From Mesorhizobium norvegicum (GTDB taxonomy: Bacteria; Pseudomonadota; Alphaproteobacteria; Rhizobiales; Rhizobiaceae): a stretch of 64,000 nucleotides of DNA. Shown here in pieces: positions 1-64,000 of this stretch; position 1 is the first letter of the stretch, and every line of letters starts with the position of its first letter. The position numbers and the translations under genes were made by a program. The DNA lies in contig NZ_SMYZ01000025.1 in NCBI RefSeq assembly GCF_004919685.1, forward strand, positions 124,001-188,000, given 5' to 3'. The notes under the pieces were generated by a model. The model did not search any database. It had not been told where the DNA came from and saw only the letters and a list, made by a program, of their open reading frames with translations.

Positions 1-80
1 CGCTCCGATAAAAAGTGCCGGGAAGAGGCGAAAGAATCTGGGCCATAAAGGAGCTCCGGAAAACTGCAGACACTAATTTG

Positions 81-102
81 GAACCGCCCGCGCGGGTGGT
101 TC
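81..102 (-). terminator. Stem-loop just downstream of pxpA
   Basis: A near-perfect 11-bp inverted repeat (GAACCGCCCGC against GCGGGTGGTTC, one G-T wobble) lies about 10 bases past the pxpA stop. On the minus strand it is followed by CAAATTAG rather than a real T-run, so it is only a possible terminator or mRNA-end stabiliser. The rest of bases 1-110 shows no convincing gene. Confidence 0.35.
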
Positions 103-110
103 GGTCGGCT

Positions 111-833
111 TCAGTGCCAAGGGGCGATTGCGGTGCGCACAGCCCTGGCTATTTCGATGGCGTTCGGCGTATCGGAATGCACGCAAATGGTTTCGCACCG
201 TACAGGGAAGAAACTGCCGTCCTCTGCCGTGCCCTCGCCCTCGCTGATGGCGCGCACGCAACGCTCGGCCATCTCCGCGGGGTCCTTGGCGTCATGAACG
301 CGTGTCAGGATCAGCTTGCCGGAGGCATCGTAGTCGAGATCGGCATAAAATTCGGCGACGAATGGGATACCGCGCTCTTGATAGATCTTCTCATGCAGGG
401 TGCCCGTCATGCCGAAGAGGGGGACGCCGAAGATCTCTGCCGCGTCGCACACGCCATGGGCGACTGCCTCCTGCTGCATGGCCATGAAGTAAAGGCTGCC
501 ATGCGGCTTGATATGGTGGAGTTCCACACCCTCGGCTTTGAGGAAGCCGGCAAGCGCTCCCACCTGATAGATGATGGTGTTCCTGACTTCGTCGCGAGTC
601 ATGCGCATCTCGCGCCGGCCGAAACCTTGAATGTCCGGCAAGCCTGGATGGGCGCCGATCTTTACGCCACTCGCCTTGGCGCTGCGGACGGCGGCGTGCA
701 TGTGATCCGGATCGGAGGCGTGAAAACCACAGGCGACATTGGCAACGTCGATGATCGGCATCATGCCCACATCATCGCCAACCTTGTAGAGGCCAAAGCT
801 TTCGCCCATGTCGCAGTTTAGCGTCACCGCCAT
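111..833 (-). CDS. pxpA: LamB/YcsF family protein, 5-oxoprolinase subunit A-like
   Basis: 240 residues, the usual length for the family. In the characterised system PxpA works with PxpB and PxpC to hydrolyse 5-oxoproline to glutamate with ATP in the cytoplasm. Visible family motifs are NCDMGE at residues 6-11, an ACGFHASDP block near 34-42, GAHPGLPD near 60-67 and IKPHGSLY further on. The reading frame runs 67 codons further upstream, but the ATG at 833 follows a GAGGGG ribosome site and begins at the conserved N-terminus. pxpB and pxpC are not in the window; they could lie beyond the left edge. The gene is divergent from the LysR gene at 969, which may regulate it. Confidence 0.85.
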   Translation of the reverse strand: MAVTLNCDMGESFGLYKVGDDVGMMPIIDVANVACGFHASDPDHMHAAVRSAKASGVKIGAHPGLPDIQGFGRREMRMTRDEVRNTIIYQVGALAGFLKAEGVELHHIKPHGSLYFMAMQQEAVAHGVCDAAEIFGVPLFGMTGTLHEKIYQERGIPFVAEFYADLDYDASGKLILTRVHDAKDPAEMAERCVRAISEGEGTAEDGSFFPVRCETICVHSDTPNAIEIARAVRTAIAPWH

Positions 834-918
834 CGCATTGTTACCCCTCGAAGCTGCCGTCTTTGCGGCGTTGCAGCATTTTTTGCGCATGCGGGGGCAT
901 TTGTGAAATAGTAGTTTA

Positions 919-934
919 TTGATTGTGATATCAA
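919..934. promoter_or_regulatory. Candidate LysR-type dyad in the pxpA/LysR intergenic region
   Basis: TTGAT-N6-ATCAA lies in an AT-rich patch (about 900-945) of the 135-base gap between the divergent pxpA and LysR genes. The size and symmetry suit a LysR-family site (T-N11-A type). Its use by the neighbouring LysR protein is inferred. Confidence 0.35.
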
Positions 935-968
935 AAAAACAGATAATGGTTCTGGGCCGGAGTGCATC

Positions 969-1874
969 ATGACCATCACCTTGAAACAGCTCGATTATTT
1001 CATCGCAACCGCCGAGAGCGGACAGGTCAGTCATGCCGCGGTGGAACTCAACATCTCACAATCGGCGGTCACTGCGGCGATAAAGACGCTGGAGGCTGAC
1101 CTGGGCGTACGGCTTTTGGAGCGTAACCACGCCGGCGTGAGATTGACGATAGAGGGTGCGCGGTTTCTTGAACATGCGCGCGTTATCACCGGGGCCGTCG
1201 CAGCCGCTGTCCGAAGCCCGTTGCGCGATAGGAAAGGCCTGGCGGGCAAGCTGCGGCTGGGCATGACCTACACGGTCGTCGGCTACTACATGTCGCGCCA
1301 CTACGCGCGATTCCGAAAGACCTATCCCGAGATCGAGGTCGAGGTGCTGGAATTGCCCCGAGACGCGCTCGAAAGCGGCTTGATGTGCGGGGAGATCGAC
1401 ATGGCTGTGATGCTGGTGTCCAATTTGGCGCACACCGAGGAATTGGCCCAGGAGGTCTTGATGCGGTCGAACCGCCGGCTCTGGCTTTCGGCTGATCATC
1501 ATCTGCTCGCGCGGCAGGAAATCAGCCTCGCCGATGTGGCGGCGGAAGATTATGTCATGCTGACGGTGGACGAGGCACGCACGACGGCCGCCCGTTACTG
1601 GGATGCCGCGGGGCTTTCGCTCCGCACGGTCCTTACCACCAGTTCGGTCGAGGCCGTGCGGTCGCTCGTGGCCGCCGGCATGGGAGTCACTGTCCTGTCC
1701 GACATGGTTTACAGACCCTGGTCCTTGGAGGGGCAGCGCATCGAAGTGCGCAGGCTTGTCGAGCCGATCCCCAGTATGGATGTCGGCCTGGCCTGGTCGC
1801 GTGACAGACCAATCGACCCGGCGGCGGCGGCCTTCCGGGCCTTTATGTCCGTGACCATGGGCGGCGGCGGCTAA
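969..1874 (+). CDS. LysR family transcriptional regulator
   Basis: 301 residues. The N-terminal winged helix-turn-helix is clear (LKQLDYFIATAESGQ, then SQSAVTAAIKTLEADLGV and LLERN, residues about 4-55). The C-terminal two thirds matches the LysR effector-binding domain in length and pattern. It is divergent from pxpA across 135 bases, the usual arrangement for a LysR protein controlling its neighbour. The effector is unknown. Confidence 0.9.
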   Translation: MTITLKQLDYFIATAESGQVSHAAVELNISQSAVTAAIKTLEADLGVRLLERNHAGVRLTIEGARFLEHARVITGAVAAAVRSPLRDRKGLAGKLRLGMTYTVVGYYMSRHYARFRKTYPEIEVEVLELPRDALESGLMCGEIDMAVMLVSNLAHTEELAQEVLMRSNRRLWLSADHHLLARQEISLADVAAEDYVMLTVDEARTTAARYWDAAGLSLRTVLTTSSVEAVRSLVAAGMGVTVLSDMVYRPWSLEGQRIEVRRLVEPIPSMDVGLAWSRDRPIDPAAAAFRAFMSVTMGGGG

Positions 1875-2101
1875 CCGCCGGCCGTCGCTGGTTGCTGCCT
1901 GGTGAATGCCTCCGCTTCGGCGAGATGGGCGCCAGGCGGCTTCTTCAGGCCGTGAAGCGTCAGGCCCTTCGGCAAGCCAGTGAGCTTGCACCAGTGTGCC
2001 ATGGCACCGGTCAGGGATTTTGCCGAGAACGGTTGACCATACCCTGTGACAAGGACGGTTTCGCCACGCCGGTCCGCAGCGTCGAGGATCTCGGCGAGCA
2101 T
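1871..2101 (-). pseudogene. Remnant of a tyrosine recombinase/phage integrase (C-terminal part)
   Basis: The 76-codon fragment reads like the catalytic C-terminal half of a rhizobial tyrosine integrase (ETVLVTGYGQPFSAKSLT, then LPKGLTLHGLKK and HLAEAEAFTRQ). Intact relatives normally have HGLRK, in which H and R are catalytic; here the Arg has become Lys. The reading ends shortly after TRQ, where the final His/Tyr part should follow. Upstream there is an in-frame TAA three codons before the ATG, so the N-terminal half is missing too. It is a dead relic of an integrated element. It overlaps the end of the LysR gene by four bases. I found no att repeat or tRNA nearby. Confidence 0.65.
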
Positions 2102-2179
2102 GGGGGTTTACCGGAACGAAAAGCCGCTTCCCGCCCGTCATTCCCCTTGTTCCGGCTGCCGATCCGTCCGGTTTGTTGA

Positions 2180-2189
2180 CTGCATGCAG
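2180..2189. promoter_or_regulatory. Candidate GntR operator upstream of the aldolase operon
   Basis: CTGCATGCAG is a perfect 10-bp palindrome 47 bases before the aldolase start, next to a TTGAC-like -35 element at 2175. The core CTGCATGC recurs at 3952-3959, just before the GntR gene at the end of the same operon. Two copies, one at each promoter or start, suggest autoregulation by that GntR protein. This is inference. Confidence 0.4.
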
Positions 2190-2236
2190 GTATTCAAGTA
2201 TGCGACAACCATCAACAGGAAGGACGGACCGGTACG

Positions 2237-2959
2237 ATGTCGACTGCTGAAATGGCTATGCGCGAGGATCTGGCGGCGGCTTACCGGCTGATCGCCCGGT
2301 TCGGGATGGACGACATCATCCACACGCACATATCCGCGCGTCTGCCCGAAGAGCCGGAACTCCTGCTGATCAACCGTTACGGCGATCTTTTTCGAGAGGT
2401 GACGCCGGAATCGCTGGCGGTGATCGATCACCATGGCCAGCAGATGCGTGGCGGGCAGGTGCCGATCAATACGGCGGGTATCGTCATTCACACCGCGGTT
2501 CACGCAGCGCGCCCGGATGCGGTCTGCGTCATGCATACGCATACCGCCGCCGGTGTTGCGGTCAGTTGCCTCGAGGAGGGGCTTCTGCCGCTCAACCAGA
2601 CGTCGCTGCTCTTCTACGGGCAGGTCGGCTATCATGAGTTCGAGGGCATCGCGCTCGATCCCGGCGAGCAAGAACGCCTGGTCGCCGATCTCGGTGCCAA
2701 TCGTGCCATGATCCTGAGAAACCACGGGCTGTTGACCGTCGGCCGATCCATCGGAGAGGCTTTCGCCCTGATGTACAACCTCGAGCAGGCGTGTCGCATC
2801 CAGCTTTCCGCCTTGGGCAGCGGGCGTCCCATCCATCTGCCGAGCAAGGAAGTGTGCGAGCGCACCGCCCGGCAGTATGAGGCCGATCCGGACGGCGCCG
2901 CCGAACTGGAATGGCTGGCGCTGCGCCGGCTGGCTGGAATGCCCATCGACAGGCATTGA
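2237..2959 (+). CDS. Class II aldolase/adducin family protein
   Basis: 240 residues. The metal-binding histidines of the fold are present: HTHT at 100-103 and RNHG with His163. In fuculose-phosphate aldolase a catalytic Glu follows a Pro-Ser-Ser stretch; here the matching segment reads PINTAG (76-81) with no acid. That resembles the adducin-like branch, so true aldolase chemistry is uncertain. An AGGAAGGA ribosome site precedes the ATG. Three bases separate it from the hydroxyacid dehydrogenase gene, so the two are co-translated. Together they could process a short hydroxy acid or sugar acid. Confidence 0.85.
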   Translation: MSTAEMAMREDLAAAYRLIARFGMDDIIHTHISARLPEEPELLLINRYGDLFREVTPESLAVIDHHGQQMRGGQVPINTAGIVIHTAVHAARPDAVCVMHTHTAAGVAVSCLEEGLLPLNQTSLLFYGQVGYHEFEGIALDPGEQERLVADLGANRAMILRNHGLLTVGRSIGEAFALMYNLEQACRIQLSALGSGRPIHLPSKEVCERTARQYEADPDGAAELEWLALRRLAGMPIDRH

Positions 2960-2962
2960 TCC

Positions 2963-3898
2963 ATGCGGATCGTCATCGCCGATCCGCTTGCCTACAGCGA
3001 TTCTTTCGAGCGCGCCCTGCGCGCGGCCCTTCCGTCGACGGACTTCGTCCGATGGCCAGACCTGGCGGACGGCGCCGAATACGATCTTTTGGTTGCCTGG
3101 CATCTGCCGAAGGAGATGATTGCGGTGCCGCGGTCGCTGCGTGCCATCTTCTGTTTCGGCGCGGGAACGGATCAGCTTCTCAATGATCCCCGCATTCCGG
3201 CCGATCTGCCGATCGCGCGCCTGCAGGATCAAGGCCAGGCCGAGCAGCTGCTGGACTATGCGATGCACGCGGTCTTCGCGCGCCTGCATGACGACGTCGC
3301 CACCAGAGCCGACCAGCATGCCCGCCTGTGGCGCCTGCCTCATCGGCAGAACCGGACACGCGGGTCGCTGCGGACGGCCGTGCTTGGGCTGGGTCCGCTC
3401 GGTCTGCATGTCGCGCGAGGGCTTTCGGCCGCCGGCTTCCCGGTGTCTGCCTGGTCGAGAAACCCCCGTCGGATCGACGGCGTCGCTTGTCTGCATGGCG
3501 ACGAAGGGCTCGGCCCTTGCGTCGACGGCGCCGACGTCGTGGTCAATCTCCTGCCCTCCAGGCACGAAACGAAAGGCATACTGTCGGATTGGCTGTTTTC
3601 CCGCCTCGCACCCGGCGCCTATGTCGTCAATCTCGGCCGTGGCGATCACCTCGATGAGGAGGCGCTACGCGCCGCGCTCGATCGGGGTTGGCTCGGCGCT
3701 GCGTGGTTGGACGTCTTTTCCGTCGAGCCTCTGCCGCCCGAGCACTGGTTCTGGCGGCACGAACGGATCCGGCTGACGCCTCATCGCGCCGGCCTGCCGA
3801 CGCCGCAGGGCGTTGCGGCGTCCATTGCCGCCGTCGTTGCTGCACTCGAACAGGGTCGCAGGCTTCCGGGCTTGGTGCGGTCTGGGGAAGCTGATTGA
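2963..3898 (+). CDS. D-2-hydroxyacid dehydrogenase, glyoxylate/hydroxypyruvate reductase A-like
   Basis: 311 residues. The central NAD(P)-binding fold shows GLGPLGLHVA near 145-154. The catalytic triad of D-2-hydroxyacid dehydrogenases is visible: Arg in NLGRGDH, Glu in FSVEPLP and His in LTPHRAG. Its length and divergent N-terminal domain fit the GhrA group, which reduces glyoxylate or hydroxypyruvate in the cytoplasm. It is second in the operon after the aldolase-like gene and before the GntR regulator. The exact substrate is not determined. Confidence 0.85.
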   Translation: MRIVIADPLAYSDSFERALRAALPSTDFVRWPDLADGAEYDLLVAWHLPKEMIAVPRSLRAIFCFGAGTDQLLNDPRIPADLPIARLQDQGQAEQLLDYAMHAVFARLHDDVATRADQHARLWRLPHRQNRTRGSLRTAVLGLGPLGLHVARGLSAAGFPVSAWSRNPRRIDGVACLHGDEGLGPCVDGADVVVNLLPSRHETKGILSDWLFSRLAPGAYVVNLGRGDHLDEEALRAALDRGWLGAAWLDVFSVEPLPPEHWFWRHERIRLTPHRAGLPTPQGVAASIAAVVAALEQGRRLPGLVRSGEAD

Positions 3899-3971
3899 AA
3901 ATTGAGCTGATCGCGCAACTGCACAATGAATGCGCTTGACTCGAAATGAGCCTGCATGCCAGCATACCGCC

Positions 3972-4685
3972 ATGCTGAAGTTAAGCACCTCTCTCCTGGC
4001 GGATCAGAACGAGCGTCGAAACACGATCTCGTCGAAGGCCTATGTCGAGTTGCGCGAGGCGATCATCACCGCGCGTGTCGCGCCCGGTGCCAATTTTTCG
4101 GAAACAGATGTCGCTCAGTCGCTCGGCATCAGCCGCACCCCTGTGCATGAGGCGTTCACACGGCTTTTCGACGAGGGTCTGATCGAGATCTCACCCCAGA
4201 CAGGCACCCGCGTCTCGCTGATCGACATGACGCGCGTCCGCGAGGCGGCGTTCATCCGCTCCACGCTTGAAAGTGCCGTCATTGCCAGCAGCGGCATCAG
4301 GCCCGATCCGGCCTTGCTGGACGAGGTCGAGCTCTTGCTTCGGGCGCAGGAGCGCCTCGTCCACGGCGATGACATGGGCGCCCTGCACCGCGCCGACATG
4401 GCCTTCCATGCAGGCCTGCTCGGTGCTTTCGCGCATCCTCGGGCGTGGACTGCCTGCCAGCATGTTTCGGCCGACCTGATGCGCGTCCAGTTCCTGATCG
4501 GCATGAAGCCGGATCACATCCGCTCGATCATCGCCGAGCACCGTGCCATTTTCGACGAGGTCCGGGCCGGCAATATGGCCGAGGCCGCACAACTCATGGC
4601 GGCGCACATCCGAAATGCCGATTTCGATCAGCTGAGCTTAAAGCGCGAGCATCAGGAATTCTTCCGAACCGGAGACCTCCCGTGA
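3972..4685 (+). CDS. GntR family transcriptional regulator, FadR/FCD type
   Basis: About 237 residues from this ATG. The winged helix (AYVELREAIITARVAPG, then SETDVAQSLGISRTPVHEAFTRL) is followed by an all-helical FCD ligand domain with the usual metal-binding His pattern (RADMAFHAGLLGAF, later EHRAIFDEV and AHIRNAD). An in-frame ATG at 3930 would add 14 residues. I prefer 3972 because the CTGCATGC motif (3952-3959) lies between the two starts. It is the last gene of the aldolase operon and is followed by a terminator at 4708-4739. Confidence 0.85.
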   Translation: MLKLSTSLLADQNERRNTISSKAYVELREAIITARVAPGANFSETDVAQSLGISRTPVHEAFTRLFDEGLIEISPQTGTRVSLIDMTRVREAAFIRSTLESAVIASSGIRPDPALLDEVELLLRAQERLVHGDDMGALHRADMAFHAGLLGAFAHPRAWTACQHVSADLMRVQFLIGMKPDHIRSIIAEHRAIFDEVRAGNMAEAAQLMAAHIRNADFDQLSLKREHQEFFRTGDLP

Positions 4686-4707
4686 GCGCCGCCGTCATGC
4701 GCTCCTG

Positions 4708-4739
4708 CTCGGTCGCGGAAAGTGCGCGAGATTTTTTTT
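4708..4739 (+). terminator. Rho-independent terminator after the GntR gene
   Basis: A GC stem (TCGCG at 4713-4717 pairing with CGCGA at 4725-4729; an alternative CTCG/CGAG register also exists) is followed by eight Ts at 4732-4739. It lies 23 bases past the GntR stop and separates the aldolase operon from the LacI operon. It also argues against a LacI start at the in-frame ATG 4697 or GTG 4682. Confidence 0.7.
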
Positions 4740-4749
4740 GGGCCGTTTA

Positions 4750-4771
4750 TGAAACCGGTTTACTGAACCGG
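4750..4771. promoter_or_regulatory. LacI-family operator upstream of the LacI regulator gene
   Basis: AAACCGGTTT (4752-4761) is a perfect palindrome with the central CG typical of LacI/GalR operators, and a further AACCGG half-site follows at 4766-4771. It lies between the terminator of the previous operon and the LacI start at 4805, where an autoregulatory operator covering the promoter of the whole 4805-12298 operon would be expected. The family operator pattern is established knowledge; its use here is inferred. Confidence 0.55.
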
Positions 4772-4804
4772 CTGTCTGCACATGTCTCGCGGGAGTGGGG
4801 CCGC

Positions 4805-5902
4805 TTGTCGGGAAGATTGAAAATCACCATTCGCGACGTTGCCCGGGCAGCCGGCGTGTCTGTCACGTCCGTTTCCCGTCATCTCAACGGGCAGATCAAC
4901 CTGCCGGAGCCGACGGCGAGCCGCATCCGGCAGGCGGCGGAGCGCCTCGGCTACCGTCCCAACGCGATCGCCCGCAGGCTCAGCAGCGGCAAGAGCGAGA
5001 CACTCGGCCTGATCATCGCCTATCCGCTGTTTGCCGAGATCGCCAGCGCGTCGGAGGCCGAGGCCGCCAGGCATGGCTACAATCTCCTGATGTTCAACAG
5101 CCGGAACCTGGTGGAGAAGGAAGTCTCCTTCCTGTCGCGGATCGAAGACCGGCAGGTCGACGGCATCCTGCTTCTCACCAACCATCATGATGACGGGCGG
5201 CTTTTGCGGCGGATCAACGAGACCGGAAACGTCGTGCTTCTCGACGAGGACGTGCCGGGCGCGAAGGCGCCGCGCTTGTTCGCCGACAACGTCCATGGCG
5301 GTCTCCTGGCGACACGCCATCTGATAGCGCGCGGCCACACCCGCATTGCCGCTATCGGAGGGCCGAGGGGACTTCTCAGCACCACCGAACGTCTCGACGG
5401 CTTCACGCAGGCGCTTGGCGAGGTCGGTCTTCGTGCCGATCCCGCACTGCTAAGGTTCTGCGAATACGAGGAGGCGCCGGCCTCGATCGCGTTTCTCGAC
5501 CTTCTGGAACAGAACGAGCCGCCCACCGCGATCTTCACCTTCGGCGACATGCTGGCCACCGGCGCCATGCGGGCCGCACGGCAGGCCGGCATCCGCATTC
5601 CAGACGATATTTCGCTCGTCAGCTTCGACGATATCCACAATGCGGACCTGCTCGCGCCGGCGCTGACAACGGTGCGTCAGTCGGCGGCCGAGTTCGGCAC
5701 GCGCGGCATCAACATGCTGCTCGATTTCATCGCCGGTCGGAAATCCGAAACGGTGATCGAAAGGGTCGGCGTCGAACTCGTCATACGCAGTTCGGTGGCG
5801 TCGCCACACGGCCGTCCGTCAGGACGTTCGATAGCGCATACCGGTGCTGGAAGCCCAGATGGGCTCCCGGTGTCGGCCAGGGAGGAAGAGCAAGAAAGTT
5901 AG
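4805..5902 (+). CDS. LacI family transcriptional regulator
   Basis: About 365 residues from a TTG at 4805, with a GGAG ribosome-site candidate about 9 bases before. A second TTG at 4817 would start just before the helix-turn-helix ITIRDVARAAGVSVTSVSRHLNG. In-frame ATG 4697 and GTG 4682 lie upstream of the terminator and operator and are unlikely. The periplasmic-binding-like effector domain follows (LGLIIAYPLFAEI to about VELVIRSSV), with typical LVSFDDI and RQSAAEFG segments. The C-terminus carries an extra tail of about 35 residues rich in Gly, Ser, Arg and Glu. It is 31 bases upstream of the binding-protein gene, so it probably heads and regulates the transporter operon. Confidence 0.85.
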   Translation: MSGRLKITIRDVARAAGVSVTSVSRHLNGQINLPEPTASRIRQAAERLGYRPNAIARRLSSGKSETLGLIIAYPLFAEIASASEAEAARHGYNLLMFNSRNLVEKEVSFLSRIEDRQVDGILLLTNHHDDGRLLRRINETGNVVLLDEDVPGAKAPRLFADNVHGGLLATRHLIARGHTRIAAIGGPRGLLSTTERLDGFTQALGEVGLRADPALLRFCEYEEAPASIAFLDLLEQNEPPTAIFTFGDMLATGAMRAARQAGIRIPDDISLVSFDDIHNADLLAPALTTVRQSAAEFGTRGINMLLDFIAGRKSETVIERVGVELVIRSSVASPHGRPSGRSIAHTGAGSPDGLPVSAREEEQES

Positions 5903-5933
5903 CCGCTTCCGCGGACGTGAAAGGGGAACACAC

Positions 5934-7037
5934 ATGTCCATCAATCGCTTTGGTCAAGACGCAGCGTTGATTGCGCTTGATAAAATCAGAACTGGGAAGA
6001 TCGATCGCCGAGGCTTCATGACCGCCATGGCCGGGCTTGGCATCGCAGTTGCGTTCAAGCCGGGGCGGGCTTCCGCCGCGGCGTCGGAAATCGTCGTCTG
6101 CAACTGGGGCGGGGCTGCCCTCGAAGCCTTTCAGAAGGCCTATGGCGCGCCGTTCAAGGCCAAATCCGGCATCGAGGTCGTCATCGACGGCACCGGCCCG
6201 GCGACCGGCGCGATCCGCGCCATGGTCGATTCCAAGAATGTCACCTGGGATGCCACGGATGGCGGCATGACGGACGCCGTCGTGCTTGGCAAGGGTGGTT
6301 ATGTCGAGCCGATCGACTATTCCATCGTCGACAAGTCTCTTGTCGGCGAAGGCCTCGCGGCCGAGTTCGGCATCTGCAACTACACCTACTCCAACGTGCT
6401 GGCCTATGACGCCAAGAAGGTCGGCGCCACTGCCCCTTCGAGCTGGAACGACTTCTTCGATCTCGAGAAGTTTCCCGGCAAGCGCACCATGTGCAAGTGG
6501 ATCCAGGGGCAGCTCGAAGCCGTGCTGCTCGCCGATGGCGTCAAGCCCGAAGAAATCTATCCGCTCGACGTCGACCGCGCCTTCAAGAAGCTCGAGCCTC
6601 TGCTGCCCAATCTGATTTTCTGGGATTCGGGCGCGCAGAGCCAGCAACTCTTCCGCGACGGAGAGGTGGTCATGGGCAATATCTGGCATACGCGCGCCAA
6701 TCTGCTGCGCAAGGAAAACCCTGATTACACCTGGACCTGGAACCAGAACCTGATGTTCGCCAGCGCCTGGTCGGTGCCAAAGGGCAATCCCGCCGGCAAG
6801 AAGGTCTTCGACTTCATCAATTCGTCGATGGATCCGGAAGGCCAGGTGACGCTGTTGCGCCTCATGGGCAACGGCCCGTCGAACCCGAAGGCGCTGGCGC
6901 TGATGACCGACGAGGACAAGGCGGTCTATTCGCTGGCTCCCGAGAACGCCAAGACGGGTCTGGCTGTGTCGGCGCAATACTATGCCGACAACGAGGCCGA
7001 ACTGCAGAACAAGTTCCTCGACTTCATCTCGCGCTAA
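5934..7037 (+). CDS. Extracellular solute-binding protein of a spermidine/putrescine-type ABC transporter
   Basis: 367 residues; GAAAGGGGAA precedes the ATG. The N-terminus has a twin-arginine motif (DRRGFM, Arg25-Arg26) before the hydrophobic stretch AMAGLGIAVAF and an Ala-rich cleavage region near 45-50, so export by Tat is likely. The mature part resembles the PotD/PotF family (VVCNWGGAALEAFQKAYG near the start, later RANLLRKENPDYTWTWNQ). It would capture a small cationic or amino compound in the periplasm and pass it to the two permeases downstream. A strong stem-loop follows its stop codon. Confidence 0.85.
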   Translation: MSINRFGQDAALIALDKIRTGKIDRRGFMTAMAGLGIAVAFKPGRASAAASEIVVCNWGGAALEAFQKAYGAPFKAKSGIEVVIDGTGPATGAIRAMVDSKNVTWDATDGGMTDAVVLGKGGYVEPIDYSIVDKSLVGEGLAAEFGICNYTYSNVLAYDAKKVGATAPSSWNDFFDLEKFPGKRTMCKWIQGQLEAVLLADGVKPEEIYPLDVDRAFKKLEPLLPNLIFWDSGAQSQQLFRDGEVVMGNIWHTRANLLRKENPDYTWTWNQNLMFASAWSVPKGNPAGKKVFDFINSSMDPEGQVTLLRLMGNGPSNPKALALMTDEDKAVYSLAPENAKTGLAVSAQYYADNEAELQNKFLDFISR

Positions 7038-7047
7038 CCATCGGAGA

Positions 7048-7074
7048 CCACCACCGGCCACTGGCCGGTGGTGG
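7048..7074 (+). promoter_or_regulatory. 12-bp perfect stem-loop between binding-protein and permease genes
   Basis: CCACCACCGGCC (7048-7059) and GGCCGGTGGTGG (7063-7074) form a perfect 12-bp hairpin with a 3-base loop, starting 11 bases after the binding-protein stop. No T-run follows, so it is not a full terminator. It probably stabilises the upstream mRNA end or attenuates downstream expression. The purine-rich 3' arm is also the nearest thing to a ribosome site for the permease ATG at 7086. Confidence 0.65.
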
Positions 7075-7085
7075 TTCGAAACATC

Positions 7086-7925
7086 ATGACGTCATTCCAG
7101 CGTTGGGCCTTCTGCCTGACGGTGCCGGCAGCGCTTTTGACCCTGTGTCTCTACGTGCTGCCCATCCTTCAGGTGCTGGCGCTCAGTTTCACCGAGCCGA
7201 CCTTCGGCGTCGGCAATTATGTGGCTCTGTTTCAGAACGCCGCGATCGGCCGCGTCGTGCGCACGACCGTCTTCGTCTCGGCGGTCACGACCGTGCTTAC
7301 GATCGTCATGAGCTATGCAGTCGCCTTCGCGCTGGTCCATATGCGGCCGGCGACGCGCCGCGTCGCGCTGTTCATGGTCATGGTGCCGTTCTGGATATCG
7401 GTGCTGGTGCGCGCCTTTGCCTGGGTCACCATCCTGCGCCGCAATGGCGTGCTCAACTCGGCCCTTGTGGGCAGCGGCGCCGTCAGCGAGCCTCTCGAAC
7501 TGGTCTACAACCAGTTCGGCGTCATCGTCGGCATGGTGCATTACATGATGCCCTTCGCCATCATGCTGCTCTACGCGAACCTGTCGGAGATCGACCTCAG
7601 GATCATCCAGGCGGCACGATCGCTTGGCGCGCGCCCGGTCACCATCTTCTTTCGCGTCTGGGTGCCGCTCAGCATGCCGGGCCTGGCAATCGCCGGCCTG
7701 TTCATCGTCATCTTCTCGCTCGGCTTCCTCGTCACGCCGGCAATCCTGGGCGCCGGGAGGGTGCTGATGGTCGCCGAATACATTTCCGTACAGATATCCT
7801 CGACGCTGCGCTGGGGCGTGGCAACGGCCCTGTCGACGATGCTTCTGCTCGTCGTCGCCATCCTTGTCGCGCTGGCCATGCGCAGCTCGGCATTGCGCGC
7901 TGCCTTCGAAGGTGGCCGCAAATGA
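7086..7925 (+). CDS. ABC transporter permease, PotB-like
   Basis: 279 residues from ATG 7086. An in-frame GTG at 7068 sits inside the hairpin and is less likely. About six hydrophobic segments are visible, with the conserved cytoplasmic loop that contacts the ATPase (QAARSLGARPVTIFFRVWVPLSMPG) near residues 175-200. It is the inner-membrane channel subunit for the polyamine-type importer. It overlaps the next permease gene by 4 bases (ATGA). Confidence 0.88.
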   Translation: MTSFQRWAFCLTVPAALLTLCLYVLPILQVLALSFTEPTFGVGNYVALFQNAAIGRVVRTTVFVSAVTTVLTIVMSYAVAFALVHMRPATRRVALFMVMVPFWISVLVRAFAWVTILRRNGVLNSALVGSGAVSEPLELVYNQFGVIVGMVHYMMPFAIMLLYANLSEIDLRIIQAARSLGARPVTIFFRVWVPLSMPGLAIAGLFIVIFSLGFLVTPAILGAGRVLMVAEYISVQISSTLRWGVATALSTMLLLVVAILVALAMRSSALRAAFEGGRK

Positions 7926-8731
7926 CGCCGCGCAGCCGCCATCTGCTCGAACGCGCGCTGCCGACGCTCTTCGCCTGGTTGCTGCTCGCCTTCCTGTTCG
8001 TTCCCGTGCTCGTGGTCATTCCGGTGGCGTTGACCGACCGGGACTACCTGTCGCTGCCCAACAACGGCATTTCATTCGATCATTTCGCGGCCCTGGCCAA
8101 TTGGCGCGCGGGCTGGATGGCAAGCATACTCACCAGCCTCGGCATCGCCCTGGCCTCAAGCGTCATGGCGACGGCCGTTTCGGCAGCCTTCGCCATCGGC
8201 GCCTGGGTCTATGTCGGACGCTGGCCGTCGATCCTGCGCGTCATCCTGCTTTCGCCGCTGATCGTGCCGCCGATCATCTATGCGGTCGGCATGGTGCGCC
8301 TGTGGTCGAAGCTGGGCCTTCTCGACACATGGCTTGGCGTCACGATCGTCCATGTGATCCTGGCGATGCCGCTCGCCGTTCTGGCGATCGGCGCTTCGCT
8401 GTCGAATCTCGATCCAAGGCTGGTGCAGGCGGCCCGCTCGCTCGGTGCGCGCCCGGCGACGATCTTCGGCCGCGTCATCCTGCCCAACATCGTGCCGGGC
8501 ACGGTCGCCGGAGCGATCCTCGCCTTCATCGTCTCCTGGGACGAGATCACCGTGACGCTGTTCATCACCAGCCGAGGCATCGTCACCCTGCCGCGCAAGA
8601 TCTGGACGAGCATCGCCGATGCCGTCGACCCCGCGCTGGCCGCGATCGCAACCGTCATGCTGGCGGTCACCATCGTCGGCCTCATCCTGCGCATGACCGT
8701 CTGGGACCGTATTGCCCAGCGCCGGTCATGA
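7922..8731 (+). CDS. ABC transporter permease, PotC-like
   Basis: 269 residues. The start is the ATG overlapping the previous stop; the frame is open far upstream but that part is the shadow of the first permease. Hydrophobic segments begin with ALPTLFAWLLLAFLFVPVLVVI. The ATPase-contact loop QAARSLGARPATIFGRVILPNIVPG is near residues 165-190 and nearly identical to that of the first permease, as expected of a heterodimeric pair. Confidence 0.88.
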   Translation: MTPRSRHLLERALPTLFAWLLLAFLFVPVLVVIPVALTDRDYLSLPNNGISFDHFAALANWRAGWMASILTSLGIALASSVMATAVSAAFAIGAWVYVGRWPSILRVILLSPLIVPPIIYAVGMVRLWSKLGLLDTWLGVTIVHVILAMPLAVLAIGASLSNLDPRLVQAARSLGARPATIFGRVILPNIVPGTVAGAILAFIVSWDEITVTLFITSRGIVTLPRKIWTSIADAVDPALAAIATVMLAVTIVGLILRMTVWDRIAQRRS

Positions 8732-8777
8732 CACGACCTTCAATCGCTTCGCTTGTTTCAGAAAGGAAATCGAAGAC

Positions 8778-9797
8778 ATGACTGCCCACAGCGCCGCAAT
8801 GAGCGAGCACGAATACCGCGAGGCCAAGTTCTTCCAGACCTTCGGCTCCGTCCCGACGCCGGCTTTCCACGACCCGGAGGAGCAGACCCGCGTCTGGGGT
8901 CGGCCCTGGGGTTGCACCAATGATGTCGGCAAGCTGCGCGCCGTGCTGATGCACCGGCCGGGCGAGGAGATCAATGTCGTCGACAAGAACAAGCCGATGC
9001 CCGAGATCGGCGGCTTCGGCGATCCGGAAAAGGGCTGGTACTTCATGGGCAAGACGCCGCCCGATCTCGCCGCCATGCAGACCGCCCATGACGCCTTCAC
9101 CAAGCTGTTGCGGTCGCAGGGCGTCGACGTCATCCTCACCGAAAAGGCCGCGCCCGGCGCTCTCAAGTCGACCTTCTGCCGCGACAGCGTCATCGGCGTG
9201 AAGGGCGGCGCGATCGTCACCCGCCTTGCTCGCCGCGCGCGCCGTGGCGAGGAACTGATGGTCACCCAGGCGCTCGCCCGGGCCGGCTGCCCGATCCTCG
9301 GCACGCTGCATGGCGAGGCGGTCTTCGAAGGCGGCGGCTTCGCGCTCCTCGACGACAAGACCGCCGTCTGCTCCGTCTCCGTCGCCTGCAATGCCGAGGG
9401 CGTGCGGCAGGTCGAGATGATCCTCAACAGCCTGGGTGTCGAGCTGATCAAGGTGCCGATGCCCGGCTATCGCATCCACATCGACGGCAGCTTCATGATG
9501 ATCGACAAGGAGACGGCGATCATCAACATCAACGAGCTACCCTATGTCTTCATCGAGTATCTGAACAAGCGCGGCATGAAGCTGATCGAGCTGCCGCCGG
9601 AGGACAACGCCTTCTCGCTCAACTGCCTGGCGATCGCGCCCGGTCGAGTCGTCATGCACGCCACCCGCACTTCGCGTCTGGCCGACCGGCTCGACGCCGC
9701 CGGCATCGAGATCCTGACGCTGGACTATGAATGCATCGAACTGAACGGGGGCGGCATTCATTGCTCGACGGGTCCGCTCGCCCGGGATCCGATCTGA
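8778..9797 (+). CDS. Arginine deiminase/amidinotransferase superfamily enzyme (dimethylargininase-like)
   Basis: 339 residues, start at the ATG after AGAAAGGA. The guanidine-modifying enzyme fold is recognisable from TFCRDSVI at 132-139, EGGG at 184-187, the His-x-Asp pair HID at 234-236 and the nucleophile Cys329 in GGGIHCSTG. The superfamily hydrolyses or transfers the amidino group of arginine-like substrates through a Cys thiouronium intermediate. All catalytic positions are present, so it should be active. It lies between the second permease gene and the ATPase gene of the same importer, strongly suggesting that it acts on the imported compound. Whether it is a deiminase, a dimethylaminohydrolase or an amidinotransferase cannot be told from sequence alone. 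Confidence 0.8.
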   Translation: MTAHSAAMSEHEYREAKFFQTFGSVPTPAFHDPEEQTRVWGRPWGCTNDVGKLRAVLMHRPGEEINVVDKNKPMPEIGGFGDPEKGWYFMGKTPPDLAAMQTAHDAFTKLLRSQGVDVILTEKAAPGALKSTFCRDSVIGVKGGAIVTRLARRARRGEELMVTQALARAGCPILGTLHGEAVFEGGGFALLDDKTAVCSVSVACNAEGVRQVEMILNSLGVELIKVPMPGYRIHIDGSFMMIDKETAIININELPYVFIEYLNKRGMKLIELPPEDNAFSLNCLAIAPGRVVMHATRTSRLADRLDAAGIEILTLDYECIELNGGGIHCSTGPLARDPI

Positions 9798-10856
9798 ATG
9801 TCCTTTCTCGACGTCCGGAACCTCCGCAAGACCTACGGGTCTGCCGTCGCGCTCGACGGGATCGATCTGTCGATCGAGGCGGGGGAATTCGTAACCTTGC
9901 TTGGCCCTTCGGGGTCGGGCAAGACGACGCTGTTGATGTCGGTCGCCGGGTTCACCAAGCCAGACGAAGGCGCCATCCTGCTGGATGGCGTCGACATCAC
10001 GCGCGTCGACCCGGAGGACAGGAATTTCGGACTGGTCTTTCAGGGCTATGCGCTGTTTCCCCACCTGAACGTCGCGGACAACATCGCCTTCCCTTTGCGG
10101 GTCCGCAAATGGGACAAGGCCAGGATCGCCGCAAGGGTGGAAGAAGTCCTGAACCTCGTCGGTCTCGACAGGCTGGCCGCACGCAAGCCGCGCGAACTGT
10201 CGGGCGGTCAGCAGCAGCGCGTGGCGATCGGCCGCGCGCTGGCCTTCGGGCCGAAGATACTGCTGCTCGACGAACCGCTGTCGGCGCTCGACCGTACCTT
10301 GCGCGACACCATGCAACGCGAACTCAAGCGGTTGCATCGCCAGACCGGCGTGACCTTTGTCTATGTTACCCATGACCAGGAAGAGGCCTACGCCATGTCG
10401 GACCGCATAGCCGTCTTCCACAATGGCGCAATCGTTCAGGTAGGCACTCCACGCGACATATACCGCGCGCCCGCCTCGCGCTTCGTCGCGGGCTTCCTCG
10501 GCGGCAACAACATCGTTTCGGCGCGTGCCGTCGATGGCGGGATCGAGCTGTTCGGTAGCCGGGCGCCGATGCCTGGGGGCTACGATGCGTCACGGCATGG
10601 CCGATCGGTGCTCATGGTCTGGATGCGGCCGGAAGACATCGCTATCGGCGAGCCGCAGCCTGGGGCCATCGCCTTTCCCGCTGTTGTCGCCGACGTCTCC
10701 TTCGTCGGCTCGTCCGAGCGCGTCACCGTATCCACCCCTGACGGCCAGGAACTCCTGATCCTGGCAGCCTCGGCAATGGCGCGCGGCATCGCTGCCGGCG
10801 GCAAGGTCACCTGCAGCGTGCTGCCCTCGAGCATCGGCTTTCTTGCCGATGAATAG
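9798..10856 (+). CDS. ABC transporter ATP-binding protein, PotA-like
   Basis: 352 residues; its ATG follows the stop of the upstream enzyme gene directly. Walker A GPSGSGKT is at 36-43, the signature LSGGQQQR at 134-141, Walker B LLLDEP at 155-160 and a His-loop THDQEE near 190. The C-terminal 110 residues form a TOBE-type regulatory domain (VLMVWMRPEDIAIGEPQ). It powers the permease pair 7086-8731. Confidence 0.9.
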   Translation: MSFLDVRNLRKTYGSAVALDGIDLSIEAGEFVTLLGPSGSGKTTLLMSVAGFTKPDEGAILLDGVDITRVDPEDRNFGLVFQGYALFPHLNVADNIAFPLRVRKWDKARIAARVEEVLNLVGLDRLAARKPRELSGGQQQRVAIGRALAFGPKILLLDEPLSALDRTLRDTMQRELKRLHRQTGVTFVYVTHDQEEAYAMSDRIAVFHNGAIVQVGTPRDIYRAPASRFVAGFLGGNNIVSARAVDGGIELFGSRAPMPGGYDASRHGRSVLMVWMRPEDIAIGEPQPGAIAFPAVVADVSFVGSSERVTVSTPDGQELLILAASAMARGIAAGGKVTCSVLPSSIGFLADE

Positions 10857-10933
10857 GACTGCATCCGTCGCCGGCACACCCAACTGACCATCGGCCTCGG
10901 CCGAAATCCGCATTCCCTGACAGATTGAGAGAC

Positions 10934-12298
10934 ATGATGAGCATCAGCCTTCGCACCGTCGAGATCCCCGACTTCGGCATCCCTGTCGAGCGTCCCGCCA
11001 TTCCGGCCACGACCTATGAGGCACGTTGCGCCAAGGCGCTTGAACGTGCGGGCACGGACTGGCTCGCCGTCTATGCCGATCGCGAGCATGCCGCCAACAT
11101 CGCCTTCCTGACCGGCTTCGAGCCGCGTTTCGAGGAGGCAATCCTGCTGCTCGGCAAATCGGGCCAGCGCATCATCGTCACCGGCAACGAGAATCTCGGC
11201 TATACGCCCATCGCCGGATTGCCTGATATCATCACCATGCTGGCTCAGTCTCTGAGCCTGATGGCGCAGGACCGCATGCAGACGCCGGACCTCGTGGCCG
11301 TGCTGCGCGAGGCCGGCATCGCGTCGGGCGACAGTGTCGGCCTGGTGGGCTGGAAATATCTCGAGAGGCAAGAATGGGCCGCGCAGCGTCCGACCTTCCT
11401 GGTGCCGGCCTTTATTGTCGATGCAATCGCTGCGATCGTGTCCGCGTCGTCGATCACCGATGCGACGCCGGTCCTCATGCACCAGACGGACGGGCTGCGC
11501 GCCGTCGTCGATGCCGACCAGATCGCCGAGGCCGAATGGGGTGCGGCCCGGTCTTCAATGGCCGTGTGGCGTATCCTGAGCGGCTTCACGCTCGGCGACA
11601 CCGAACTGACGGCGGCCTCGCGCATGGGATATGCCGGCGAGCCGATGAACTGCCATCCGATGTTCGCGACCAATGATGCGTCCGGCCCGGTGATCGGCCT
11701 GCGCAGTCCCACGGCCCGTGTGCCGAAGCGTGGTGATGGCGCCACCACGGCGGTCGGCTACTGGGGCGGGCTGACCGCCCGAGCCGGCCTGATCGCCGAG
11801 CACGACGATGCATTCCTGGACGTGGCGAAGGCCTATTTCCGCGGCCTGATCGCCTGGTACGAGGCGGCCGGCATCGGCGCCGAGGGCGGCGCGATCCATG
11901 AGGCCGTGATTTCGACCCTGGCGGAAGGCAAGCTGCGCCCGGCCCTCAATCCCGGCCATCTCGTCGGCCTCGACGAGTGGATGAACTCGCCAATCCGTCC
12001 CGGTTCGACCGAGCGCATCGTCTCCGGCATGCCGTTCCAGGTCGACATCATACCCGTGCCGATGCCCGATGGATGGACGCTCAATAGCGAGGATGCGGTG
12101 ACCTTTGCCGATGCCGGCTTGCGTGCCGAAATCGCACACCGTCATCCGGCGCTGTCGCAGCGGTTCGAGGCGCGCCGCCGGTTTGTCGCCGAGCGGATCG
12201 GCATCACGGTGAAGGAGGATATCCTGCTGCTGTCCGCCATCCCGCTCTGCCTGCCGCCCTTCTGGCTTGCCAGAGGCAAGCTTCTAGGCCGCGACTGA
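10934..12298 (+). CDS. M24-fold (creatinase/aminopeptidase P-like) protein lacking metal ligands
   Basis: 454 residues. The N-terminal domain (about 20-190) and C-terminal pita-bread domain have the organisation of creatinase and aminopeptidase P. The usual M24 metal motifs are eroded: the segment that should hold the Asp pair reads RGDGATTAVGYWGGLTARAG (267-286), the first Glu region reads MPFQVDII (366-373), and NSEDAV (384-389) stands for the last Glu. The substrate His is kept in NPGHLVGLDEW (339-349). Creatinase is a known metal-free member of this fold that splits creatine. The position after a guanidine-active enzyme and its importer makes a non-peptidase hydrolase for an amidino-type compound a fair guess. 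Start: tandem ATGs at 10934 and 10937. Confidence 0.7.
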   Translation: MMSISLRTVEIPDFGIPVERPAIPATTYEARCAKALERAGTDWLAVYADREHAANIAFLTGFEPRFEEAILLLGKSGQRIIVTGNENLGYTPIAGLPDIITMLAQSLSLMAQDRMQTPDLVAVLREAGIASGDSVGLVGWKYLERQEWAAQRPTFLVPAFIVDAIAAIVSASSITDATPVLMHQTDGLRAVVDADQIAEAEWGAARSSMAVWRILSGFTLGDTELTAASRMGYAGEPMNCHPMFATNDASGPVIGLRSPTARVPKRGDGATTAVGYWGGLTARAGLIAEHDDAFLDVAKAYFRGLIAWYEAAGIGAEGGAIHEAVISTLAEGKLRPALNPGHLVGLDEWMNSPIRPGSTERIVSGMPFQVDIIPVPMPDGWTLNSEDAVTFADAGLRAEIAHRHPALSQRFEARRRFVAERIGITVKEDILLLSAIPLCLPPFWLARGKLLGRD

Positions 12299-12332
12299 GC
12301 AACATCGGCGGCTCCGATTGTGGCAACTCGTC

Positions 12333-13853
12333 TCACACCTTTAGCACCAGCGCGCCGGTCGTTCGTCGCGACTCCAGATCGCGATGGGCCTCCGACGCGG
12401 CTGCCAGATCGTAGTACCTCGGAGGCTCGACCTTGATAACCCCCTGTCGCAGCGCGGCAAAGAACCGGTTCAATTGCGGAGCAAGCTTCTGCGGTGTGTC
12501 CGTATAATGGGCGTAGTTCGGCCGGGAAATTGTGACGGACTTCGAAGAGAACCGGCCGATGTCCCAGTTGCCGACTGGGCCGGAAGCCTGGCCGAAACTG
12601 ACGAGATGGCCTCGTACTCCGAGCGCCGCCAGCGACCCACCGAAGGTATCGTTGCCGACAGCGTCATAGGCGACATCCGCGCCGGCGCCGCCAGTTAATC
12701 GCATGACGGCCTCGGCGAAATTCTCTCGCGAATAGACGATGACGTGATGAGCACCAAGCCGTTCGACGATCCGCGCCTTGTCGTCGCTCGACACCGTCGC
12801 AATGACCGTTGCTCCGAGATGGCGGGCCCATTGCACCAGCAATTGGCCGACGCCGCCGGCGGCGGCATGGATGAGGACGATCTCCCCCGGACGGACAACA
12901 TGCACGTCGTGCAGCAGAAAACTCGCCGCGATGCCTTTGAGCAGCCCGGCGGCGGCAATGTCATCGGAGATATCATCAGAGAGCTGGAGCAAAAGATCAG
13001 GCACCATGTTGCGCCGCTCGCAATAGGCGCCGACCGGCGGACACGCATAGGCGACACGGTCGCCGACAGAGAAGCCCGACACCGCCGACCCAACCGCCTC
13101 GATGACGCCGGCCGCCTCCATACCCGGCACGCCAGGCGGCTGCAGAAGGTCGAAATAGCCGGTGCGGCAATAGACGTCGATGAAATTGACGCCGATCACC
13201 GTATGGCGGATCTGCACTTCGTTCGGAGCCGGCTGCGGCAGTCCAATTTCCCTGAGCTGCAGCTCTTCCGGTCCGCCATAGCGCTCGACAACAATCGCCC
13301 TGGTTGTTGCGGCCTGACCCGGAGTGACCGTTGGCACGACGCGCGGCACGCTTGCCGATGGCGCAGAAGCGGCAACCGCCCGAGAAGGTCTCGCATCGAC
13401 CGGCGAGCCCACGCTTCGGCCTCGTAGAAGATTGCGCACGGCCGCGAAGCCGGCCTGATAGATGCCTTCGGTGACCAGCTTGACCAGTTCGTCGCGCCGA
13501 TGCGCCGGCGGATTGAACTCCGAGCGCCATTCCCAGAAGGTCGCGTTACCGTCGGTCACCGGTTTCAGCCGCACCGAGGCGACATAGCCCATCAAGGGAA
13601 GCGGCGCTTCGAGCAGGCAATAGCTGAGCCGCCGGTCCTTGTCGGACAGCGCCAGCAATTGTTCACGCAACTCGCCGCCGTCGGCCAGCCGGAAATGGCG
13701 CACCGAGCCGACCGCATCGACCGGATCGCCGCCCTCGATCTCGCTGAAGGCAATCGCAGGGTGCCAGCGGTCATGGCCGTTGAAATCGCGCAGGATCGCC
13801 CAGACCTCGTCGATCGGTGCATCGATGATCGTGCTCTGGAAAACCCTGACCAT
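12333..13853 (-). CDS. Fusion: SRPBCC domain plus quinone oxidoreductase (zeta-crystallin-like)
   Basis: 506 residues. Residues 1-145 form an SRPBCC (START-like) domain (VFQSTIIDAPIDEVWAILRDF), 146-182 an Ala/Pro/Ser-rich linker, and 183-506 an NADPH-dependent quinone oxidoreductase (AIVVERYGGPEELQL; nucleotide motif HAAAGGVGQLLVQWA at 329-343; end AHRDLESRRTTGALVL). The zinc ligands of classical alcohol dehydrogenases are absent, as in zeta-crystallins. An SRPBCC domain can bind hydrophobic ligands, so the fusion may deliver a lipophilic substrate to the reductase. The gene follows a free-standing SRPBCC gene (13863-14300) by 9 bases. Confidence 0.8.
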   Translation of the reverse strand: MVRVFQSTIIDAPIDEVWAILRDFNGHDRWHPAIAFSEIEGGDPVDAVGSVRHFRLADGGELREQLLALSDKDRRLSYCLLEAPLPLMGYVASVRLKPVTDGNATFWEWRSEFNPPAHRRDELVKLVTEGIYQAGFAAVRNLLRGRSVGSPVDARPSRAVAASAPSASVPRVVPTVTPGQAATTRAIVVERYGGPEELQLREIGLPQPAPNEVQIRHTVIGVNFIDVYCRTGYFDLLQPPGVPGMEAAGVIEAVGSAVSGFSVGDRVAYACPPVGAYCERRNMVPDLLLQLSDDISDDIAAAGLLKGIAASFLLHDVHVVRPGEIVLIHAAAGGVGQLLVQWARHLGATVIATVSSDDKARIVERLGAHHVIVYSRENFAEAVMRLTGGAGADVAYDAVGNDTFGGSLAALGVRGHLVSFGQASGPVGNWDIGRFSSKSVTISRPNYAHYTDTPQKLAPQLNRFFAALRQGVIKVEPPRYYDLAAASEAHRDLESRRTTGALVLKV

Positions 13854-13862
13854 TGGCCGATG

Positions 13863-14300
13863 TCAGCGCCCGAACCGGTTTTTCAGTGCGGTGAGGGCGG
13901 TCTGGAACACGCCGGTGCCGATCTGCTGCATCAGGGTCGCCTCGCGATCGGGCGCGCAGTCGAACTCCGCTTGCCATTCGGCGAGCGTCAGATTGCCGTC
14001 GGTGATCGGCGTCAGCGACAGGGTTGCGACATAGTTCTCCACCGCCATCGGGCTTTCCAGAATCGCGTAGCTGCAGGACAGGTCGTAGTCAGAAAGCGCC
14101 AACAGCCTTTCGCGGATTCGTCCGCCGTCCTTCAGCGTGAAATTTCTGATACAGCCGATCTGGTCGGCCTGCGCATTCTGCTCGATGCGGCTTTCGGCAA
14201 CGAACGGCGCCCAGCCCGGCAAGCCATTGAAGTTGCGGACGAGCTTCCAGACTTCCGCCGCTGGCGCGGGAATGACCGAGGATACATAGACCTTGGTCAT
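13863..14300 (-). CDS. SRPBCC family protein
   Basis: 145 residues, a single START-like domain (VYVSSVIPAPAAEVWKLVRNFNGLPGW at the start). It is clearly related to the N-terminal domain of the next gene: both share an EVW-(AK)-(IL) start block, DGG-x-(IL)-RE-x-LLALSD and PITDGN/PVTDGN segments. That points to tandem duplication followed by fusion of one copy. Its likely role is to bind a small hydrophobic molecule in the cytoplasm. No catalytic residues can be named. Confidence 0.8.
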   Translation of the reverse strand: MTKVYVSSVIPAPAAEVWKLVRNFNGLPGWAPFVAESRIEQNAQADQIGCIRNFTLKDGGRIRERLLALSDYDLSCSYAILESPMAVENYVATLSLTPITDGNLTLAEWQAEFDCAPDREATLMQQIGTGVFQTALTALKNRFGR

Positions 14301-14345
14301 GCTTGAAAGCCGAGGATCGGATGAGAAAGTCTGCGCCCAGGCATA

Positions 14346-14388
14346 CCCCCCTCTGTGAGGGGGAGATGTCCGGCAGGACAGAGGGGGG
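14346..14388. repeat. Short GC-rich palindromic repeat
   Basis: CCCCCCTCTGT (14346-14356) and ACAGAGGGGGG (14378-14388) are perfect 11-bp inverted arms around a 21-base centre containing GGAGATGTCCGGCAGG. From memory, elements of this kind are scattered between genes in Mesorhizobium genomes. It sits in the gap between the SRPBCC and flotillin genes, both on the minus strand, where it could also end transcripts. Confidence 0.6.
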
Positions 14389-14408
14389 CGCGACGGAACA
14401 CGATCGTC

Positions 14409-16595
14409 TCAGTGATCGCGGTCGTCATCATCATCCTTGGCAGCCTTGCCCTTGCTCTTCTTGTCACGGGTCAGGCTGGCTATATCCTTGGCGTCGCGCA
14501 GCACGTCGGTCATGCGACCGAGCGAGCCGCCCTCAATGCCGATCTCCTTCATCAGATTGTCGATCATCGGCGCCTGCACCCGGTAGCGCAGCGCCGAGTC
14601 AATGACTTCGTCGGTGACATTGCGATTGCCGCCGTTGCCACCATTGATGCCGTCGACATGCAGGATCTTGATGCCCTCGATCTTCTCCATCGGCTTGACG
14701 CTTTCGCGGATGATGCCTTCCATGTGATCGAGCAATTTGCCGCGCAGGCGACCGGCCCGCGCGCCCTCGGAAAGAATGTTCTCGGCCTCGTTGAGTTGGC
14801 GATGGCCGGCGGCGTCGACCTCGTAGCGCTGGGCCGCGGCAAGGGCGTGGATCTTCTCCGATTCCGCCGAGGCGACAGCGGCGATCTTCTGTGCTTCTGC
14901 GAGGCTCTTCGCCGCCTTCATCTCGGCATCGGCGGCTGAGATGATGCGCAAGGCGTCACGCTCGGCCTCGCGCTGCGCGCCGATCAGGTCGGTCAGCTTG
15001 CGGCGTTCGGCGATCTCGCGCTCGCGGGCGGTGAAGGCCTGCTCCTCGGCTTGGATGGCCTTGGCACGAACCGCCTCCGAGGCCGCGATCGCCGAGGACC
15101 GTTCCTGCGTCTTCTTGGCGATATCGATCGCCTTCTGGATCTCGGCAATTTCGATCTTCTGGTCGCGATCGACGCCAAGCTGCCTGATATCGCGATCCTT
15201 GATCAGGCGCGCTTCCTCGATGCCGCGTTCGGTGGTGATGCGGGCGCGTTCGACCTCTTCGCCAGCCGAAATCTCGGCTTCCTCGAAGGCCTGACGTTTG
15301 GCGATCTGCAGTGCTTCGAGATGACGCTCCCTTGCAATCCTGACCTCGTCGATGGCGCGATCCTGCGCAATCCGCGCCGTCTCGGTCGCCTGGTTCTCGA
15401 CGATCTCGGCGCGGCGCTTTTCCGCCTCGGCCTTGGTCACTTCCAGCGCCTTTTCGGCCAGAGCGATCTGGCGCTCCAGTTCGGCGACCTCGAGCAGTTT
15501 CCTGCGCTCGATCTCGAGCTGGCTCTGCGTGCCCTCGCGCTCGATGCGGGCCCTTTCCAGCGACAGTTCAAGCGCGATCTGCTCGCGCTCGGTCAGCTCG
15601 CGCATTTTCATCTCGGTCTCGTCGAGCGACCGGCGGCGAGCGATCTCTCGACGCTGTGTGTCCTCCTCGCTCTTGATGCGCTCCTCGGTGATGTTGCGCT
15701 CCTGGTTGAGGCGCGACTTCTCGACGGCTTCGCGCGATGACAGCTGCGCCTGTTCCGATTCCTGGTCGCGCAGCGCGCGATCGATGGCGAGCTCGGAGCG
15801 TTGGGCGGCACGGCGGATCTCGACCTCGCGCTCCTGCTCCAAGCGCGCATATTCGCTGTCGCGGTCGATCTCCAGCACCTTGCGCTGGGTGTCGAGGTTC
15901 TGGTTGCGGATGTCGACCAGGGTGCGCTGCTCGATCTCGTTGCGCATCCGGCGACGGGTCTCGATCGATTCCGTCAGTTGCGTCAGGCCTTCGGCGTCGA
16001 AGGCGTTGGACGGGTCGAAATATTCCAGGCTGGTCTGGTCGAGATCGACGATGGCGACGCTCTCCAGCTCAAGCCCGTTGGCGGCGAGCGATTCCTTGGC
16101 AAGGCTGCGCACCTTGGCGGCATAGTCACCGCGTAGTTCGTGCATCTCCTCGAGCGTCATCTGTGCGGCGACGGTCCGCAGGGCGCCGGCGAACTTGCCT
16201 TCCAGCAGTTCGCGCAGGCTGTCGGGCTGCAACGTGCGGCGGCCAAGCGTCTGCGCGGCAGCGGCGACCAGCTCGCGGCTGGCGCCGACGCGGACGAAGA
16301 ACTCGGCGATCAGATCGACGCGCATGCGGTTTTTGGTGATCAGCGCAAAACCATCCTCGCGGCGCACCTCGATGCGCAGGACGTTCATGTTGACCGGGGT
16401 GATCTCGTGCAGCACCGGAATGACGAAGGCGCCGCCATTCACCACCACCTTCTCGCCCATGAAGCCGGTGCGGACGAACGCCGTCTCCTTGGTCGAGCGG
16501 CGATAGAGCCAGCGCAAGATGTAGACGGCGATCACCACGACGACCGCGGCAATGATCAGCCACAACAGGAAAGCGCCAAAGGTTTGCGCGTCCAT
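14409..16595 (-). CDS. Flotillin/SPFH-band 7 family protein (YuaG/YqiK-like)
   Basis: 728 residues. One N-terminal membrane segment (about 9-30: LLWLIIAAVVVVIAVYIL) is followed by an SPFH domain (about 35-200, TGFMGEKVVVNGGAFVIPVLHEIT) and a very long charged coiled coil of Glu/Arg/Ala repeats (about 200-620). The end is a flotillin-like tail with a Gly-rich part and a DDDDD stretch. Flotillins form oligomeric membrane-scaffold assemblies at the cytoplasmic face. No NfeD-type partner is adjacent. It is preceded by 89 bases without a gene that hold a weak 6-bp hairpin (16619-16638). Confidence 0.88.
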   Translation of the reverse strand: MDAQTFGAFLLWLIIAAVVVVIAVYILRWLYRRSTKETAFVRTGFMGEKVVVNGGAFVIPVLHEITPVNMNVLRIEVRREDGFALITKNRMRVDLIAEFFVRVGASRELVAAAAQTLGRRTLQPDSLRELLEGKFAGALRTVAAQMTLEEMHELRGDYAAKVRSLAKESLAANGLELESVAIVDLDQTSLEYFDPSNAFDAEGLTQLTESIETRRRMRNEIEQRTLVDIRNQNLDTQRKVLEIDRDSEYARLEQEREVEIRRAAQRSELAIDRALRDQESEQAQLSSREAVEKSRLNQERNITEERIKSEEDTQRREIARRRSLDETEMKMRELTEREQIALELSLERARIEREGTQSQLEIERRKLLEVAELERQIALAEKALEVTKAEAEKRRAEIVENQATETARIAQDRAIDEVRIARERHLEALQIAKRQAFEEAEISAGEEVERARITTERGIEEARLIKDRDIRQLGVDRDQKIEIAEIQKAIDIAKKTQERSSAIAASEAVRAKAIQAEEQAFTAREREIAERRKLTDLIGAQREAERDALRIISAADAEMKAAKSLAEAQKIAAVASAESEKIHALAAAQRYEVDAAGHRQLNEAENILSEGARAGRLRGKLLDHMEGIIRESVKPMEKIEGIKILHVDGINGGNGGNRNVTDEVIDSALRYRVQAPMIDNLMKEIGIEGGSLGRMTDVLRDAKDIASLTRDKKSKGKAAKDDDDDRDH

Positions 16596-16684
16596 GATCT
16601 ATCCTCCCCAAGACGATGCGGTCGGCGCGAGGCGACCGGCACTATTTCCAAACATCCACCCGCACGGTGGCGAAGTCCAATTCT

Positions 16685-18901
16685 TCATGCCCGCCTCTGC
16701 AGCTTCGGCGTGATCGCGTGGAACGCATCGATCACCGCATCGACGAAGGGCGTATCGTTGATGTTCCCCCGCACCCGCTCGACATGGCGCAGCGGTGTGC
16801 GGCGAACGGTCTTCTCGATGGCCTCGAACAACGCGTTGTCGGCTTCCGGGTCGTGAAAGGGCTGACCCGGTGCGTCGAGCATCGAGACGCCGCCTTCAGG
16901 CAGCAGGAAACGCACCGGGCCGTTCATGGCGTTGAGCCGCGCGCCGATCCATTCGCCGAAGGCACGGTTCTCATCGCGTGTGGTGCGCATCAGCGTGACG
17001 TTCGGATTGTGGATGACGAATTTGCGGCTGCGGAATTTCTCCGGCACGCTGTCGCGCGGGCCGAAATTGACCATGTCGAGCGCGCCGGTCGAGCCGACAT
17101 AGGGCAATCCGGTGCGGATCGCCGCGCCGAAGCGGTCCTCCGTCGCCGGGAAGACGCCGCCAACGATCATGTCGGCCACTTCCGTGGTGGTGAGGTCAAG
17201 GAACGCCGACAGCAGCCGGGAATCGCCGAGGTTTTCCATGGCGCGCCCGCCGATGCCGGTGGCGTGGAAGACGAGGCAGTCATAGTCCGCCTCAAGCCGT
17301 CTGGTCACCGCTTGAACCAGAGGCGTGGTGACGCCGAACATGGTGATGCCAACCGCCGGCCGAGCCAGTTTGCGTTTTGCTTCCCAGGCCTCGGCGCTGG
17401 GCAGTTGCGCGACCATGCCGGCCATGGCGTGCGCGGCATTGGACAGCACCTGTTCCGTGATCGAATTCAGCCCCTGCACATCGGCGACCGAATGGAACAT
17501 CAATATGTCGGCGCCGCCGACATATTTGGCGACATCGCCCGCCGCCACCGTCGAAACCATCAGCTTGGGGATGCCAACCGGCAGAACCCGCATGCCGGCC
17601 GTCGCCAGCGTTGTGCCGCCGGAGCCGCCGGCCGAGATGACGCCGCCGATGCGCGGCTCGCGTTCGATCCAGCGCGCGAAGGCCTCAGCCATGGCGCTGA
17701 CCGAACCGCCGCGATCATTGGTGAAGACCGAGGACGAACCGCGCGCGTGCATGCCGGCCACCTGCATGGCGGGCACGTCGGCGCTTGTCGGTTTGCCCGA
17801 TGTCGAGAGATCAACGGTGCGCACCGGAATGCCCAGCGACTTCAGCCGATCAGCAACGAAGCGCAATTCCTTGCCCTTGGTGTCGAAGGTGCCGACGACC
17901 AGAACTGTCCTGCCGATGCGCTCTGCAAAGGGGATGGCGAAGACCTTTTTCAGATCGTCTTGGGGTGCTGCCTTGTCGACCGCCGCCTGCCGCAATTCGG
18001 TGACCGGCACGTTCCAGCGGTTGGGCAGTTCGGTGACCGGGCGATAGATGCCGTTCTGCGGCATTGGCTCCGCCGAGCCGGCGCCAGTGCGATCAACGCG
18101 ATAGACTTCCGCCAGTTGTTCCTTGGCCTGCGCCGCGTCCGCCGCCGTGACCGGCGCTTCCTCGGCATGGCGGCCGACGCCAAGCAGCCGCTGCTGCAAC
18201 TCGCGGTCGGCGGCGAGCGCCTTTGCGTCCATCAGCCGGTTGATACGGCCATTGACCATGATGGCGACCTGGTTCGACACCGCGGTCGCCACGCCGATGT
18301 TCTGCTCGATGACAAGCACCGCCATCTCGCCTTCGGCGGCGAGGTTGATCAGCATCTGCTCGACCTGGTCGACGATGATCGGCGCCAGGCCTTCGGTCGG
18401 TTCGTCCATGACCAGCAGCTTCGGGTCGCTGAGCAGTGCGCGCGAGATCGCCAGCATCTGCTGTTCGCCACCCGACAACTGCGAGCCGCCATTGCCGCGG
18501 CGCTCGGCCAGGCGCGGAAAGGTTTGATAGACGCGCTCGACGGTCCAGTTGGCATCGCGCCTGTTGCCGGCGGCAAGCCGCAGATGCTCGTCGACCGTCA
18601 GGCTTGGCCAGACGCGACGGCCCTGCGGCACATAGCCAACGCCGAGGCGATGGATCTCGTGCGGTTCGTGCGCCGATATCTCGCGGCCATCGACGCGAAT
18701 GGAACCGGAGCGCGCCCGCTTCAGCCCAACGATGGTGTTGCACAGCGTCGACTTGCCCATGCCGTTGCGGCCAACCACTGACAGCACGCCGCTTTCCAGC
18801 GCCAGCGAAACACCCTGCAGCGCATGGCTCTCGCCGTAGAAGACCTGCAAGTCGTCTATCCGCAGGATTGCCTTGGCTATCTTGCTGGGGCGCTCAGCCA
18901 T
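16685..18901 (-). CDS. Fusion: LivF-type ABC ATPase plus Tm-1-like/UPF0261 domain
   Basis: 738 residues from the ATG at 18901, which overlaps the LivG stop by 8 bases. Residues 1-242 are a complete LivF ATPase: Walker A GRNGMGKST at 44-52, LSGGEQQ at 142-148, Walker B LLVMDEP at 162-168. Residues 243-328 are a linker. Residues 330-738 match the Tm-1-like/UPF0261 family (RTVLVVGTFDTKGKEL; ISAGGSGGTTLATAGM; VFHATGIGGRAMENL). Tm-1 domains are reported to bind ATP, and the family is found next to TIM-barrel hydrolases, but its role in bacteria is poorly known. Last gene of the eight-gene importer operon. Confidence 0.88.
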   Translation of the reverse strand: MAERPSKIAKAILRIDDLQVFYGESHALQGVSLALESGVLSVVGRNGMGKSTLCNTIVGLKRARSGSIRVDGREISAHEPHEIHRLGVGYVPQGRRVWPSLTVDEHLRLAAGNRRDANWTVERVYQTFPRLAERRGNGGSQLSGGEQQMLAISRALLSDPKLLVMDEPTEGLAPIIVDQVEQMLINLAAEGEMAVLVIEQNIGVATAVSNQVAIMVNGRINRLMDAKALAADRELQQRLLGVGRHAEEAPVTAADAAQAKEQLAEVYRVDRTGAGSAEPMPQNGIYRPVTELPNRWNVPVTELRQAAVDKAAPQDDLKKVFAIPFAERIGRTVLVVGTFDTKGKELRFVADRLKSLGIPVRTVDLSTSGKPTSADVPAMQVAGMHARGSSSVFTNDRGGSVSAMAEAFARWIEREPRIGGVISAGGSGGTTLATAGMRVLPVGIPKLMVSTVAAGDVAKYVGGADILMFHSVADVQGLNSITEQVLSNAAHAMAGMVAQLPSAEAWEAKRKLARPAVGITMFGVTTPLVQAVTRRLEADYDCLVFHATGIGGRAMENLGDSRLLSAFLDLTTTEVADMIVGGVFPATEDRFGAAIRTGLPYVGSTGALDMVNFGPRDSVPEKFRSRKFVIHNPNVTLMRTTRDENRAFGEWIGARLNAMNGPVRFLLPEGGVSMLDAPGQPFHDPEADNALFEAIEKTVRRTPLRHVERVRGNINDTPFVDAVIDAFHAITPKLQRRA

Positions 18902-19679
18902 GCTTGCCCCCGAGATAGATTTCCTGGACCTCTGGATCGGCCTCGATCTCTTGCGGCGTGCCTTCCTTGAACAGGCGGCCATTGTGCATCATCGAGACAT
19001 ATTCCGACACGCGGAGCGCGACATCGAGATCGTGCTCGATGATGATGTAGCCGATGTGCTTCGGCAATGCGTTGAGGATGGCGACAAGGTCGCGGCGCTC
19101 AGTCGGTGAAAGCCCGGCCGCCGGCTCGTCGAACAGGATGAAGCGCGGCGCTCCAGCCAATGCGAGTGCGATTTCCAGTTGGCGCTGCTGACCGTGGCTC
19201 AGCGTCGCCACCAGCGTGTCGCGATAGGCTTCGAGATGCACGGCGTTGAGGATCGATTCCGCCTGCACCATGTTGACGTCGGTGATGGCCGGACGCAGCA
19301 GCGAAAACCGCCGGCGCGAGACGCCGCGGCAAGCGAGAAAGATGGAATCGAGGACCGACAGGCCCTTGAACAGCTGCGAAATCTGATAGGTGCGCCGCAG
19401 CCCGCGCCGGATGCGTTCATGCGGCGGCAGGTCGGTGATGTCCTCGCCGAAGAAGCGGATGCGGCCCGATGTCGGCAGGAAATCGCCGGTCACGGCGTTG
19501 AACAGCGTCGTCTTGCCGGCGCCATTGGAGCCGAGGACCGCGCGCCGTTCGCCGGCCGCGATCCTCATATTGATGCCCGAGAGCGCCACCAGTGCCCCGA
19601 AATGCCGTGCCACGCCATCGAGTTCCAGCGCATAGGCGCCGGAGCTCTGGAGACGGTTTGCTGCGAAGCTTTCGGTCAC
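18894..19679 (-). CDS. livG: Branched-chain amino acid-type ABC transporter ATP-binding protein
   Basis: 261 residues. Walker A GSNGAGKTT at 50-58, signature LSHGQQRQLE, Walker B FILFDEPAAG and the H-loop Asp-His pair in IIEHDLDVAL are visible. The insertion after Walker A with RRTYQISQLF is typical of LivG. It pairs with the LivF domain of the downstream fusion to drive LivH/LivM. The gap to the binding-protein gene is 25 bases. Confidence 0.9.
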   Translation of the reverse strand: MTESFAANRLQSSGAYALELDGVARHFGALVALSGINMRIAAGERRAVLGSNGAGKTTLFNAVTGDFLPTSGRIRFFGEDITDLPPHERIRRGLRRTYQISQLFKGLSVLDSIFLACRGVSRRRFSLLRPAITDVNMVQAESILNAVHLEAYRDTLVATLSHGQQRQLEIALALAGAPRFILFDEPAAGLSPTERRDLVAILNALPKHIGYIIIEHDLDVALRVSEYVSMMHNGRLFKEGTPQEIEADPEVQEIYLGGKHG

Positions 19680-19704
19680 TGGCGACTACACTCGAAGTCC
19701 GATG

Positions 19705-20952
19705 TTACGGGCAGCTCGGATTGTCGCGGTTGACCGCGCCGAGCTTCATGAACTCGTCTTCGGGAATGCCGAGCGTCTGGTTGACCTGGGGCACCACCTT
19801 GACCAGCTTGTTCATGAGATTGCCGTCGGCGCCTTCGGTGACCTCGGTCAGGAAGATGTCGGCAATCGCATTGCGGTTCTTGTCGAGCGACACCTTGCCG
19901 GTCGGCGTGTCGAAGGACAGCTTCGACAGCGCATCGCGCAGCTTCTTGCCGCCGTCGGAGACATCGCCACCGACCTGGTCGAGGCCGAGCAGCGTCGCCT
20001 TCATGTCGACATAGTAGCCGTGCGCGAAGAGCGAGGGCGAGGGAAAAGCGCCCGGCTGCTTCTTGTAGGCCTCGACAAACGTCTTCCAGGCCGGCGCGTC
20101 ATTGGTGTCCGCGGTCGGCCCGGCCGACGGCGTGCCTTTCAGCACATCGCGCAGCTTGCCCTTCGAGGTCAGCACCGTCTGGTCGACGGTGATCGAGCCG
20201 CCGATCAGCGGCGCGGAACCGCCACCCTGCTGGTACTGGGTCAGGAAGTTGACGGCGTCGGCGCCGCCGAGCGCGACGTAAATCGCGTCGACATCCTCGG
20301 GAATGGCCGCGATGACCGAAGAAAAGTCCTTGTTGCCGATCGGCACCCAGGACTTCGACGGCACATGGCCGCCGGCCTTGCAGAACTCGGCCATGAAGCC
20401 GAACACCTGCGTGTAGGGGAAGGAATAATCCTCGGCGACGGTGGCGACCTTTTTGTAGCCCTTGTCGTTGAAGGCATAGGTGCCGAGGCCGGCCATCCAC
20501 TGGGCGCCATCGGTCGAGAAGCGGAAGAAGTTCTCAGCCGGATCGCGCAGCGTGGTGTCCTGCGCCGCCGAGGTGCCGTTGATGAAGGTCACGTTCGGTT
20601 GCGTCTTGGCGTAGTCCTTGACGGCGATGCCCTCATCGCCCGAAAGCGGGCCGACCAGCACCTTGACGCCGTCCTGCTCGACCAGCTTGCGCGCCGCGCG
20701 CACGGCGCTGTCGGGCGAGGCATCGGACGAGCCCTTGACGATCTCGACCTTCTTGCCGGCGACCGTGCCGTTCATCTCGGCAACCGCCGTCATCGCACCG
20801 CGTTCGCCGTCCTCGCCGAGCACCGTGAACGGTCCCTCGAAGGTGGCAAGCAGGCCGATCTTGATTGTGTCGTCGGCAGCCAGCGCCAGCGACGGTGCGG
20901 TCAGCCCGGTGAACACCGCCAGGGCCAGCACTGTACGTCTATGCATCCTCAT
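19705..20952 (-). CDS. Periplasmic binding protein, branched-chain amino acid (LivJ) type
   Basis: 415 residues with a Sec signal peptide (MHRRTVLALAVFTGLTAPSLALA, cleavage near 26). The type 1 periplasmic fold begins with IKIGLLATFEGPFTVLGEDGERGAMTAVAEMNG. It supplies substrate to the LivHMGF importer. Family members take amino acids, amides, urea or aromatic acids, so the ligand cannot be read from the fold. Unlike the other importers in the window, this gene is fifth of eight in the inferred operon, after the permeases. Confidence 0.88.
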   Translation of the reverse strand: MRMHRRTVLALAVFTGLTAPSLALAADDTIKIGLLATFEGPFTVLGEDGERGAMTAVAEMNGTVAGKKVEIVKGSSDASPDSAVRAARKLVEQDGVKVLVGPLSGDEGIAVKDYAKTQPNVTFINGTSAAQDTTLRDPAENFFRFSTDGAQWMAGLGTYAFNDKGYKKVATVAEDYSFPYTQVFGFMAEFCKAGGHVPSKSWVPIGNKDFSSVIAAIPEDVDAIYVALGGADAVNFLTQYQQGGGSAPLIGGSITVDQTVLTSKGKLRDVLKGTPSAGPTADTNDAPAWKTFVEAYKKQPGAFPSPSLFAHGYYVDMKATLLGLDQVGGDVSDGGKKLRDALSKLSFDTPTGKVSLDKNRNAIADIFLTEVTEGADGNLMNKLVKVVPQVNQTLGIPEDEFMKLGAVNRDNPSCP

Positions 20953-21003
20953 GATTTTCCTCCCGTTGATTTCATTTTGCAGTGGTTCATTCCATCCCGG
21001 TTG

Positions 21004-22029
21004 CTATTGGCCGGGACGCAAGGACTCCTGGGCAAGATGTGGCTTGATCCTCCCCCACAACCCAAGAATTCCATCCGGTGAGACGAAGACGATCACCAGG
21101 AACACCATGCCGATCAGCGTGTTGAAACGCTCGGCGCCGACGATGTCGATGGCGAAGGTCTGCATCAGGACGACGACGACCGCGCCGAGAAACGGCCCGA
21201 TCGGATGGCGAAGCCCGCCGATGACGGCAATGATCAGCACGTCGATGGCGGCATCGACGCCGATGGTGCCGGGCGAGACGCGGCCGTTGAACCAGACCAG
21301 CAGCACACCGGCCAGCCCGGCGATGATTCCGGCCAGAGCCCAGGCGAAAACCTTGTGCGCGGTGACATGATAGCCGAGCGCGCGCATGCGGCGCGGGTTG
21401 TCACGGATCGCCTGCAAGGTCATGCCGAAGGTCGAGCGCGAGCCATAGAGAACGGCCGCGTAGGACAACACCGCCAGACCGAGGCAAAGGTAGTAGAAAG
21501 GCCGGGCGTCACGCCAGCCGATGCCCCAGAATGCCGGAGCGCGAATGCCCGCATAGCCGGAATGGCCATTGAAGATGGCGTAGTTCTGCTGGGCGAAATA
21601 GTAGGTCGCGGTGGCAATCGCCAGCGTGATCATGATTGTGTAGATGCCCTCGGTGCGCACCGAGATCCAGCCGATCAGCGCCGACGCCAGTGCCGCCGAA
21701 AGAAGCGCGAAGGGCACCGCGAGCCACCACGGCCAGCCGAAGCCAAGGACGTTGGAATTGTTGCTGCCGAGGATGGCGATGGCGTAGGCGGCAATGCCGG
21801 CGACCGTGATCTGTGCCAGGCTGACCATGCCGCCATAGCCGGCGAGCAGCATCAGCGACAGACCCAGCATGCCGAAGATCAAGGAATAGCCGCCAATCTG
21901 CGTCAGGAAGAAATCCGAGGCCACCAACGGATAGAGGACCAACGCGACGGCCAGGATGATGTGACCAGCCCCAAGTCTCTCCAGCCAGTTCTGCTGCGGC
22001 GTCACGTTGGTGGCAATAGCAAGGCTCAT
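21004..22029 (-). CDS. livM: Branched-chain amino acid-type ABC permease, LivM
   Basis: 341 residues; the ATG overlaps the LivH stop (ATGA, 22026-22029). About nine hydrophobic segments are visible, starting with HIILAVALVLYPLVASDFFL. The LivM core GLAGVLLVWFNGRVSPGTI and the end VIGGLRHPIGPFLGAVVVVLMQ are near the C-terminus. Confidence 0.9.
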   Translation of the reverse strand: MSLAIATNVTPQQNWLERLGAGHIILAVALVLYPLVASDFFLTQIGGYSLIFGMLGLSLMLLAGYGGMVSLAQITVAGIAAYAIAILGSNNSNVLGFGWPWWLAVPFALLSAALASALIGWISVRTEGIYTIMITLAIATATYYFAQQNYAIFNGHSGYAGIRAPAFWGIGWRDARPFYYLCLGLAVLSYAAVLYGSRSTFGMTLQAIRDNPRRMRALGYHVTAHKVFAWALAGIIAGLAGVLLVWFNGRVSPGTIGVDAAIDVLIIAVIGGLRHPIGPFLGAVVVVLMQTFAIDIVGAERFNTLIGMVFLVIVFVSPDGILGLWGRIKPHLAQESLRPGQ

Positions 22030-23075
22030 CGGGCCTTCCCCATGATGCCTTGTGGCCGCACCGCCAGCGTCACCACCATGATGACGAAGGTCAGAACGAT
22101 GCCGTAGGTCGGGAAGTAGACGAGACCGATCTGCTCGGCGAGGCCAATCAGCAGCGCGCCGATGGCGGCACCCGTGATCGAACCCATGCCGCCGACGATG
22201 ACCACGACCAGCGAGGCCAGGAGATAACGGACATCCTCGCCGGGCGCGACCGAAAGTGCTGAACCGCCGACGACACCGGCAAAGCCGGCAAGGCCGGCGC
22301 CGACCGCAAAGACGATGGCGAACACCGCATGCACGTTGACGCCGGAAGCCTGCAGCATGGCGCGGTCGTCGACGCCGGCGCGGATCATCATGCCGACGCG
22401 TGTCTTGTGCAGCATCAGCCACAGGCCGACGCCGATGACGATCGCCGCCGCCAACACGACGACGCGGTAGAGCGGATAGGTGAGGAAGACCGATACGCCG
22501 TTTGAGCGCACTGCGGTGATGATTGGTAAGGTCAAGGCGCCGTCGAGCCATTCCGGCGTGGCGATCTGATAGGTGCCGCCGGCCCACACAGCCAGCATCA
22601 GGTCGGCGGCGACGATCGAGATGCCGATCGAGACCAGGGTCTGGCGCAGGTCGTCGCCTTCGAGGCGGCGGAACACGAAAACCTGCATGACGACGCCCAC
22701 GATCGCCAGCACGGCGAAGCCGGCGGCGACGCCGAGCAGCCAGTAGCCGGTGCGGTTGGTGACCTCGTAGCCGATATAGGCGCCGAGCAGATAGAGCGAG
22801 CCATGCGCCAGATTGACGTTGCGCATCAGGCCGAAGATCAGCGTGAAGCCGCTGGCGACCAGGAAATACAGGCCGGCCAGCGTGATGCCGTTGAGGATTG
22901 CGCTGACGAAGGCCTTCTTCGAGATCAGGATCGCGTTCAGCCAATCCGGCCAGACGGCGAAGACCAGCCACGCCATGACAGCGGCGGCAAGCAGGCCGAC
23001 GAGGCCCCAGGCCTGCCCGCGTGTCGTGCCGCCACCCGAGAGCGATGACGAGGATGGCTGGTCGAGCAGGCTCAT
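22026..23075 (-). CDS. livH: Branched-chain amino acid-type ABC permease, LivH
   Basis: 349 residues. The N-terminus has a short Ser/Gly-rich cytoplasmic tail, then a hydrophobic segment (GLVGLLAAAVMAWLVFAVW) before the classical LivH core (GLYFLVASGFTLIFGLMRNVNLAHGSLYLLG). The extra N-terminal segment makes it longer than LivH proteins of about 290 residues. Its ATG overlaps the amidohydrolase stop by 4 bases, tying enzyme and transporter into one transcript. Confidence 0.9.
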   Translation of the reverse strand: MSLLDQPSSSSLSGGGTTRGQAWGLVGLLAAAVMAWLVFAVWPDWLNAILISKKAFVSAILNGITLAGLYFLVASGFTLIFGLMRNVNLAHGSLYLLGAYIGYEVTNRTGYWLLGVAAGFAVLAIVGVVMQVFVFRRLEGDDLRQTLVSIGISIVAADLMLAVWAGGTYQIATPEWLDGALTLPIITAVRSNGVSVFLTYPLYRVVVLAAAIVIGVGLWLMLHKTRVGMMIRAGVDDRAMLQASGVNVHAVFAIVFAVGAGLAGFAGVVGGSALSVAPGEDVRYLLASLVVVIVGGMGSITGAAIGALLIGLAEQIGLVYFPTYGIVLTFVIMVVTLAVRPQGIMGKAR

Positions 23076-24412
23076 GCAGTCAGCCGCCGGCGCTGCTCGT
23101 TCATGCGCGGCGCCTTGTGGAACTTGCCGTCCTTCATGATGGCGAGGATGCGGTTCTTGTCCTGCAGGATGCGCACGTCGGAGATCGGATCGCCGTCGAT
23201 CAGCAGGAGGTCGGCGAGGTAACCTTCCTTGATCATGCCAAGTTCGTCGCCCATGTTCATGATCTGGCCGCCATATTTGGTGCCGGCCTGGATGGCCTCC
23301 ATCGGCGAGAAGCCGAGCATCTCGACGAAGGTCTGGATGTCCTTTGCGTTGGTGCCTTGCGGCGTCCACGCAAAGCCGTAGTCGCCGCCGATGCAGACGC
23401 GGATGCCGCGCCTATGCATCTTCTTCATCGTCTCGATGCACATTTCCAGCTCGCGCTCATATTCGAGCGAAAGCGGCGAGCCGGGCTTGATGCCCCACTG
23501 CTCGGCATGGCGCGCGGTGTTGATCAGCCAGGCGATGCCGGGCGCGACGAAATGCTTGTCCTTGACCGCCTCGAGCATGTCGAGTGCTTCTTCGTCGGCG
23601 AAGGACGCGTGGTAGATGTTCTGGATGCCGTGGCGAACGCATTGCTTGACCGAGCCGGACGAGCGCGCATGCGCCGACAGCACCTTGTTGCGGCAGCGCG
23701 CCTCGGAGGCCGCCATGGCGACCTCCTCTTCCGACATCGGCGTTTCCTCGGCGCCCATGCCGGTGATGCTCTCGCCGGACAAATTGAGCTTGATGGAATC
23801 GACGCCGTACTTGATCAGCTGGCGCACGGTGCGGCGGATTTCCTCGGGGCCGGAGACGACGATGCCGAGATTGAGGCCTTCATGGGGGATATGGGAGGGC
23901 GAGGAATCGCCAAGCCCGCCGACCGTGGTGATTTCCGGCCCCGCCGCAAGATAGCGCGGCCCTGGGAAGCGGCCCTGGTTGATGAATTTTTTCGCGACGA
24001 CGTCGAGACGCGGCTTGGCGGCGGCAGCACCGCGGCCGGCGGTGAAGCCGGCGTCGAGCACCAGCTTGGCCATCTCCATGGTGACCAGCATATGTTCTTC
24101 GACTTCCATCATCTGGATGGGGTCGATGCCGGGTGCGTTGTTCCAGGACAGATGCAGATGCGCGTCGATCATGCCCGGCATCAGCGTCGCGCCCATGCCG
24201 TCGATGGTCGTGACACCCCCTGGTGCGCCACCGCTATAGGAGGAGGACGAAGACGAGCCGAAGCGTGACGAGCCCTTGGTGATCTGCTTGATGCGGTTGC
24301 CCTGCACCAGCACCTCACCGGTGTATGGATATTCACCTGACGCGTCGAGCACGCGCACATTGGTGAACAGCGTGCTGCTCGAACCGTTGCCGTTCCAGCT
24401 GTCGTCTGCCAT
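23072..24412 (-). CDS. Amidohydrolase family protein with a serine-rich insert
   Basis: 446 residues from the ATG at 24412. The metal-dependent amidohydrolase pattern is clear: an N-terminal composite beta domain (FTNVRVLDASGEYPYTGEVLVQGNRI), DAHLHLSW for the first metal site, a His in LSAHARSSG, a His near HGIQNIYHASF, and GGDYGFAW near the last ligand. It resembles imidazolonepropionase/prolidase-like hydrolases. An odd insert of Ser, Gly and Tyr (SRFGSSSSSSYSGGAPGG) sits in the first strand region. It is likely to cleave a C-N bond in the compound imported by the Liv system. Confidence 0.82.
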   Translation of the reverse strand: MADDSWNGNGSSSTLFTNVRVLDASGEYPYTGEVLVQGNRIKQITKGSSRFGSSSSSSYSGGAPGGVTTIDGMGATLMPGMIDAHLHLSWNNAPGIDPIQMMEVEEHMLVTMEMAKLVLDAGFTAGRGAAAAKPRLDVVAKKFINQGRFPGPRYLAAGPEITTVGGLGDSSPSHIPHEGLNLGIVVSGPEEIRRTVRQLIKYGVDSIKLNLSGESITGMGAEETPMSEEEVAMAASEARCRNKVLSAHARSSGSVKQCVRHGIQNIYHASFADEEALDMLEAVKDKHFVAPGIAWLINTARHAEQWGIKPGSPLSLEYERELEMCIETMKKMHRRGIRVCIGGDYGFAWTPQGTNAKDIQTFVEMLGFSPMEAIQAGTKYGGQIMNMGDELGMIKEGYLADLLLIDGDPISDVRILQDKNRILAIMKDGKFHKAPRMNEQRRRLTA

Positions 24413-24464
24413 CACAAGCCTCCCAACCTGCCGAGCGCGTAGTTCTACGCCCGATCTGAAATCC

Positions 24465-25244
24465 TCACCTATCAACCCGTCTCAAAAAATCGGCGAGCCT
24501 CGAGCTGCTCTCGCGCGGGCTTTCCACCGTGGCCCAGTGCCCGCACCGATCCAGTGAGGAGAATACGGCGCCCTTGATCCTGTCGGCAAGCGCCTGGCCG
24601 ACACCCGCCGGATTGACCGTGTCGGCATCGCCGGTGACGAGCAATGTCGGCGCAGAGATCCGCCGCGCATCGACCGAGGTTGCCTTGGCCAGCGCCTCGC
24701 AGGTGCGGGCATAGGATTCCGGGTCCTGGCGGGTGATCGATTCCCGCACGAAGGCGACGGCGGCCGGCGAAGTCTCCCTGGTGTGCGCCGAGATCGCGTT
24801 GGCGACGATCTGGTCGGCGATATCGGCAATGCCGCCCGAGCGCGCCAGCCGTGCCCGGTTGGCGAGGCCTTGCCTCGTCGCCTCGGCCGGTTCCGCCAGC
24901 GCGCCAAACAGCGTCAGCGAGGTGACCAGCGCTGGCTGCGTTGCCGCAATCTGCTGACAGATGATGGTGCCCATCGAATGGCCGACGAAATGCGCGGATG
25001 CGACCCCCATGCCGGCCATGGCGCGGATGACGGCCTCACTCATCCCTTCGATGGTGAGCTGTTCGATCGGGCGCGGCGAACGGCCGGAGCCCGGCAGGTC
25101 GAGCCGGATGACGCGATAGCCGGAAAGTGCTGCCATCTGCGGCTGGAACATGTTCGACGTGCCGCCGAGGCCATGGATCATCACCACGGCCGTGCCTTCG
25201 CCGACAACTTCCGCGACGACCTGGCCAACCGTCACTGTCGTCAT
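24465..25244 (-). CDS. Alpha/beta hydrolase
   Basis: 259 residues. The oxyanion motif MIHGLGG is near 23-29, the nucleophile is Ser in GHSMG (about residues 88-92), the acid is Asp in LLVTGDADTV and the base is His in CGHWATVESP. The pattern resembles enol-lactone hydrolases such as PcaD and meta-cleavage product hydrolases. It overlaps the FAH-family gene by 4 bases, so both probably act in one pathway. Confidence 0.85.
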   Translation of the reverse strand: MTTVTVGQVVAEVVGEGTAVVMIHGLGGTSNMFQPQMAALSGYRVIRLDLPGSGRSPRPIEQLTIEGMSEAVIRAMAGMGVASAHFVGHSMGTIICQQIAATQPALVTSLTLFGALAEPAEATRQGLANRARLARSGGIADIADQIVANAISAHTRETSPAAVAFVRESITRQDPESYARTCEALAKATSVDARRISAPTLLVTGDADTVNPAGVGQALADRIKGAVFSSLDRCGHWATVESPRESSSRLADFLRRVDR

Positions 25245-26119
25245 TGCGCATGCTCCGCAAAGCGGTTTTCCAGCGTGCCGATGCCGTCGATCTCGATGCG
25301 CACGACGTCGCCGGCCTTGAGATATTTCGGTGGATCAAAGCCGATGCCGACGCCGACCGGCGTGCCTGTGGCGATGATGTCGCCGGGCTTCAACGTGATG
25401 CCTTGCGACAGGGTCGCGATGATTGTCGGGATGTCGAAGATGAGCAGCGAGATCCTGGAGTCCTGGCGCAGATCCTCATTGACGAAACACCTGATACCGG
25501 CGGTCGCCAGGTCCAACTCATCCTTGGTCACCGCCCACGGCCCCATCGGGCAGAACGTGTCCTGCGATTTGCCGATCAGCCACTGGCTGTATTTGCCCTG
25601 CAGGTCGCGGGCGGTGACGTCGTTGACGATGGTGTAGCCCCAGACGTGATCGAGCGCGTCCGCCTTCGATATGCCACGGCCGCCCTTGCCGATGATGACG
25701 GCAAGTTCCGCCTCGTAGTCGATGGCCATCGAGACCGAGGAATCGATCAGCACATTGGCATGGTTGGCGACCACCGATTCCGGCACTTTTGAAAAGATGA
25801 TCGGATGTTTCGGGATCGCCCCGGCGCCGGCGCTGGAATCGAAACCGCTGCGGGCGAACTCATGCGCATGCTCGTGATAGTTCTTGCCGACGCAGAAGAT
25901 GTTGCGGCGCGGTTGCGGGATCGGCGCCTCGATCTCGACCTGCGCCAGCGGGATCGGCGACAGGGTGCGCGGCACGCCGGCGCCATTGCGCTCGATCAAG
26001 GCCAGGATACCGTTCCTCGCCTGATCGACGGTGAAATCGAAGGGTGCGACGGTCCGGGCATCAAGATCGACAAGACCCACGCGACGTTCGCCGGCGATCG
26101 AAAAAGTCGCGACCCGCAT
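25241..26119 (-). CDS. Fumarylacetoacetate hydrolase family protein
   Basis: 292 residues. The start at 26119 follows a strong AGGAGGA ribosome site; an upstream in-frame start would add 10 residues. The FAH fold is clear in the C-terminal two thirds: NIFCVGKNYHEHAHEF, MAIDYEAELAVIIGKGGRGI with metal-binding acidic residues, and GDIIATGTPVGVG. Such enzymes hydrolyse or decarboxylate acylpyruvates and other ring-cleavage-derived oxo acids using Mg or Mn. First gene of the minus-strand operon running to 16685. Confidence 0.87.
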   Translation of the reverse strand: MRVATFSIAGERRVGLVDLDARTVAPFDFTVDQARNGILALIERNGAGVPRTLSPIPLAQVEIEAPIPQPRRNIFCVGKNYHEHAHEFARSGFDSSAGAGAIPKHPIIFSKVPESVVANHANVLIDSSVSMAIDYEAELAVIIGKGGRGISKADALDHVWGYTIVNDVTARDLQGKYSQWLIGKSQDTFCPMGPWAVTKDELDLATAGIRCFVNEDLRQDSRISLLIFDIPTIIATLSQGITLKPGDIIATGTPVGVGIGFDPPKYLKAGDVVRIEIDGIGTLENRFAEHAQ

Positions 26120-26141
26120 TCGATTCCTCCTGAACCTTTTC

Positions 26142-26306
26142 TGAACCAAAACCGGCTCTTTCGCTACACGCTATCGCCGATTGGTTCACGCCGCAAGAGG
26201 GCTCTGGCTCACAATTCAACAGAATTTGGGCAGATCGTGCTTGCTTTTCGTCTGGACACTGGACCGAATGGCAATCGCTTGATAAGATTGGTTCAACATT
26301 GGATCA
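26142..26306. promoter_or_regulatory. Four copies of a TTGG(T/A)TCA octamer between the FAH operon and its GntR regulator
   Basis: In the 206-base divergent gap the octamer occurs as TGAACCAA at 26142-26149 (inverted), TTGGTTCA at 26181-26188 and 26288-26295, and TTGGATCA at 26299-26306. Two copies extend to GATTGGTTCA. Repeats on both flanks of a divergent promoter region fit an operator for the GntR protein at 26326. This is inference. Confidence 0.45.
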
Positions 26307-26325
26307 GATAAAAGACCCTCAACGA

Positions 26326-26997
26326 ATGCCGAAGCTCGTCGCCAACGATATCGCCACAATGCTGAAGAAACGGATTTCCTCCGGCGAATGGCTCGAGGAC
26401 GGCCGCATGCCGCCCGAGCGCGACCTCGCAGCCGAATTCGGCGTCGCGCGCAACACTGTGCGCCGTGCCGTCGGCTTCCTGGAGGACGACGGAACGGTCG
26501 TGCGGCATGTCGGGCGCGGCACCTTTCTGACCGCGACCAACCCGACATCGATCGCATCGATGGTCGCACGGATGGAAGGCACTAGCCCCGCCGACATGAT
26601 GGAGATCAGGCAGCTACTCGAGCCGGCAGCGGCTGCCTTTGCCGCGACCAATGCCAGCGCAACCGAACTGAATGCCGTTCGCGAAGCACACCAGACCGCA
26701 TGCGATGCCATGGAGATGCCCGAGTTCGAGCATTGGGATGCCGAATTCCATCACCGAGTGTTTGCCTGCTGCCGCAATGACTTCCTGAAAGAGATCCACA
26801 ATCTCATGCGTGCCATTCGCAACCAGTCACCCTGGTTTGAAATGAAGAAGCGCTCGTTTTCGGAAGAGCGGCGTCAGGTGTATTGCCGGGAACATCAGGC
26901 GATTTTGGAAGCGTTGTTCCACCGCGATCCGGAAGGCGCGAAGACGGCGATGCTTGGTCACCTCAAGACGGTCGAGAAGAACTTGCTGGGCAGGTGA
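26326..26997 (+). CDS. GntR family transcriptional regulator, FadR/FCD type
   Basis: 223 residues from ATG 26326; an in-frame TTG at 26299 would overlap the octamer repeats and is less likely. The helix-turn-helix (MPPERDLAAEFGVARNTVRRAVGFLEDDGTVVRHVGRGTF pattern) is at about 25-65. The FCD domain follows, with metal-site histidines (WDAEFHHRVFACC, later REHQAILEALFHRD and AMLGHLKTV). It is divergent from the eight-gene FAH/Liv operon and is the obvious candidate regulator. Confidence 0.87.
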   Translation: MPKLVANDIATMLKKRISSGEWLEDGRMPPERDLAAEFGVARNTVRRAVGFLEDDGTVVRHVGRGTFLTATNPTSIASMVARMEGTSPADMMEIRQLLEPAAAAFAATNASATELNAVREAHQTACDAMEMPEFEHWDAEFHHRVFACCRNDFLKEIHNLMRAIRNQSPWFEMKKRSFSEERRQVYCREHQAILEALFHRDPEGAKTAMLGHLKTVEKNLLGR

Positions 26998-26999
26998 TC

Positions 27000-27039
27000 G
27001 AGACGAAACCTGTGTGGGCGGCCCACGGCGACAGGTCTC
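27000..27039. terminator. Stem-loop between convergent genes, possible bidirectional terminator
   Basis: In the 117-base gap between the convergent GntR and MBL genes, ACCTGT (27008-27013) pairs with ACAGGT (27031-27036) around an inner GTGGGC-G-GCCCAC stem (27014-27026). The 3' side has a GGCG bulge and there is no T-run. It is placed to end transcription from both sides. Nothing else is visible in this gap. Confidence 0.4.
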
Positions 27040-27114
27040 ACGGGTGCTGCGGCCCGTCGTCGCCGAAACAGATGCAAAGTCGGATAAGCGTTACCATCCT
27101 TCAAAGCCGCAGGC

Positions 27115-27909
27115 TCAGGGCAAAGGATGGGCAAGACTTACGATGTCTTCGACGTCCTGGTGGGTGCGCGCGAAGCGCTTGAGAACCAGCGGGTCGTGGC
27201 CTGGCACGATGTGAGCCGGGGAACTGGCGAGTTGTTTCATACGCTCCACGCCGAAGATGACATCGCTCAGCCGATCGAAGACGGGAAACGGCTTCTGGCG
27301 TTCCATATTGGCGTAAAAATGGGCTGCGTCGGAGGCGATGACGACCGCGCCGTTGTCGGTTTCCACCCGCACCACCTGCAATCCGCGCGAGTGGCCGCCA
27401 ACCTTGTGGAGCGTGATGCCGGGCGCGATCTGCGACTCCGGGTCGTGGAAGCAAACCTTTCCGGCAAAGACGCGCCGCACCATGGTGGTGACGTCTTCGG
27501 CCTCGAAGGGATGGCGCATGGCATGGTGGCACATGCAGCGGCCGGTCGCGAACTCCATCTCCGCATCCTGCAGGTGAAAGGTCGCGTTCGGGAACAGATG
27601 ATGGTTTCCGCAATGGTCGTAATGCATGTGGGAGATGATGACGTCGCTGACATCGGCGTGGTTGATGCCGATTGCCGCCAGACCGGCATCGACGGACCTG
27701 ACGACACTGCGTCCGCGTTTGTCGCCGGCCGGTTTGTCGAAACCGGTGTCGACGATGAAGGTGCGCTTCTCGCCAACGATCGCCCAGACGAAGTAGTCGA
27801 GCGGCATCGCAACATCATGCGTGTCGCCGCCGAGGAAATTCTCACCCGACCGGCGTTCGAAATGGCCGTAGCGAACGGCATGGATTTCATAACGTTCGGA
27901 GTGACCCAT
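27115..27909 (-). CDS. Metallo-beta-lactamase fold hydrolase, N-acyl homoserine lactonase family
   Basis: 264 residues from ATG 27909, two bases past the stop of the upstream gene. The dinuclear zinc motif SHMHYDHCG (HxHxDH) is near 105-113; further ligand candidates are His in VGGHSRGLQ, Asp in VIASDAAHF and His in VPGHDPLV. The length and the Asp/His pattern fit the AiiA/AttM lactonase group, which opens homoserine lactones or small lactones such as gamma-butyrolactone. In a catabolic operon a metabolic lactone is at least as likely a substrate as a quorum signal. Confidence 0.82.
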   Translation of the reverse strand: MGHSERYEIHAVRYGHFERRSGENFLGGDTHDVAMPLDYFVWAIVGEKRTFIVDTGFDKPAGDKRGRSVVRSVDAGLAAIGINHADVSDVIISHMHYDHCGNHHLFPNATFHLQDAEMEFATGRCMCHHAMRHPFEAEDVTTMVRRVFAGKVCFHDPESQIAPGITLHKVGGHSRGLQVVRVETDNGAVVIASDAAHFYANMERQKPFPVFDRLSDVIFGVERMKQLASSPAHIVPGHDPLVLKRFARTHQDVEDIVSLAHPLP

Positions 27910-27911
27910 GA

Positions 27912-28835
27912 TCAGCTCGCTTTGGCGACATCTGTGGTCTGGGCTGAGCCGACCTCCACATGCGCCCATGTCTCAACCGTCTTGACCATACAGGTAAAAT
28001 CGGAATCCGGCCCGTAGAGCTGGTTCGTCACGCTCAGCAACTGGCGCACGGCACTGCCCACCACCATTGGCACGCCCATCGCCTCCGCCTCATCCACGCA
28101 CAGCCGCACATCCTTGAAGGACAGGCCTGTCGCGAAACCGAAATCGAAGGTACGCGGCAGGACGGATTTTGGGAACTTGTCCTCGGTGGCGCTGTTGCGG
28201 CCGCTCGAGGCGTTGATGACGTCGATCATCACCTTGGGATCGAGGCCCGCCTTGACGCCCATCACGACCGCTTCGGAGGAGATCGCAAGTGCCGCCGCCG
28301 CAAGCAGGTTGTTGGCAAGCTTCATGGTCTGGGCGGAGCCCTGAACCTCGCCCATGAAGAATATCCGGCCGAAATTCTCGATCACAGGCCTTGCCGTTTC
28401 GAAGGCAGCCTTCGGCCCCGATACCATGACGGCGAGCGTGCCGTTGCGCGCGCCCTTTAAGCCTCCGCTGACGGGCGCGTCGATCATGGCGATGCTCTTG
28501 GCTGAAAGGCCTTCGGCAACCTTGGCGGCCATTCGCGGGCCTGTCGTCGAGATGTCGACGAAGATGCGAACCGCCTTGCCCTCGGCGATGCCGCCTTCGC
28601 CGAGCACGACCTTTTCCAGGATCTGCGGGCTGGGCAGGCTGGCAAAGACGATCTCCGCAACATCGGCAACATCGCGCGCACCGGCGGCGGCTTTCGCGCC
28701 CGCATTGGTCAACTCCATAACGGCTTTGATGTCGACGTCGTAGACAGTCACTTCGTATCCGGCCTTGATGAGACGGGTCGCCATCGGTGTGCCCATTTTT
28801 CCGATGCCAACAAAGCCGATTTTCAGGGTCGACAT
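27912..28835 (-). CDS. 3-hydroxyisobutyrate dehydrogenase family NAD(P)-dependent oxidoreductase
   Basis: 307 residues. The N-terminal Rossmann motif is KIGFVGIGKMGTPMATRLIKAG (GxGxMG); the substrate-binding signature DAPVSGGLKGARNGTL is near 115-130; the catalytic Lys lies in MKLANNLLAAAALAISSEAV. Family members oxidise beta-hydroxy acids such as 3-hydroxyisobutyrate or tartronate semialdehyde. It follows the Fe-S oxidoreductase by 69 bases and precedes the lactonase-type gene. Confidence 0.87.
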   Translation of the reverse strand: MSTLKIGFVGIGKMGTPMATRLIKAGYEVTVYDVDIKAVMELTNAGAKAAAGARDVADVAEIVFASLPSPQILEKVVLGEGGIAEGKAVRIFVDISTTGPRMAAKVAEGLSAKSIAMIDAPVSGGLKGARNGTLAVMVSGPKAAFETARPVIENFGRIFFMGEVQGSAQTMKLANNLLAAAALAISSEAVVMGVKAGLDPKVMIDVINASSGRNSATEDKFPKSVLPRTFDFGFATGLSFKDVRLCVDEAEAMGVPMVVGSAVRQLLSVTNQLYGPDSDFTCMVKTVETWAHVEVGSAQTTDVAKAS

Positions 28836-28904
28836 GATCGCTCTCTCCTTCGTCGGGGCCTATTGCCCATGGTGCTTGATCTCGATCTCTTGGATCGCAT
28901 TGCG

Positions 28905-30860
28905 TCAGGTCGTTTCCACCGTGGGCATTTCCAGCGCCTGGCTTGTGCGCGGCACGAGAAGTTCCGCTATGTCCACGACCTTCAATCTGTCGGCCACGCC
29001 GAGCGCATCGATCGCGGCGGTGTACATCACCTTGTCCTTCGGGCAGGCGACGACGAAATAGGCGACGTCGCCCAGGCTCAGCGCTTCACGGATGCGGTTC
29101 TCGCTCGGCCGCTCGGTCACGCCGTCGTCGCCTTGCCAGATGCGGCCGCCGCCGGCGCCGCAGCAAAAGGAATTCTCGCGGCAGCGCGGCATGTCATGAA
29201 GCGTGTAGCCGGCGGCGCGGATCAGCTCGCGCGGCGCGTCGAAGCCGCCATTGTAGCGTCCAAGATAGCAGGGATCGTGATAGGTGACCCTGGCGCCGTC
29301 GGCGACATGCAGGTCGAGTTTTCCCGCCGCGATGAGTTCCGCCAGCAGCGCCGTGTAGTGCAGCACCTCGAACGCCGCGCCGAAATGCTGATAGTCGTTC
29401 TTCAGCGCATTGAGACTATGCGGATCGGTGGTCATGATCCGGTTGAAGCTGCACGCCTTGATCTCATCGATGTTGGACTGAGCGAGCGTTTCGAACAGAC
29501 CTTCTTCGCCGGCACGCCGCACATCATTGCCACTGTTGCGCTCGGCATCGAAGAGAATGCCGAAGTCGACACCGGCTGCGGTCAGCAGTTCGGCAACCTT
29601 GCGGGTGATTTCCTGAACGCGCGGATCGTAGGACGCATAGTCTCCGACGAACCATAGAACGTCGACGGGTTCCTCGCGCGCGTCCTTGACCGGAAAGCCG
29701 AGCTCCCTGGTCCAGCGCGCCCGCATCTTGGACGGCTTGCCCATGGAATTGCCGAGACGGGTCAGGTTCGATAGCGCCTCCTGGAGACCGGGGCTGACAC
29801 GGCCTTCGTCGACCAGATGACGGCGCATGTCGATGATCTTGGGCAGATGCTCGATCTCGACCGGGCATGCCTCCATGCAGGCACGGCAGGTGGTGCAGGC
29901 CCACAGCGTCTCCTCGGAAATCACGCCGCCGACCAGCGGGGCCGCCGATGGTCCCGCGGCAAGCGCGTCGCGCAGGTCGGTGATCAGCAATTTCGGGCTG
30001 AGCGGCAGACCGGCCGCATGGGCTGGACAGACCGCCTGGCAACGGCCGCATTCGGTGCAGGACAGAAGGTCGAGCTGCTGTTTCCAGTCGAACTGCCCCA
30101 GGCTGTCGATCCCTGGAGCCTCACGCGCTTCCGGGACCGCGGGCGCCAGGCCGCGCGGTTCGAGGCTGCGGAAGTAGATGTTGGGCGCGGCAAGAAACAT
30201 GTGCCGGTGCTTCGAACCGGGGATATAGACGAGGAACGCCAGAATGGCGCCGACGTGAACCCAGTAGAACAATTCTTCGCCCGCATGTGCCGACATGCCG
30301 GCACGATCGAGCAGTCCTGCCAGGGCCGATGCGACCGGTCGCCACGAGCCGTCGGCGCCACCGACAATGCGCGCCGCCGCCTCAAGCAGCAGAGACGCCA
30401 CGATCAGGACGATCAACACATAGATGATTGCCGCATCACTGCCGCTCGAGCCATCGAAGCGGGCAGGTCGCAGCACGTAGCGCTGATAGAGTGCAAGTCC
30501 GACGCCGACCAGCATCAGCACCGAAAAGATATCCTGCAGAGCGGCAATCCAGGTTTCGCCCCCGATGGGCGCAAGTGAGAACCCGGGAAACAGCCGCGAG
30601 CCGAAGGCATCGATCGTGGCGGTGAGCAGCACGAAGAACGAAATGAAGATGATTGCGTGGAGCACGCCGGAAAGCGGCTTGCGGAGCATTTTCCGATGCA
30701 TGCCGATGGCGACCATCACGCCCTGGAGACGCAGCATCGGGCGGTCGAAGCGGGCCGCTGCCGGTGCATTGGCAAGAGCAACCGCGTAACGGCGCGAGCG
30801 CCAGGCCGTCAACGCGAATGCTGTGATGACCAGGATCCAGAGTGGCAGGGTCGATGCCAT
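28905..30860 (-). CDS. Membrane-bound (Fe-S) oxidoreductase, DgcB/EtfD-like
   Basis: 651 residues. The first 220 residues carry about six hydrophobic segments, followed by two 4Fe-4S motifs (Cys268/271/274/278 in CTECGRCQAVCP and Cys322/325/328/332 in CTTCRACMEACP). The C-terminal part has one clear CCG domain (CYLGRYNGG and CRENSFCCGAGGG); the first CCG repeat has no double Cys. Proteins of this type accept electrons from electron-transfer flavoprotein and pass them to the quinone pool, as proposed for DgcB in dimethylglycine oxidation and for mycobacterial EtfD. The upstream etfBA genes fit that role. Confidence 0.85.
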   Translation of the reverse strand: MASTLPLWILVITAFALTAWRSRRYAVALANAPAAARFDRPMLRLQGVMVAIGMHRKMLRKPLSGVLHAIIFISFFVLLTATIDAFGSRLFPGFSLAPIGGETWIAALQDIFSVLMLVGVGLALYQRYVLRPARFDGSSGSDAAIIYVLIVLIVASLLLEAAARIVGGADGSWRPVASALAGLLDRAGMSAHAGEELFYWVHVGAILAFLVYIPGSKHRHMFLAAPNIYFRSLEPRGLAPAVPEAREAPGIDSLGQFDWKQQLDLLSCTECGRCQAVCPAHAAGLPLSPKLLITDLRDALAAGPSAAPLVGGVISEETLWACTTCRACMEACPVEIEHLPKIIDMRRHLVDEGRVSPGLQEALSNLTRLGNSMGKPSKMRARWTRELGFPVKDAREEPVDVLWFVGDYASYDPRVQEITRKVAELLTAAGVDFGILFDAERNSGNDVRRAGEEGLFETLAQSNIDEIKACSFNRIMTTDPHSLNALKNDYQHFGAAFEVLHYTALLAELIAAGKLDLHVADGARVTYHDPCYLGRYNGGFDAPRELIRAAGYTLHDMPRCRENSFCCGAGGGRIWQGDDGVTERPSENRIREALSLGDVAYFVVACPKDKVMYTAAIDALGVADRLKVVDIAELLVPRTSQALEMPTVETT

Positions 30861-30861
30861 C

Positions 30862-31830
30862 TCAACGGCCAGAGCCGGCCCGCAGCCTGTCGCTCAGATT
30901 GGCGACGAGATCGAACAGGTCACAGGTTGCGCCGTAATGCGCGACATTGAAGATGGGGGCCTTCGGATCGGTGTTGACGGCAATGATGAGGTCGGCCTGC
31001 GACATGCCCTCGAGATGTTCGGGCGCACCGGACACGCCGAGCGCCAGATAAAGCTTCGGCTTCACCTTCTGGCCGGATTTGCCGACCTGGCGCAACTTCG
31101 GCAGCCAGCCATTGTCGACGACAGGACGGCTTCCGGCGATCTCCGCCCCCAGCATCGTCGCCAGATTGCGCGCAAGGTCGATGCTTGCCTCGTCGCCGAT
31201 GCCGCGGCCCACGCACACGATCCTCTCGGCTGTCGTCAGATCGACGTCGGCATAATCCGGCACATCGATGGCCACCATCTTCACCTTGCCGCCGGTGAGC
31301 GCCGGTTCGGCATCGATCGTCTGCACGCTCACGGCGGCAATCGGGCCCGGCATTGCCTCCGCGAAGGCACCTGGGTTGATCATCAGAACGGCGGGCAGCG
31401 GCACTTCGCATTCGGCGAGTATCTTGCCGCCATACATCTGCGCGACGACCGTCAGGCTTTCGCCACGCCGCTTGATTTCATTGACATAGGAGACGAGCGG
31501 CCAGCCGGTTCGCGTCGCGATGTCGGCTGCCACGTCCAGTCCGTTTGCCGAATAGGGAACCAGGACCAGACCGGGGCTCTCGGCGGTGATGACATCGCGC
31601 AGAAGCAGCGCATAGGTCTCGGCGGGAATCACATCCGATCTTGTGGCGCGGGCCACTATCAGGCGATCGGCGGCACCGAAGGAAGCGGATGCGCCTTCCG
31701 CGTCACGACCGACGAAAAAGGCGACGACCTCGTCGCCGGCCTGGGCGAGCGAACGCGCCGCGGCGATCATTTCGAGGGAGAAGGCTTCGATCTTGCTGGA
31801 GTGGCCTTCGGTACAGGCAATAAATTTCAT
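30862..31830 (-). CDS. etfA: Electron transfer flavoprotein, alpha subunit
   Basis: 322 residues. The C-terminal FAD-binding domain is diagnostic (GSRPVVDNGWLPKLRQ, then GKSGQKVKPKLYLALGVSGAPEHLEGM, NTDPKAPIF). The N-terminal half is more divergent than in housekeeping EtfA, matching the set paired with DgcB-type oxidoreductases. One base separates it from the Fe-S oxidoreductase gene and three from etfB. Confidence 0.9.
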   Translation of the reverse strand: MKFIACTEGHSSKIEAFSLEMIAAARSLAQAGDEVVAFFVGRDAEGASASFGAADRLIVARATRSDVIPAETYALLLRDVITAESPGLVLVPYSANGLDVAADIATRTGWPLVSYVNEIKRRGESLTVVAQMYGGKILAECEVPLPAVLMINPGAFAEAMPGPIAAVSVQTIDAEPALTGGKVKMVAIDVPDYADVDLTTAERIVCVGRGIGDEASIDLARNLATMLGAEIAGSRPVVDNGWLPKLRQVGKSGQKVKPKLYLALGVSGAPEHLEGMSQADLIIAVNTDPKAPIFNVAHYGATCDLFDLVANLSDRLRAGSGR

Positions 31831-31833
31831 GAC

Positions 31834-32598
31834 TTAGTTCCTTGCCAGGCCCTTGGCTGCCAGGATGGTGACCAGGCGATCCGCGACTGTCTCGGCATTG
31901 CCGCCGAGGTTCTCGCCGGAGCCGCCCTGGACTGGCAGGCGCAATGTGATGATCTCGGCGGAACGCTCGAAGCCCGACGATTCGGGCATGGCGCGGCCGA
32001 TGGGCGTCTTGGATGCTTCGCGAAGCTTGCTGCCGGAGACATAGCGTGGCGCCTTCGACGCTGTCTGAACGCCCAGCACCGCCGGCGTGGCCAACTCATA
32101 GGTGACGGCGACACCCGCGCCGCGCTCTTGCGTGACCCGAAGCACGGCGCCGTTCGCAACGATACGGTTGGTTCCCGACACATGCGGCCAGTCGAGCAGC
32201 GCGCCGACATAAGGCGCGAGCTGGCCAAAGACATCCTCGCTCGATTGAACGCCGCACAGAACCAGGTCGGCCGACTTTGCCCGCGCCATCGCCGCGATGG
32301 AAGCCGCGATCTCACGTGAGGAGATCATGGCGTCCTCCTCGGATTGAAGCGCCACGACTTCGTCGGCGCCGCGCGCGGCAGCCATCTGCAGGACACGGTT
32401 GGCGCCTTCGCCAACGGCCACCGCCGTCACCTTGGCGCCGCCGGCTTCCTTGAGCAGGATTGCTTCCTCGAGGGCATGATCGTCGAAATCGTTGAGCTGG
32501 AAATCCAGCCATTCCCGATCGATGCTGCGCCCGTCCTCGGCGAGCTGCAGCTCGCCCGCGGAATCCGGGATCATGCGCAAGATAACAAGAATATTCAC
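31834..32598 (-). CDS. etfB: Electron transfer flavoprotein, beta subunit
   Basis: 254 residues from a GTG at 32598, placed after GGAGGAGA; the longer in-frame start at 32622 would put that ribosome site inside the coding region. NILVILRMIPD at the start and the SREIAASIAAMARAKSADLVLCGVQSSED block are typical of EtfB. With EtfA it forms the soluble FAD/AMP heterodimer that carries electrons from a flavin dehydrogenase. No obvious ETF-linked dehydrogenase is in this operon. Confidence 0.9.
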   Translation of the reverse strand: MNILVILRMIPDSAGELQLAEDGRSIDREWLDFQLNDFDDHALEEAILLKEAGGAKVTAVAVGEGANRVLQMAAARGADEVVALQSEEDAMISSREIAASIAAMARAKSADLVLCGVQSSEDVFGQLAPYVGALLDWPHVSGTNRIVANGAVLRVTQERGAGVAVTYELATPAVLGVQTASKAPRYVSGSKLREASKTPIGRAMPESSGFERSAEIITLRLPVQGGSGENLGGNAETVADRLVTILAAKGLARN

Positions 32599-32913
32599 GG
32601 CCTCTCCTCCGACGGAACGCACCTCAAGCGCCCGGCACCGGCTGCTAGATAAGTCGCATTCTTCGCTGCTCCCAATGGCGAAAAAGGTAATAGCAGCTAT
32701 TACAAGACGGCAGATTGACGATCGCGGGTAATCGACTGCTAATTTGCGTCAAATCGCGTTCAATCGAATTTTCCTGAATTGGAGGTTGTCAGGAAAATAG
32801 TCGTGCGATTTGCCCGGGATATAAACATCTATTGTTTGTTTATACTGTCTCGCGTGCAGGAATAGCTGAGGAGAATTTTAGGCGCTCTGTCGAGCGTTCA
32901 GGAGGAGGAACCA
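32599..32913. promoter_or_regulatory. Divergent promoter region with three perfect palindromes
   Basis: This 315-base gap separates etfB from the sugar-importer operon and holds no gene. It contains a 17-bp palindrome GTAATAGC-A-GCTATTAC (32687-32703) with a degenerate copy at 32728-32744, a 10-bp inverted repeat ATTTTCCTGA-N11-TCAGGAAAAT (32768-32798), and TATAAACA-N9-TGTTTATA (32820-32844). The last overlaps a good -10 box TATACT (32841-32846) for the plus-strand operon, as a repressor site would. The first is better placed for the etfB promoter. The right-hand end carries the ribosome site AGGAGGAGG before 32914. Confidence 0.6.
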
Positions 32914-34125
32914 ATGTCAATAAAGAGCATACTAGACCACAAGATTTCGCGTAAGAGCTTTATCCGGGGCATGCCGGCCGTGGCGGCAGCCATGGCCGCC
33001 GCACCGGCCATCCAGCTTGCCCAGACCAGCGCAGCCGTCGCTTCGGAGTCGGAAACGAAGCCAGGCTACTATGGCGCGCCGCGCACCTGGATGTGGAATC
33101 CCAATGCCAACACCATGGTCGACACCTCAAAATGGAAGAAGGCGGGTCCGTATACGATCGGGTTCTCCAATGCTTCGATTTCCAATGCCTGGCGCGTCGC
33201 CTTCCAGCATGGCGTCCTCTGGTCCGCCGGCCAGCATCGCGACGAGATCGCTCATCTTCTCGTCACCGACGCCAATGACGACCCTTCCAAGCAGATCGCG
33301 GACATCCAGGATCTGATCAGCCAGGGCGTCGACATTCTGCTCATTGCGGCCTCGACCGAGGACGCGCTCGATTCCGTTGTCGGCCGTGCAACCGAACAAG
33401 GCATTCCCGTTGTCATGGTCGATCGCAAGGTGAAGACGCCGGCCAACTACATCACCTACGTCACGGCATCCGACTGGGCACTGGGCCGTCTCGAGGCGCA
33501 GTGGTTGTGCGAGACGCTGGGCGGCAAGGGCAACATCGTGATGCTGCCCGGCATCGCCGGGTCGAGCGTCGCGGAAATCCGCATCAAGGCGAACGAGGAA
33601 GTGTTCTCGAAATTTCCCGACATCAAGGTGCTGGAGAAGCAGTATTGCGACTGGAACCCGGCAACCGGCAAGTCGGTGATGGCCGCGCTGATCCAGAAGC
33701 ACGGCAAGGCCATCGACGGCGTCCTGGCCGACAGTGCGCTTCAGGGCTATGGCGCGATCGAAGCGTTTCTTGACGCCGGCTACAAGGACGGCGAATTTCC
33801 ACCGATGACCGGCGGCGACGTTGCCCGGATGTATCAGCTGGCCAACCAGCACAACATCAAGATGGTCGGCATCGACTATCCGACGTCGATGGGCATCACC
33901 GGCATCGAGACCGCGCTCGACGTGCTCAAGGGCATCTCGGTCCCGGACAAGGTGGAGGTGAGCTTCCAGGTCGTCACCTCGCCGGGTGCGGATACGATCT
34001 CGGTCAAGGGCGACAGGCATCTGCTCGACCATGTCAGCATGAGCGATCCGGGCGATCTGTCGCCAAGCAACGGGCTGCCCGCCGGCTATAATCCGAGCAC
34101 ATTCAATCCCGACTATCCGAAGTAA
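32914..34125 (+). CDS. Sugar ABC transporter substrate-binding protein (ribose/CUT2 type)
   Basis: 403 residues. The N-terminus has a Tat-like signal with Arg-Lys in place of Arg-Arg (ISRKSFIRG) followed by an Ala-rich hydrophobic stretch, cleavage near 40-45. The type 1 periplasmic fold starts at YTIGFSNASISNAWRVAFQ (about 82), with VDILLIAASTEDALDSVV and GIPVVMVDRKV further on. An AGGAGGAGG ribosome site precedes it. It leads the sugar import and oxidation operon. Confidence 0.88.
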   Translation: MSIKSILDHKISRKSFIRGMPAVAAAMAAAPAIQLAQTSAAVASESETKPGYYGAPRTWMWNPNANTMVDTSKWKKAGPYTIGFSNASISNAWRVAFQHGVLWSAGQHRDEIAHLLVTDANDDPSKQIADIQDLISQGVDILLIAASTEDALDSVVGRATEQGIPVVMVDRKVKTPANYITYVTASDWALGRLEAQWLCETLGGKGNIVMLPGIAGSSVAEIRIKANEEVFSKFPDIKVLEKQYCDWNPATGKSVMAALIQKHGKAIDGVLADSALQGYGAIEAFLDAGYKDGEFPPMTGGDVARMYQLANQHNIKMVGIDYPTSMGITGIETALDVLKGISVPDKVEVSFQVVTSPGADTISVKGDRHLLDHVSMSDPGDLSPSNGLPAGYNPSTFNPDYPK

Positions 34126-34139
34126 GCTTCCCAAGCGAC

Positions 34140-34170
34140 CCGGTGCGTGCCCATCCTGGGCGCGCACCGG
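34140..34170 (+). promoter_or_regulatory. 14-bp stem-loop after the sugar-binding-protein gene
   Basis: CCGGTGCG (34140-34147) pairs with CGCACCGG (34163-34170), and inside it GCCCA pairs with TGGGC around a TCC loop with one T-G wobble: in all 14 paired bases. It starts 15 bases past the stop and has no T-run. It probably protects the upstream message or limits read-through into the ATPase gene. Confidence 0.65.
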
Positions 34171-34199
34171 ACGTGCATTGAACAGTTCGAGCACCGGAT

Positions 34200-35741
34200 A
34201 TGTCAGCGTCTGTTATTGAACTCAGCCAGATCGAGAAGGACTATCCTGGAGTCAAACCCCTGGACAAGGTCGATTTCGCCGTGCGGCCAGGCGAGATTCA
34301 CGCCCTTCTCGGCGAAAATGGCGCAGGCAAGTCGACGCTGATCCGCGTCATGGGCGGCGTGACCAAACCGAATTCCGGGACCATGACCTATCTCGGCAAG
34401 CCAGTTTCCTGGCAGTCGCCGAAGGAAGCGCGCGCTGCCGGCATCCACGTGATCCATCAAGAGCTTGCGCTTTTTCCCGAGCTTTCCGTTGCCGAGAACA
34501 TTCTGGTCGATACGCAGCCCCGCGGCATGTTTGGTCTCATTTCGAACCGCGCCCGCCACGTCCGCGCCGCTGAAATCCTCGCACAACTCGGCGTCGATAT
34601 TCCAACCCACGCCAAGATCGACGAATTGCCGCTTGCCGATCAGCAAATGGTCGAGATCGCGAAAGCCCTGGTCGGCAGGGTTCGGCTTCTCATCCTGGAC
34701 GAACCGACAGCGGTCATCGCTGGCCGCGAGGTCGATCTCTTGTTCGAGAACATGCGCAGGCTGCGCAATGAAGGCGTCGGCATCGTCTACGTCTCCCATA
34801 GGCTCGAGGAGATCTTCGAGATCGCCGACACGGTGACCATCCTCAAGGACGGCCAGCTCGTCGGCACGAGCCCGGTAAGCGCGCTCACGCGTGAAGAGAT
34901 GATCACCCGAATGGTTGGTCGCCGGCTCAGCCAGATCTATCCGCCGCGGCGTACGGCACCGGCGGGCGGCCGGGATGTGCTCACCGTTCGCAATCTCAAG
35001 GCTGGTCCGCGCGTCCGCGACGTCAGCCTCAACGTCAAGGTTGGCGAAATCGTCGGCGTGGCCGGCATGGTCGGTTCGGGGCGCACGGAGGTCGCCGAGG
35101 CTATCTTCGGCACGCGGGCCGTCGAGAGCGGGGGGATCGAATTCGATGGCAAGCCATTTGAGACAAAGCTTCCGAAGGGTTCGATAGCCCATGGGCTCGG
35201 TTTTCTGACCGAGAGCCGCAAGGACGACGGCCTGTTTCTCGGCCTGCCGATTTCCGCCAATATCGTGGCGCCCGACCTGGACGGCATAACGAAACATGGC
35301 CTGATCGACCGGAAGCAGGAACGTGCTGTGGCGATGCGGCAGATCCAGGACTTTTCGGTCGCGACGCCGTCGCCTGACGTGAAGATCGGTAATCTCTCTG
35401 GTGGAAACCAGCAGAAGGTGCTGTTCAGCCGCTGGTCGCGGATCGCCAGCAGGCTGCTTATCCTCGACGAACCGACGCGCGGGGTTGATATCGGGGCCAA
35501 GGTGGAGATTTACCGTATCGTGCGCCGGCTGGCGGATTCTGGCGTCGGCGTGCTGATGATCAGTTCAGAACTGCCCGAAATCGTCGGTCTCTCCGACAGG
35601 GTCTTCGTGATGGCGCAAGGCTATGTCGTCGGCGAAATCAAATGCGATGCACTCGGCGAGGAGGCGATCATGGAACTCGCCGTGCGATCTGTCGGGCACC
35701 GCGAGGCGGAAACGGATCAGCGTGCGGAGCCGGTCGGATGA
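34200..35741 (+). CDS. Sugar ABC transporter ATP-binding protein with two ATPase domains (RbsA/MglA-like)
   Basis: 513 residues, the normal length for two fused ATPase halves. Half 1 has Walker A GENGAGKST near 38-46 and Walker B LLILDEPTAV. Half 2 has the degenerate Walker A region GMVGSGRTEVAEAIFG, the signature LSGGNQQKV and LLILDEPTRGVD. It energises the two permeases that follow and overlaps the first by 4 bases. Confidence 0.92.
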   Translation: MSASVIELSQIEKDYPGVKPLDKVDFAVRPGEIHALLGENGAGKSTLIRVMGGVTKPNSGTMTYLGKPVSWQSPKEARAAGIHVIHQELALFPELSVAENILVDTQPRGMFGLISNRARHVRAAEILAQLGVDIPTHAKIDELPLADQQMVEIAKALVGRVRLLILDEPTAVIAGREVDLLFENMRRLRNEGVGIVYVSHRLEEIFEIADTVTILKDGQLVGTSPVSALTREEMITRMVGRRLSQIYPPRRTAPAGGRDVLTVRNLKAGPRVRDVSLNVKVGEIVGVAGMVGSGRTEVAEAIFGTRAVESGGIEFDGKPFETKLPKGSIAHGLGFLTESRKDDGLFLGLPISANIVAPDLDGITKHGLIDRKQERAVAMRQIQDFSVATPSPDVKIGNLSGGNQQKVLFSRWSRIASRLLILDEPTRGVDIGAKVEIYRIVRRLADSGVGVLMISSELPEIVGLSDRVFVMAQGYVVGEIKCDALGEEAIMELAVRSVGHREAETDQRAEPVG

Positions 35742-36688
35742 GCGCGATCACTGTGGATCTTCGCCGCAACCGGCTGATGCTCTCCTATCTGATCGTGGCA
35801 GTGCTGCTGGTGCTGCTTGCCGTTGCCGGCGGCTTCTTGTCCGATCGGTTCCTCACTTGGCGCAACATCGGCAATCTGTTCCAGCAGCTCATCGTGCTGG
35901 GCATGGTCAGCCTGGGCCAGACGTTCGTGGTGCTGATGGGCGGCATCGATCTGGCGATCGGTTCGCTGGTCGGTGCGCTCACCGTCTTTCTGGCGAACTT
36001 CCTCGAATGGCGTCCGGATCTGGTCTGGCTTGCACTGCCGCTCGCATTGGTCGTCGCGACTGCTGTGGGCGCGCTCAACGGCTTGCTGACGGTCGTGCTG
36101 CGCGTCCATCCCCTGATCGTCACGCTCGGCATGTCCTCGATCATCTTCGGCGGAACGCTGATGTACCGCAAGGAGCCCGGCGGCTCCGTACCGCGCGCCT
36201 TCGCGGATATTGCCTATGCAAAGGTCGGCGGCATTCCGCTCAGCGCCATCGTGCTCGTCGTGATTTTCGCGCTCGCCGGGCTTTGGCTGCAGCGCACGCG
36301 CACGGGCCGCAGCATCTACTTCGTTGGCGGCGATCGGGAAGCGGCGCGGCTGAATGGGTTGCCGGTCGATCGTATCGTGGTGCTTGCCTACGCGCTGTCG
36401 GGCCTGTGTGCAGGCATAGCGGCGATTTTCCTGACCGCGCGAACCGGCGTTGGCGACCCGCGCATCGGCGCCGCGCTGACGCTGCAGTCGGTGACGCCAG
36501 TCGTGGTCGGAGGCACCATTCTGGCCGGCGGCAGAGGCGGCGTGCTTGGGACTTTCCTCGGCGTGCTGCTCGTCACGATGCTCAACAGCCTGCTGAACTT
36601 CGTCAATGTCTCGTCCTACTACCAGTGGGTCATCCAGGGCCTCATCATCATCATCGCGGTCGGCATCCACACCACGAGGCGGAGATAA
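35738..36688 (+). CDS. Sugar ABC transporter permease (RbsC-like), first copy
   Basis: 316 residues, start ATG overlapping the previous stop. About eight to nine hydrophobic segments; the family block GQTFVVLMGGIDLAIGSLVGA is near 57-77, and VVVGGTILAGGRGGVLGTFLGV near the C-terminus. It forms the membrane channel with the second permease. Confidence 0.9.
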   Translation: MSAITVDLRRNRLMLSYLIVAVLLVLLAVAGGFLSDRFLTWRNIGNLFQQLIVLGMVSLGQTFVVLMGGIDLAIGSLVGALTVFLANFLEWRPDLVWLALPLALVVATAVGALNGLLTVVLRVHPLIVTLGMSSIIFGGTLMYRKEPGGSVPRAFADIAYAKVGGIPLSAIVLVVIFALAGLWLQRTRTGRSIYFVGGDREAARLNGLPVDRIVVLAYALSGLCAGIAAIFLTARTGVGDPRIGAALTLQSVTPVVVGGTILAGGRGGVLGTFLGVLLVTMLNSLLNFVNVSSYYQWVIQGLIIIIAVGIHTTRRR

Positions 36689-36690
36689 TG

Positions 36691-37659
36691 ATGGTGCCTC
36701 TCGATACCCCGATGCCGCGATCGCAAAGCATTTCCATGGCGTCTGTCTTCGAGCGCTACGGACTGATGATCTTCCTGGTCGTGCTGATGACCGTTGCGGC
36801 TCTCGCTTCACCGACCTTTCTGCGGCCGGCCAATCTGGTCAATGTGCTGACGATCGCGGCACCGCTTGGCATGGTCGTCGTCGGCCAGACCTTTGTCATC
36901 CTGGTGCGCGGATTGGACCTGTCCGTGGCCTCGCTGATGGCGACGGTGGCCGTGTTGGCGACTGCTTTCAAAGCCACGACCAATGAAGCGATTCCGATGA
37001 TCTTCATCGCCGCGATCGCCCTGTCGGCCGTGGTGGGCCTGGTGAATGGCTGGCTCGTCGCCAAGCGCAATGTCAGCCCGTTTCTGGCAACACTGGCGAT
37101 GATGATCATCCTGCAGGGCATTCGTTTCGCCTATACTGGCGGGGCGCCGATCAGCACCTTGCCGCCGGGCATGGGCTTTCTGGCCTCCGGCCGGATTTTT
37201 GGCGTGCCCGTCAATCTGATCACCCTGGCGTTTCTGGCAATCGCGTTCGGCATCGTGCTGCACCGGTCACGCCTCGGCCGTGAGATCTTCATGGTTGGAA
37301 GCAATCCGAAGGCCGCGTTCCTCAACGGTGTCGCGCCCGATCGCGTGGTCATCCTCTGCTACGTCATCTGCTCGGTCTGCGCGGGAATAGGCGGGCTGTT
37401 CCTGCTCGGTTATGTCGGCACCGTTTCGAACTGGGTCGGCCAAGGCTACGAACTGGACTCCATCGTTGCCGCCGTGATGGGCGGGGTCGCGCTTACCGGT
37501 GGGCGCGGCAACATCTTTGCGGCGCTGCTTGGCGTGGCCGTTCTGGTGGTGATCAACAATCTCGTGCTGCTGCTCGGATTTCCGATCGAGATGCAGCTCA
37601 TCATCAAGGGTGTCATCATCATCGGCGCGGCGGCGTTTTACCGGACGCGGCTCGCCTGA
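36691..37659 (+). CDS. Sugar ABC transporter permease (RbsC-like), second copy
   Basis: About 322 residues. Tandem ATGs occur at 36688 and 36691; the second is 7 bases from GGAG and preferred. The first overlaps the upstream stop by one base. The same family blocks appear (GQTFVILVRGLDLSVASLMA, and VMGGVALTGGRGNIFAALLGVAVL). Two different permease genes suggest a heterodimer. Confidence 0.9.
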   Translation: MVPLDTPMPRSQSISMASVFERYGLMIFLVVLMTVAALASPTFLRPANLVNVLTIAAPLGMVVVGQTFVILVRGLDLSVASLMATVAVLATAFKATTNEAIPMIFIAAIALSAVVGLVNGWLVAKRNVSPFLATLAMMIILQGIRFAYTGGAPISTLPPGMGFLASGRIFGVPVNLITLAFLAIAFGIVLHRSRLGREIFMVGSNPKAAFLNGVAPDRVVILCYVICSVCAGIGGLFLLGYVGTVSNWVGQGYELDSIVAAVMGGVALTGGRGNIFAALLGVAVLVVINNLVLLLGFPIEMQLIIKGVIIIGAAAFYRTRLA

Positions 37660-37695
37660 TCCGATGCTGCCGTTGGACCCCAAGGGAGGAAGAGA

Positions 37696-39369
37696 ATGAC
37701 CGTTGAAGTTCTGGCGGAGCGCGGTGCACGGGCAAGGCGCGACGAGGAAGTGGATGTCGTGATCGTCGGGGCCGGCCCATCCGGCTCGGTCGCCGCACTT
37801 CATCTGGCGCGCGCCGGCATTTCCGTCGTCGTGCTCGAGCAGGGCGAATGGCCGGACTATGCCGACTATACCGGCGCGCGTCCGGAGCACGAGCTTGTCA
37901 GCACCAAGCTCTGGCATCCCAATCCCAACGTTCGCGACAACCCCAACGACTATCCCGTCGACACGTCGACGACGGACATCAACCCGCTGATGTTTGCCGG
38001 CGTCGGAGGCAGCGCGACGCTCTACGGCGCGCAGTGGATGCATTTCCTGCCGTCCGACTTCCGCGTGCGGTCGATGGATGGCGTGGCCGAGGACTGGCCT
38101 TTCACCTATGAGGATCTGCTGCCCTACCAGCTCGAGATCGAACGCGAGGTGGGCGTCTCCGGTCTCGCTGGCGATCCGGCCTATCCGCCGCGCGGGGCCT
38201 ATCCCTTTCCGGCGCTGCCGATGGGCTCCGTTGGTCAGCGCGGTGCGCTGGGCATGGAGAAGATGGGCTGGCACTGGTGGCCCGGCAGCAATGCCATCCC
38301 GTCGGAGAAGTTCGGCGAACTCAATCCGTGCGTACGCCGCGGAACCTGTCTGACCGGCTGTCCGGAGGGCGCGAAATCCACGACCGACCGGTCGCATTGG
38401 CCGCTGGCCCTGAAAGCCGGCGCGCGGCTCGTCACGCGTGCCCGCGTGAAAGAAATCGAGACGAACGAGCAGGGGCTGGCGACCGGCGTCATCTATGTAG
38501 ACGCGAACGGGCGCGACCGGCGCCAGCGCGCCAAGGTGGTCATCCTGTGCGCCAATGGCGTCGGCACGCCCCGGCTGCTGCTGATGTCGGGAGGGCCCAG
38601 AACTCCGGACGGCCTCGCCAACTCCTCCGGCATGGTCGGCAAGCGGCTGATGATGCACCCCTTCGCAAGCGTGCTTGCTTCTTACCAGGACCCGCTCGAT
38701 TCCTGGCGTGGTCCCTTCGGCCAGCAGGTCTATTCGCTGGAATTCTACGAGACCGACGAAAGCCGCGGCTTTGTACGCGGATCGAAATGGAACTGCATGC
38801 CATCGGGCGGACCGGTCGGCGTATCCGGTGCGACCGGGTCCAAGGTCTATGTCGCCGAAAGCGGCCGGTTCCAGGATTTCTGGGGCGCCAACCTGCATGA
38901 AAATGTGGCGCGTCGCTTCGGCCATTCGCTCATCTGGGGCATCGTCGGGGAAGATCTTCCGGAGGAAAGCAATCAGGTGGTGCTGTCGAAAGATCTGGTG
39001 GATTCCGATGGCCTGCCGGCGCCGCAGATCGTCTACAAGGTCAACGAGAACTCCAACCGGCTGCTCAAGTTCAACATCGACCGCTGCCTGGAATCGGTGC
39101 GCGCCGCTGGCGCCATCGAGACGCTGGTTTCGACACCGGTGCGTGAATCCGGTTGGCATCTCATCGGCACCACCGTCATGGGCGACGATCCAAAGCGCTC
39201 GGTCGTCGACCAGTGGGGCGCCTGCCACGACGTGCCGAACCTCTACGTCATGGATGCGTCGACCTTTCCGACCTCGGGCGCCACCAACCCGACAGCGACC
39301 ATCATGGCCGTGGCGCTGCGCAACACGCGCCGCATGATCGCCGAGCGCCGCAACCAGAAGGTGGCCTGA
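37696..39369 (+). CDS. GMC family FAD-dependent oxidoreductase, possible Fe-S type
   Basis: 557 residues. The FAD-binding GAGPSG is at 25-30 and VLEQG near 47-51. Active-site His is in GWHLIGTTVMG and the partner Asn in TNPTATI near the C-terminus. Three Cys at 212, 218 and 222 (PCVRRGTCLTGCPEG) resemble the cysteine cluster that binds 3Fe-4S in bacterial FAD-glucose dehydrogenase catalytic subunits. There is no signal peptide, so it appears cytoplasmic. Ribosome site AAGGGAGGAAG. The next gene is its likely small subunit. Probable role: oxidation of an imported sugar or polyol hydroxyl. Confidence 0.85.
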   Translation: MTVEVLAERGARARRDEEVDVVIVGAGPSGSVAALHLARAGISVVVLEQGEWPDYADYTGARPEHELVSTKLWHPNPNVRDNPNDYPVDTSTTDINPLMFAGVGGSATLYGAQWMHFLPSDFRVRSMDGVAEDWPFTYEDLLPYQLEIEREVGVSGLAGDPAYPPRGAYPFPALPMGSVGQRGALGMEKMGWHWWPGSNAIPSEKFGELNPCVRRGTCLTGCPEGAKSTTDRSHWPLALKAGARLVTRARVKEIETNEQGLATGVIYVDANGRDRRQRAKVVILCANGVGTPRLLLMSGGPRTPDGLANSSGMVGKRLMMHPFASVLASYQDPLDSWRGPFGQQVYSLEFYETDESRGFVRGSKWNCMPSGGPVGVSGATGSKVYVAESGRFQDFWGANLHENVARRFGHSLIWGIVGEDLPEESNQVVLSKDLVDSDGLPAPQIVYKVNENSNRLLKFNIDRCLESVRAAGAIETLVSTPVRESGWHLIGTTVMGDDPKRSVVDQWGACHDVPNLYVMDASTFPTSGATNPTATIMAVALRNTRRMIAERRNQKVA

Positions 39370-39370
39370 C

Positions 39371-39778
39371 ATGTCGAACGAGAACGCCTTCCTTGCACTC
39401 GCAGACTTTCTGATCCCCGCGCATGGCAAGATGCCGAAGTTCAGCGACGTCTGCGGTTACGCCGATGTCGAGAAGTCCCTGGATTTTCGTATTGATCTGA
39501 AGCCGGGCTTTGCGCGCGGCATCGCAGTCGATCCGGCCACCGGCGCCGAAGCTCGTTTGGAAAGCCTCAACAAGGAGGATGGCGAAGCCTTCTCGGCGAT
39601 CACCACCATTGCCATCGCCACCTACTATATGAGCCCGCGCGTGCGCGAGCTGATCGGCTACCCCGGCCAGGAGAACGTCCCCTACGATTCCAAGGCGACG
39701 CAGATCTACCTGACCAACGGCTCGCTCGGCCAGGTGGTCGCGCGTGGCCGCAAATATCGGCCGACCCCCGGCCTTTGA
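39371..39778 (+). CDS. Small subunit of the GMC dehydrogenase (gluconate 2-dehydrogenase subunit 3-like)
   Basis: 135 residues, starting one base after the GMC gene. FLALADFLIPAHGKMPKFSDV at the start, an AITTIAIATYYMSP helix and a YLTNGSL-(x)-VVARGRKYRP end resemble gamma subunits of FAD-dependent sugar dehydrogenases. Those usually carry a Tat signal to export the complex; this one has none, in agreement with the leaderless large subunit. No cytochrome c subunit gene follows. The family call rests on position and resemblance. Confidence 0.65.
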   Translation: MSNENAFLALADFLIPAHGKMPKFSDVCGYADVEKSLDFRIDLKPGFARGIAVDPATGAEARLESLNKEDGEAFSAITTIAIATYYMSPRVRELIGYPGQENVPYDSKATQIYLTNGSLGQVVARGRKYRPTPGL

Positions 39779-39807
39779 TCTCCCAAGCAACTGGAAAGGA
39801 CCATCCA

Positions 39808-40185
39808 ATGGGCAAAGACGTGTTCGACAAGGGTTTTGAAATCCGCAAATCGGTTCTGGGCGCCGAATTCGTCGAGAAATCCTTCGCCAGCGCCGACGAT
39901 TTCAATCGTCCGCTGCAGGAACTCGTGACGGAATATTGCTGGGGCGCTGTCTGGGGCCGTGACACGCTCGACAAGAAGACCCGCAGCATGCTGAACCTCG
40001 CCATGCTTTCCGCGCTCAATCGTCCGCACGAGCTGAAGATGCATGTGAAGGGTGCGCTGACCAACGGTGTGACCAAAGACGAAATCCGCGAAGTCCTTCT
40101 ACAGGTCGTGATCTATGCCGGCGTGCCTGCAGGCGTCGATTCCTTCCGGGTGGCGCGCGAAGCCATGCAGGAAGTCGGAGCATGA
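39808..40185 (+). CDS. Carboxymuconolactone decarboxylase family protein
   Basis: 125 residues from ATG 39808 after GGAAAGGA. The small all-helical CMD fold shows TRSMLNLAMLSALNRPHELKMHVKGALTNG and the signature KDEIREVLLQVVIYAGVPAGVDSFRVA. True PcaC decarboxylates 4-carboxymuconolactone. Many relatives have other or unknown roles, and no other protocatechuate genes are here. It overlaps the first aldehyde dehydrogenase by 4 bases. Confidence 0.85.
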   Translation: MGKDVFDKGFEIRKSVLGAEFVEKSFASADDFNRPLQELVTEYCWGAVWGRDTLDKKTRSMLNLAMLSALNRPHELKMHVKGALTNGVTKDEIREVLLQVVIYAGVPAGVDSFRVAREAMQEVGA

Positions 40186-41681
40186 CAACCCGTCCGCCGC
40201 TGGCCACGGAAAAGCTCTCGATGCTGATCGGCGGCCGCTCGGCCGCCGCGCAATCGGGGGATTTTTTCGAATCCTTCGATCCCTTCACCGGCAAGGCCTG
40301 GGCGCTCGTTCCGCGCGCCGGCGTTGCCGATGTCGATGCGGCCGTTCAGGCGGCCGCCGCCGCGTTCCGCGGCGAGTGGCGGACGATGACCCCAAGCGCG
40401 CGTGGGCAGATCATGACCCGCTTTGCCGATCTCGTGGCGGAGGAGGCAGAAAACCTGGCCGTTCTCGAAACCCGCGACAACGGCAAGCTGATCAATGAAA
40501 TGCGGATGCAGTGCAAATACATTCCGCAATGGTTCCGCTTCTTTGGCGGCCTTGCCGACAAGATCGAGGGGCGTGTGATCCCGATCGACAAGCCGGGCGT
40601 GTTCAACTACACGCGCCGCGAGCCGCTCGGGGTTGTGGCCGCGATCACGCCGTGGAACTCGCCCTTGATGTTGGCGACGTGGAAGCTTGCTCCAGCGCTC
40701 GCGGCCGGCAACACGATCGTCTGGAAGCCGTCGGAATTCTCGTCGGTGTCGGCATTGTTCTTCGGCCGGCTTTTCGAGAAAGCGGGCTTTCCCAAGGGCG
40801 TCGTCAACATCGTCACCGGCTTCGGCCATGAAATCGGCGACCGCCTCGTCACGCATCCCGATGTCGCGAAAGTGGCGTTCACCGGTGGTGATGCAACCGG
40901 CCGCCGCGTCTATCAGGCTGCCGCTGGCGGGCTCAAGAAGGTCACGCTCGAACTCGGCGGTAAATCCGCCAACATCGTTTTCGCAGACGCCAAGATGGAT
41001 GCCGCCATTCCCGGCCTCGTTTCCGGTATCTTCGCCGCGACGGGGCAGACCTGCATTGCTGGCTCGCGCGCGCTTGTGCAGCGCTCCGTCTACGACCAGG
41101 TGACGGAGAAGCTGGTCGCCTTCGCAAAGACCGCGAGGATTGGCGATCCGCTCGATCCCGAGACCCAGGTCGGTCCGATCACCACCCTGCCGCAGCGCGC
41201 GAAAGTGCTCGACTATATTGGCATCGCCAACGGTGAGGGCGCCGCGCAATTGCTCGGCGGCAAGATACCCGAGGACAAATCGATTGCCGACGGCTGGTTC
41301 GTGGAGCCGACGATCTTCGGTAACGTGAAGCAGTCCATGCGCATCGCCCAGGAAGAGGTCTTCGGACCGGTGCTGTCGGTCATTCCCTTCGAGGATGAGG
41401 ACGAGGCGGTGGCTATCGCCAACGACACCATCTACGGGCTCGCGGCCGGGATGTGGACGCAGGATCTCGGCCGAGCAATCCGCCTGCCCGAGCGGCTCGA
41501 GGCCGGCAGCGTCTGGGTCAACATGTACCGTGCCACCAGCTATCTCTCGCCTTTCGGCGGCTACAAGCAGTCGGGCATCGGCCGGGAGAACGGCCAGACC
41601 GCCATCTACGAATATCTTCAGGAAAAGAGCATCTGGATCGATGCCGGGAATTCCATTCCCGCGCCGTTCGTCCAGCGCTGA
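40182..41681 (+). CDS. Aldehyde dehydrogenase, first copy
   Basis: 499 residues. Catalytic Cys in FAATGQTCIAGSR, general-base Glu in LELGGKS, and ITPWNSPLMLATWKLAPALAAGN for the NAD site are all present. It would oxidise the aldehyde made by the GMC dehydrogenase, or another intermediate, to an acid. Nearest resemblance is to betaine/semialdehyde-type dehydrogenases, without a firm substrate. Confidence 0.9.
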   Translation: MTTRPPLATEKLSMLIGGRSAAAQSGDFFESFDPFTGKAWALVPRAGVADVDAAVQAAAAAFRGEWRTMTPSARGQIMTRFADLVAEEAENLAVLETRDNGKLINEMRMQCKYIPQWFRFFGGLADKIEGRVIPIDKPGVFNYTRREPLGVVAAITPWNSPLMLATWKLAPALAAGNTIVWKPSEFSSVSALFFGRLFEKAGFPKGVVNIVTGFGHEIGDRLVTHPDVAKVAFTGGDATGRRVYQAAAGGLKKVTLELGGKSANIVFADAKMDAAIPGLVSGIFAATGQTCIAGSRALVQRSVYDQVTEKLVAFAKTARIGDPLDPETQVGPITTLPQRAKVLDYIGIANGEGAAQLLGGKIPEDKSIADGWFVEPTIFGNVKQSMRIAQEEVFGPVLSVIPFEDEDEAVAIANDTIYGLAAGMWTQDLGRAIRLPERLEAGSVWVNMYRATSYLSPFGGYKQSGIGRENGQTAIYEYLQEKSIWIDAGNSIPAPFVQR

Positions 41682-41706
41682 TCGAAGAGACCCTTCGGAG
41701 GAAATC

Positions 41707-43209
41707 ATGAACATACGTTTCGATGCCGTGCCGCCACTCGATCCCAAGGTGGCGGCGTTCGTCGGCGGCAAGCATGCGATGCTGATCGGCGGCGCATGGC
41801 TGCCGGCGGCCTCCGGACAGTCCCTCGACGTCATCGACCCCTCGAACGGGCGGGTCATCGCGCAGGTGCCGGCCGGCGATGGCGCCGATGTCGATCTGGC
41901 GGTCAGGGCCGCGCGGACGGCGATCGACGGTCCTTGGTCGAAAATGGTGCCGGCCGAGCGCGCCAAGCTGATCTGGAAACTCGCCGATCTGATTGATGCC
42001 AATGTCGATATGCTGGCAACGCTCAATTCCTATGAGAGCGGCAAGCCGATCGGCGATTCCCGCAACGGCGAGGTGCCGTTCACGGCCGAGACGTTCCGCT
42101 ACTATGCGGGGTGGGCCACCAAGATCAATGGCGAGACGATGACCATCAACGCGCCGGGTGACTGGCACGCCTACACCCGCCGCGAGCCGGTCGGTGTCGT
42201 CGGCCAGATCATCCCGTGGAACTTCCCGCTCAGCATGCTCGCCTGGAAGGTGGCGCCGGCACTGGCGGCCGGCTGCACCATCGTGCTCAAGCCGGCCGAG
42301 CAGACGCCGCTCGGAGCGCTCTACTTCGGCAAGCTGGCCCAGGACGCCGGCTTTCCGGAAGGCGTGATCAACATCCTGACCGGCTTTGGCGAAACGGTTG
42401 GCGCGGCGATGGCGGCCCATCCCGATATCGACAAGGTGGCTTTCACCGGTTCGACCGAAGTGGGCCGGTTGATCGCGCGCGCCGCGACCGGCAATCTCAA
42501 GAAGGTCAGCCTGGAACTGGGTGGCAAGGCGCCAACCATCGTGCTGGGCGATGCCGATATCGATATGGCGGTGGCGGGCGCCTCGAGCGCGGCATTCTTC
42601 AATGCCGGCCAGAGCTGCGGCGCGGGAACGCGTTTCTTCGTTCACAAGAAGATCTACGACAAGGTCATGTCCGGGATCGCGGCGCGCGCCGAAAAGCTGA
42701 AGCTCGGCGCCGGGCTTGATCCCTCAACCGAGCTTGGGCCCGTCGTCTCACAGCAGCAGATGGAACGCATCACCCGACTAATCTCGGAAGGCAGGAGTGA
42801 CGGCGCCGAGATCGTCACCGGCGGCGCGCGCGCCGGCGACGTCGGCTATTTCGTCAAGCCGACGGTCATTTCCAGGACGCGGCCGGACATGTCGGTGATC
42901 CGCGAAGAGATATTCGGGCCGGTGGCCTGCGCGATGCCCTTCGACGACGAGGACCTGGACAAACTCGCCAAGGACGCCAACGACACGGAATATGGCCTTG
43001 CCGCATCGATCTGGACCAACAATCTGGGCGCCGCGCATCGGCTGGCCGCGAAGATCAAATCCGGCACGGTCTGGGTGAACTGCCACAACTTCAACGACGT
43101 CACCATGCCGTTCGGCGGTTTCAAGCAGTCGGGCTGGGGGCGCGAACTGGGCGAGCAGGCGCTCCAGCTCTACACCGAGACCAAGACCGTCGCGATCCGG
43201 CTGCCATAG
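41707..43209 (+). CDS. Aldehyde dehydrogenase, second copy
   Basis: 500 residues from ATG 41707 after CGGAGGAAATC; the frame is open upstream through the first gene but that part is a shadow. Catalytic Cys in FFNAGQSCGAGTR, Glu in LELGGKAP and IIPWNFPLSMLAWKVAPALAAG are present. The sequence differs markedly from the first copy, so they probably act on different aldehydes or steps. The end, with MPFGGFKQSGWGRELGEQAL, is typical of betaine/phenylacetaldehyde-type members. Confidence 0.9.
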   Translation: MNIRFDAVPPLDPKVAAFVGGKHAMLIGGAWLPAASGQSLDVIDPSNGRVIAQVPAGDGADVDLAVRAARTAIDGPWSKMVPAERAKLIWKLADLIDANVDMLATLNSYESGKPIGDSRNGEVPFTAETFRYYAGWATKINGETMTINAPGDWHAYTRREPVGVVGQIIPWNFPLSMLAWKVAPALAAGCTIVLKPAEQTPLGALYFGKLAQDAGFPEGVINILTGFGETVGAAMAAHPDIDKVAFTGSTEVGRLIARAATGNLKKVSLELGGKAPTIVLGDADIDMAVAGASSAAFFNAGQSCGAGTRFFVHKKIYDKVMSGIAARAEKLKLGAGLDPSTELGPVVSQQQMERITRLISEGRSDGAEIVTGGARAGDVGYFVKPTVISRTRPDMSVIREEIFGPVACAMPFDDEDLDKLAKDANDTEYGLAASIWTNNLGAAHRLAAKIKSGTVWVNCHNFNDVTMPFGGFKQSGWGRELGEQALQLYTETKTVAIRLP

Positions 43210-43221
43210 GCGAGGCGGTCG

Positions 43222-44135
43222 ATGTCCTGCTACGAGACGATCGACACGCGGTTCGGGGACCTGATCGATCCGGTCGCATTCCTCGAAACCATCCATACGG
43301 GAAATCGCTGGGCGGAGGGACCGGTCTATTTCGCCGACCTTCGCTCGCTGATCTGGAGCGATATTCCCAACGACCGGATGCTGCGCTGGGACGAGGAGAC
43401 AGGGGCGGTTTCGCTTTTCCGCGGCCATGTCTCCAATCCGAACGGCAATACACGCGACCGGAACGGAAGGCTGGTCACCTGCATTCAGGGGGAACGTCGC
43501 GTCGTGCGCACGGAATGGGACGGCGCGATCACCGTGCTGGCCGATTCGTTCGATGGCAAGCCGTTGAACTCGCCGAACGATGTGGTCGTGAAGTCCGACG
43601 GCAGCATCTGGTTCACCGATCCCAATTACGGGATCATTTCGGACTATGTCGGGCGCAAGGGCCTGCAGGAGCAACCGGGCTGCCGCGTCTACATATCGAT
43701 CCCGGTTCGGGAGCGATCACCGTCGTTGCCGATGATTTCTCCATGCCGAACGGGCTCGCCTTCTCGCCCGACGAGAAGCGCCTTTATATTTCGGACTCCG
43801 GCTTCCTCACCGACCGCAGTGCCCCGCATCACGTCAGGCAGTTTGACGTTGACGGCGACAAGTTGGTAAATTCCCGCATCTTCGCCGACATATCGCCTGG
43901 CATTCCGGATGGTTTTCGCGTTGATGTTACGGGCAATCTCTGGATCAGCGCATGGGATGGCGTACAGTGCCATACGCCCGAAGGTGAACTCATCGGGAAA
44001 ATTCAGGTTCCGGAAATGGTCGCGAACCTGGCCTTTGGCGGGCCGCGCAACAATCGGCTGTTCATCACGGCGACAACGTCGGTCTATGCCGTGTTCCTGA
44101 ATGTCCGAGGCCTGAAGTACCCGTTCGGCGCGTGA
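43222..44135 (+). pseudogene. SMP-30/gluconolactonase-like gene broken by a one-base frameshift
   Basis: The first frame runs from ATG 43222 (WAEGPVYF, SPNDVVVKSDGSIWFTDP) to the Tyr codon at 43690-43692 (GCRVY). The homologous continuation (IDPGSGAITVVADDFSMPNGLAFSPDEKRLYISDSG to the end at 44135) is in the -1 frame. Only two bases, AT at 43693-43694, stand where one codon is expected, so a single base is missing. With one base restored the protein would be about 304 residues with metal-ligand positions Glu (AEGP), Asn (SPND) and Asp (PDGFRVD) intact. Either a very recent mutation or a sequencing error. The intact enzyme would open a sugar lactone in this oxidation pathway. Confidence 0.8.
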
Positions 44136-44194
44136 ACACGGACACCACTGGGTCGGCCTGGAAGCGCTGCGGCAGCGGATGGTTAGGGTGAGAG

Positions 44195-45124
44195 TTGGAC
44201 ACGAAGCAGCTACAGGTATTCATCGCCGTCGGTGCGGCCGGCAGCTTCTCGAAGGCCGCGCTCGACCTCAACGTTACCCAGCCGATGGTCACGCGCCATA
44301 TTCGCGGGCTTGAGGAGGAGCTCGGCGTCGAGCTGTTCTATCGCAACGGCCGCGGTGTCGTGCTGACCGAGGCGGGCGTGCTTCTGAAGGCCCATGCCGA
44401 CGAGATCGTCGAGCGGATGCGGCTGGCGCAGAATGCGGTCTCGAGCCTCAAATCCTCGCCGAAGGGGAGGTTGGTGCTGGCCGTGCCGCCTTCGGTCGGC
44501 ACCGTGCTGACGGTGCCGCTGGTCAAGAAGATCAAGAACGAGTTTCCCAATGTCGCGCTGCAGGTGATCGAAGGCTTCAGCGGCCATATCCTGGAATGGT
44601 TGACTGCCGGCCGCATCGATGCCGCCGTGCTCTACAATTCGCCGAACCATCCTTCCGTGCTGACCGAACCGCTGGCCGATGACGAGCTGTTTCTGATCGG
44701 GCCGGTCTTGTCCGAGCGCGTGCTGCCGCGCGGGCCGGTCGGCCTCAACATCTTCGCCGAGCTGCCGATGATCCTGCCCAGCCGCCCGCACGGGCTGCGG
44801 CGGCTTATCGACAACACCCTGGCGGAGCATGGCATCTATCCGCGTGTCGAGATGGAGCTGGAGGCAATGCCTTCAACCTTGCTTCTGGTCGAGGAGGGCA
44901 CTGGCTATACGGTTCTGCCCTATGCTTCCGTCCATCTCCTTGTTGAGGCTGGCCGCATCGAGGTCTGGCCATTCGACCCGCCGATTACCCGACAACTGAT
45001 CCTCGCGACCTCGTCGCAGCGACCGATGTCCTCGAACTTTCGCCCACTCTTCCGTGCGGTGCGCACGGAACTGCGGGACATCATTTCCACCCACATCTGG
45101 AAACCGACAAACTATCCTGAATGA
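44195..45124 (+). CDS. LysR family transcriptional regulator
   Basis: 309 residues from a TTG start; GGGTGAGAG precedes it. Helix-turn-helix: KQLQVFIAVGAAGSFSKAALDLNVTQPMVTRHIRGLEEELGVELFYRNGRG pattern at 4-55. The effector domain resembles the Nac/Cbl branch (GRLVLAVPPSVGTVLTVPLVKKIKNEFPNV). It closes the sugar oxidation cluster on the same strand and is a plausible regulator of the palindrome-rich promoter at 32599-32913. Confidence 0.9.
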   Translation: MDTKQLQVFIAVGAAGSFSKAALDLNVTQPMVTRHIRGLEEELGVELFYRNGRGVVLTEAGVLLKAHADEIVERMRLAQNAVSSLKSSPKGRLVLAVPPSVGTVLTVPLVKKIKNEFPNVALQVIEGFSGHILEWLTAGRIDAAVLYNSPNHPSVLTEPLADDELFLIGPVLSERVLPRGPVGLNIFAELPMILPSRPHGLRRLIDNTLAEHGIYPRVEMELEAMPSTLLLVEEGTGYTVLPYASVHLLVEAGRIEVWPFDPPITRQLILATSSQRPMSSNFRPLFRAVRTELRDIISTHIWKPTNYPE

Positions 45125-45196
45125 GTGTGCGAAAAGAATGCATGGCTCCAAGTTGGCTGGCGGTGATCAGGTAAGCTCAGCGACCTGTTGGTGCCG

Positions 45197-46675
45197 TCAT
45201 TCCCGATCGAGTGGAAAAATCGGCCGCGGTACATTCCGATACGGCATCCGCTCGTAGTGAGGCGTACAAAGCGCGCCACTGTCACAGACGATGATCTTGC
45301 CGGCAATCGGCGCGAACGCGGCACGGAAGTGCTGCATGGATTTCAATGCGACCACCCGCTTCGCCGCCGGGTCGATGCCGAATGCCCTGAACTGCTGGAG
45401 GTCCAGCATCTGCTGGGCGATGGTCACGACCAGGATTTCGATGCCGTCGACGCGCAGCACCGCGCTCCTCCCGAAATTGCCAGGAAGTCCGCCGATCATC
45501 GGCCCGTCGCCGACGAAGTGGCCATCGCTCAGCGCCACGATTTCAGCATTGAGCTCCAGCGGACCGCCGCCGAAGCGGGCGTCGGTCTTGCCGCCGAGCA
45601 CAATCCCGATGCGTCCGCCAACGGCCGACCCATGCAAGGCCGCCGCAGCCTCGCCATCGACCATCGGACCGAAGCAGGCGTCGGTCACCCTGGCATCGAG
45701 CATCGCCTTCAAAAGATTGGTCGAGTCGCCATAGCCACCACCGCCGGGATTGTCGGCATAATCGGCGATGACGAGCGGGCCATCGTCTGATTTGTATGCC
45801 ACGGCGACAGCGGCGGCCGCTTCGACGCTGATATACGCGTTCAGCACCTCGTGGCGTCTGTCCCAGATGTCGTCGGCGATCGTTTCGGCGAAGGCCTGGT
45901 GCGCATCGAAATCGCCCTGGCCGGTGACCAGCACGGTCGGCCCGACCTCGGCAATATCGGCGCTGGCGAAGCCGCCATTGATGCTGACGGCAAACACGTC
46001 GGCTTGCGCTTCGTACGCTCGCGCGGATGCGAGCCGTTCGAGCATCGGACCGATGTCGGTGCGCCCGCCATTGACCTCCTCGAGCATGGGTCGCCTGGCG
46101 CTGATCGTGCGCGGCTTGATCTCGCCGGCCATCGTACGCTGCAGGATTTCGCCGGCCTGCCGCCCGATCTCACGCATGTCGACATGCGGATAGGTCTTGA
46201 AGGCGACGATGATATCGGCGAGCTCGCACATCCGCCGGCTGACATTGGCGTGCGGGTCAAGCGTGATGGCAATCGGTACGGCCTGGCCGACCACGGCCCG
46301 CAAACGCCGAAGCAGTTCGCCTTCGCCGTCCTCGCAAAAGTCGGGAACCATGGCGCCGTGCAGTCCAAGCAGAATCCCTTCGAAATTTTCTGATGTCGCG
46401 GCAGCGATCAATGGTTCGCATAACCAGTCGAACGCAGTGCGCGTGACCCTGCCGCTTGGACCGGCGGCGGAACTCAGCACATGCTCGACCTGCCAGCCAT
46501 GAGCGCGTCCCACATCGAGGAAACCGGCAAGCTCTGTGTTGGCGTCGCGCCGCTGGGCAATGGCTTCCGCTCCCGTCAGAAAATAGCGGTCGCGGAACGC
46601 CTGCTCGTCGGTCGGATGACGGCTGAACGTGTTGGTTTCATGGTAGATTTCCGCGGTCAGGACTTTGAAGGTCAT
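45197..46675 (-). CDS. M81 family metallopeptidase, MlrC-like
   Basis: 492 residues. The family pattern is visible: EIYHETNTFS near 9-18, GLHGAMV near 103-109, TLDPHANVS near 138-146 and DYADNPGGGGYGDSTN near 305-320. MlrC is the metallopeptidase that finishes degradation of linearised microcystin in sphingomonads; homologues in many proteobacteria sit with peptide importers and have unknown substrates. Here it follows the OppF-like ATPase gene by 67 bases as the last gene of a peptide-import operon, so an imported peptide is the likely substrate. It is convergent with the LysR gene; the 72-base gap shows only a weak 5-bp hairpin. Confidence 0.85.
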   Translation of the reverse strand: MTFKVLTAEIYHETNTFSRHPTDEQAFRDRYFLTGAEAIAQRRDANTELAGFLDVGRAHGWQVEHVLSSAAGPSGRVTRTAFDWLCEPLIAAATSENFEGILLGLHGAMVPDFCEDGEGELLRRLRAVVGQAVPIAITLDPHANVSRRMCELADIIVAFKTYPHVDMREIGRQAGEILQRTMAGEIKPRTISARRPMLEEVNGGRTDIGPMLERLASARAYEAQADVFAVSINGGFASADIAEVGPTVLVTGQGDFDAHQAFAETIADDIWDRRHEVLNAYISVEAAAAVAVAYKSDDGPLVIADYADNPGGGGYGDSTNLLKAMLDARVTDACFGPMVDGEAAAALHGSAVGGRIGIVLGGKTDARFGGGPLELNAEIVALSDGHFVGDGPMIGGLPGNFGRSAVLRVDGIEILVVTIAQQMLDLQQFRAFGIDPAAKRVVALKSMQHFRAAFAPIAGKIIVCDSGALCTPHYERMPYRNVPRPIFPLDRE

Positions 46676-46742
46676 AAGTTACTCCAGGGATGCATGGGTT
46701 CGGGCGCGGCAACCGCAAAGGGGCAGCAATTCGGCACGTGGG

Positions 46743-47702
46743 TCAGTCCGGATGGTGGCAGGCTACGGCGTGGCCTCCTCCGGAAGCGGCCAGAAGCGGC
46801 GTCTCCACCCGGCAACGTTCGCTCGCCCTTGGGCAGCGCGTCGCGAAGGCGCAGCCTGGCCCAAGATCGAACGGGCTCGGCACCTCGCCGGCCAGGGGCT
46901 CGATGCGGCGACGCAGCTTCGGATCGGGCTGGAACGTGCTGTCGAGCAGCGTTCTGGTATAGGGATGACGCGCCGGCGCGTCGGTATCGGGCAACGCCTC
47001 GACGACGCGGCCGAGATACATCACCAGCACTTCGTCGCAGAAATACTTTACCAGCGCGAGGTCATGGGAAATGAACAGGTAGGTCAGGCCCATTTCTGCC
47101 TGCAGCCGCTCGAGCAGGCCAACGATCTGGGCCTGGATCGAGACGTCCAGCGAGGCCGTCGGCTCGTCCAGCACCAGAAGTGCGGGCTTCAGCGCAAGTG
47201 CGCGGGCGATGCCGATGCGCTGCTTCTGGCCGCCCGACAGCTGATGCGGGTAGCTCGATGCCGTTCCAGGATTGAGCCCGACCATGGTCAGCAATCCGCT
47301 GATCATGTCGGATCTCGCGGCTGACGAAAGGCGTACCCCCTGGATCTGGAACGGCTCCATCACCGCATCGGCAACGGTGTAGCGGGGGTCGATCGCCGAA
47401 TAGGGGTCCTGGAACACCATCTGCATGCGTGCGCGCAGACGGCGCATCTCGCGCGGGCGCTGCTTCAGCAAATCCAGCCCATCGAAACGGACCGTACCGC
47501 TCGATGGTTCGATCAGGCGCAGGATGAGGCGCGCAAGCGTGGACTTTCCACAGCCCGATTCACCGACGACGCCGACAACCCGGCCCTTCGTCATCTGGAA
47601 CGACACGTCGTTGACCGCGTACATCGAGCGGGCCGCGCCGAACAGGCCGCGCTTGCTGGTGTATCGTTTGGACAGGCTGCTGACGTCCAGGAACGCGCTC
47701 AT
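46743..47702 (-). CDS. Peptide ABC transporter ATP-binding protein, OppF/DppF-like
   Basis: 319 residues; ATG overlaps the OppD-like stop by 4 bases. Walker A GESGCGKST, signature LSGGQKQRIGIARAL, Walker B LLVLDEPTASLD and the OppF tail (HPYTRTLLDSTFQPDP, then the Cys-containing CAFATRCPRASERCRVETP) are present. The four-Cys tail is the place where Opp/Dpp ATPases can carry an Fe-S cluster. Confidence 0.92.
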   Translation of the reverse strand: MSAFLDVSSLSKRYTSKRGLFGAARSMYAVNDVSFQMTKGRVVGVVGESGCGKSTLARLILRLIEPSSGTVRFDGLDLLKQRPREMRRLRARMQMVFQDPYSAIDPRYTVADAVMEPFQIQGVRLSSAARSDMISGLLTMVGLNPGTASSYPHQLSGGQKQRIGIARALALKPALLVLDEPTASLDVSIQAQIVGLLERLQAEMGLTYLFISHDLALVKYFCDEVLVMYLGRVVEALPDTDAPARHPYTRTLLDSTFQPDPKLRRRIEPLAGEVPSPFDLGPGCAFATRCPRASERCRVETPLLAASGGGHAVACHHPD

Positions 47703-48658
47703 CCGACCGCTCCGGCAAAATGGCATGCGGCGGCGCCGTCATGGCTGGCTATGAAAGGTGGCGACACGGCAGCGCAGATTGCCTCGGCGCGCAGGCAGCG
47801 CGGGTGAAAGCGGCAACCCTGCGGATAGTGGGCGACGCTTGGGACGGTGCCCTCGATGCCCTTCAAGCGCTGTGCGCCCGCCAAGCCGCGCGGGATGCAG
47901 CCGATCAGGGCCTTTGTATAGGGATGGCGCGGATCATCGAAAATCGCCGCGACCGTTCCATACTCGACCGCGGTCCCGGCATACATCACCACGACCTTGT
48001 CGCAGGCTTGGGCAACAACGCTCATATCGTGGGTAATCAGCACCATGCTTAGACCGCGGTCGCGGATCAGGTCGCTCAGCAATCGGATGATCTGCGCCTG
48101 GACGGTGACGTCCAGCGCTGTGGTCGGTTCGTCGGCGATCAGCAGGTCAGGGTCGGCGGCAAGCGCCATGGCGATGACGATGCGCTGCTTCATGCCGCCG
48201 GACAATTGGTGGGGGTAAAGGTGATAGATGGAAGCCGGTTCCGGAATCCGCAGTTCGCCAAGCAGCTCGACGGTGCGGTCGCGCGCGGCGGATCTATCCA
48301 GGCCAAGATGCAGCCGTGCCACGACATCGATCTGCGGTCCGACCTTTTTCAGAGGATCGAGCGAGGTCATCGGATTCTGCGCGATCAGGCCAATGCGGCC
48401 ACCGCGCAGTTTCCGGTAGGCCGGCTCAGGCAAAGCGGTCAAATCGCTGCCGTCAAAGACCACCGAGCCGCCGGTGATGCGGCCGCCGATCAGCGGCAGC
48501 AGTCCCATGATGGCCATGGCGGTCAACGACTTTCCCGATCCGGATTCGCCAACCAGTCCCAGCGTCTCACCTTTCTCGAGCGAAAACGATACGCTGGACA
48601 ATGGCGTGAGCGCGCCGATCGCAACGCGCAGACCTTCCACTTTCAGGATCGTGCTCAT
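47699..48658 (-). CDS. Peptide ABC transporter ATP-binding protein, OppD/DppD-like
   Basis: 319 residues. Walker [29 protein letters not shown], signature [15 protein letters not shown], Walker [13 protein letters not shown], and the Cys-rich C-terminal tail ([16 protein letters not shown]) typical of OppD. Overlaps the OppC-like gene by 4 bases. Confidence 0.92.
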
Positions 48659-49506
48659 GTTCCGCGCAGCCGTTCGCGGATGTCGAGTGCCCGGATCAAC
48701 GCATCGCCGAACAGGTTGATGGCAATCACGGTTACGGCAACGACGAGACCCGGAAAGATGATGACCCAGGGTGCCAGGAAAAGCTGCGCGGTGCCGCTGC
48801 TCATCATGGCACCCCAGCTTGGCGTCGGCGGCTGCGCGCCAAGGCCGAAGAAGCCGAGCGTCGCCTCCAGGATGATACCGTCGCCGATGGCGAGCATGCC
48901 GACCACAATGACCGGCGCAACGGCATTCGGCAGCAGGTGGCGCGACAGGATGTGGGCGGGCGTGGCACCCAGGTTGATGGTTGCCTCAATGAACGTCTCG
49001 CGCTTCAGCTGGACGATTTGCGCCCGGGTCAGTCGGGTGAATTGCGCCAGGTAGGCGACCGCTATGGCGAACATCGTGCTGGACAGGCCGGGGCCGATGA
49101 TCGCAACCAGCATGAGCGCGATCAGGATGTCGGGAAACGACCATGTCAGATCGACGACCGTCATCACGGCGCGTTCGAACAGGCCACCGAAATAGCCGGC
49201 GGCGGCGCCGAGCGCCATCCCGACGATCATCGAGAAACCGATGGCTGTTGCGCTGACCGACAGCGAGGTGCGCGCGCCGTACATGACGCGCGAGAGGACA
49301 TCGCGGCCGAATTCGTCGGTGCCCATCAAATGCGGCCAACCCGGCGCGGCGTTGCTGTTGGCCAGATCCTGGATGGTGACATCGAAAGGCGTGATCCATG
49401 GCGCGGTCAGCGCGACCGCCAGCAGGACCAGGATATAGCCGCCCGAAAACAGGCCGAGCGGCGTGGCGAAGGCGCGCCCGACGCCGGATTGAGCCAATGC
49501 GTTCAT
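48655..49506 (-). CDS. Peptide ABC transporter permease, OppC/DppC-like
   Basis: 283 residues from ATG 49506, overlapping the previous stop by 4 bases. The N-terminal segment ends in HLMGTDEFGRDVLSRVMYGARTSL, characteristic of DppC. The ATPase-contact loop TFIEATINLGATPAHILSRHLLPNAVAPVI and the end GFFGLGAQPPTPSWGAMM are present. Confidence 0.92.
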   Translation of the reverse strand: MNALAQSGVGRAFATPLGLFSGGYILVLLAVALTAPWITPFDVTIQDLANSNAAPGWPHLMGTDEFGRDVLSRVMYGARTSLSVSATAIGFSMIVGMALGAAAGYFGGLFERAVMTVVDLTWSFPDILIALMLVAIIGPGLSSTMFAIAVAYLAQFTRLTRAQIVQLKRETFIEATINLGATPAHILSRHLLPNAVAPVIVVGMLAIGDGIILEATLGFFGLGAQPPTPSWGAMMSSGTAQLFLAPWVIIFPGLVVAVTVIAINLFGDALIRALDIRERLRGT

Positions 49507-50432
49507 GTGGTGGCTTCCCTGACACGAGGGTCCAGCGCCGCCTGGGCGACGTCGCCGATCAGCGTTCCGAGCATCACGGCAAGCGCCAGCATGAGCAGGC
49601 ATCCCTGCACGACAGGATAATCGCGCTGACCGAGCGCACGGATAAGCAGGCTGCCGAGGCCGGGCCGGCCGAAAACGAATTCGACGGTGACCGCGCCGCC
49701 GAGGATCCAGCCAATGCGCAGGGCCAGGATCGTGACGACCGGCAGAAAGGCGTGCGGCAGCAGATGGCGAAACAGGATGGTCGAGCGGGACAGCCCCTTC
49801 GCGTGTAAAAGCGTGACAAAATCCTGGCGTGCGATCTCGACCAGCGCCACGCGGGTGACACGGGCCACCAGCGCGATACCGCCGAAACCGATCGTGAGGA
49901 CCGGTAGCACCAGAGCCGTCCAGGTCTTGGCGCCGGAGACTGGAAACCACCCGAGCGTTACCGAAAACAGCAGGATCATCAGCAGCGCCAGCCAGAAACT
50001 GGGAACCGTCGAGCCAAGCAGGATGAATGCCTTGACCACCTGTTCCACGACCGGGTTCTTGGCAACCGCGGAGATGGTGCCGGCGATCATGCCGACGATC
50101 GAAGAGAAGGCGAAGGCCAGGGCGCCAAGGGTCAGGCTGTAGGGCAGGTTCTGCCGGATCAGGTCCGAAACCGGGCGGCGCAGCACGATTGCCTCGCCGA
50201 AATCCCCGCTCAGAATGCTCCTGATCCATAGCAGGTATTGCTCGACCAGCGTCCGGTCGAGGCCGTATTTCACGGTCATTGCGAGCCGGTCCTCCGGAGA
50301 GGAGCCGACTCGCATGAGGTTGTCGATCGGATCGCCCGGCAGAAGATGAACGACCAGGAAGATTACGACCGAAATCGACAGGGACACCGGAATGAGCATC
50401 AGCAGACGTTGCAGCGTGTATTTGATGATCAT
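49503..50432 (-). CDS. Peptide ABC transporter permease, OppB/DppB-like
   Basis: 309 residues. It begins with the DppB-type MIIKYTLQRLLMLIPVSLSISVVIFLVVHLLPGDPI; the contact loop QDFVTLLHAKGLSRSTILFRHLLPHAFLPV and the end SLLIRALGQRDYPVVQGCLLMLALAVML are conserved. It pairs with the OppC-like subunit in the inner membrane. Confidence 0.92.
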   Translation of the reverse strand: MIIKYTLQRLLMLIPVSLSISVVIFLVVHLLPGDPIDNLMRVGSSPEDRLAMTVKYGLDRTLVEQYLLWIRSILSGDFGEAIVLRRPVSDLIRQNLPYSLTLGALAFAFSSIVGMIAGTISAVAKNPVVEQVVKAFILLGSTVPSFWLALLMILLFSVTLGWFPVSGAKTWTALVLPVLTIGFGGIALVARVTRVALVEIARQDFVTLLHAKGLSRSTILFRHLLPHAFLPVVTILALRIGWILGGAVTVEFVFGRPGLGSLLIRALGQRDYPVVQGCLLMLALAVMLGTLIGDVAQAALDPRVREATT

Positions 50433-50463
50433 CCCGGCTCCTCCGGTGCTTCACTGTTGGTCA

Positions 50464-50478
50464 AGCGCCGGTAGCGCT
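50464..50478 (-). promoter_or_regulatory. Small stem-loop after the peptide-binding-protein gene
   Basis: AGCGC (50464-50468) and GCGCT (50474-50478) form a 5-bp stem with a 5-base loop in the 48-base gap between the peptide-binding-protein stop and the OppB-like start. It is weaker than the stem-loops at 7048, 34140 and 57693 but in the same position. Confidence 0.3.
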
Positions 50479-50480
50479 GG

Positions 50481-52070
50481 TTACTGCAGGACCTGCATGT
50501 CCATGATGGTCTGCGACCGGAAACGCGGGCCGCGCACCTTTTCCGGCACACTCACCGTCTTGGGATTGAAGGCGATGTTGGTTGCCGGCTGGTAGATCGG
50601 CACGAACAGGAACTGGGACAGAAGATATTCGTGATAGGTTCTGAAATTCGCGATCCGCTCGGCCGAAGTCTTCGAGTTGGTCATGGCGGTTTTGTTCAGT
50701 TCGTCGGATTTGGCGTCTTTCCACATCGAGATGTTCGGGTAGCCGAGCCGCGCGCCGCTGAAGAACCAGTCGAGGATGTCGGCGTTGTTCCAGTCGTAGC
50801 CGCGCACGGCGAGCTGATGGTTGTTCTTCTTGTACTCGTCGCGGATCGTGCTGGAGTCGAGCACGGTGATCTCGGCATCCATGCCGATATCCTTGAGCTG
50901 TGCCTGCACGACCTGGGTAAGCCGCTTGAACTCCGTATCGTTTTGCGTGAAGAGCTTGACTTTCAGGGGTTGGCCGTCCTTGGCGCGCACGCCGTCGTCG
51001 GCCCTTTTCCATCCGGCCTCGTCGAGCAGCGCATTGGCCTTGGCGAGATCGAAACTGACGTCGAGGCCTGGCTTGACCTGGGATTCAGGAAGCGAGCTGA
51101 TGAGGAAGTTGTGTGCTTCCTGGCCAACGCCGGCATAGACGCTGTCGAGGATGGCCTTCTGGTTGATCGCCAGGGCTGTGGCCTGGCGGACCTTGATGTC
51201 GGTGAACGGCGCCACGGACGTATTGATCGGCATGTGATTGATGCCGGTTCCAGGCATCGTGATGATGGTGGCGGCTTTTTCGCTCTTGATGATCGACAGG
51301 AAATCGGTGGGCACGCCGAGCAGCACATCGACGCCGCCGGTCTTCAATTCGAGGAATGCGGTCGACTGGTCGGGAATCTCGCGGAAGGTGATTTTGGCGA
51401 TCTTCGCCGCGCCCTGGTTGACCGACAGGTCCGAATCCCAAGCGTAGTCGTCATTGCGGACCAATACTGTTTCAAGCCCTATCGAGAAGCTTTCCAGCTT
51501 GAATGGTCCCGTGCCGACGGCGGTGGTGACGCCGTAGTCCTTACCGAGGTCCTTGTAGGATTTGGGGCCGGGCACACCCATGAAGGAACTGGCGAGGTTG
51601 TACAGCATGTTCGGCTCCGGCCGCTTCATGACGAATTTGACGGTCAACGGATCGACGACCACGACCTTGTCGATTGCCTCGACCATGAAGGCATTCTCCG
51701 TGCCGGCGAAAGTCGGGATCCAGGCTGCGATCGTCTCGGCGTTGAAGGGCTCGCCGTCATGGAATTTGACGCCGGGATGCAGCTTGAACTCCCAGGTCAT
51801 GCCGTCAGGGCTTTCCTGCCATGACGTGGCCAGATGCGGGTGGAACGACTGATCGGCATCCTGCTCGATCAGCCGGTCGTAGATGAGCGACGTCGCCGAA
51901 TTGAGGTTGCTGGAGGTGACCGGATTGTACGAGGTCGCGCCCAGTTCGCCAGCAGGAAGCGCGAAAGTAGCTTCCTGCGCCATTGCCGCCGATGGCAGGC
52001 TCGTCATGAAAAGTCCGGCGGATAGAAGTGCCGAGCCTGAGAGAAGAAACGCCTTGGTCATGGTACGCAT
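50481..52070 (-). CDS. Peptide ABC transporter substrate-binding protein (family 5)
   Basis: 529 residues with a Sec signal peptide (MTKAFLLSGSALLSAGLFMTSLPSAAMA, cleavage near 31). Family 5 landmarks: NSATSLIYDRLIEQD, WEFKLHPGVKFHDGEPFNAET near 94-113 and VRQATALAINQKAI. It binds peptides or similar solutes in the periplasm and heads the transporter genes downstream of the RpiR gene. An ATG three codons inside (52061) is an alternative start. Confidence 0.9.
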   Translation of the reverse strand: MRTMTKAFLLSGSALLSAGLFMTSLPSAAMAQEATFALPAGELGATSYNPVTSSNLNSATSLIYDRLIEQDADQSFHPHLATSWQESPDGMTWEFKLHPGVKFHDGEPFNAETIAAWIPTFAGTENAFMVEAIDKVVVVDPLTVKFVMKRPEPNMLYNLASSFMGVPGPKSYKDLGKDYGVTTAVGTGPFKLESFSIGLETVLVRNDDYAWDSDLSVNQGAAKIAKITFREIPDQSTAFLELKTGGVDVLLGVPTDFLSIIKSEKAATIITMPGTGINHMPINTSVAPFTDIKVRQATALAINQKAILDSVYAGVGQEAHNFLISSLPESQVKPGLDVSFDLAKANALLDEAGWKRADDGVRAKDGQPLKVKLFTQNDTEFKRLTQVVQAQLKDIGMDAEITVLDSSTIRDEYKKNNHQLAVRGYDWNNADILDWFFSGARLGYPNISMWKDAKSDELNKTAMTNSKTSAERIANFRTYHEYLLSQFLFVPIYQPATNIAFNPKTVSVPEKVRGPRFRSQTIMDMQVLQ

Positions 52071-52117
52071 GTCATTGTTCCCTGTTGTTATGGTTATGGG
52101 CTGCGGTAGGTGTCGGA

Positions 52118-53002
52118 TTAGTCTCCCATCGAGGGCCCGGTCGGGTCGCCGACATATCCGGTGAAGCGGCTGTAGAGGCGCGACACCTCATTCATGCGTT
52201 GTTCCACCTCGGGGCCAAGCTCGATGAACACGCCGTTGACGAGCAGGTTTGTCAGGCTCGCCATCTGGGCGGTCGATTCCCAGAACAGATTGAATTCCGT
52301 CGGGACCACGAACATCTCGTCGACCAGTTCGCGACCCCAGTCACAAAAGGCGTCGGTGATCAGGGTGGTCGGTATGCCGAGCCCTCGTGCCTCCTGCGCC
52401 AGCAGGCGCGCCATGCGCGAGTAGCGCTTTGCCTCGAAGAGAACGAGGCAGGACTGCTTGGTGTCGGAGGCCAGAAGTTCGCTGAAATTGCCGCCGGCCA
52501 GATCGAGAAGATGGACGCGGTCGCGCAGATACTGCAGCTGATTGACGAAGGTCTGTGCTACGCCGCGCTCGGTCTGGAAACCGGAGACGAAGATGGCAGG
52601 TGTCGTGGCAAGGCGCTTGACGACACGCTTCCATTCCGGCGTGTGGGCAAGTTCATAGACTGCGACCAGGCCTGCTATTTCGAGCTGCAGGCCGCGTGCC
52701 AGCTGGTCCTCTCCGGCAAGCGTTCGGCGCTGCAAATCGCGCAGCCGATCGCTGATCAGCCACGGCCGGTCGCCCAGATCCTGTTTGAGATGATCCTTCA
52801 GATCCTTGAAGCTGGTGTAGCCGATGGAGCGACAGAACCGTCCGACGGTCGGTTCGCTGACCTCCACCTTGCTCGCGATGCTGCCGGCTGTCTCAAAGGC
52901 CAGACTGTTCAGCTGGGCGAGCATGAAACTCGCAATCGCCTTGTCTGCCTTGGACGCGCTGCCCAAGCAATCCGACAGCCGTTGGCGAACCGAACCGATC
53001 AT
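52118..53002 (-). CDS. MurR/RpiR family transcriptional regulator
   Basis: 294 residues from ATG 53002, after GGAGGAGAA; the frame is open further upstream but without a ribosome site. The N-terminal helix-turn-helix (SLAFETAGSIASKVEVSEPTVGRFCRSIGYTSFKDLK pattern, about 30-70) is followed by a SIS domain (about 125-265, AIFVSGFQTERGVAQTF, CLVLFEAKRYSRMARLLAQEA). SIS domains in this family usually sense phosphosugars, which is odd for a peptide-import cluster; the true effector is unknown. It is 47 bases upstream of the binding-protein gene and divergent from the D-amino acid dehydrogenase-like gene. Confidence 0.88.
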   Translation of the reverse strand: MIGSVRQRLSDCLGSASKADKAIASFMLAQLNSLAFETAGSIASKVEVSEPTVGRFCRSIGYTSFKDLKDHLKQDLGDRPWLISDRLRDLQRRTLAGEDQLARGLQLEIAGLVAVYELAHTPEWKRVVKRLATTPAIFVSGFQTERGVAQTFVNQLQYLRDRVHLLDLAGGNFSELLASDTKQSCLVLFEAKRYSRMARLLAQEARGLGIPTTLITDAFCDWGRELVDEMFVVPTEFNLFWESTAQMASLTNLLVNGVFIELGPEVEQRMNEVSRLYSRFTGYVGDPTGPSMGD

Positions 53003-53215
53003 GCGCAATTCTCCTCCGCCAATTACAAAGTTATAAATCTTACATGGTGTCAACATATTTTTGTTTTCTTGCATTCTTAGAGGAACTGCACTCTTGTGCG
53101 CCGGCGGTGACAGAGCGCCGGATCGAACCGCCAGAACAAACGCGGATAGTGGAGGATCGTCCGTCCGGCGTGCCACGGCACCTGGATAGCGACGCAAGCC
53201 AAAGGCCGGGCCGTC
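53003..53215. promoter_or_regulatory. Divergent promoter region of the RpiR/peptide operon and the FAD oxidoreductase
   Basis: This 213-base gap has an AT-rich part at 53021-53085, with a TTGACA-like -35 element for the minus strand at 53048-53053 and repeated TTACA motifs at 53023-53027 and 53039-53043. No perfectly spaced -10 is visible and I see no gene here. The site for the RpiR protein probably lies in this AT-rich part. Confidence 0.4.
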
Positions 53216-54340
53216 ATGGACTACGACTATCTTGTCATCGGCGCGGGCATCTCAGGCTCAGCCGCCGCCTATGAACTCGCAGCCTTGGGGACAGTCGCGC
53301 TCATCGAGGCAGAATCGACGCCCGGCTACCACAGTACCGGAAGGTCGGCCGCGCTCTTCACACCCAACTATGGCGTCGCCACGGTCCGACGCATCAACAA
53401 GACAAGCCAGGCTTTCTTCCTGAACCCGCCAGCCGAATTCTGTGACAGGCCGCTTCTGACCCAACGCGGCATGTTGACGGTGGCCGCTCACGGCGAGGAA
53501 GACCTGCTGGCGCCGATCCTCGATCTGTCGACGGACGGATACGAAATCCGGAAACTGGATGCGGCTGGCACTCTCTCCTTGGCACCGTTGCTTCGCCGCG
53601 AGCGCGTCGCGGCGTCGGCCTTTGAAAGCGGCGTCATGGACATCGATGTCGCCTCCCTCCATCAGGGTTTCCTGCGCGGCATCAGGCGCCGCGGCGGGCT
53701 CGTCCTTTGCGGTAAGCGCATCACGAAACTGGATCGCCGCGACGGCCTCTGGAAGGCTTCGGCGGGAGATTTCTCGGTGAAAGGGCGAATTATCGTCAAC
53801 GCGGCAGGTGCCTGGGCTGGAGAAATCGGCGACATCGCCGGCGCTGGTCCGATCGGGCTGGTGGCGAAGCGGCGCACCGCAATCATCGTCGACGGACCTC
53901 CAGGACTGGACATAGCCAAAATGCCTGCCGTCGACTACGTCGCCGCCGATGCCTACATCAAGCCGGACGCCGGCAGGATCATGGCATCACCGGGCGACCA
54001 GACGCCGATCGAACCGCAGGATATCCAGCCTGACGAATGGGATGTGGCAGTGCTGGTCGATTGGCTGCAGCGCGAGACGCAGGCAACCGTCAGCCATATT
54101 GCAAAGAGCTGGGCGGGCCTGCGCTCCTTCGTCGCCGACCAGGCGCCCGTGCTGGGCTACGACGCTGCGGCGCCCGACTTCTTCTGGCTTGCAGGCCAGG
54201 GCGGTTATGGGATCATGATGGCCCCGGCCCTTGGCCGTGCCGCAGCCGACCTGATTGTTTCGGGATGCCTGCCTGCCGATCTGCTCGCGAATGGACTGTC
54301 CGAGAGGGATCTTTCGCCGGCGCGTTTGGCCCAGCCGTAG
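53216..54340 (+). CDS. FAD-dependent oxidoreductase, D-arginine dehydrogenase (DauA)-like
   Basis: 374 residues. FAD-binding VIGAGISGSAAAYEL is at 7-21 and GYHSTGRSAA near 37-46; the whole length parallels Pseudomonas DauA (FFLNPPAEFC, PLLTQRG, ALHQG-like SLHQGFLRGIRRRGG, AKRRTAIIV, AYIKPDAG, AGLRSFVAD, QGGYGI). By alignment from memory, catalytic-site Tyr53, Arg222, Tyr249 and Arg305 of DauA are kept, but Glu87, which contacts the guanidinium of D-arginine, is lost and His48 is Leu. It probably oxidises a different, perhaps neutral, D-amino acid to a keto acid. Divergent from the peptide-import operon. Confidence 0.82.
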   Translation: MDYDYLVIGAGISGSAAAYELAALGTVALIEAESTPGYHSTGRSAALFTPNYGVATVRRINKTSQAFFLNPPAEFCDRPLLTQRGMLTVAAHGEEDLLAPILDLSTDGYEIRKLDAAGTLSLAPLLRRERVAASAFESGVMDIDVASLHQGFLRGIRRRGGLVLCGKRITKLDRRDGLWKASAGDFSVKGRIIVNAAGAWAGEIGDIAGAGPIGLVAKRRTAIIVDGPPGLDIAKMPAVDYVAADAYIKPDAGRIMASPGDQTPIEPQDIQPDEWDVAVLVDWLQRETQATVSHIAKSWAGLRSFVADQAPVLGYDAAAPDFFWLAGQGGYGIMMAPALGRAAADLIVSGCLPADLLANGLSERDLSPARLAQP

Positions 54341-54368
54341 TCGGCTTCCTGGTTCAGGTTTGATCCGG

Positions 54369-54385
54369 CGGTCATGAGTTGACCG
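54369..54385. terminator. Small stem-loop between convergent genes
   Basis: CGGTCA (54369-54374) and TGACCG (54380-54385) form a 6-bp stem with a 5-base loop in the 63-base gap between the convergent FAD oxidoreductase and GntR genes. There is no T-run, so it is only a possible terminator. Confidence 0.25.
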
Positions 54386-54403
54386 GTCGAACCCGCTTCT
54401 CCG

Positions 54404-55195
54404 CTATTCGCGGTTCATCGGTGGCGCTGGAACACGGGCGGCGGTCTTGCCTGTGCGGGAGAACGACGTGCGAAGACGATAGCGGTCGCCGGCGTAGCGG
54501 ATCGTCGAGGACAGCAGCGGCCGCCCGGATGGATCGACGATCAGCTGGCGCATCACCAGGATCGATTTGCCCACCTCCATATCGAGGTGCCTGGCAAGGA
54601 CCGGATCCGCGCCATGGGCCTCGATCGTCGTCTCGGCGCGCGCCAGATCGACACCGGCCCCGATCAGCAGACCGAACAGCGACGCCGTCCGAAAGTCGAC
54701 CTGGCCGAGATCAGGCCCGAGACCGACGGCAAAAAAAGAAGTGTCGACAGCGACCGGAACCTGGTCGAGGCGCCGGATCCGTTCCAGGTGGAACAGCGTC
54801 GCGCCGGGCGCGATCGAAAGCTCCTCGGCCTCGTCCAGCGAGGCGGGTGCCTGCTCGGCGCGCAGCACGTCGGAGGAGGGGGTCAGGCCGAGTCGCCTTG
54901 CGGTCTCGCTGAAGGATTCCAGCGTGTTGGGAAACTCCTTCGGCACCTTGGCCGAGACGTACCAGCCGCGCCCGTGCGACGGCGTCAGCACGCCTTCCTC
55001 GACGAGGCTCTGCAAAGCCCTGCGCAAGGTGACCCTGCTGATCGACATGCGCGTGAACAGATCGCGCTCGGCCGGCAGGCGCGCGCCGGAAGCAAGCTTG
55101 CCGGTGGCGATCTCCTGCAGGATCGCATCGGCCGCTTGCCGCCAGAGCGGTTCGGGGCCGTCCGACTGCAGTGGCGAGCCCTCCATCTCAGTCAC
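54404..55195 (-). CDS. GntR family transcriptional regulator, HutC/UTRA type
   Basis: 263 residues from a GTG at 55195 that overlaps the oxidoreductase stop (GTGA); an ATG at 55186 is an alternative. Winged helix: LWRQAADAILQEIATGKLASG, then PAERDLFTRMSISRVTLRRALQSLVEEGVL. The UTRA ligand domain follows from about 85 (FPNTLESFSETARRLGLTPSSDVL to RYAGDRYRL). UTRA regulators such as NagR and PhnF bind phosphosugars or other small ligands, which suits the amino-sugar-like operon on the other strand. Confidence 0.87.
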   Translation of the reverse strand: MTEMEGSPLQSDGPEPLWRQAADAILQEIATGKLASGARLPAERDLFTRMSISRVTLRRALQSLVEEGVLTPSHGRGWYVSAKVPKEFPNTLESFSETARRLGLTPSSDVLRAEQAPASLDEAEELSIAPGATLFHLERIRRLDQVPVAVDTSFFAVGLGPDLGQVDFRTASLFGLLIGAGVDLARAETTIEAHGADPVLARHLDMEVGKSILVMRQLIVDPSGRPLLSSTIRYAGDRYRLRTSFSRTGKTAARVPAPPMNRE

Positions 55196-56235
55196 CCATC
55201 CGCCTTCACCTTCTCCCACACGCCCGTTCGCATTGAACGGTAGCAGGCGTCAATTATGTGGTTGACGATGACGCCGTCCTCGAAGGTTTCCATCGGCACC
55301 GTCCCCGCCGCGAAGTGTTCCACAAAATGCCGCATCTGTTGTGAAAAACCGTAGGCCCGGGTTTCCTCGGGCACAGGATAGACCCAGCCGGTCTCGGCAT
55401 CGGCCTTCTCGACGAGATAACCCACCGGTTTCTCTATGAAGCCCCAGACCGGGCCGACGGACGTGTCGGTGACGATGCGGCCGGCGGAGCCGACCAGTTC
55501 GTGGCGCAGCTGCATACCGCCTTTCTCGATCCACGACGATTCGATCGTGGCGAGCTGGCCGCCGGTGAATTTCAACAGCGCGATCGCGGTGTCTTCCCCG
55601 GTTGTCTTATCACCGTGGACCAGCGTTGCACCCCACGCCATCACCTCGGTGATCTCATTGTCCTTGCCGAAGAAGTGACGCGCGCTTTCGACGGTGTGAC
55701 AGCCCATGTCGAGCAGGGCGCCGCCGCCGGCAAGCTCGGCGTTCCAGAAATGTGGCGCGTGCGGCCCGGAATGCGCCTCGCGGGCGCGCATGGTAAGGAG
55801 ATTGCCGATGCCGCCCGCCTGTATCATCTGGTGGGCCTTGGTGATGTTGGGGGAAAAGACGGCGCATTCGGCGTAGCCGTGCCAGATGCCGGCGCGCTGG
55901 ACGATGTCGAGGATCTCCTGCGCTTCCTTGCCGGTGCGCGCCAAAGGCTTGGTGCAGATGACGGCCTTGCCGTGCTTCGCGGCGATCCTGACGGCTTCAA
56001 GATGGATCTCGTTGGGCAGCGCGATCACCACCAACTCGACCGCCGGATCGGCGCAAAGGCTGTCGATGTCCTTGTGCGCGGTGACCTTGGGGCCCCATTT
56101 CTTCGCGAAGGCCGTGGCGCGCTCGAAACTGCGCGACGAGCAGGCGACGAGTTCGGCGTTGCGCACGTCGAGCAGCGAGTCCGCATAGGTCTCGGCGATA
56201 AAGCCCGAGCCCAGAATCCCAACTCCAATCATCAA
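55192..56235 (-). CDS. Gfo/Idh/MocA family oxidoreductase
   Basis: 347 residues; tandem ATGs at 56235 and 56232 after GGGAGGA. N-terminal NAD(P)-binding motif GILGSGFIAETYADSL, then CTKPLARTGKEAQEI with the catalytic Lys of the E-K-P/T-K-P motif. The C-terminal domain has GGGALLDMGCHTVESARHFFG. Members oxidise or reduce sugar hydroxyl groups. It is divergent from the sugar-import operon and upstream of the GntR gene on the same strand. Confidence 0.87.
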   Translation of the reverse strand: MMIGVGILGSGFIAETYADSLLDVRNAELVACSSRSFERATAFAKKWGPKVTAHKDIDSLCADPAVELVVIALPNEIHLEAVRIAAKHGKAVICTKPLARTGKEAQEILDIVQRAGIWHGYAECAVFSPNITKAHQMIQAGGIGNLLTMRAREAHSGPHAPHFWNAELAGGGALLDMGCHTVESARHFFGKDNEITEVMAWGATLVHGDKTTGEDTAIALLKFTGGQLATIESSWIEKGGMQLRHELVGSAGRIVTDTSVGPVWGFIEKPVGYLVEKADAETGWVYPVPEETRAYGFSQQMRHFVEHFAAGTVPMETFEDGVIVNHIIDACYRSMRTGVWEKVKADG

Positions 56236-56409
56236 GTCCTCCCAGATTTTTTGCCATCAGATTGGTGCTGCTCAGCCTGGGCAGCGACTGCTTGATAGAA
56301 AAGACAACACAATACCACTTGTCACAACATGTATCAGTAGGTATGGTCCGAGGCAACAGTGCAAAATCGTGAATCCACACGAGGCACCATCTTGAGGGAG
56401 AGCAGGAAA
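56236..56409. promoter_or_regulatory. Divergent promoter region with candidate GntR/UTRA operator
   Basis: The 174-base gap contains TTGT-C-ACAA (56319-56327), a short perfect dyad, flanked by ATACC at 56312-56316 and a GGTAT further right. Dyads of this kind are common for HutC-type GntR proteins, and the GntR gene at 54404 belongs to the leftward operon, so autoregulation plus control of the importer is plausible. The ribosome site GAGGGAGAGCAGGAAA precedes 56410. Confidence 0.4.
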
Positions 56410-57678
56410 ATGCGTTCCATACGTGTATCGATCCCGCTGGCGGCAACGCTTGGCGTGATGTTTTCAGGCAGCGTCGGCGCCGCGTTTGCCGACCCTGTGA
56501 CCATCACCTTGAACAGCTGGCGGACCGAGGACATCGCTGTCTGGCAGGACACGATCCTGCCCGCCTTCGAAGCCAAGCATCCCGACATCAAGGTAGAGTT
56601 CGCGCCGATCAACACCAATGAATACAATGCCGCCGTTCAGTCGCAGATCGAGGGCGGTGCCGGTGGCGACCTGATCACCTGCCGCCCCTTCGACGTGAAC
56701 CGCGAATGGATCAAGCGCGGCTATTTCGAATCGCTCGAAGGGCTGCCGGGCCTAGCGAATTTCGACAAGACCTCCCGTGCGGCATGGAGCGGCGCCGACG
56801 ACAAGACCTACTGCCTGCCGGTCGCCGCTGTGCTCGCCGGCTTCTACTACAACGCCGACATCTTCAAGGAGCTGGGCCTCAAGGTGCCGACCACCAGCGC
56901 CGAGTTCATCGACGTTCTCCAGGCGATCAAGAAGGACGGCCGCTACACGCCGCTGGCCTACGGCTCGGCCGAATCCTGGCAGCTCGCCTATAACGGCCTC
57001 TACAGCATCGGCCCCGCTTACTGGAAAGGCGAGGAGGGCCGGCTTGGCCTCATCGATGGCAAGAAGAAACTCACCGACCCGGAATTCGTCGACGCCATCG
57101 CCGCTTTCGGGGCCTGGAAGCCGTTCCTGCCCGCCGGGCAGGAAAGCCTGAACTATGCCGACATGACGCAGTTGTTCACGCTCGGCAAGGCGGCCATCCT
57201 TCCCGACGGTTCATGGGACATCAACCAGGCGACCTCGACCGGCCTCAATGTCGGCGTGTTCGGCCCGCCGGTGCCGAAGGCCGGCGACCAGCGCTATCTG
57301 CAGGAGATGCCGGACATGGGCATCGGCATCAACGCCAAGAGCGCGCACAAGGACGCGGCCAAGACCTTCCTCGACTGGGTGGCCGGGCCTGAGTTCCAGG
57401 AACTCTACGTCAACGCCGCTCCCGGTTTCTTTGCCATGAGCAGCAAGCCGGTCACCTACAAGAACAAGCTGGCGCAGGATTTCGCCGACCTGAAGAAAGG
57501 CGCCCAGCTGACGCCGCGCCTGGCGCTGGATCGGCTCAGCGCCGGCACGCCGCCGCTCGACGACGAGACCTGGCGCCTGCTGCAGGTGATGTTCACAAAG
57601 TCCGACGTCACCCCGCAGCAGGTTGCGACCGAACTCCAGGCCGGGCTCGCCTCCTGGTACGGACCGCAAAAGAAGTAA
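56410..57678 (+). CDS. Sugar ABC transporter substrate-binding protein (family 1, CUT1)
   Basis: 422 residues from ATG 56410. Sec signal peptide (SIRVSIPLAATLGVMFSGSVGAAFA, cleavage near 28). The mature protein starts PVTITLNSWRTEDIAVWQDTILPAFEAKHPDIKVEF, typical of family 1, with GIGINAKSAHKDAAKTFLDWVAGPEFQ near the end. It heads the importer genes. Two stem-loops follow its stop. Confidence 0.9.
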   Translation: MRSIRVSIPLAATLGVMFSGSVGAAFADPVTITLNSWRTEDIAVWQDTILPAFEAKHPDIKVEFAPINTNEYNAAVQSQIEGGAGGDLITCRPFDVNREWIKRGYFESLEGLPGLANFDKTSRAAWSGADDKTYCLPVAAVLAGFYYNADIFKELGLKVPTTSAEFIDVLQAIKKDGRYTPLAYGSAESWQLAYNGLYSIGPAYWKGEEGRLGLIDGKKKLTDPEFVDAIAAFGAWKPFLPAGQESLNYADMTQLFTLGKAAILPDGSWDINQATSTGLNVGVFGPPVPKAGDQRYLQEMPDMGIGINAKSAHKDAAKTFLDWVAGPEFQELYVNAAPGFFAMSSKPVTYKNKLAQDFADLKKGAQLTPRLALDRLSAGTPPLDDETWRLLQVMFTKSDVTPQQVATELQAGLASWYGPQKK

Positions 57679-57692
57679 TCCGGCACCGCTTC

Positions 57693-57757
57693 GCGCATGC
57701 CTTGCCAGCCGGCTAGGCATGCGCAAGCCTCCCGGCATGCCAGCGCATTCGTGCCGG
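57693..57757 (+). promoter_or_regulatory. Two stem-loops after the sugar-binding-protein gene
   Basis: First: GCGCATGCCT (57693-57702) with AGGCATGCGC (57715-57724), a perfect 10-bp stem whose loop contains the palindrome AGCCGGCT. Second: CCGGCA (57732-57737) with TGCCGG (57752-57757). No T-run follows. They start 14 bases past the stop and precede the permease start. An alternative permease ATG at 57719 would fall inside the first stem, which argues for the later start. Confidence 0.6.
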
Positions 57758-57778
57758 CATGAAGATGAGGTTTTTCCG

Positions 57779-58666
57779 TTGATATCTCCCGCTGCCGCTT
57801 ATCGAAACCTGTTGCTGTTCGTGCTGCCGGCTCTGGCCGTCTACCTGGTCTTTGCCGTGTTGCCGCTGGCGACCTCGATCGTCATGAGCTTCTTCCAGAC
57901 CAATGGCGCCTCGGGTGACATTTTTGTCGGCCTCGCCAATTACGAGCGCCTCTTCACCCACCCGACCATCAGCGCCCGCTTCTGGAATGCATTGCTCAAC
58001 AACATGCAATATTTCGCCATCCATCTGATTGTCGAAGTGCCGATGGGTCTGCTGCTGGCGGCATTGCTGACATCGGGAAAACTGGCGCGGTCGGAAGGCA
58101 TCTACCGCACCTTGCTGTTCATTCCGGCCACGCTGTCGGTGGTCATCGTCGGCTTCGTCTGGCGCCTGATCATCAACCCGCTCTGGGGCCTGGTCGGCTT
58201 TCCGTTGCTGGGCACGGAATCGACCGCGCTCACCACCATCTCGCTGATGTCGGTCTGGCAATATTTCGGCATCCCCATGGTCTTCCTCTACAGCGCCCTG
58301 CTGGCCGTGCCCAATGAGCTTGTCGAGGCCGCCAACATCGATGGCGCCGGCGGCTGGACGACCTTCTGGAAGATCAAGTTTCCGCTGATCGCGCCGCAGT
58401 TCGGGCTGATCGCGATCCTCACCTACATCTGGACGTTCAACGGCTTCGACCTGGTGTTCGCGCTCAACGGATCGGCGCCCGGGCCGAACTACAGCACCGA
58501 CATTCTCGGCACCTATTTCTACCGCACCTTCTTCGGGTCGAGCGGACAGCTTGCCGATCTCGATCTCGGTGCCGCGGTCGCGACGATCATCTTCCTCACG
58601 GTGCTGTTGGTGACCGCGGCCTATTTCTGGCTGATCCAGCGCCGCCTGAAATCCTATTCGGTCTAG
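57779..58666 (+). CDS. Sugar ABC transporter permease (MalF/UgpA-like)
   Basis: 295 residues from a TTG at 57779 with GATGAGG before it; in-frame ATGs at 57719 and 57737 lie within the hairpins. Six hydrophobic segments are visible, beginning YRNLLLFVLPALAVYLVFAVLPLATSIVMSF. The ATPase-contact loop VEAANIDGAGGWTTFWKIKFPLIAPQF is near 180-207. Confidence 0.85.
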   Translation: MISPAAAYRNLLLFVLPALAVYLVFAVLPLATSIVMSFFQTNGASGDIFVGLANYERLFTHPTISARFWNALLNNMQYFAIHLIVEVPMGLLLAALLTSGKLARSEGIYRTLLFIPATLSVVIVGFVWRLIINPLWGLVGFPLLGTESTALTTISLMSVWQYFGIPMVFLYSALLAVPNELVEAANIDGAGGWTTFWKIKFPLIAPQFGLIAILTYIWTFNGFDLVFALNGSAPGPNYSTDILGTYFYRTFFGSSGQLADLDLGAAVATIIFLTVLLVTAAYFWLIQRRLKSYSV

Positions 58667-58674
58667 GAGCAGAG

Positions 58675-59565
58675 ATGAGCGCCCCCGACCTCCGCATATC
58701 AGACCTCACCATACCAGCCGCCCGCCGCCGCCAGGACCGCGAGCCCTGGACGTTCGAGCGCATCATCGTGCACGCGCTGCTGATCGTCTTCGTCATCCTC
58801 GCCATCGGGCCGGTGCTGATCGTCATCATCAATTCGCTAAAGACGACGCCTGCGATCTTCGGCGGGCCGTTCGACCTGCCGACGGCCAAGACCTTCAGCC
58901 TCGAAGGCTACAAGCGGGTCTTCACCCGCGGCAATTTCATCGTCAATTATCGCAACAGCCTGGTCGTCACGGTGACGACGATCGTGCTGACGGTGGTGCT
59001 GTCGACGCTCGCCGCCTTTGCCCTGGTCGAGTACCGGGTGCGTGTCGCCTCGCTGCTCGCCGGCCTGTTCGTGCTCGGCATCATGCTGCCGATCCGGCTC
59101 GGCACCATCCCGCTGATCCAGATGATGCTGGCCTGGAAGCTGATGGATACGCTGGCGGCGCTTATCCTCGTCTACACGGCGATGAGCATCCCGATCGCGG
59201 TGACGCTGATGGTCACCTATTTCCGCACCGTCCCGACCGATCTCAAGGAAGCGGCGCGCATGGATGGGGCGAGTGAGCTGCGCACCTTCTGGATCGTGCT
59301 GCCATTGGTCAGACCGGGCCTCGCCGCGGTGGCCGCGCTGACCATGCTGCCGGTCTGGAACGACCTCTGGTTCCCGCTGATCCTGGCGCCCAGCCGACAG
59401 AACCAGACGGTGACGCTCGGCGTGCAGCAGTTCGTCGGCCAGTTCATGAACGACTATCCGGCACTGCTTGCCGCGCTGACGCTCGGCGCGGTGCCGCTGG
59501 TCGTCCTGTTCACCCTGTTTTCGCGGCAATTCATCAGCGGCCTGAGCAAGGGCTACAGCAAATAA
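58675..59565 (+). CDS. Sugar ABC transporter permease (MalG/UgpE-like)
   Basis: 296 residues, eight bases after the first permease. A hydrophilic N-terminus of about 30 residues is followed by IIVHALLIVFVILAIGPVLIVIINSLKT. The MalG-type loop DLKEAARMDGASELRTFWIVLPLVRPGLAAV is near 185-215. It forms the channel with the upstream permease. Confidence 0.9.
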   Translation: MSAPDLRISDLTIPAARRRQDREPWTFERIIVHALLIVFVILAIGPVLIVIINSLKTTPAIFGGPFDLPTAKTFSLEGYKRVFTRGNFIVNYRNSLVVTVTTIVLTVVLSTLAAFALVEYRVRVASLLAGLFVLGIMLPIRLGTIPLIQMMLAWKLMDTLAALILVYTAMSIPIAVTLMVTYFRTVPTDLKEAARMDGASELRTFWIVLPLVRPGLAAVAALTMLPVWNDLWFPLILAPSRQNQTVTLGVQQFVGQFMNDYPALLAALTLGAVPLVVLFTLFSRQFISGLSKGYSK

Positions 59566-59631
59566 CCGGACGTCCCACGCCAGCGGCAATTTTCGCACGC
59601 ACCACCAATTTCGAACTGATGGAACACCAAG

Positions 59632-60675
59632 ATGCAAATAGGCAATTACATCCGCCTGCAGCCCTCGACCCTCACCAGGCTACCCGCCGCCATCAGCGCG
59701 GAGCTCGACGGGTTTGCCAGCCTGCGCCAGAAGCCGCAGCGCATCGTGCTGCTTGGCACAGGCTCGTCGATGAATGCCTTGCTGGCCGGCGCCGAGGCGC
59801 TGGAGGAGGGCACCGGCGCTTCGGTGATCGCCAAGGAGCCGGAGGCGTTCCTGCGCCTGCCGCCCAGGGCATCGGACCAGCGCACGCTGGTTCTGGCCGC
59901 CTCCCAGTCCGGCATGAGCATCACCACGATCGAAGCGGTGCGCCTGTCGGTGGCGCGGGGCTTTCCCACCCTTGTCATCACCGGTGAGGAGGGCAGCCTG
60001 ATTACCGAGACCGGCGCCGAAGTGATTGTCATGCCGATCGGCCCGGAGACAGTCGGTCCCAAGACCATGGGTTACACCGCCACTGTCATCTCGGTGCTGG
60101 CGGTGGCGGCCAAGCTCTCCAACAAGACGGTCGATCTGTCAGGGCTGCTCGCGCAACTGGAGCAGACCGCCGAAACCGGCCTTGCCGCTGCAAAAGATCT
60201 GGTCACCCGCTTCGGCGTTCCCGACTACATACTGGTCGCCGGACAGGCGACGCACCTTGGCACCGCACTCGAAGCCTCGCTCAAGATCGCCGAGATCAGC
60301 GGCGTGCCGACTGCCGCCTTCGACACCGAGGAGGCCCTGCATGGGCATGTCTATGGCACGACTGACAAAAGCCTGGTGATCGCCATCGCGCAGACCGAGA
60401 CCGAGGCGAAGGTCGCCGCCAATCTCGGCGAGGCGCTGGCCGAGCTCGGGCCGCGCACCGTCGTCCTCAACCTCTCCGGCCATCCGACCCGCTTCGACCT
60501 CGATGTCAGCTGGCCGGCCGCACCGGAACAGCAATGGCTCGCCGGCTGCTGGGCGCCGATGCCGCTGCAATGGTATGGCTGCGAACTGGCAATCGCGCGC
60601 GGCATCGATCCGGACAAGATGATCTACCCCAACCTCGGACGGCGGCTCAACGTGCGCATCCGCAAGGAGGCCTGA
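59632..60675 (+). CDS. SIS domain protein, GlmS isomerase-domain/AgaS-like
   Basis: 347 residues with two SIS modules: RIVLLGTGSSMNALLAGAEALEE and VLAASQSGMSITTIEAVRLSVARG in the first, YILVAGQATHLGTALEASLKIAEISGVPTAAFDTEEALHGHVYGTTD in the second. That is the layout of glucosamine-6-phosphate isomerase/deaminase-like proteins. With the following ROK kinase it fits an amino-sugar route: phosphorylate the imported sugar, then deaminate or isomerise it. Confidence 0.85.
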   Translation: MQIGNYIRLQPSTLTRLPAAISAELDGFASLRQKPQRIVLLGTGSSMNALLAGAEALEEGTGASVIAKEPEAFLRLPPRASDQRTLVLAASQSGMSITTIEAVRLSVARGFPTLVITGEEGSLITETGAEVIVMPIGPETVGPKTMGYTATVISVLAVAAKLSNKTVDLSGLLAQLEQTAETGLAAAKDLVTRFGVPDYILVAGQATHLGTALEASLKIAEISGVPTAAFDTEEALHGHVYGTTDKSLVIAIAQTETEAKVAANLGEALAELGPRTVVLNLSGHPTRFDLDVSWPAAPEQQWLAGCWAPMPLQWYGCELAIARGIDPDKMIYPNLGRRLNVRIRKEA

Positions 60676-61604
60676 TGGTAACCGCGATCGGAATCGACAT
60701 TGGCGGCAGCCTGGTCAAGCTCGGTGCCGTCGACGGTTCGGGCAAGGTGCTGGCGCGCGGCGCAGTGCCTGTGCATCGGGATATCGAGTTCGCCGAGTTC
60801 GTGCATCTGGTCACCAGCGCCACTGAGGACCTGACACGCGAGTTTCCCGACATCACGGCCATCGGCATTGGTGTGCCCGGTACGCCAAATCCCGAGACCG
60901 GCATGCTCAACGGCCGCTGCCCGGCGATCCCGGCGCTGTTGAAGGGTTCGCTGTCAAAACTGTTCGGCATCCGCTTCGGCGTTCCGGCCATTGTCCGCAA
61001 CGATGCCGTCTGCGCCACCCATGGCGAGATGCGGCATGGCGCCGGCCGTCCGTTCTCCCGCTTTGCGCTGCTGACGCTCGGCACCGGTATCGGCGGCGCC
61101 ATGGTCATCGACCGCAAGGTGATCGACGGGCCGGACGGGCTGCCGCCGCAACTTGGCTGCATCTCGCTCGATCCGGCGCGCACCGACATTGCCGATCCGG
61201 TGCCGGGCATGGTCGAGAACCTGGCCAGCGCCCGCGCGCTCGTCAACCGCTATCGCCAGCTCAAACCGGGCACCGACGCCACCAATGCCGAGGCGGTCTG
61301 CGATCTTGCCAAGGCGGGCGACCCGATCGCGCTGCAGGTTGTCGATGAGGTGGCGCGCTGGCTCGGCCAGATGATTGGCATCATGTCGAACATGCTCAAC
61401 ATCGAGGCCGCGATCATCGGCGGTGGGCTGGCGCTGGCCGGTCCGTTCTTTACCGACCGTATTGCCCGCAATGTCAGGGATTTCGTGCTGCTCAAGCCCG
61501 GCCGCCCGCCGGTGATCGTGGCGGTGGAGCATGGCAACGATGCCGGCGTGATCGGTGCGGCCGCACTGGCGCTCGACATGTTCGCGCCCACGGCAAAGGA
61601 ATAG
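60675..61604 (+). CDS. ROK family sugar kinase
   Basis: 309 residues; the ATG at 60675 shares one base with the upstream stop and follows AAGGAGG. Phosphate-binding IGIDIGGSLVKLGAVD is near the start, and LLTLGTGIGGAMVIDRKV and the adenosine motif AAIIGGGLALAGPFF are present. The usual ROK zinc-binding Cys cluster is not evident: LPPQLGCISLDP stands in that region with a single Cys. The likely substrate is an amino sugar or related hexose. Confidence 0.85.
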   Translation: MVTAIGIDIGGSLVKLGAVDGSGKVLARGAVPVHRDIEFAEFVHLVTSATEDLTREFPDITAIGIGVPGTPNPETGMLNGRCPAIPALLKGSLSKLFGIRFGVPAIVRNDAVCATHGEMRHGAGRPFSRFALLTLGTGIGGAMVIDRKVIDGPDGLPPQLGCISLDPARTDIADPVPGMVENLASARALVNRYRQLKPGTDATNAEAVCDLAKAGDPIALQVVDEVARWLGQMIGIMSNMLNIEAAIIGGGLALAGPFFTDRIARNVRDFVLLKPGRPPVIVAVEHGNDAGVIGAAALALDMFAPTAKE

Positions 61605-61608
61605 CGTC

Positions 61609-62700
<1,092 letters not shown>

Positions 62701-62898
62701 GCGCACCGGCGTATCGACACGGCATGCAGCGCGCGGGAGTTCGGTCCCCCGCCACACTTTCGCGTGTCAAAAACAAAAACAATATATTATTTATTGACAA
62801 ATATAATTTTGGAGCGAATTTTTAGGTGCGGCGCCAGACGGCCGTGATGGCCTTCGACGCGCGAAGCCATCTCAACGCAGTCCCAGGAATTGCCGGTC
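62701..62898. promoter_or_regulatory. Intergenic region with GC stem-loop and an AT-rich island
   Basis: The left part holds an imperfect stem (GCGGGA at 62733-62738 against TCCC/CGC at 62745-62752, one bulge), a possible transcription end for the sugar operon. The right part, 62767-62825, is strikingly AT-rich against the surroundings and contains TTGACA (62794-62799) and TATAAT (62802-62807). These are only two bases apart and cannot be one promoter, but either may pair with a weaker partner. It probably holds the promoter for the importer at 62899. No gene is visible. Confidence 0.4.
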
Positions 62899-63897
62899 AT
62901 GATCGACATCCAAAGCGTGTCAAAATCCTTCGTGACCAGGGACGCCGATCCCGTCCATGCGCTGAACGATGTCAGCCTGGAAATCTACGACAATGAGTTC
63001 TTCACGCTGCTCGGCCCGTCGGGATGCGGCAAGACGACCTTGCTGCGCCTGATCGCCGGCTTCGAGGCACCGAGTTCGGGCGCCATCCGCATTGCCGGCA
63101 GCGATGTCGCCGCGCTGCCGCCGCAGAAGCGGTCGGTCAACACGGTGTTCCAGAGCTACGCGCTGTTCCCGCATATGAGCGTCGCCGAGAATGTCGCGTT
63201 CGGGCTGGAAATGCAGAACGCGCCGAAATCGCTGATCGACGAGCGCGTCAGGGAGGCGCTGGAGATGGTGCGGCTCGAAGGCTTCGCTGCGCGCCGCCCG
63301 GCGCAACTGTCGGGTGGCCAGCAGCAGCGCGTCGCCGTGGCGCGCGCGCTCGCGCCCAAGCCGAGCGTACTTCTGCTCGACGAGCCGCTGTCGGCGCTCG
63401 ACCTCAAACTGCGCAAGGGCATGCAGAGCGAATTGAAGCGGCTGCAGCGCGAGACCGGCATCACCTTCGTGCTGGTCACCCATGATCAGGAGGAGGCGCT
63501 CGCCATGTCCGACCGGATCGCGGTGATGCGCAGCGGCGACGTGCTGCAGGTCGGCACGCCGAGGGACATCTACGACAATCCGCAGGACCGCTTCGTCGCC
63601 GATTTCATCGGCGAGTCCAATCTTTTGCCTGGTGCCGCGCTTGGCCGCGATCCGGCAAAGACGATCATCGTGCGCCCGGAGCACATCGTGGTGTCGCCGG
63701 TAGCCGACGGCGCCAAAGGCCACGCCAGGGGAGCGGTCTCCGCCATCACCTTCCTCGGCTCCGACACACTCTATGAGGTCGTGCTGGAGGAGGGGGCAAA
63801 ACTGCATTCGCGCTCGCGCGGGGGTGCTGCGCTCGCCACAGGCGACAGGGTCGTCGTCGACTGGGCCCGCGCCGTCGAACGCGAACTGGCGAATTGA
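62899..63897 (+). CDS. ABC transporter ATP-binding protein, PotA-like
   Basis: 332 residues from ATG 62899; an in-frame TTG at 62890 is possible. Walker [10 protein letters not shown] near 41-49, [22 protein letters not shown], signature [15 protein letters not shown], Walker [17 protein letters not shown], and a short TOBE domain. It is the first gene of another polyamine/spermidine-type importer that continues past the window edge. Confidence 0.9.
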
Positions 63898-63898
63898 G

Positions 63899-64000
63899 AT
63901 GGGTCCGAACCGCACCTATCTGCTGATTGCGCCGGCCATGCTGGTGATCGGCATCTTCATGGTGCTGCCGCTGTTCCTGGCGGTCGCCTATTCCTTCATG
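63899..64000 (+). CDS. ABC transporter permease, N-terminal part only (runs off the window)
   Basis: 34 codons are visible from the ATG one base after the ATPase stop: a short hydrophilic start (MGPNRTY) followed by a long hydrophobic segment (LLIAPAMLVIGIFMVLPLFL). This is the usual beginning of a PotB-like permease. The frame is open to the last base. Confidence 0.75.
   Translation, partial: MGPNRTYLLIAPAMLVIGIFMVLPLFLAVAYSFM

Follow-up and report, generated by a model that had tools for sequence, protein, structure and literature searches.

What does a UPF0261 protein do when it is carried on the same polypeptide as the ATPase of an ABC importer? The question is raised by a gene of Mesorhizobium norvegicum for a 738-aa LivF-UPF0261 fusion, which occupies the minus strand at 16685..18901 of the window, i.e., the whole stretch of 64,000 nucleotides analyzed here; the limits given for it in a preliminary description of this DNA are correct. 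The literature searched yielded neither a settled function for UPF0261 in bacteria nor a description of a LivF-UPF0261 fusion, and the main text of the plant Tm-1 paper contains "ABC" 0 times (PMC5028733). The answer that we favor, at a probability of roughly one half, is that the gene specifies the LivF of a HAAT importer with a tethered UPF0261 enzyme, whose target would be the compound being imported, probably an aromatic one, and whose reaction may be a phosphorylation.

Architecture and distribution of the fusion

The 738-aa frame has zero internal stops (an alternative upstream start at 18982 would lengthen it), and the 3' end of livG overlaps the fusion gene by 8 nt. Pfam bears out the earlier claim that this single frame holds a complete LivF and a complete UPF0261 (Tm-1-like) protein separated by a linker of about 85 residues. 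The LivF half (residues 1-245; 18167..18901, minus strand) matches ABC_tran over residues 28-169 (E 2.5e-29, over the gathering score), has 1ji0 as its top PDB sequence match and displays, as read from the sequence, all the ABC motifs: GRNGMGKST, Q93, LSGGEQQ, LLVMDEP and EQN, which we take to be the Walker A, Q-loop, signature, Walker B and switch position, respectively. The UPF0261 half (residues 332-738; 16688..17908, minus strand) is complete in its N- and C-terminal domains, with PF06792 at residues 332-498 (E 6.2e-58; 196.1 bits versus a gathering score of 27) and UPF0261_C, PF23189, at residues 514-730 (E 3.4e-87; 291.7 bits versus 27); the fusion also passes the NCBIfam model NF002673 (558.3 versus a cut-off of 520). 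AlphaFold2, with an input alignment of 61 relatives out of 77 references computed, predicts both halves to be well folded, with 10-residue block means of 78-98 outside the ends and the linker, in keeping with their earlier characterization as intact. In a structure comparison that mainly covered the ATPase half and beyond that barely sampled UPF0261-like folds, the predicted model of the UPF0261 half shares the fold of the solved members of the family, including that of plant Tm-1 (PDB 3wrw_D: Z 42.1, rmsd 2.4, 384 residues, 45% identity).

The window shows neither a frameshift nor a misassembly, and the fusion, far from being confined to one assembly, is found in many independent assemblies and families. 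Full-length versions occur in 9 of the 37 sampled Mesorhizobium genomes (the other 8 are 86-97% identical to that of the window) and in 4/24 genomes from other families of the order, in one of which a contig end truncates the fusion. Among the 385 genomes of the class sample, 19 match the fusion with E ≤ 1e-150—that of the window, 17 others with full-length versions and G332, where the match is to the UPF0261 half alone, yet LivF and UPF0261 share one 891-residue frame—and 14 other families are represented. Beta- and gammaproteobacterial records with the fusion come from searches outside the phylum sample of 398 genomes, within which it was not found outside the window's class. In 80/80 loci among the matches listed, the match runs from the LivF end across UPF0261. 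Our counts refer to 114 of 115 loci (L071, with no UPF0261 match, was left out) and include a few genomes twice, from two collections (e.g., L085/L156, L070/L166 and L078/L147). Only a degraded remnant of the fusion is seen in the 18 kb compared for G001, and a 1-nt insertion near residue 252 splits the frame in strain AR07 (L104). The fusion is genuine, rather than a product of chance or misassembly.

The importer operon and its deleted TIM-barrel gene

The conserved gene order is LivH-LivM-SBP-LivG-(LivF-UPF0261)-PF09370 TIM barrel-flotillin-SRPBCC, also with hydrolases or a cox-type molybdenum hydroxylase. In the window the operon lies on the minus strand and contains the LivG, LivH, LivM and Peripla_BP_6 proteins required of a HAAT importer: LivH (BPD_transp_2) at approximately 22026..23009, from the aligned length in relatives (the frame listed reaches 23369), LivM (21004..22101; BPD_transp_2, start codon unsettled), the periplasmic substrate-binding protein (19705..20952; Peripla_BP_6) and LivG (18894..19679; ABC_tran and BCA_ABC_TP_C), the presumed partner of the fused LivF, which is the sole LivF alongside them. 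Farther upstream are genes for an amidohydrolase (23072..24475; Amidohydro_1), an alpha/beta hydrolase (24465..25244; Abhydrolase_1, PcaD-like below the cut-off) and an FAA-hydrolase family protein (25241..26149; PF01557), with a GntR/FCD regulator encoded divergently on the plus strand (26299..26997), which also adjoins the operon in some relatives among the matches listed. Downstream, a flotillin-family protein (14409..16595; Flot and Band_7), likewise present in most relatives among the matches listed, is followed by an SRPBCC protein (13863..14300; its homolog is so called in a Variovorax record) and an SRPBCC-zinc ADH fusion protein (12333..13853; Polyketide_cyc2 and ADH domains). Fusion and operon are retained across many families among the matches listed, and L083 and L179 keep the fusion although their operon is rearranged.

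The fused ATPase shares with the LivF and UrtE proteins of HAAT importers the ABC motifs, the EQN switch and the LivG-LivHM-SBP operon, but bears a 400-residue UPF0261 protein at its C-terminus. The operon proteins fall below every cut-off of the NCBIfam models for LivF, UrtE, LivG, UrtD and leucine- or urea-type binding proteins, with the fusion scoring 223.1 bits against 285.8 for UrtE (TIGR03410) and 166.2 against 441 for the E. coli-type leucine LivF (NF008626). The earlier label of an amino-acid or amide importer thus finds no support; a ligand bound to a solved UPF0261 protein and the closest binding proteins suggest aromatics instead (see below).

In 91 of the 114 loci the next gene after the fusion encodes a PF09370 TIM barrel, scored as such when it lay no more than about 700 nt downstream at >45% identity, and in the class sample PF09370 is found in 18/19 fusion genomes versus 22/366 others (Fisher p about 6e-19). 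Eight of these 18 genomes have more than one PF09370 match; hence, one fusion to one TIM barrel is not the rule. The plant Tm-1 and Tm-1-like proteins combine UPF0261 and a TIM barrel on one chain (PMC5028733). The fusion shares with Tm-1 the genomic tie to the same TIM-barrel family, but its UPF0261 is joined to an importer ATPase, with the TIM barrel being a separate gene in the relatives and missing from the window operon. Pfam detects no PF09370 domain in the 738-aa protein, which therefore lacks the plant-type architecture. The locus comparison likewise shows no PF09370 gene in the window's operon, where the UPF0261-PF09370 gene pair is wanting through deletion of the latter. The same two families also adjoin in four records of free UPF0261 and "phosphoenolpyruvate hydrolase family" pairs from rhizobia and azospirilla, which differ in that the UPF0261 chain is without LivF and the nearby transporter genes are of the sugar-type ABC class in 2/4.

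The fusion lacks a following TIM gene in all 19 loci of the window's clade, whose operon has lost it by deletion. Locus comparison places the deletion in the window at the spacer 16596..16684 (minus strand), the site of the TIM gene in relatives. Seven of the 21 TIM-less loci were tested for a scar, using 2000 mononucleotide shuffles each: L108 and L065 were clear (0/2000 shuffles each), with the 3' end of the TIM gene still visible. For the 3' tail alone, the score was reached by 8/2000 shuffles in L107, 24/2000 in the window, 40/2000 in L105, 359/2000 in L111 and 1615/2000 in L118; within the window's clade the scar is clear in 2/6 loci tested, and it has decayed in the window itself.

The genomes of 21/21 TIM-less loci encode PF09370 elsewhere (12/12 and 9/9 in two sets). 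The partner that the preliminary description had proposed to look for is thus present in the window's genome; however, it lies beside unfused UPF0261 at C223 and C207, and 34/37 Mesorhizobium genomes carry PF09370, so that supply in trans is weakly informative in this genus. In the gammaproteobacterial MAG G808 the fusion is the only UPF0261 and the sole PF09370 is 2.4 Mb away, adjoining flotillin, two SRPBCC genes and coxM. Such reciprocal loss, with the TIM barrel in trans and the fusion as sole UPF0261, holds only there among the TIM-less genomes compared; it fails in G803 and G805, where further UPF0261 genes lie apart from TIM. PF09370 proteins from other loci probably take over the TIM role in the window's clade.

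Candidate substrate and chemistry

The UPF0261 protein Saro_1862 of Novosphingobium aromaticivorans has been solved with acetovanillone bound (9mpy). In that organism, acetovanillone catabolism is reported to begin with the single-component kinase MarK (PMC13101465), which we infer to be Saro_1862. Saro_1862 is identical to the fusions at 70/124 fusion-invariant aligned positions versus 61/259 other aligned positions and differs from them at 54/124 invariant positions; overall identity is about 30%, and its 406-residue chain matches the UPF0261 half alone. The bound acetovanillone, the shared positions and MarK would be in line with an aromatic compound and, possibly, a kinase reaction. In sequence, however, the UPF0261 half matches Tm-1 better (E 7.1e-96) than Saro_1862 (E 2.6e-51), and a kinase activity may therefore not extend to it; the unfused C58 protein encoded in the window's genome resembles Saro_1862 more than Tm-1. 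The acetovanillone pathway employs a phosphatase and a biotin carboxylase, for which the operon genes scanned show no obvious counterpart. The ligands of the solute-binding proteins closest to that of the operon point to aromatic compounds. A small aromatic molecule, or a hydrophobic one related to it, is the probable import substrate.

Proposed coupled uptake and its alternatives

We propose that the LivF of a branched-chain-amino-acid-type (HAAT) ABC importer bears a UPF0261 enzyme on a flexible tether. The fused LivF would be the one used by this importer, driving LivHM as a pair with LivG, and the UPF0261 half, normally with the PF09370 protein of the next gene, would act on the compound in the cytoplasm, close to where it leaves the transporter, and thereby physically couple import to the first step of catabolism. 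The likeliest first reaction would be an ATP-dependent phosphorylation, and in the window's clade PF09370 proteins from elsewhere in the genome would stand in for the deleted TIM barrel. The lack of a second LivF in the operon, the persistence of fusion and operon across many families, the PF09370 adjacency and co-occurrence and purifying selection (see below) speak for this reading. That the UPF0261 half acts on the substrate as it comes in, or gates it, as suggested earlier, is plausible.

A more elaborate version, which we offer tentatively, is a group-translocation-like ABC uptake, in which the fused UPF0261 kinase would phosphorylate the exiting aromatic and so trap and activate it, PF09370 would act next, and the invariant Arg-Trp motif of the linker and a flotillin scaffold would hold the parts. 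The PEP:sugar phosphotransferase system performs group translocation; the two would be alike in their working if import and phosphorylation are coupled, but this is a functional analogy only, the fusion importer being ABC-driven and no homology being claimed.

The linker (residues 246-331; 17909..18166, minus strand) is predicted to be disordered, with pLDDT mostly <50 and specifically so at residues 242-251, 261-296 and 302-321. Within it lies the pair Arg295-Trp296 (18014..18019, minus strand; consensus P[T/N]RW), which is invariant among the fusions: RW is found in the linker of 108/108 proteins, versus an expected 10.9% in shuffled linkers (102/108 proteins with a delimitable linker). C-terminal regulatory domains throttle the ATPase in MetN and ModC, and the UPF0261 half could similarly be a sensor that binds the imported compound or its product and ATP to throttle the LivF ATPase. 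Its position at the ATPase C-terminus on a flexible linker, the small aromatic ligand held in 9mpy and an Arg-Trp pair that could signal to the ATPase would suit this role. We nonetheless consider it rather doubtful, as a pure sensor would need neither a full-length protein with 140 conserved positions kept nor the genomic pairing with an enzyme-like TIM-barrel family that unfused UPF0261 also displays.

It is also unlikely that the fusion merely sets expression level or location, with a cytosolic UPF0261 enzyme joined for stoichiometry or recruitment to flotillin patches and transport left uncoupled. The flotillin and SRPBCC genes that accompany the fusion among the matches listed, the length and predicted disorder of the linker and the fact that AR07 appears to live with its split frame are in line with such an arrangement; against it stand the persistence of the fusion in many families, even with the rearranged operons noted above, and the invariance of Arg-Trp.

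The UPF0261 half remains under strong purifying selection after the TIM loss. Its median dN/dS is 0.079 (145/153 pairs with dS 0.1-1.2), as compared with 0.100 for the LivF half (153/153) and 0.218 for the linker (96/153), and 0/140 conserved UPF0261 positions are replaced in at least 80% of 18 TIM-less proteins; a Bradyrhizobium control gave 5/135 by the same criterion. By this criterion, no substitution peculiar to the clade points to a TIM interface that has been freed. That the half has become a relic or been newly repurposed in the Mesorhizobium clade would fit the 19 loci without a following TIM gene and the scar in 2/6 of those tested, but the low dN/dS and the kept positions largely rule out a relic and make this alternative as a whole very improbable. 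Trees and conservation used 108/114 proteins, omitting L104 (split frame), the short L145 and L149 (<640 aa) and 3 proteins identical to others. Support for the main TIM-less clade as a monophyletic group is only modest (0.771), and monophyly of fused UPF0261 was rejected, with the unfused L021 nesting inside the fused clade (support 0.94). This placement and the AR07 split frame were counted against the coupled-enzyme reading. Finally, a frameshift, sequencing error or misassembly merging two separate genes finds no support in the window (AR07 displays the opposite case, a split frame) and is ruled out by the many families whose independently assembled genomes contain the fusion at full length.

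The fusion, present in many proteobacteria, probably processes the imported compound on cell entry. The plant relative Tm-1 is a tomato virus-resistance protein that blocks the replication of tomato mosaic virus; the conserved fusion to an importer ATPase links the UPF0261 family to small-molecule uptake and makes its role accessible to transport and growth assays. Should the fused domain be a kinase, the system would combine ABC import with activation of the substrate by the importer itself, a logic resembling that of the PTS. The Mesorhizobium clade, in which the partner enzyme is gone from the operon and the UPF0261 half is intact, constitutes a natural experiment.

The LivF-UPF0261 fusion and its distribution

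The preliminary description placed an intact LivF-type ATPase joined to a Tm-1-like (UPF0261) half at positions 16685-18901 of the window, and these coordinates are correct: the gene lies on the minus strand (18901 to 16685) as one 738-residue frame with no internal stop. Its ABC_tran domain (residues 28-169) and two UPF0261 domains (residues 332-498 and 514-730) all score above the curated Pfam thresholds. The top family model for the UPF0261 half, NF002673, exceeds its cut-off, and those for the LivF half, UrtE and LivF, each fall under theirs. By these features, the protein belongs to UPF0261 and to the broad LivF family and, by model cut-off, is neither a UrtE nor an E. coli-type LivF. Nor is it a member of the plant-type Tm-1-like proteins, which have a TIM domain that the fusion lacks. 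Two annotated public records (L053:12028-14190 and L054:11947-14199) name the fusion "ABC transporter permease", probably a propagated misannotation; Pfam detects no membrane or permease domain in the window's protein. No description of a LivF-UPF0261 fusion was found in the open-licence literature searched.

In an AlphaFold2 model built from 62 aligned fusions, both halves are confidently folded and the linker lies mostly below pLDDT 50; with a pTM of 0.55, we take the relative placement of the two halves as not predicted. Two crystal structures match the UPF0261 half: that of the tomato virus-resistance protein Tm-1 (3wrw_D; Z 42.1, 2.4 Å, 384 residues) and that of the UPF0261 protein Saro_1862 with acetovanillone (9mpy; Z 33.0, 7.1 Å, 389 residues).

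The proposed fusion is real and widespread, being present in many genomes besides that of the window. Of 37 genomes sampled from the genus, 9 have a full-length version, as do 4 of 24 genomes from other families of the order, one of these four being cut by a contig end. The class sample gives 19 matches in 385 genomes, the window's own counted, the other 18 representing 14 families; in genome G332 the match is limited to the UPF0261 half, yet a single frame of 891 residues, its linker longer, encodes both LivF and UPF0261. All 14 fusion-bearing genomes among the 398 of the phylum sample fall within the window's class, and 3 of 200 matching plasmid records (Shinella, Yoonia and Variovorax) span at least 80% of the query. 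Among named genomes, the best 80 of 597 matching stretches all match from the LivF end through UPF0261; the nearest are mostly Mesorhizobium, and the 80 also include Bradyrhizobium, Roseibium, Azospirillum, Pseudorhodoferax, a Comamonadaceae MAG and gammaproteobacterial MAGs. When 45 fused and 22 unfused UPF0261 sequences were placed on a tree, with one unfused gene represented twice, the fused ones grouped in a single clade, apart from the unfused L021 nested inside, which makes one main fusion event likely. Among individual loci, that of Mesorhizobium sp. AR07 (L104) has a 1-nt insertion near residue 252, at the linker start, that separates LivF from UPF0261, either a sequencing error or a true fission. 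Another Mesorhizobium retains, in the 18 kb examined, no more than an operon remnant comprising the LivG end and LivF residues 1-220 (L071:6478-7399).

Operon organization and the PF09370 TIM-barrel gene

The window operon reads FAA hydrolase, alpha/beta hydrolase, amidohydrolase, LivH, LivM, periplasmic substrate-binding protein (SBP), LivG, fusion, flotillin, SRPBCC and SRPBCC-ADH; a GntR regulator is divergent to it. The LivG and fusion genes share 8 nt of overlap and the operon holds no second LivF, so the fused LivF should be LivG's partner. The core order is kept in relatives (rearranged in L083) and comes in two versions, one carrying the hydrolases and amidohydrolase and the other a cox-type molybdenum hydroxylase with MoxR and a CoxE-like VWA protein. 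The cox-type version accounts for 47 of 114 loci, including L052, L053 and many of L126-L180; MoxR and CoxE-like proteins are present where the locus extends far enough, and SRPBCC genes, which we take to be CoxG-like, adjoin flotillin. Beside the window operon, positions 27115-32622 encode a metallo-beta-lactamase-fold hydrolase and a 3-hydroxyisobutyrate-dehydrogenase-like protein and, further along, frames resembling, by eye, an iron-sulfur reductase and an electron-transfer flavoprotein pair.

A PF09370 "PEP hydrolase-like" TIM-barrel gene lies directly 3' of the fusion in 91 of the 114 loci; it is near by in one (L083), hidden by a contig end in one (L028) and absent in 21 (per unique protein, 86, 1, 1 and 20 of 108). 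Of the 21 TIM-less loci, 19 are those of the window and of its relatives, which come from Mesorhizobium, Pseudaminobacter and one marine MAG; the 18 unique proteins that these loci encode form a clade, modestly supported (0.771). The other two are the MAG loci L118 and L179. For 7 of the 21, the spacer was compared with the TIM gene against 2000 shuffles each. The Pseudaminobacter spacer L108 retains the gene's last 21 nt, stop codon included, identical to its close TIM-bearing relative L112, and that of L065 aligns with the gene's end over 28 columns with 4 differences; no shuffle reached either score. The window's spacer has no more than a weak trace (24/2000 for the 3' tail), the counts for L107 and L105 being 8/2000 and 40/2000, and there is none in L111 (359/2000) or L118 (1615/2000). 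To go by these remnants, the operon of the window's lineage most likely lost its TIM gene by deletion.

A PF09370 gene occurs elsewhere in the genome for all 21 TIM-less loci (12 of 12 in one search, 9 of 9 in another), and six searched fusion genomes that have the TIM gene in cis show one match apiece. In the class sample of 385 genomes, PF09370 is found in 18 of 19 fusion genomes versus 22 of 366 others, with more than one match in 8 of those 18, the window's own included; the sole exception, G399, is an 83% complete genome in which the contig stops right after the fusion. In the gammaproteobacterial MAG G808 the fusion is the only UPF0261, and the only PF09370 gene, 2.4 Mb off, adjoins flotillin, two SRPBCC genes and coxM: the operon is split, both parts being retained. 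For Mesorhizobium, where PF09370 is present in 34 of 37 genomes anyway, the case for trans supply of the TIM protein is correspondingly weaker. PMC5028733 reports that the two families co-evolve as separate genes. Pseudaminobacter soli and Mesorhizobium LHD-90 carry the fusion without its TIM gene, and their sole full PF09370 gene (L189:7907-8914, L190:7861-8715) has no adjacent UPF0261. The window's genome also has a divergent unfused UPF0261 (L091, G000:C58:25216-26418), nearer to Saro_1862 than to Tm-1, with no PF09370 beside it.

Constraint on the UPF0261 half

Taking as conserved the positions that are the same in at least 93% of the 87 fusions whose locus has a TIM gene, none of 140 in UPF0261 and none of 113 in LivF is replaced in at least 80% of the 18 TIM-less fusions; by the same criterion, a Bradyrhizobium control clade has 5 of 135 and 0 of 105 replaced, respectively. 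Within the TIM-less clade, UPF0261 has a median pairwise dN/dS of 0.079 and LivF one of 0.100, with the linker evolving faster than both (0.218); TIM-bearing Bradyrhizobium gives 0.127 for UPF0261 and 0.120 for LivF. The linker pair Arg295-Trp296 is kept in 108 of 108 fusions, RW arising in 10.9% of shuffled linkers. To judge from this sequence record, the UPF0261 half still matters in the TIM-less lineage and, being kept there without a cis TIM gene, is probably not merely a docking site for the TIM protein.

Possible role of the tethered half

The sources consulted establish no function for UPF0261. The nearest chemical clue is 9mpy, whose title describes Saro_1862 of Novosphingobium aromaticivorans with acetovanillone bound. 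PMC13101465 describes MarK as the single-component kinase starting acetovanillone catabolism in the same organism, and we infer that MarK is Saro_1862. When fusion-invariant (at least 95%) UPF0261 positions are aligned to Saro_1862, 70 of 124 are identical versus 61 of 259 other positions, which points to a core common to the fusions and Saro_1862; the remaining 54 of the 124 differ. Among solved structures, the operon SBP matches 4zpj best; other close relatives include 4ey3/4eyg/4eyk, 4evq/4evr, 4evs and 4f06, presumably aromatic-acid binders.

Together, the acetovanillone clue, the shared core and the SBP relatives favor an enzyme tethered to the importer, a reading to which we give about even odds; its main rival is that the UPF0261 half acts as a ligand-sensing brake on the ATPase. 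The narrower proposal of an import-coupled kinase is rather unlikely. For a tethered UPF0261 enzyme, the substrate would be an aromatic compound or one like it, and the likeliest reaction phosphorylation.
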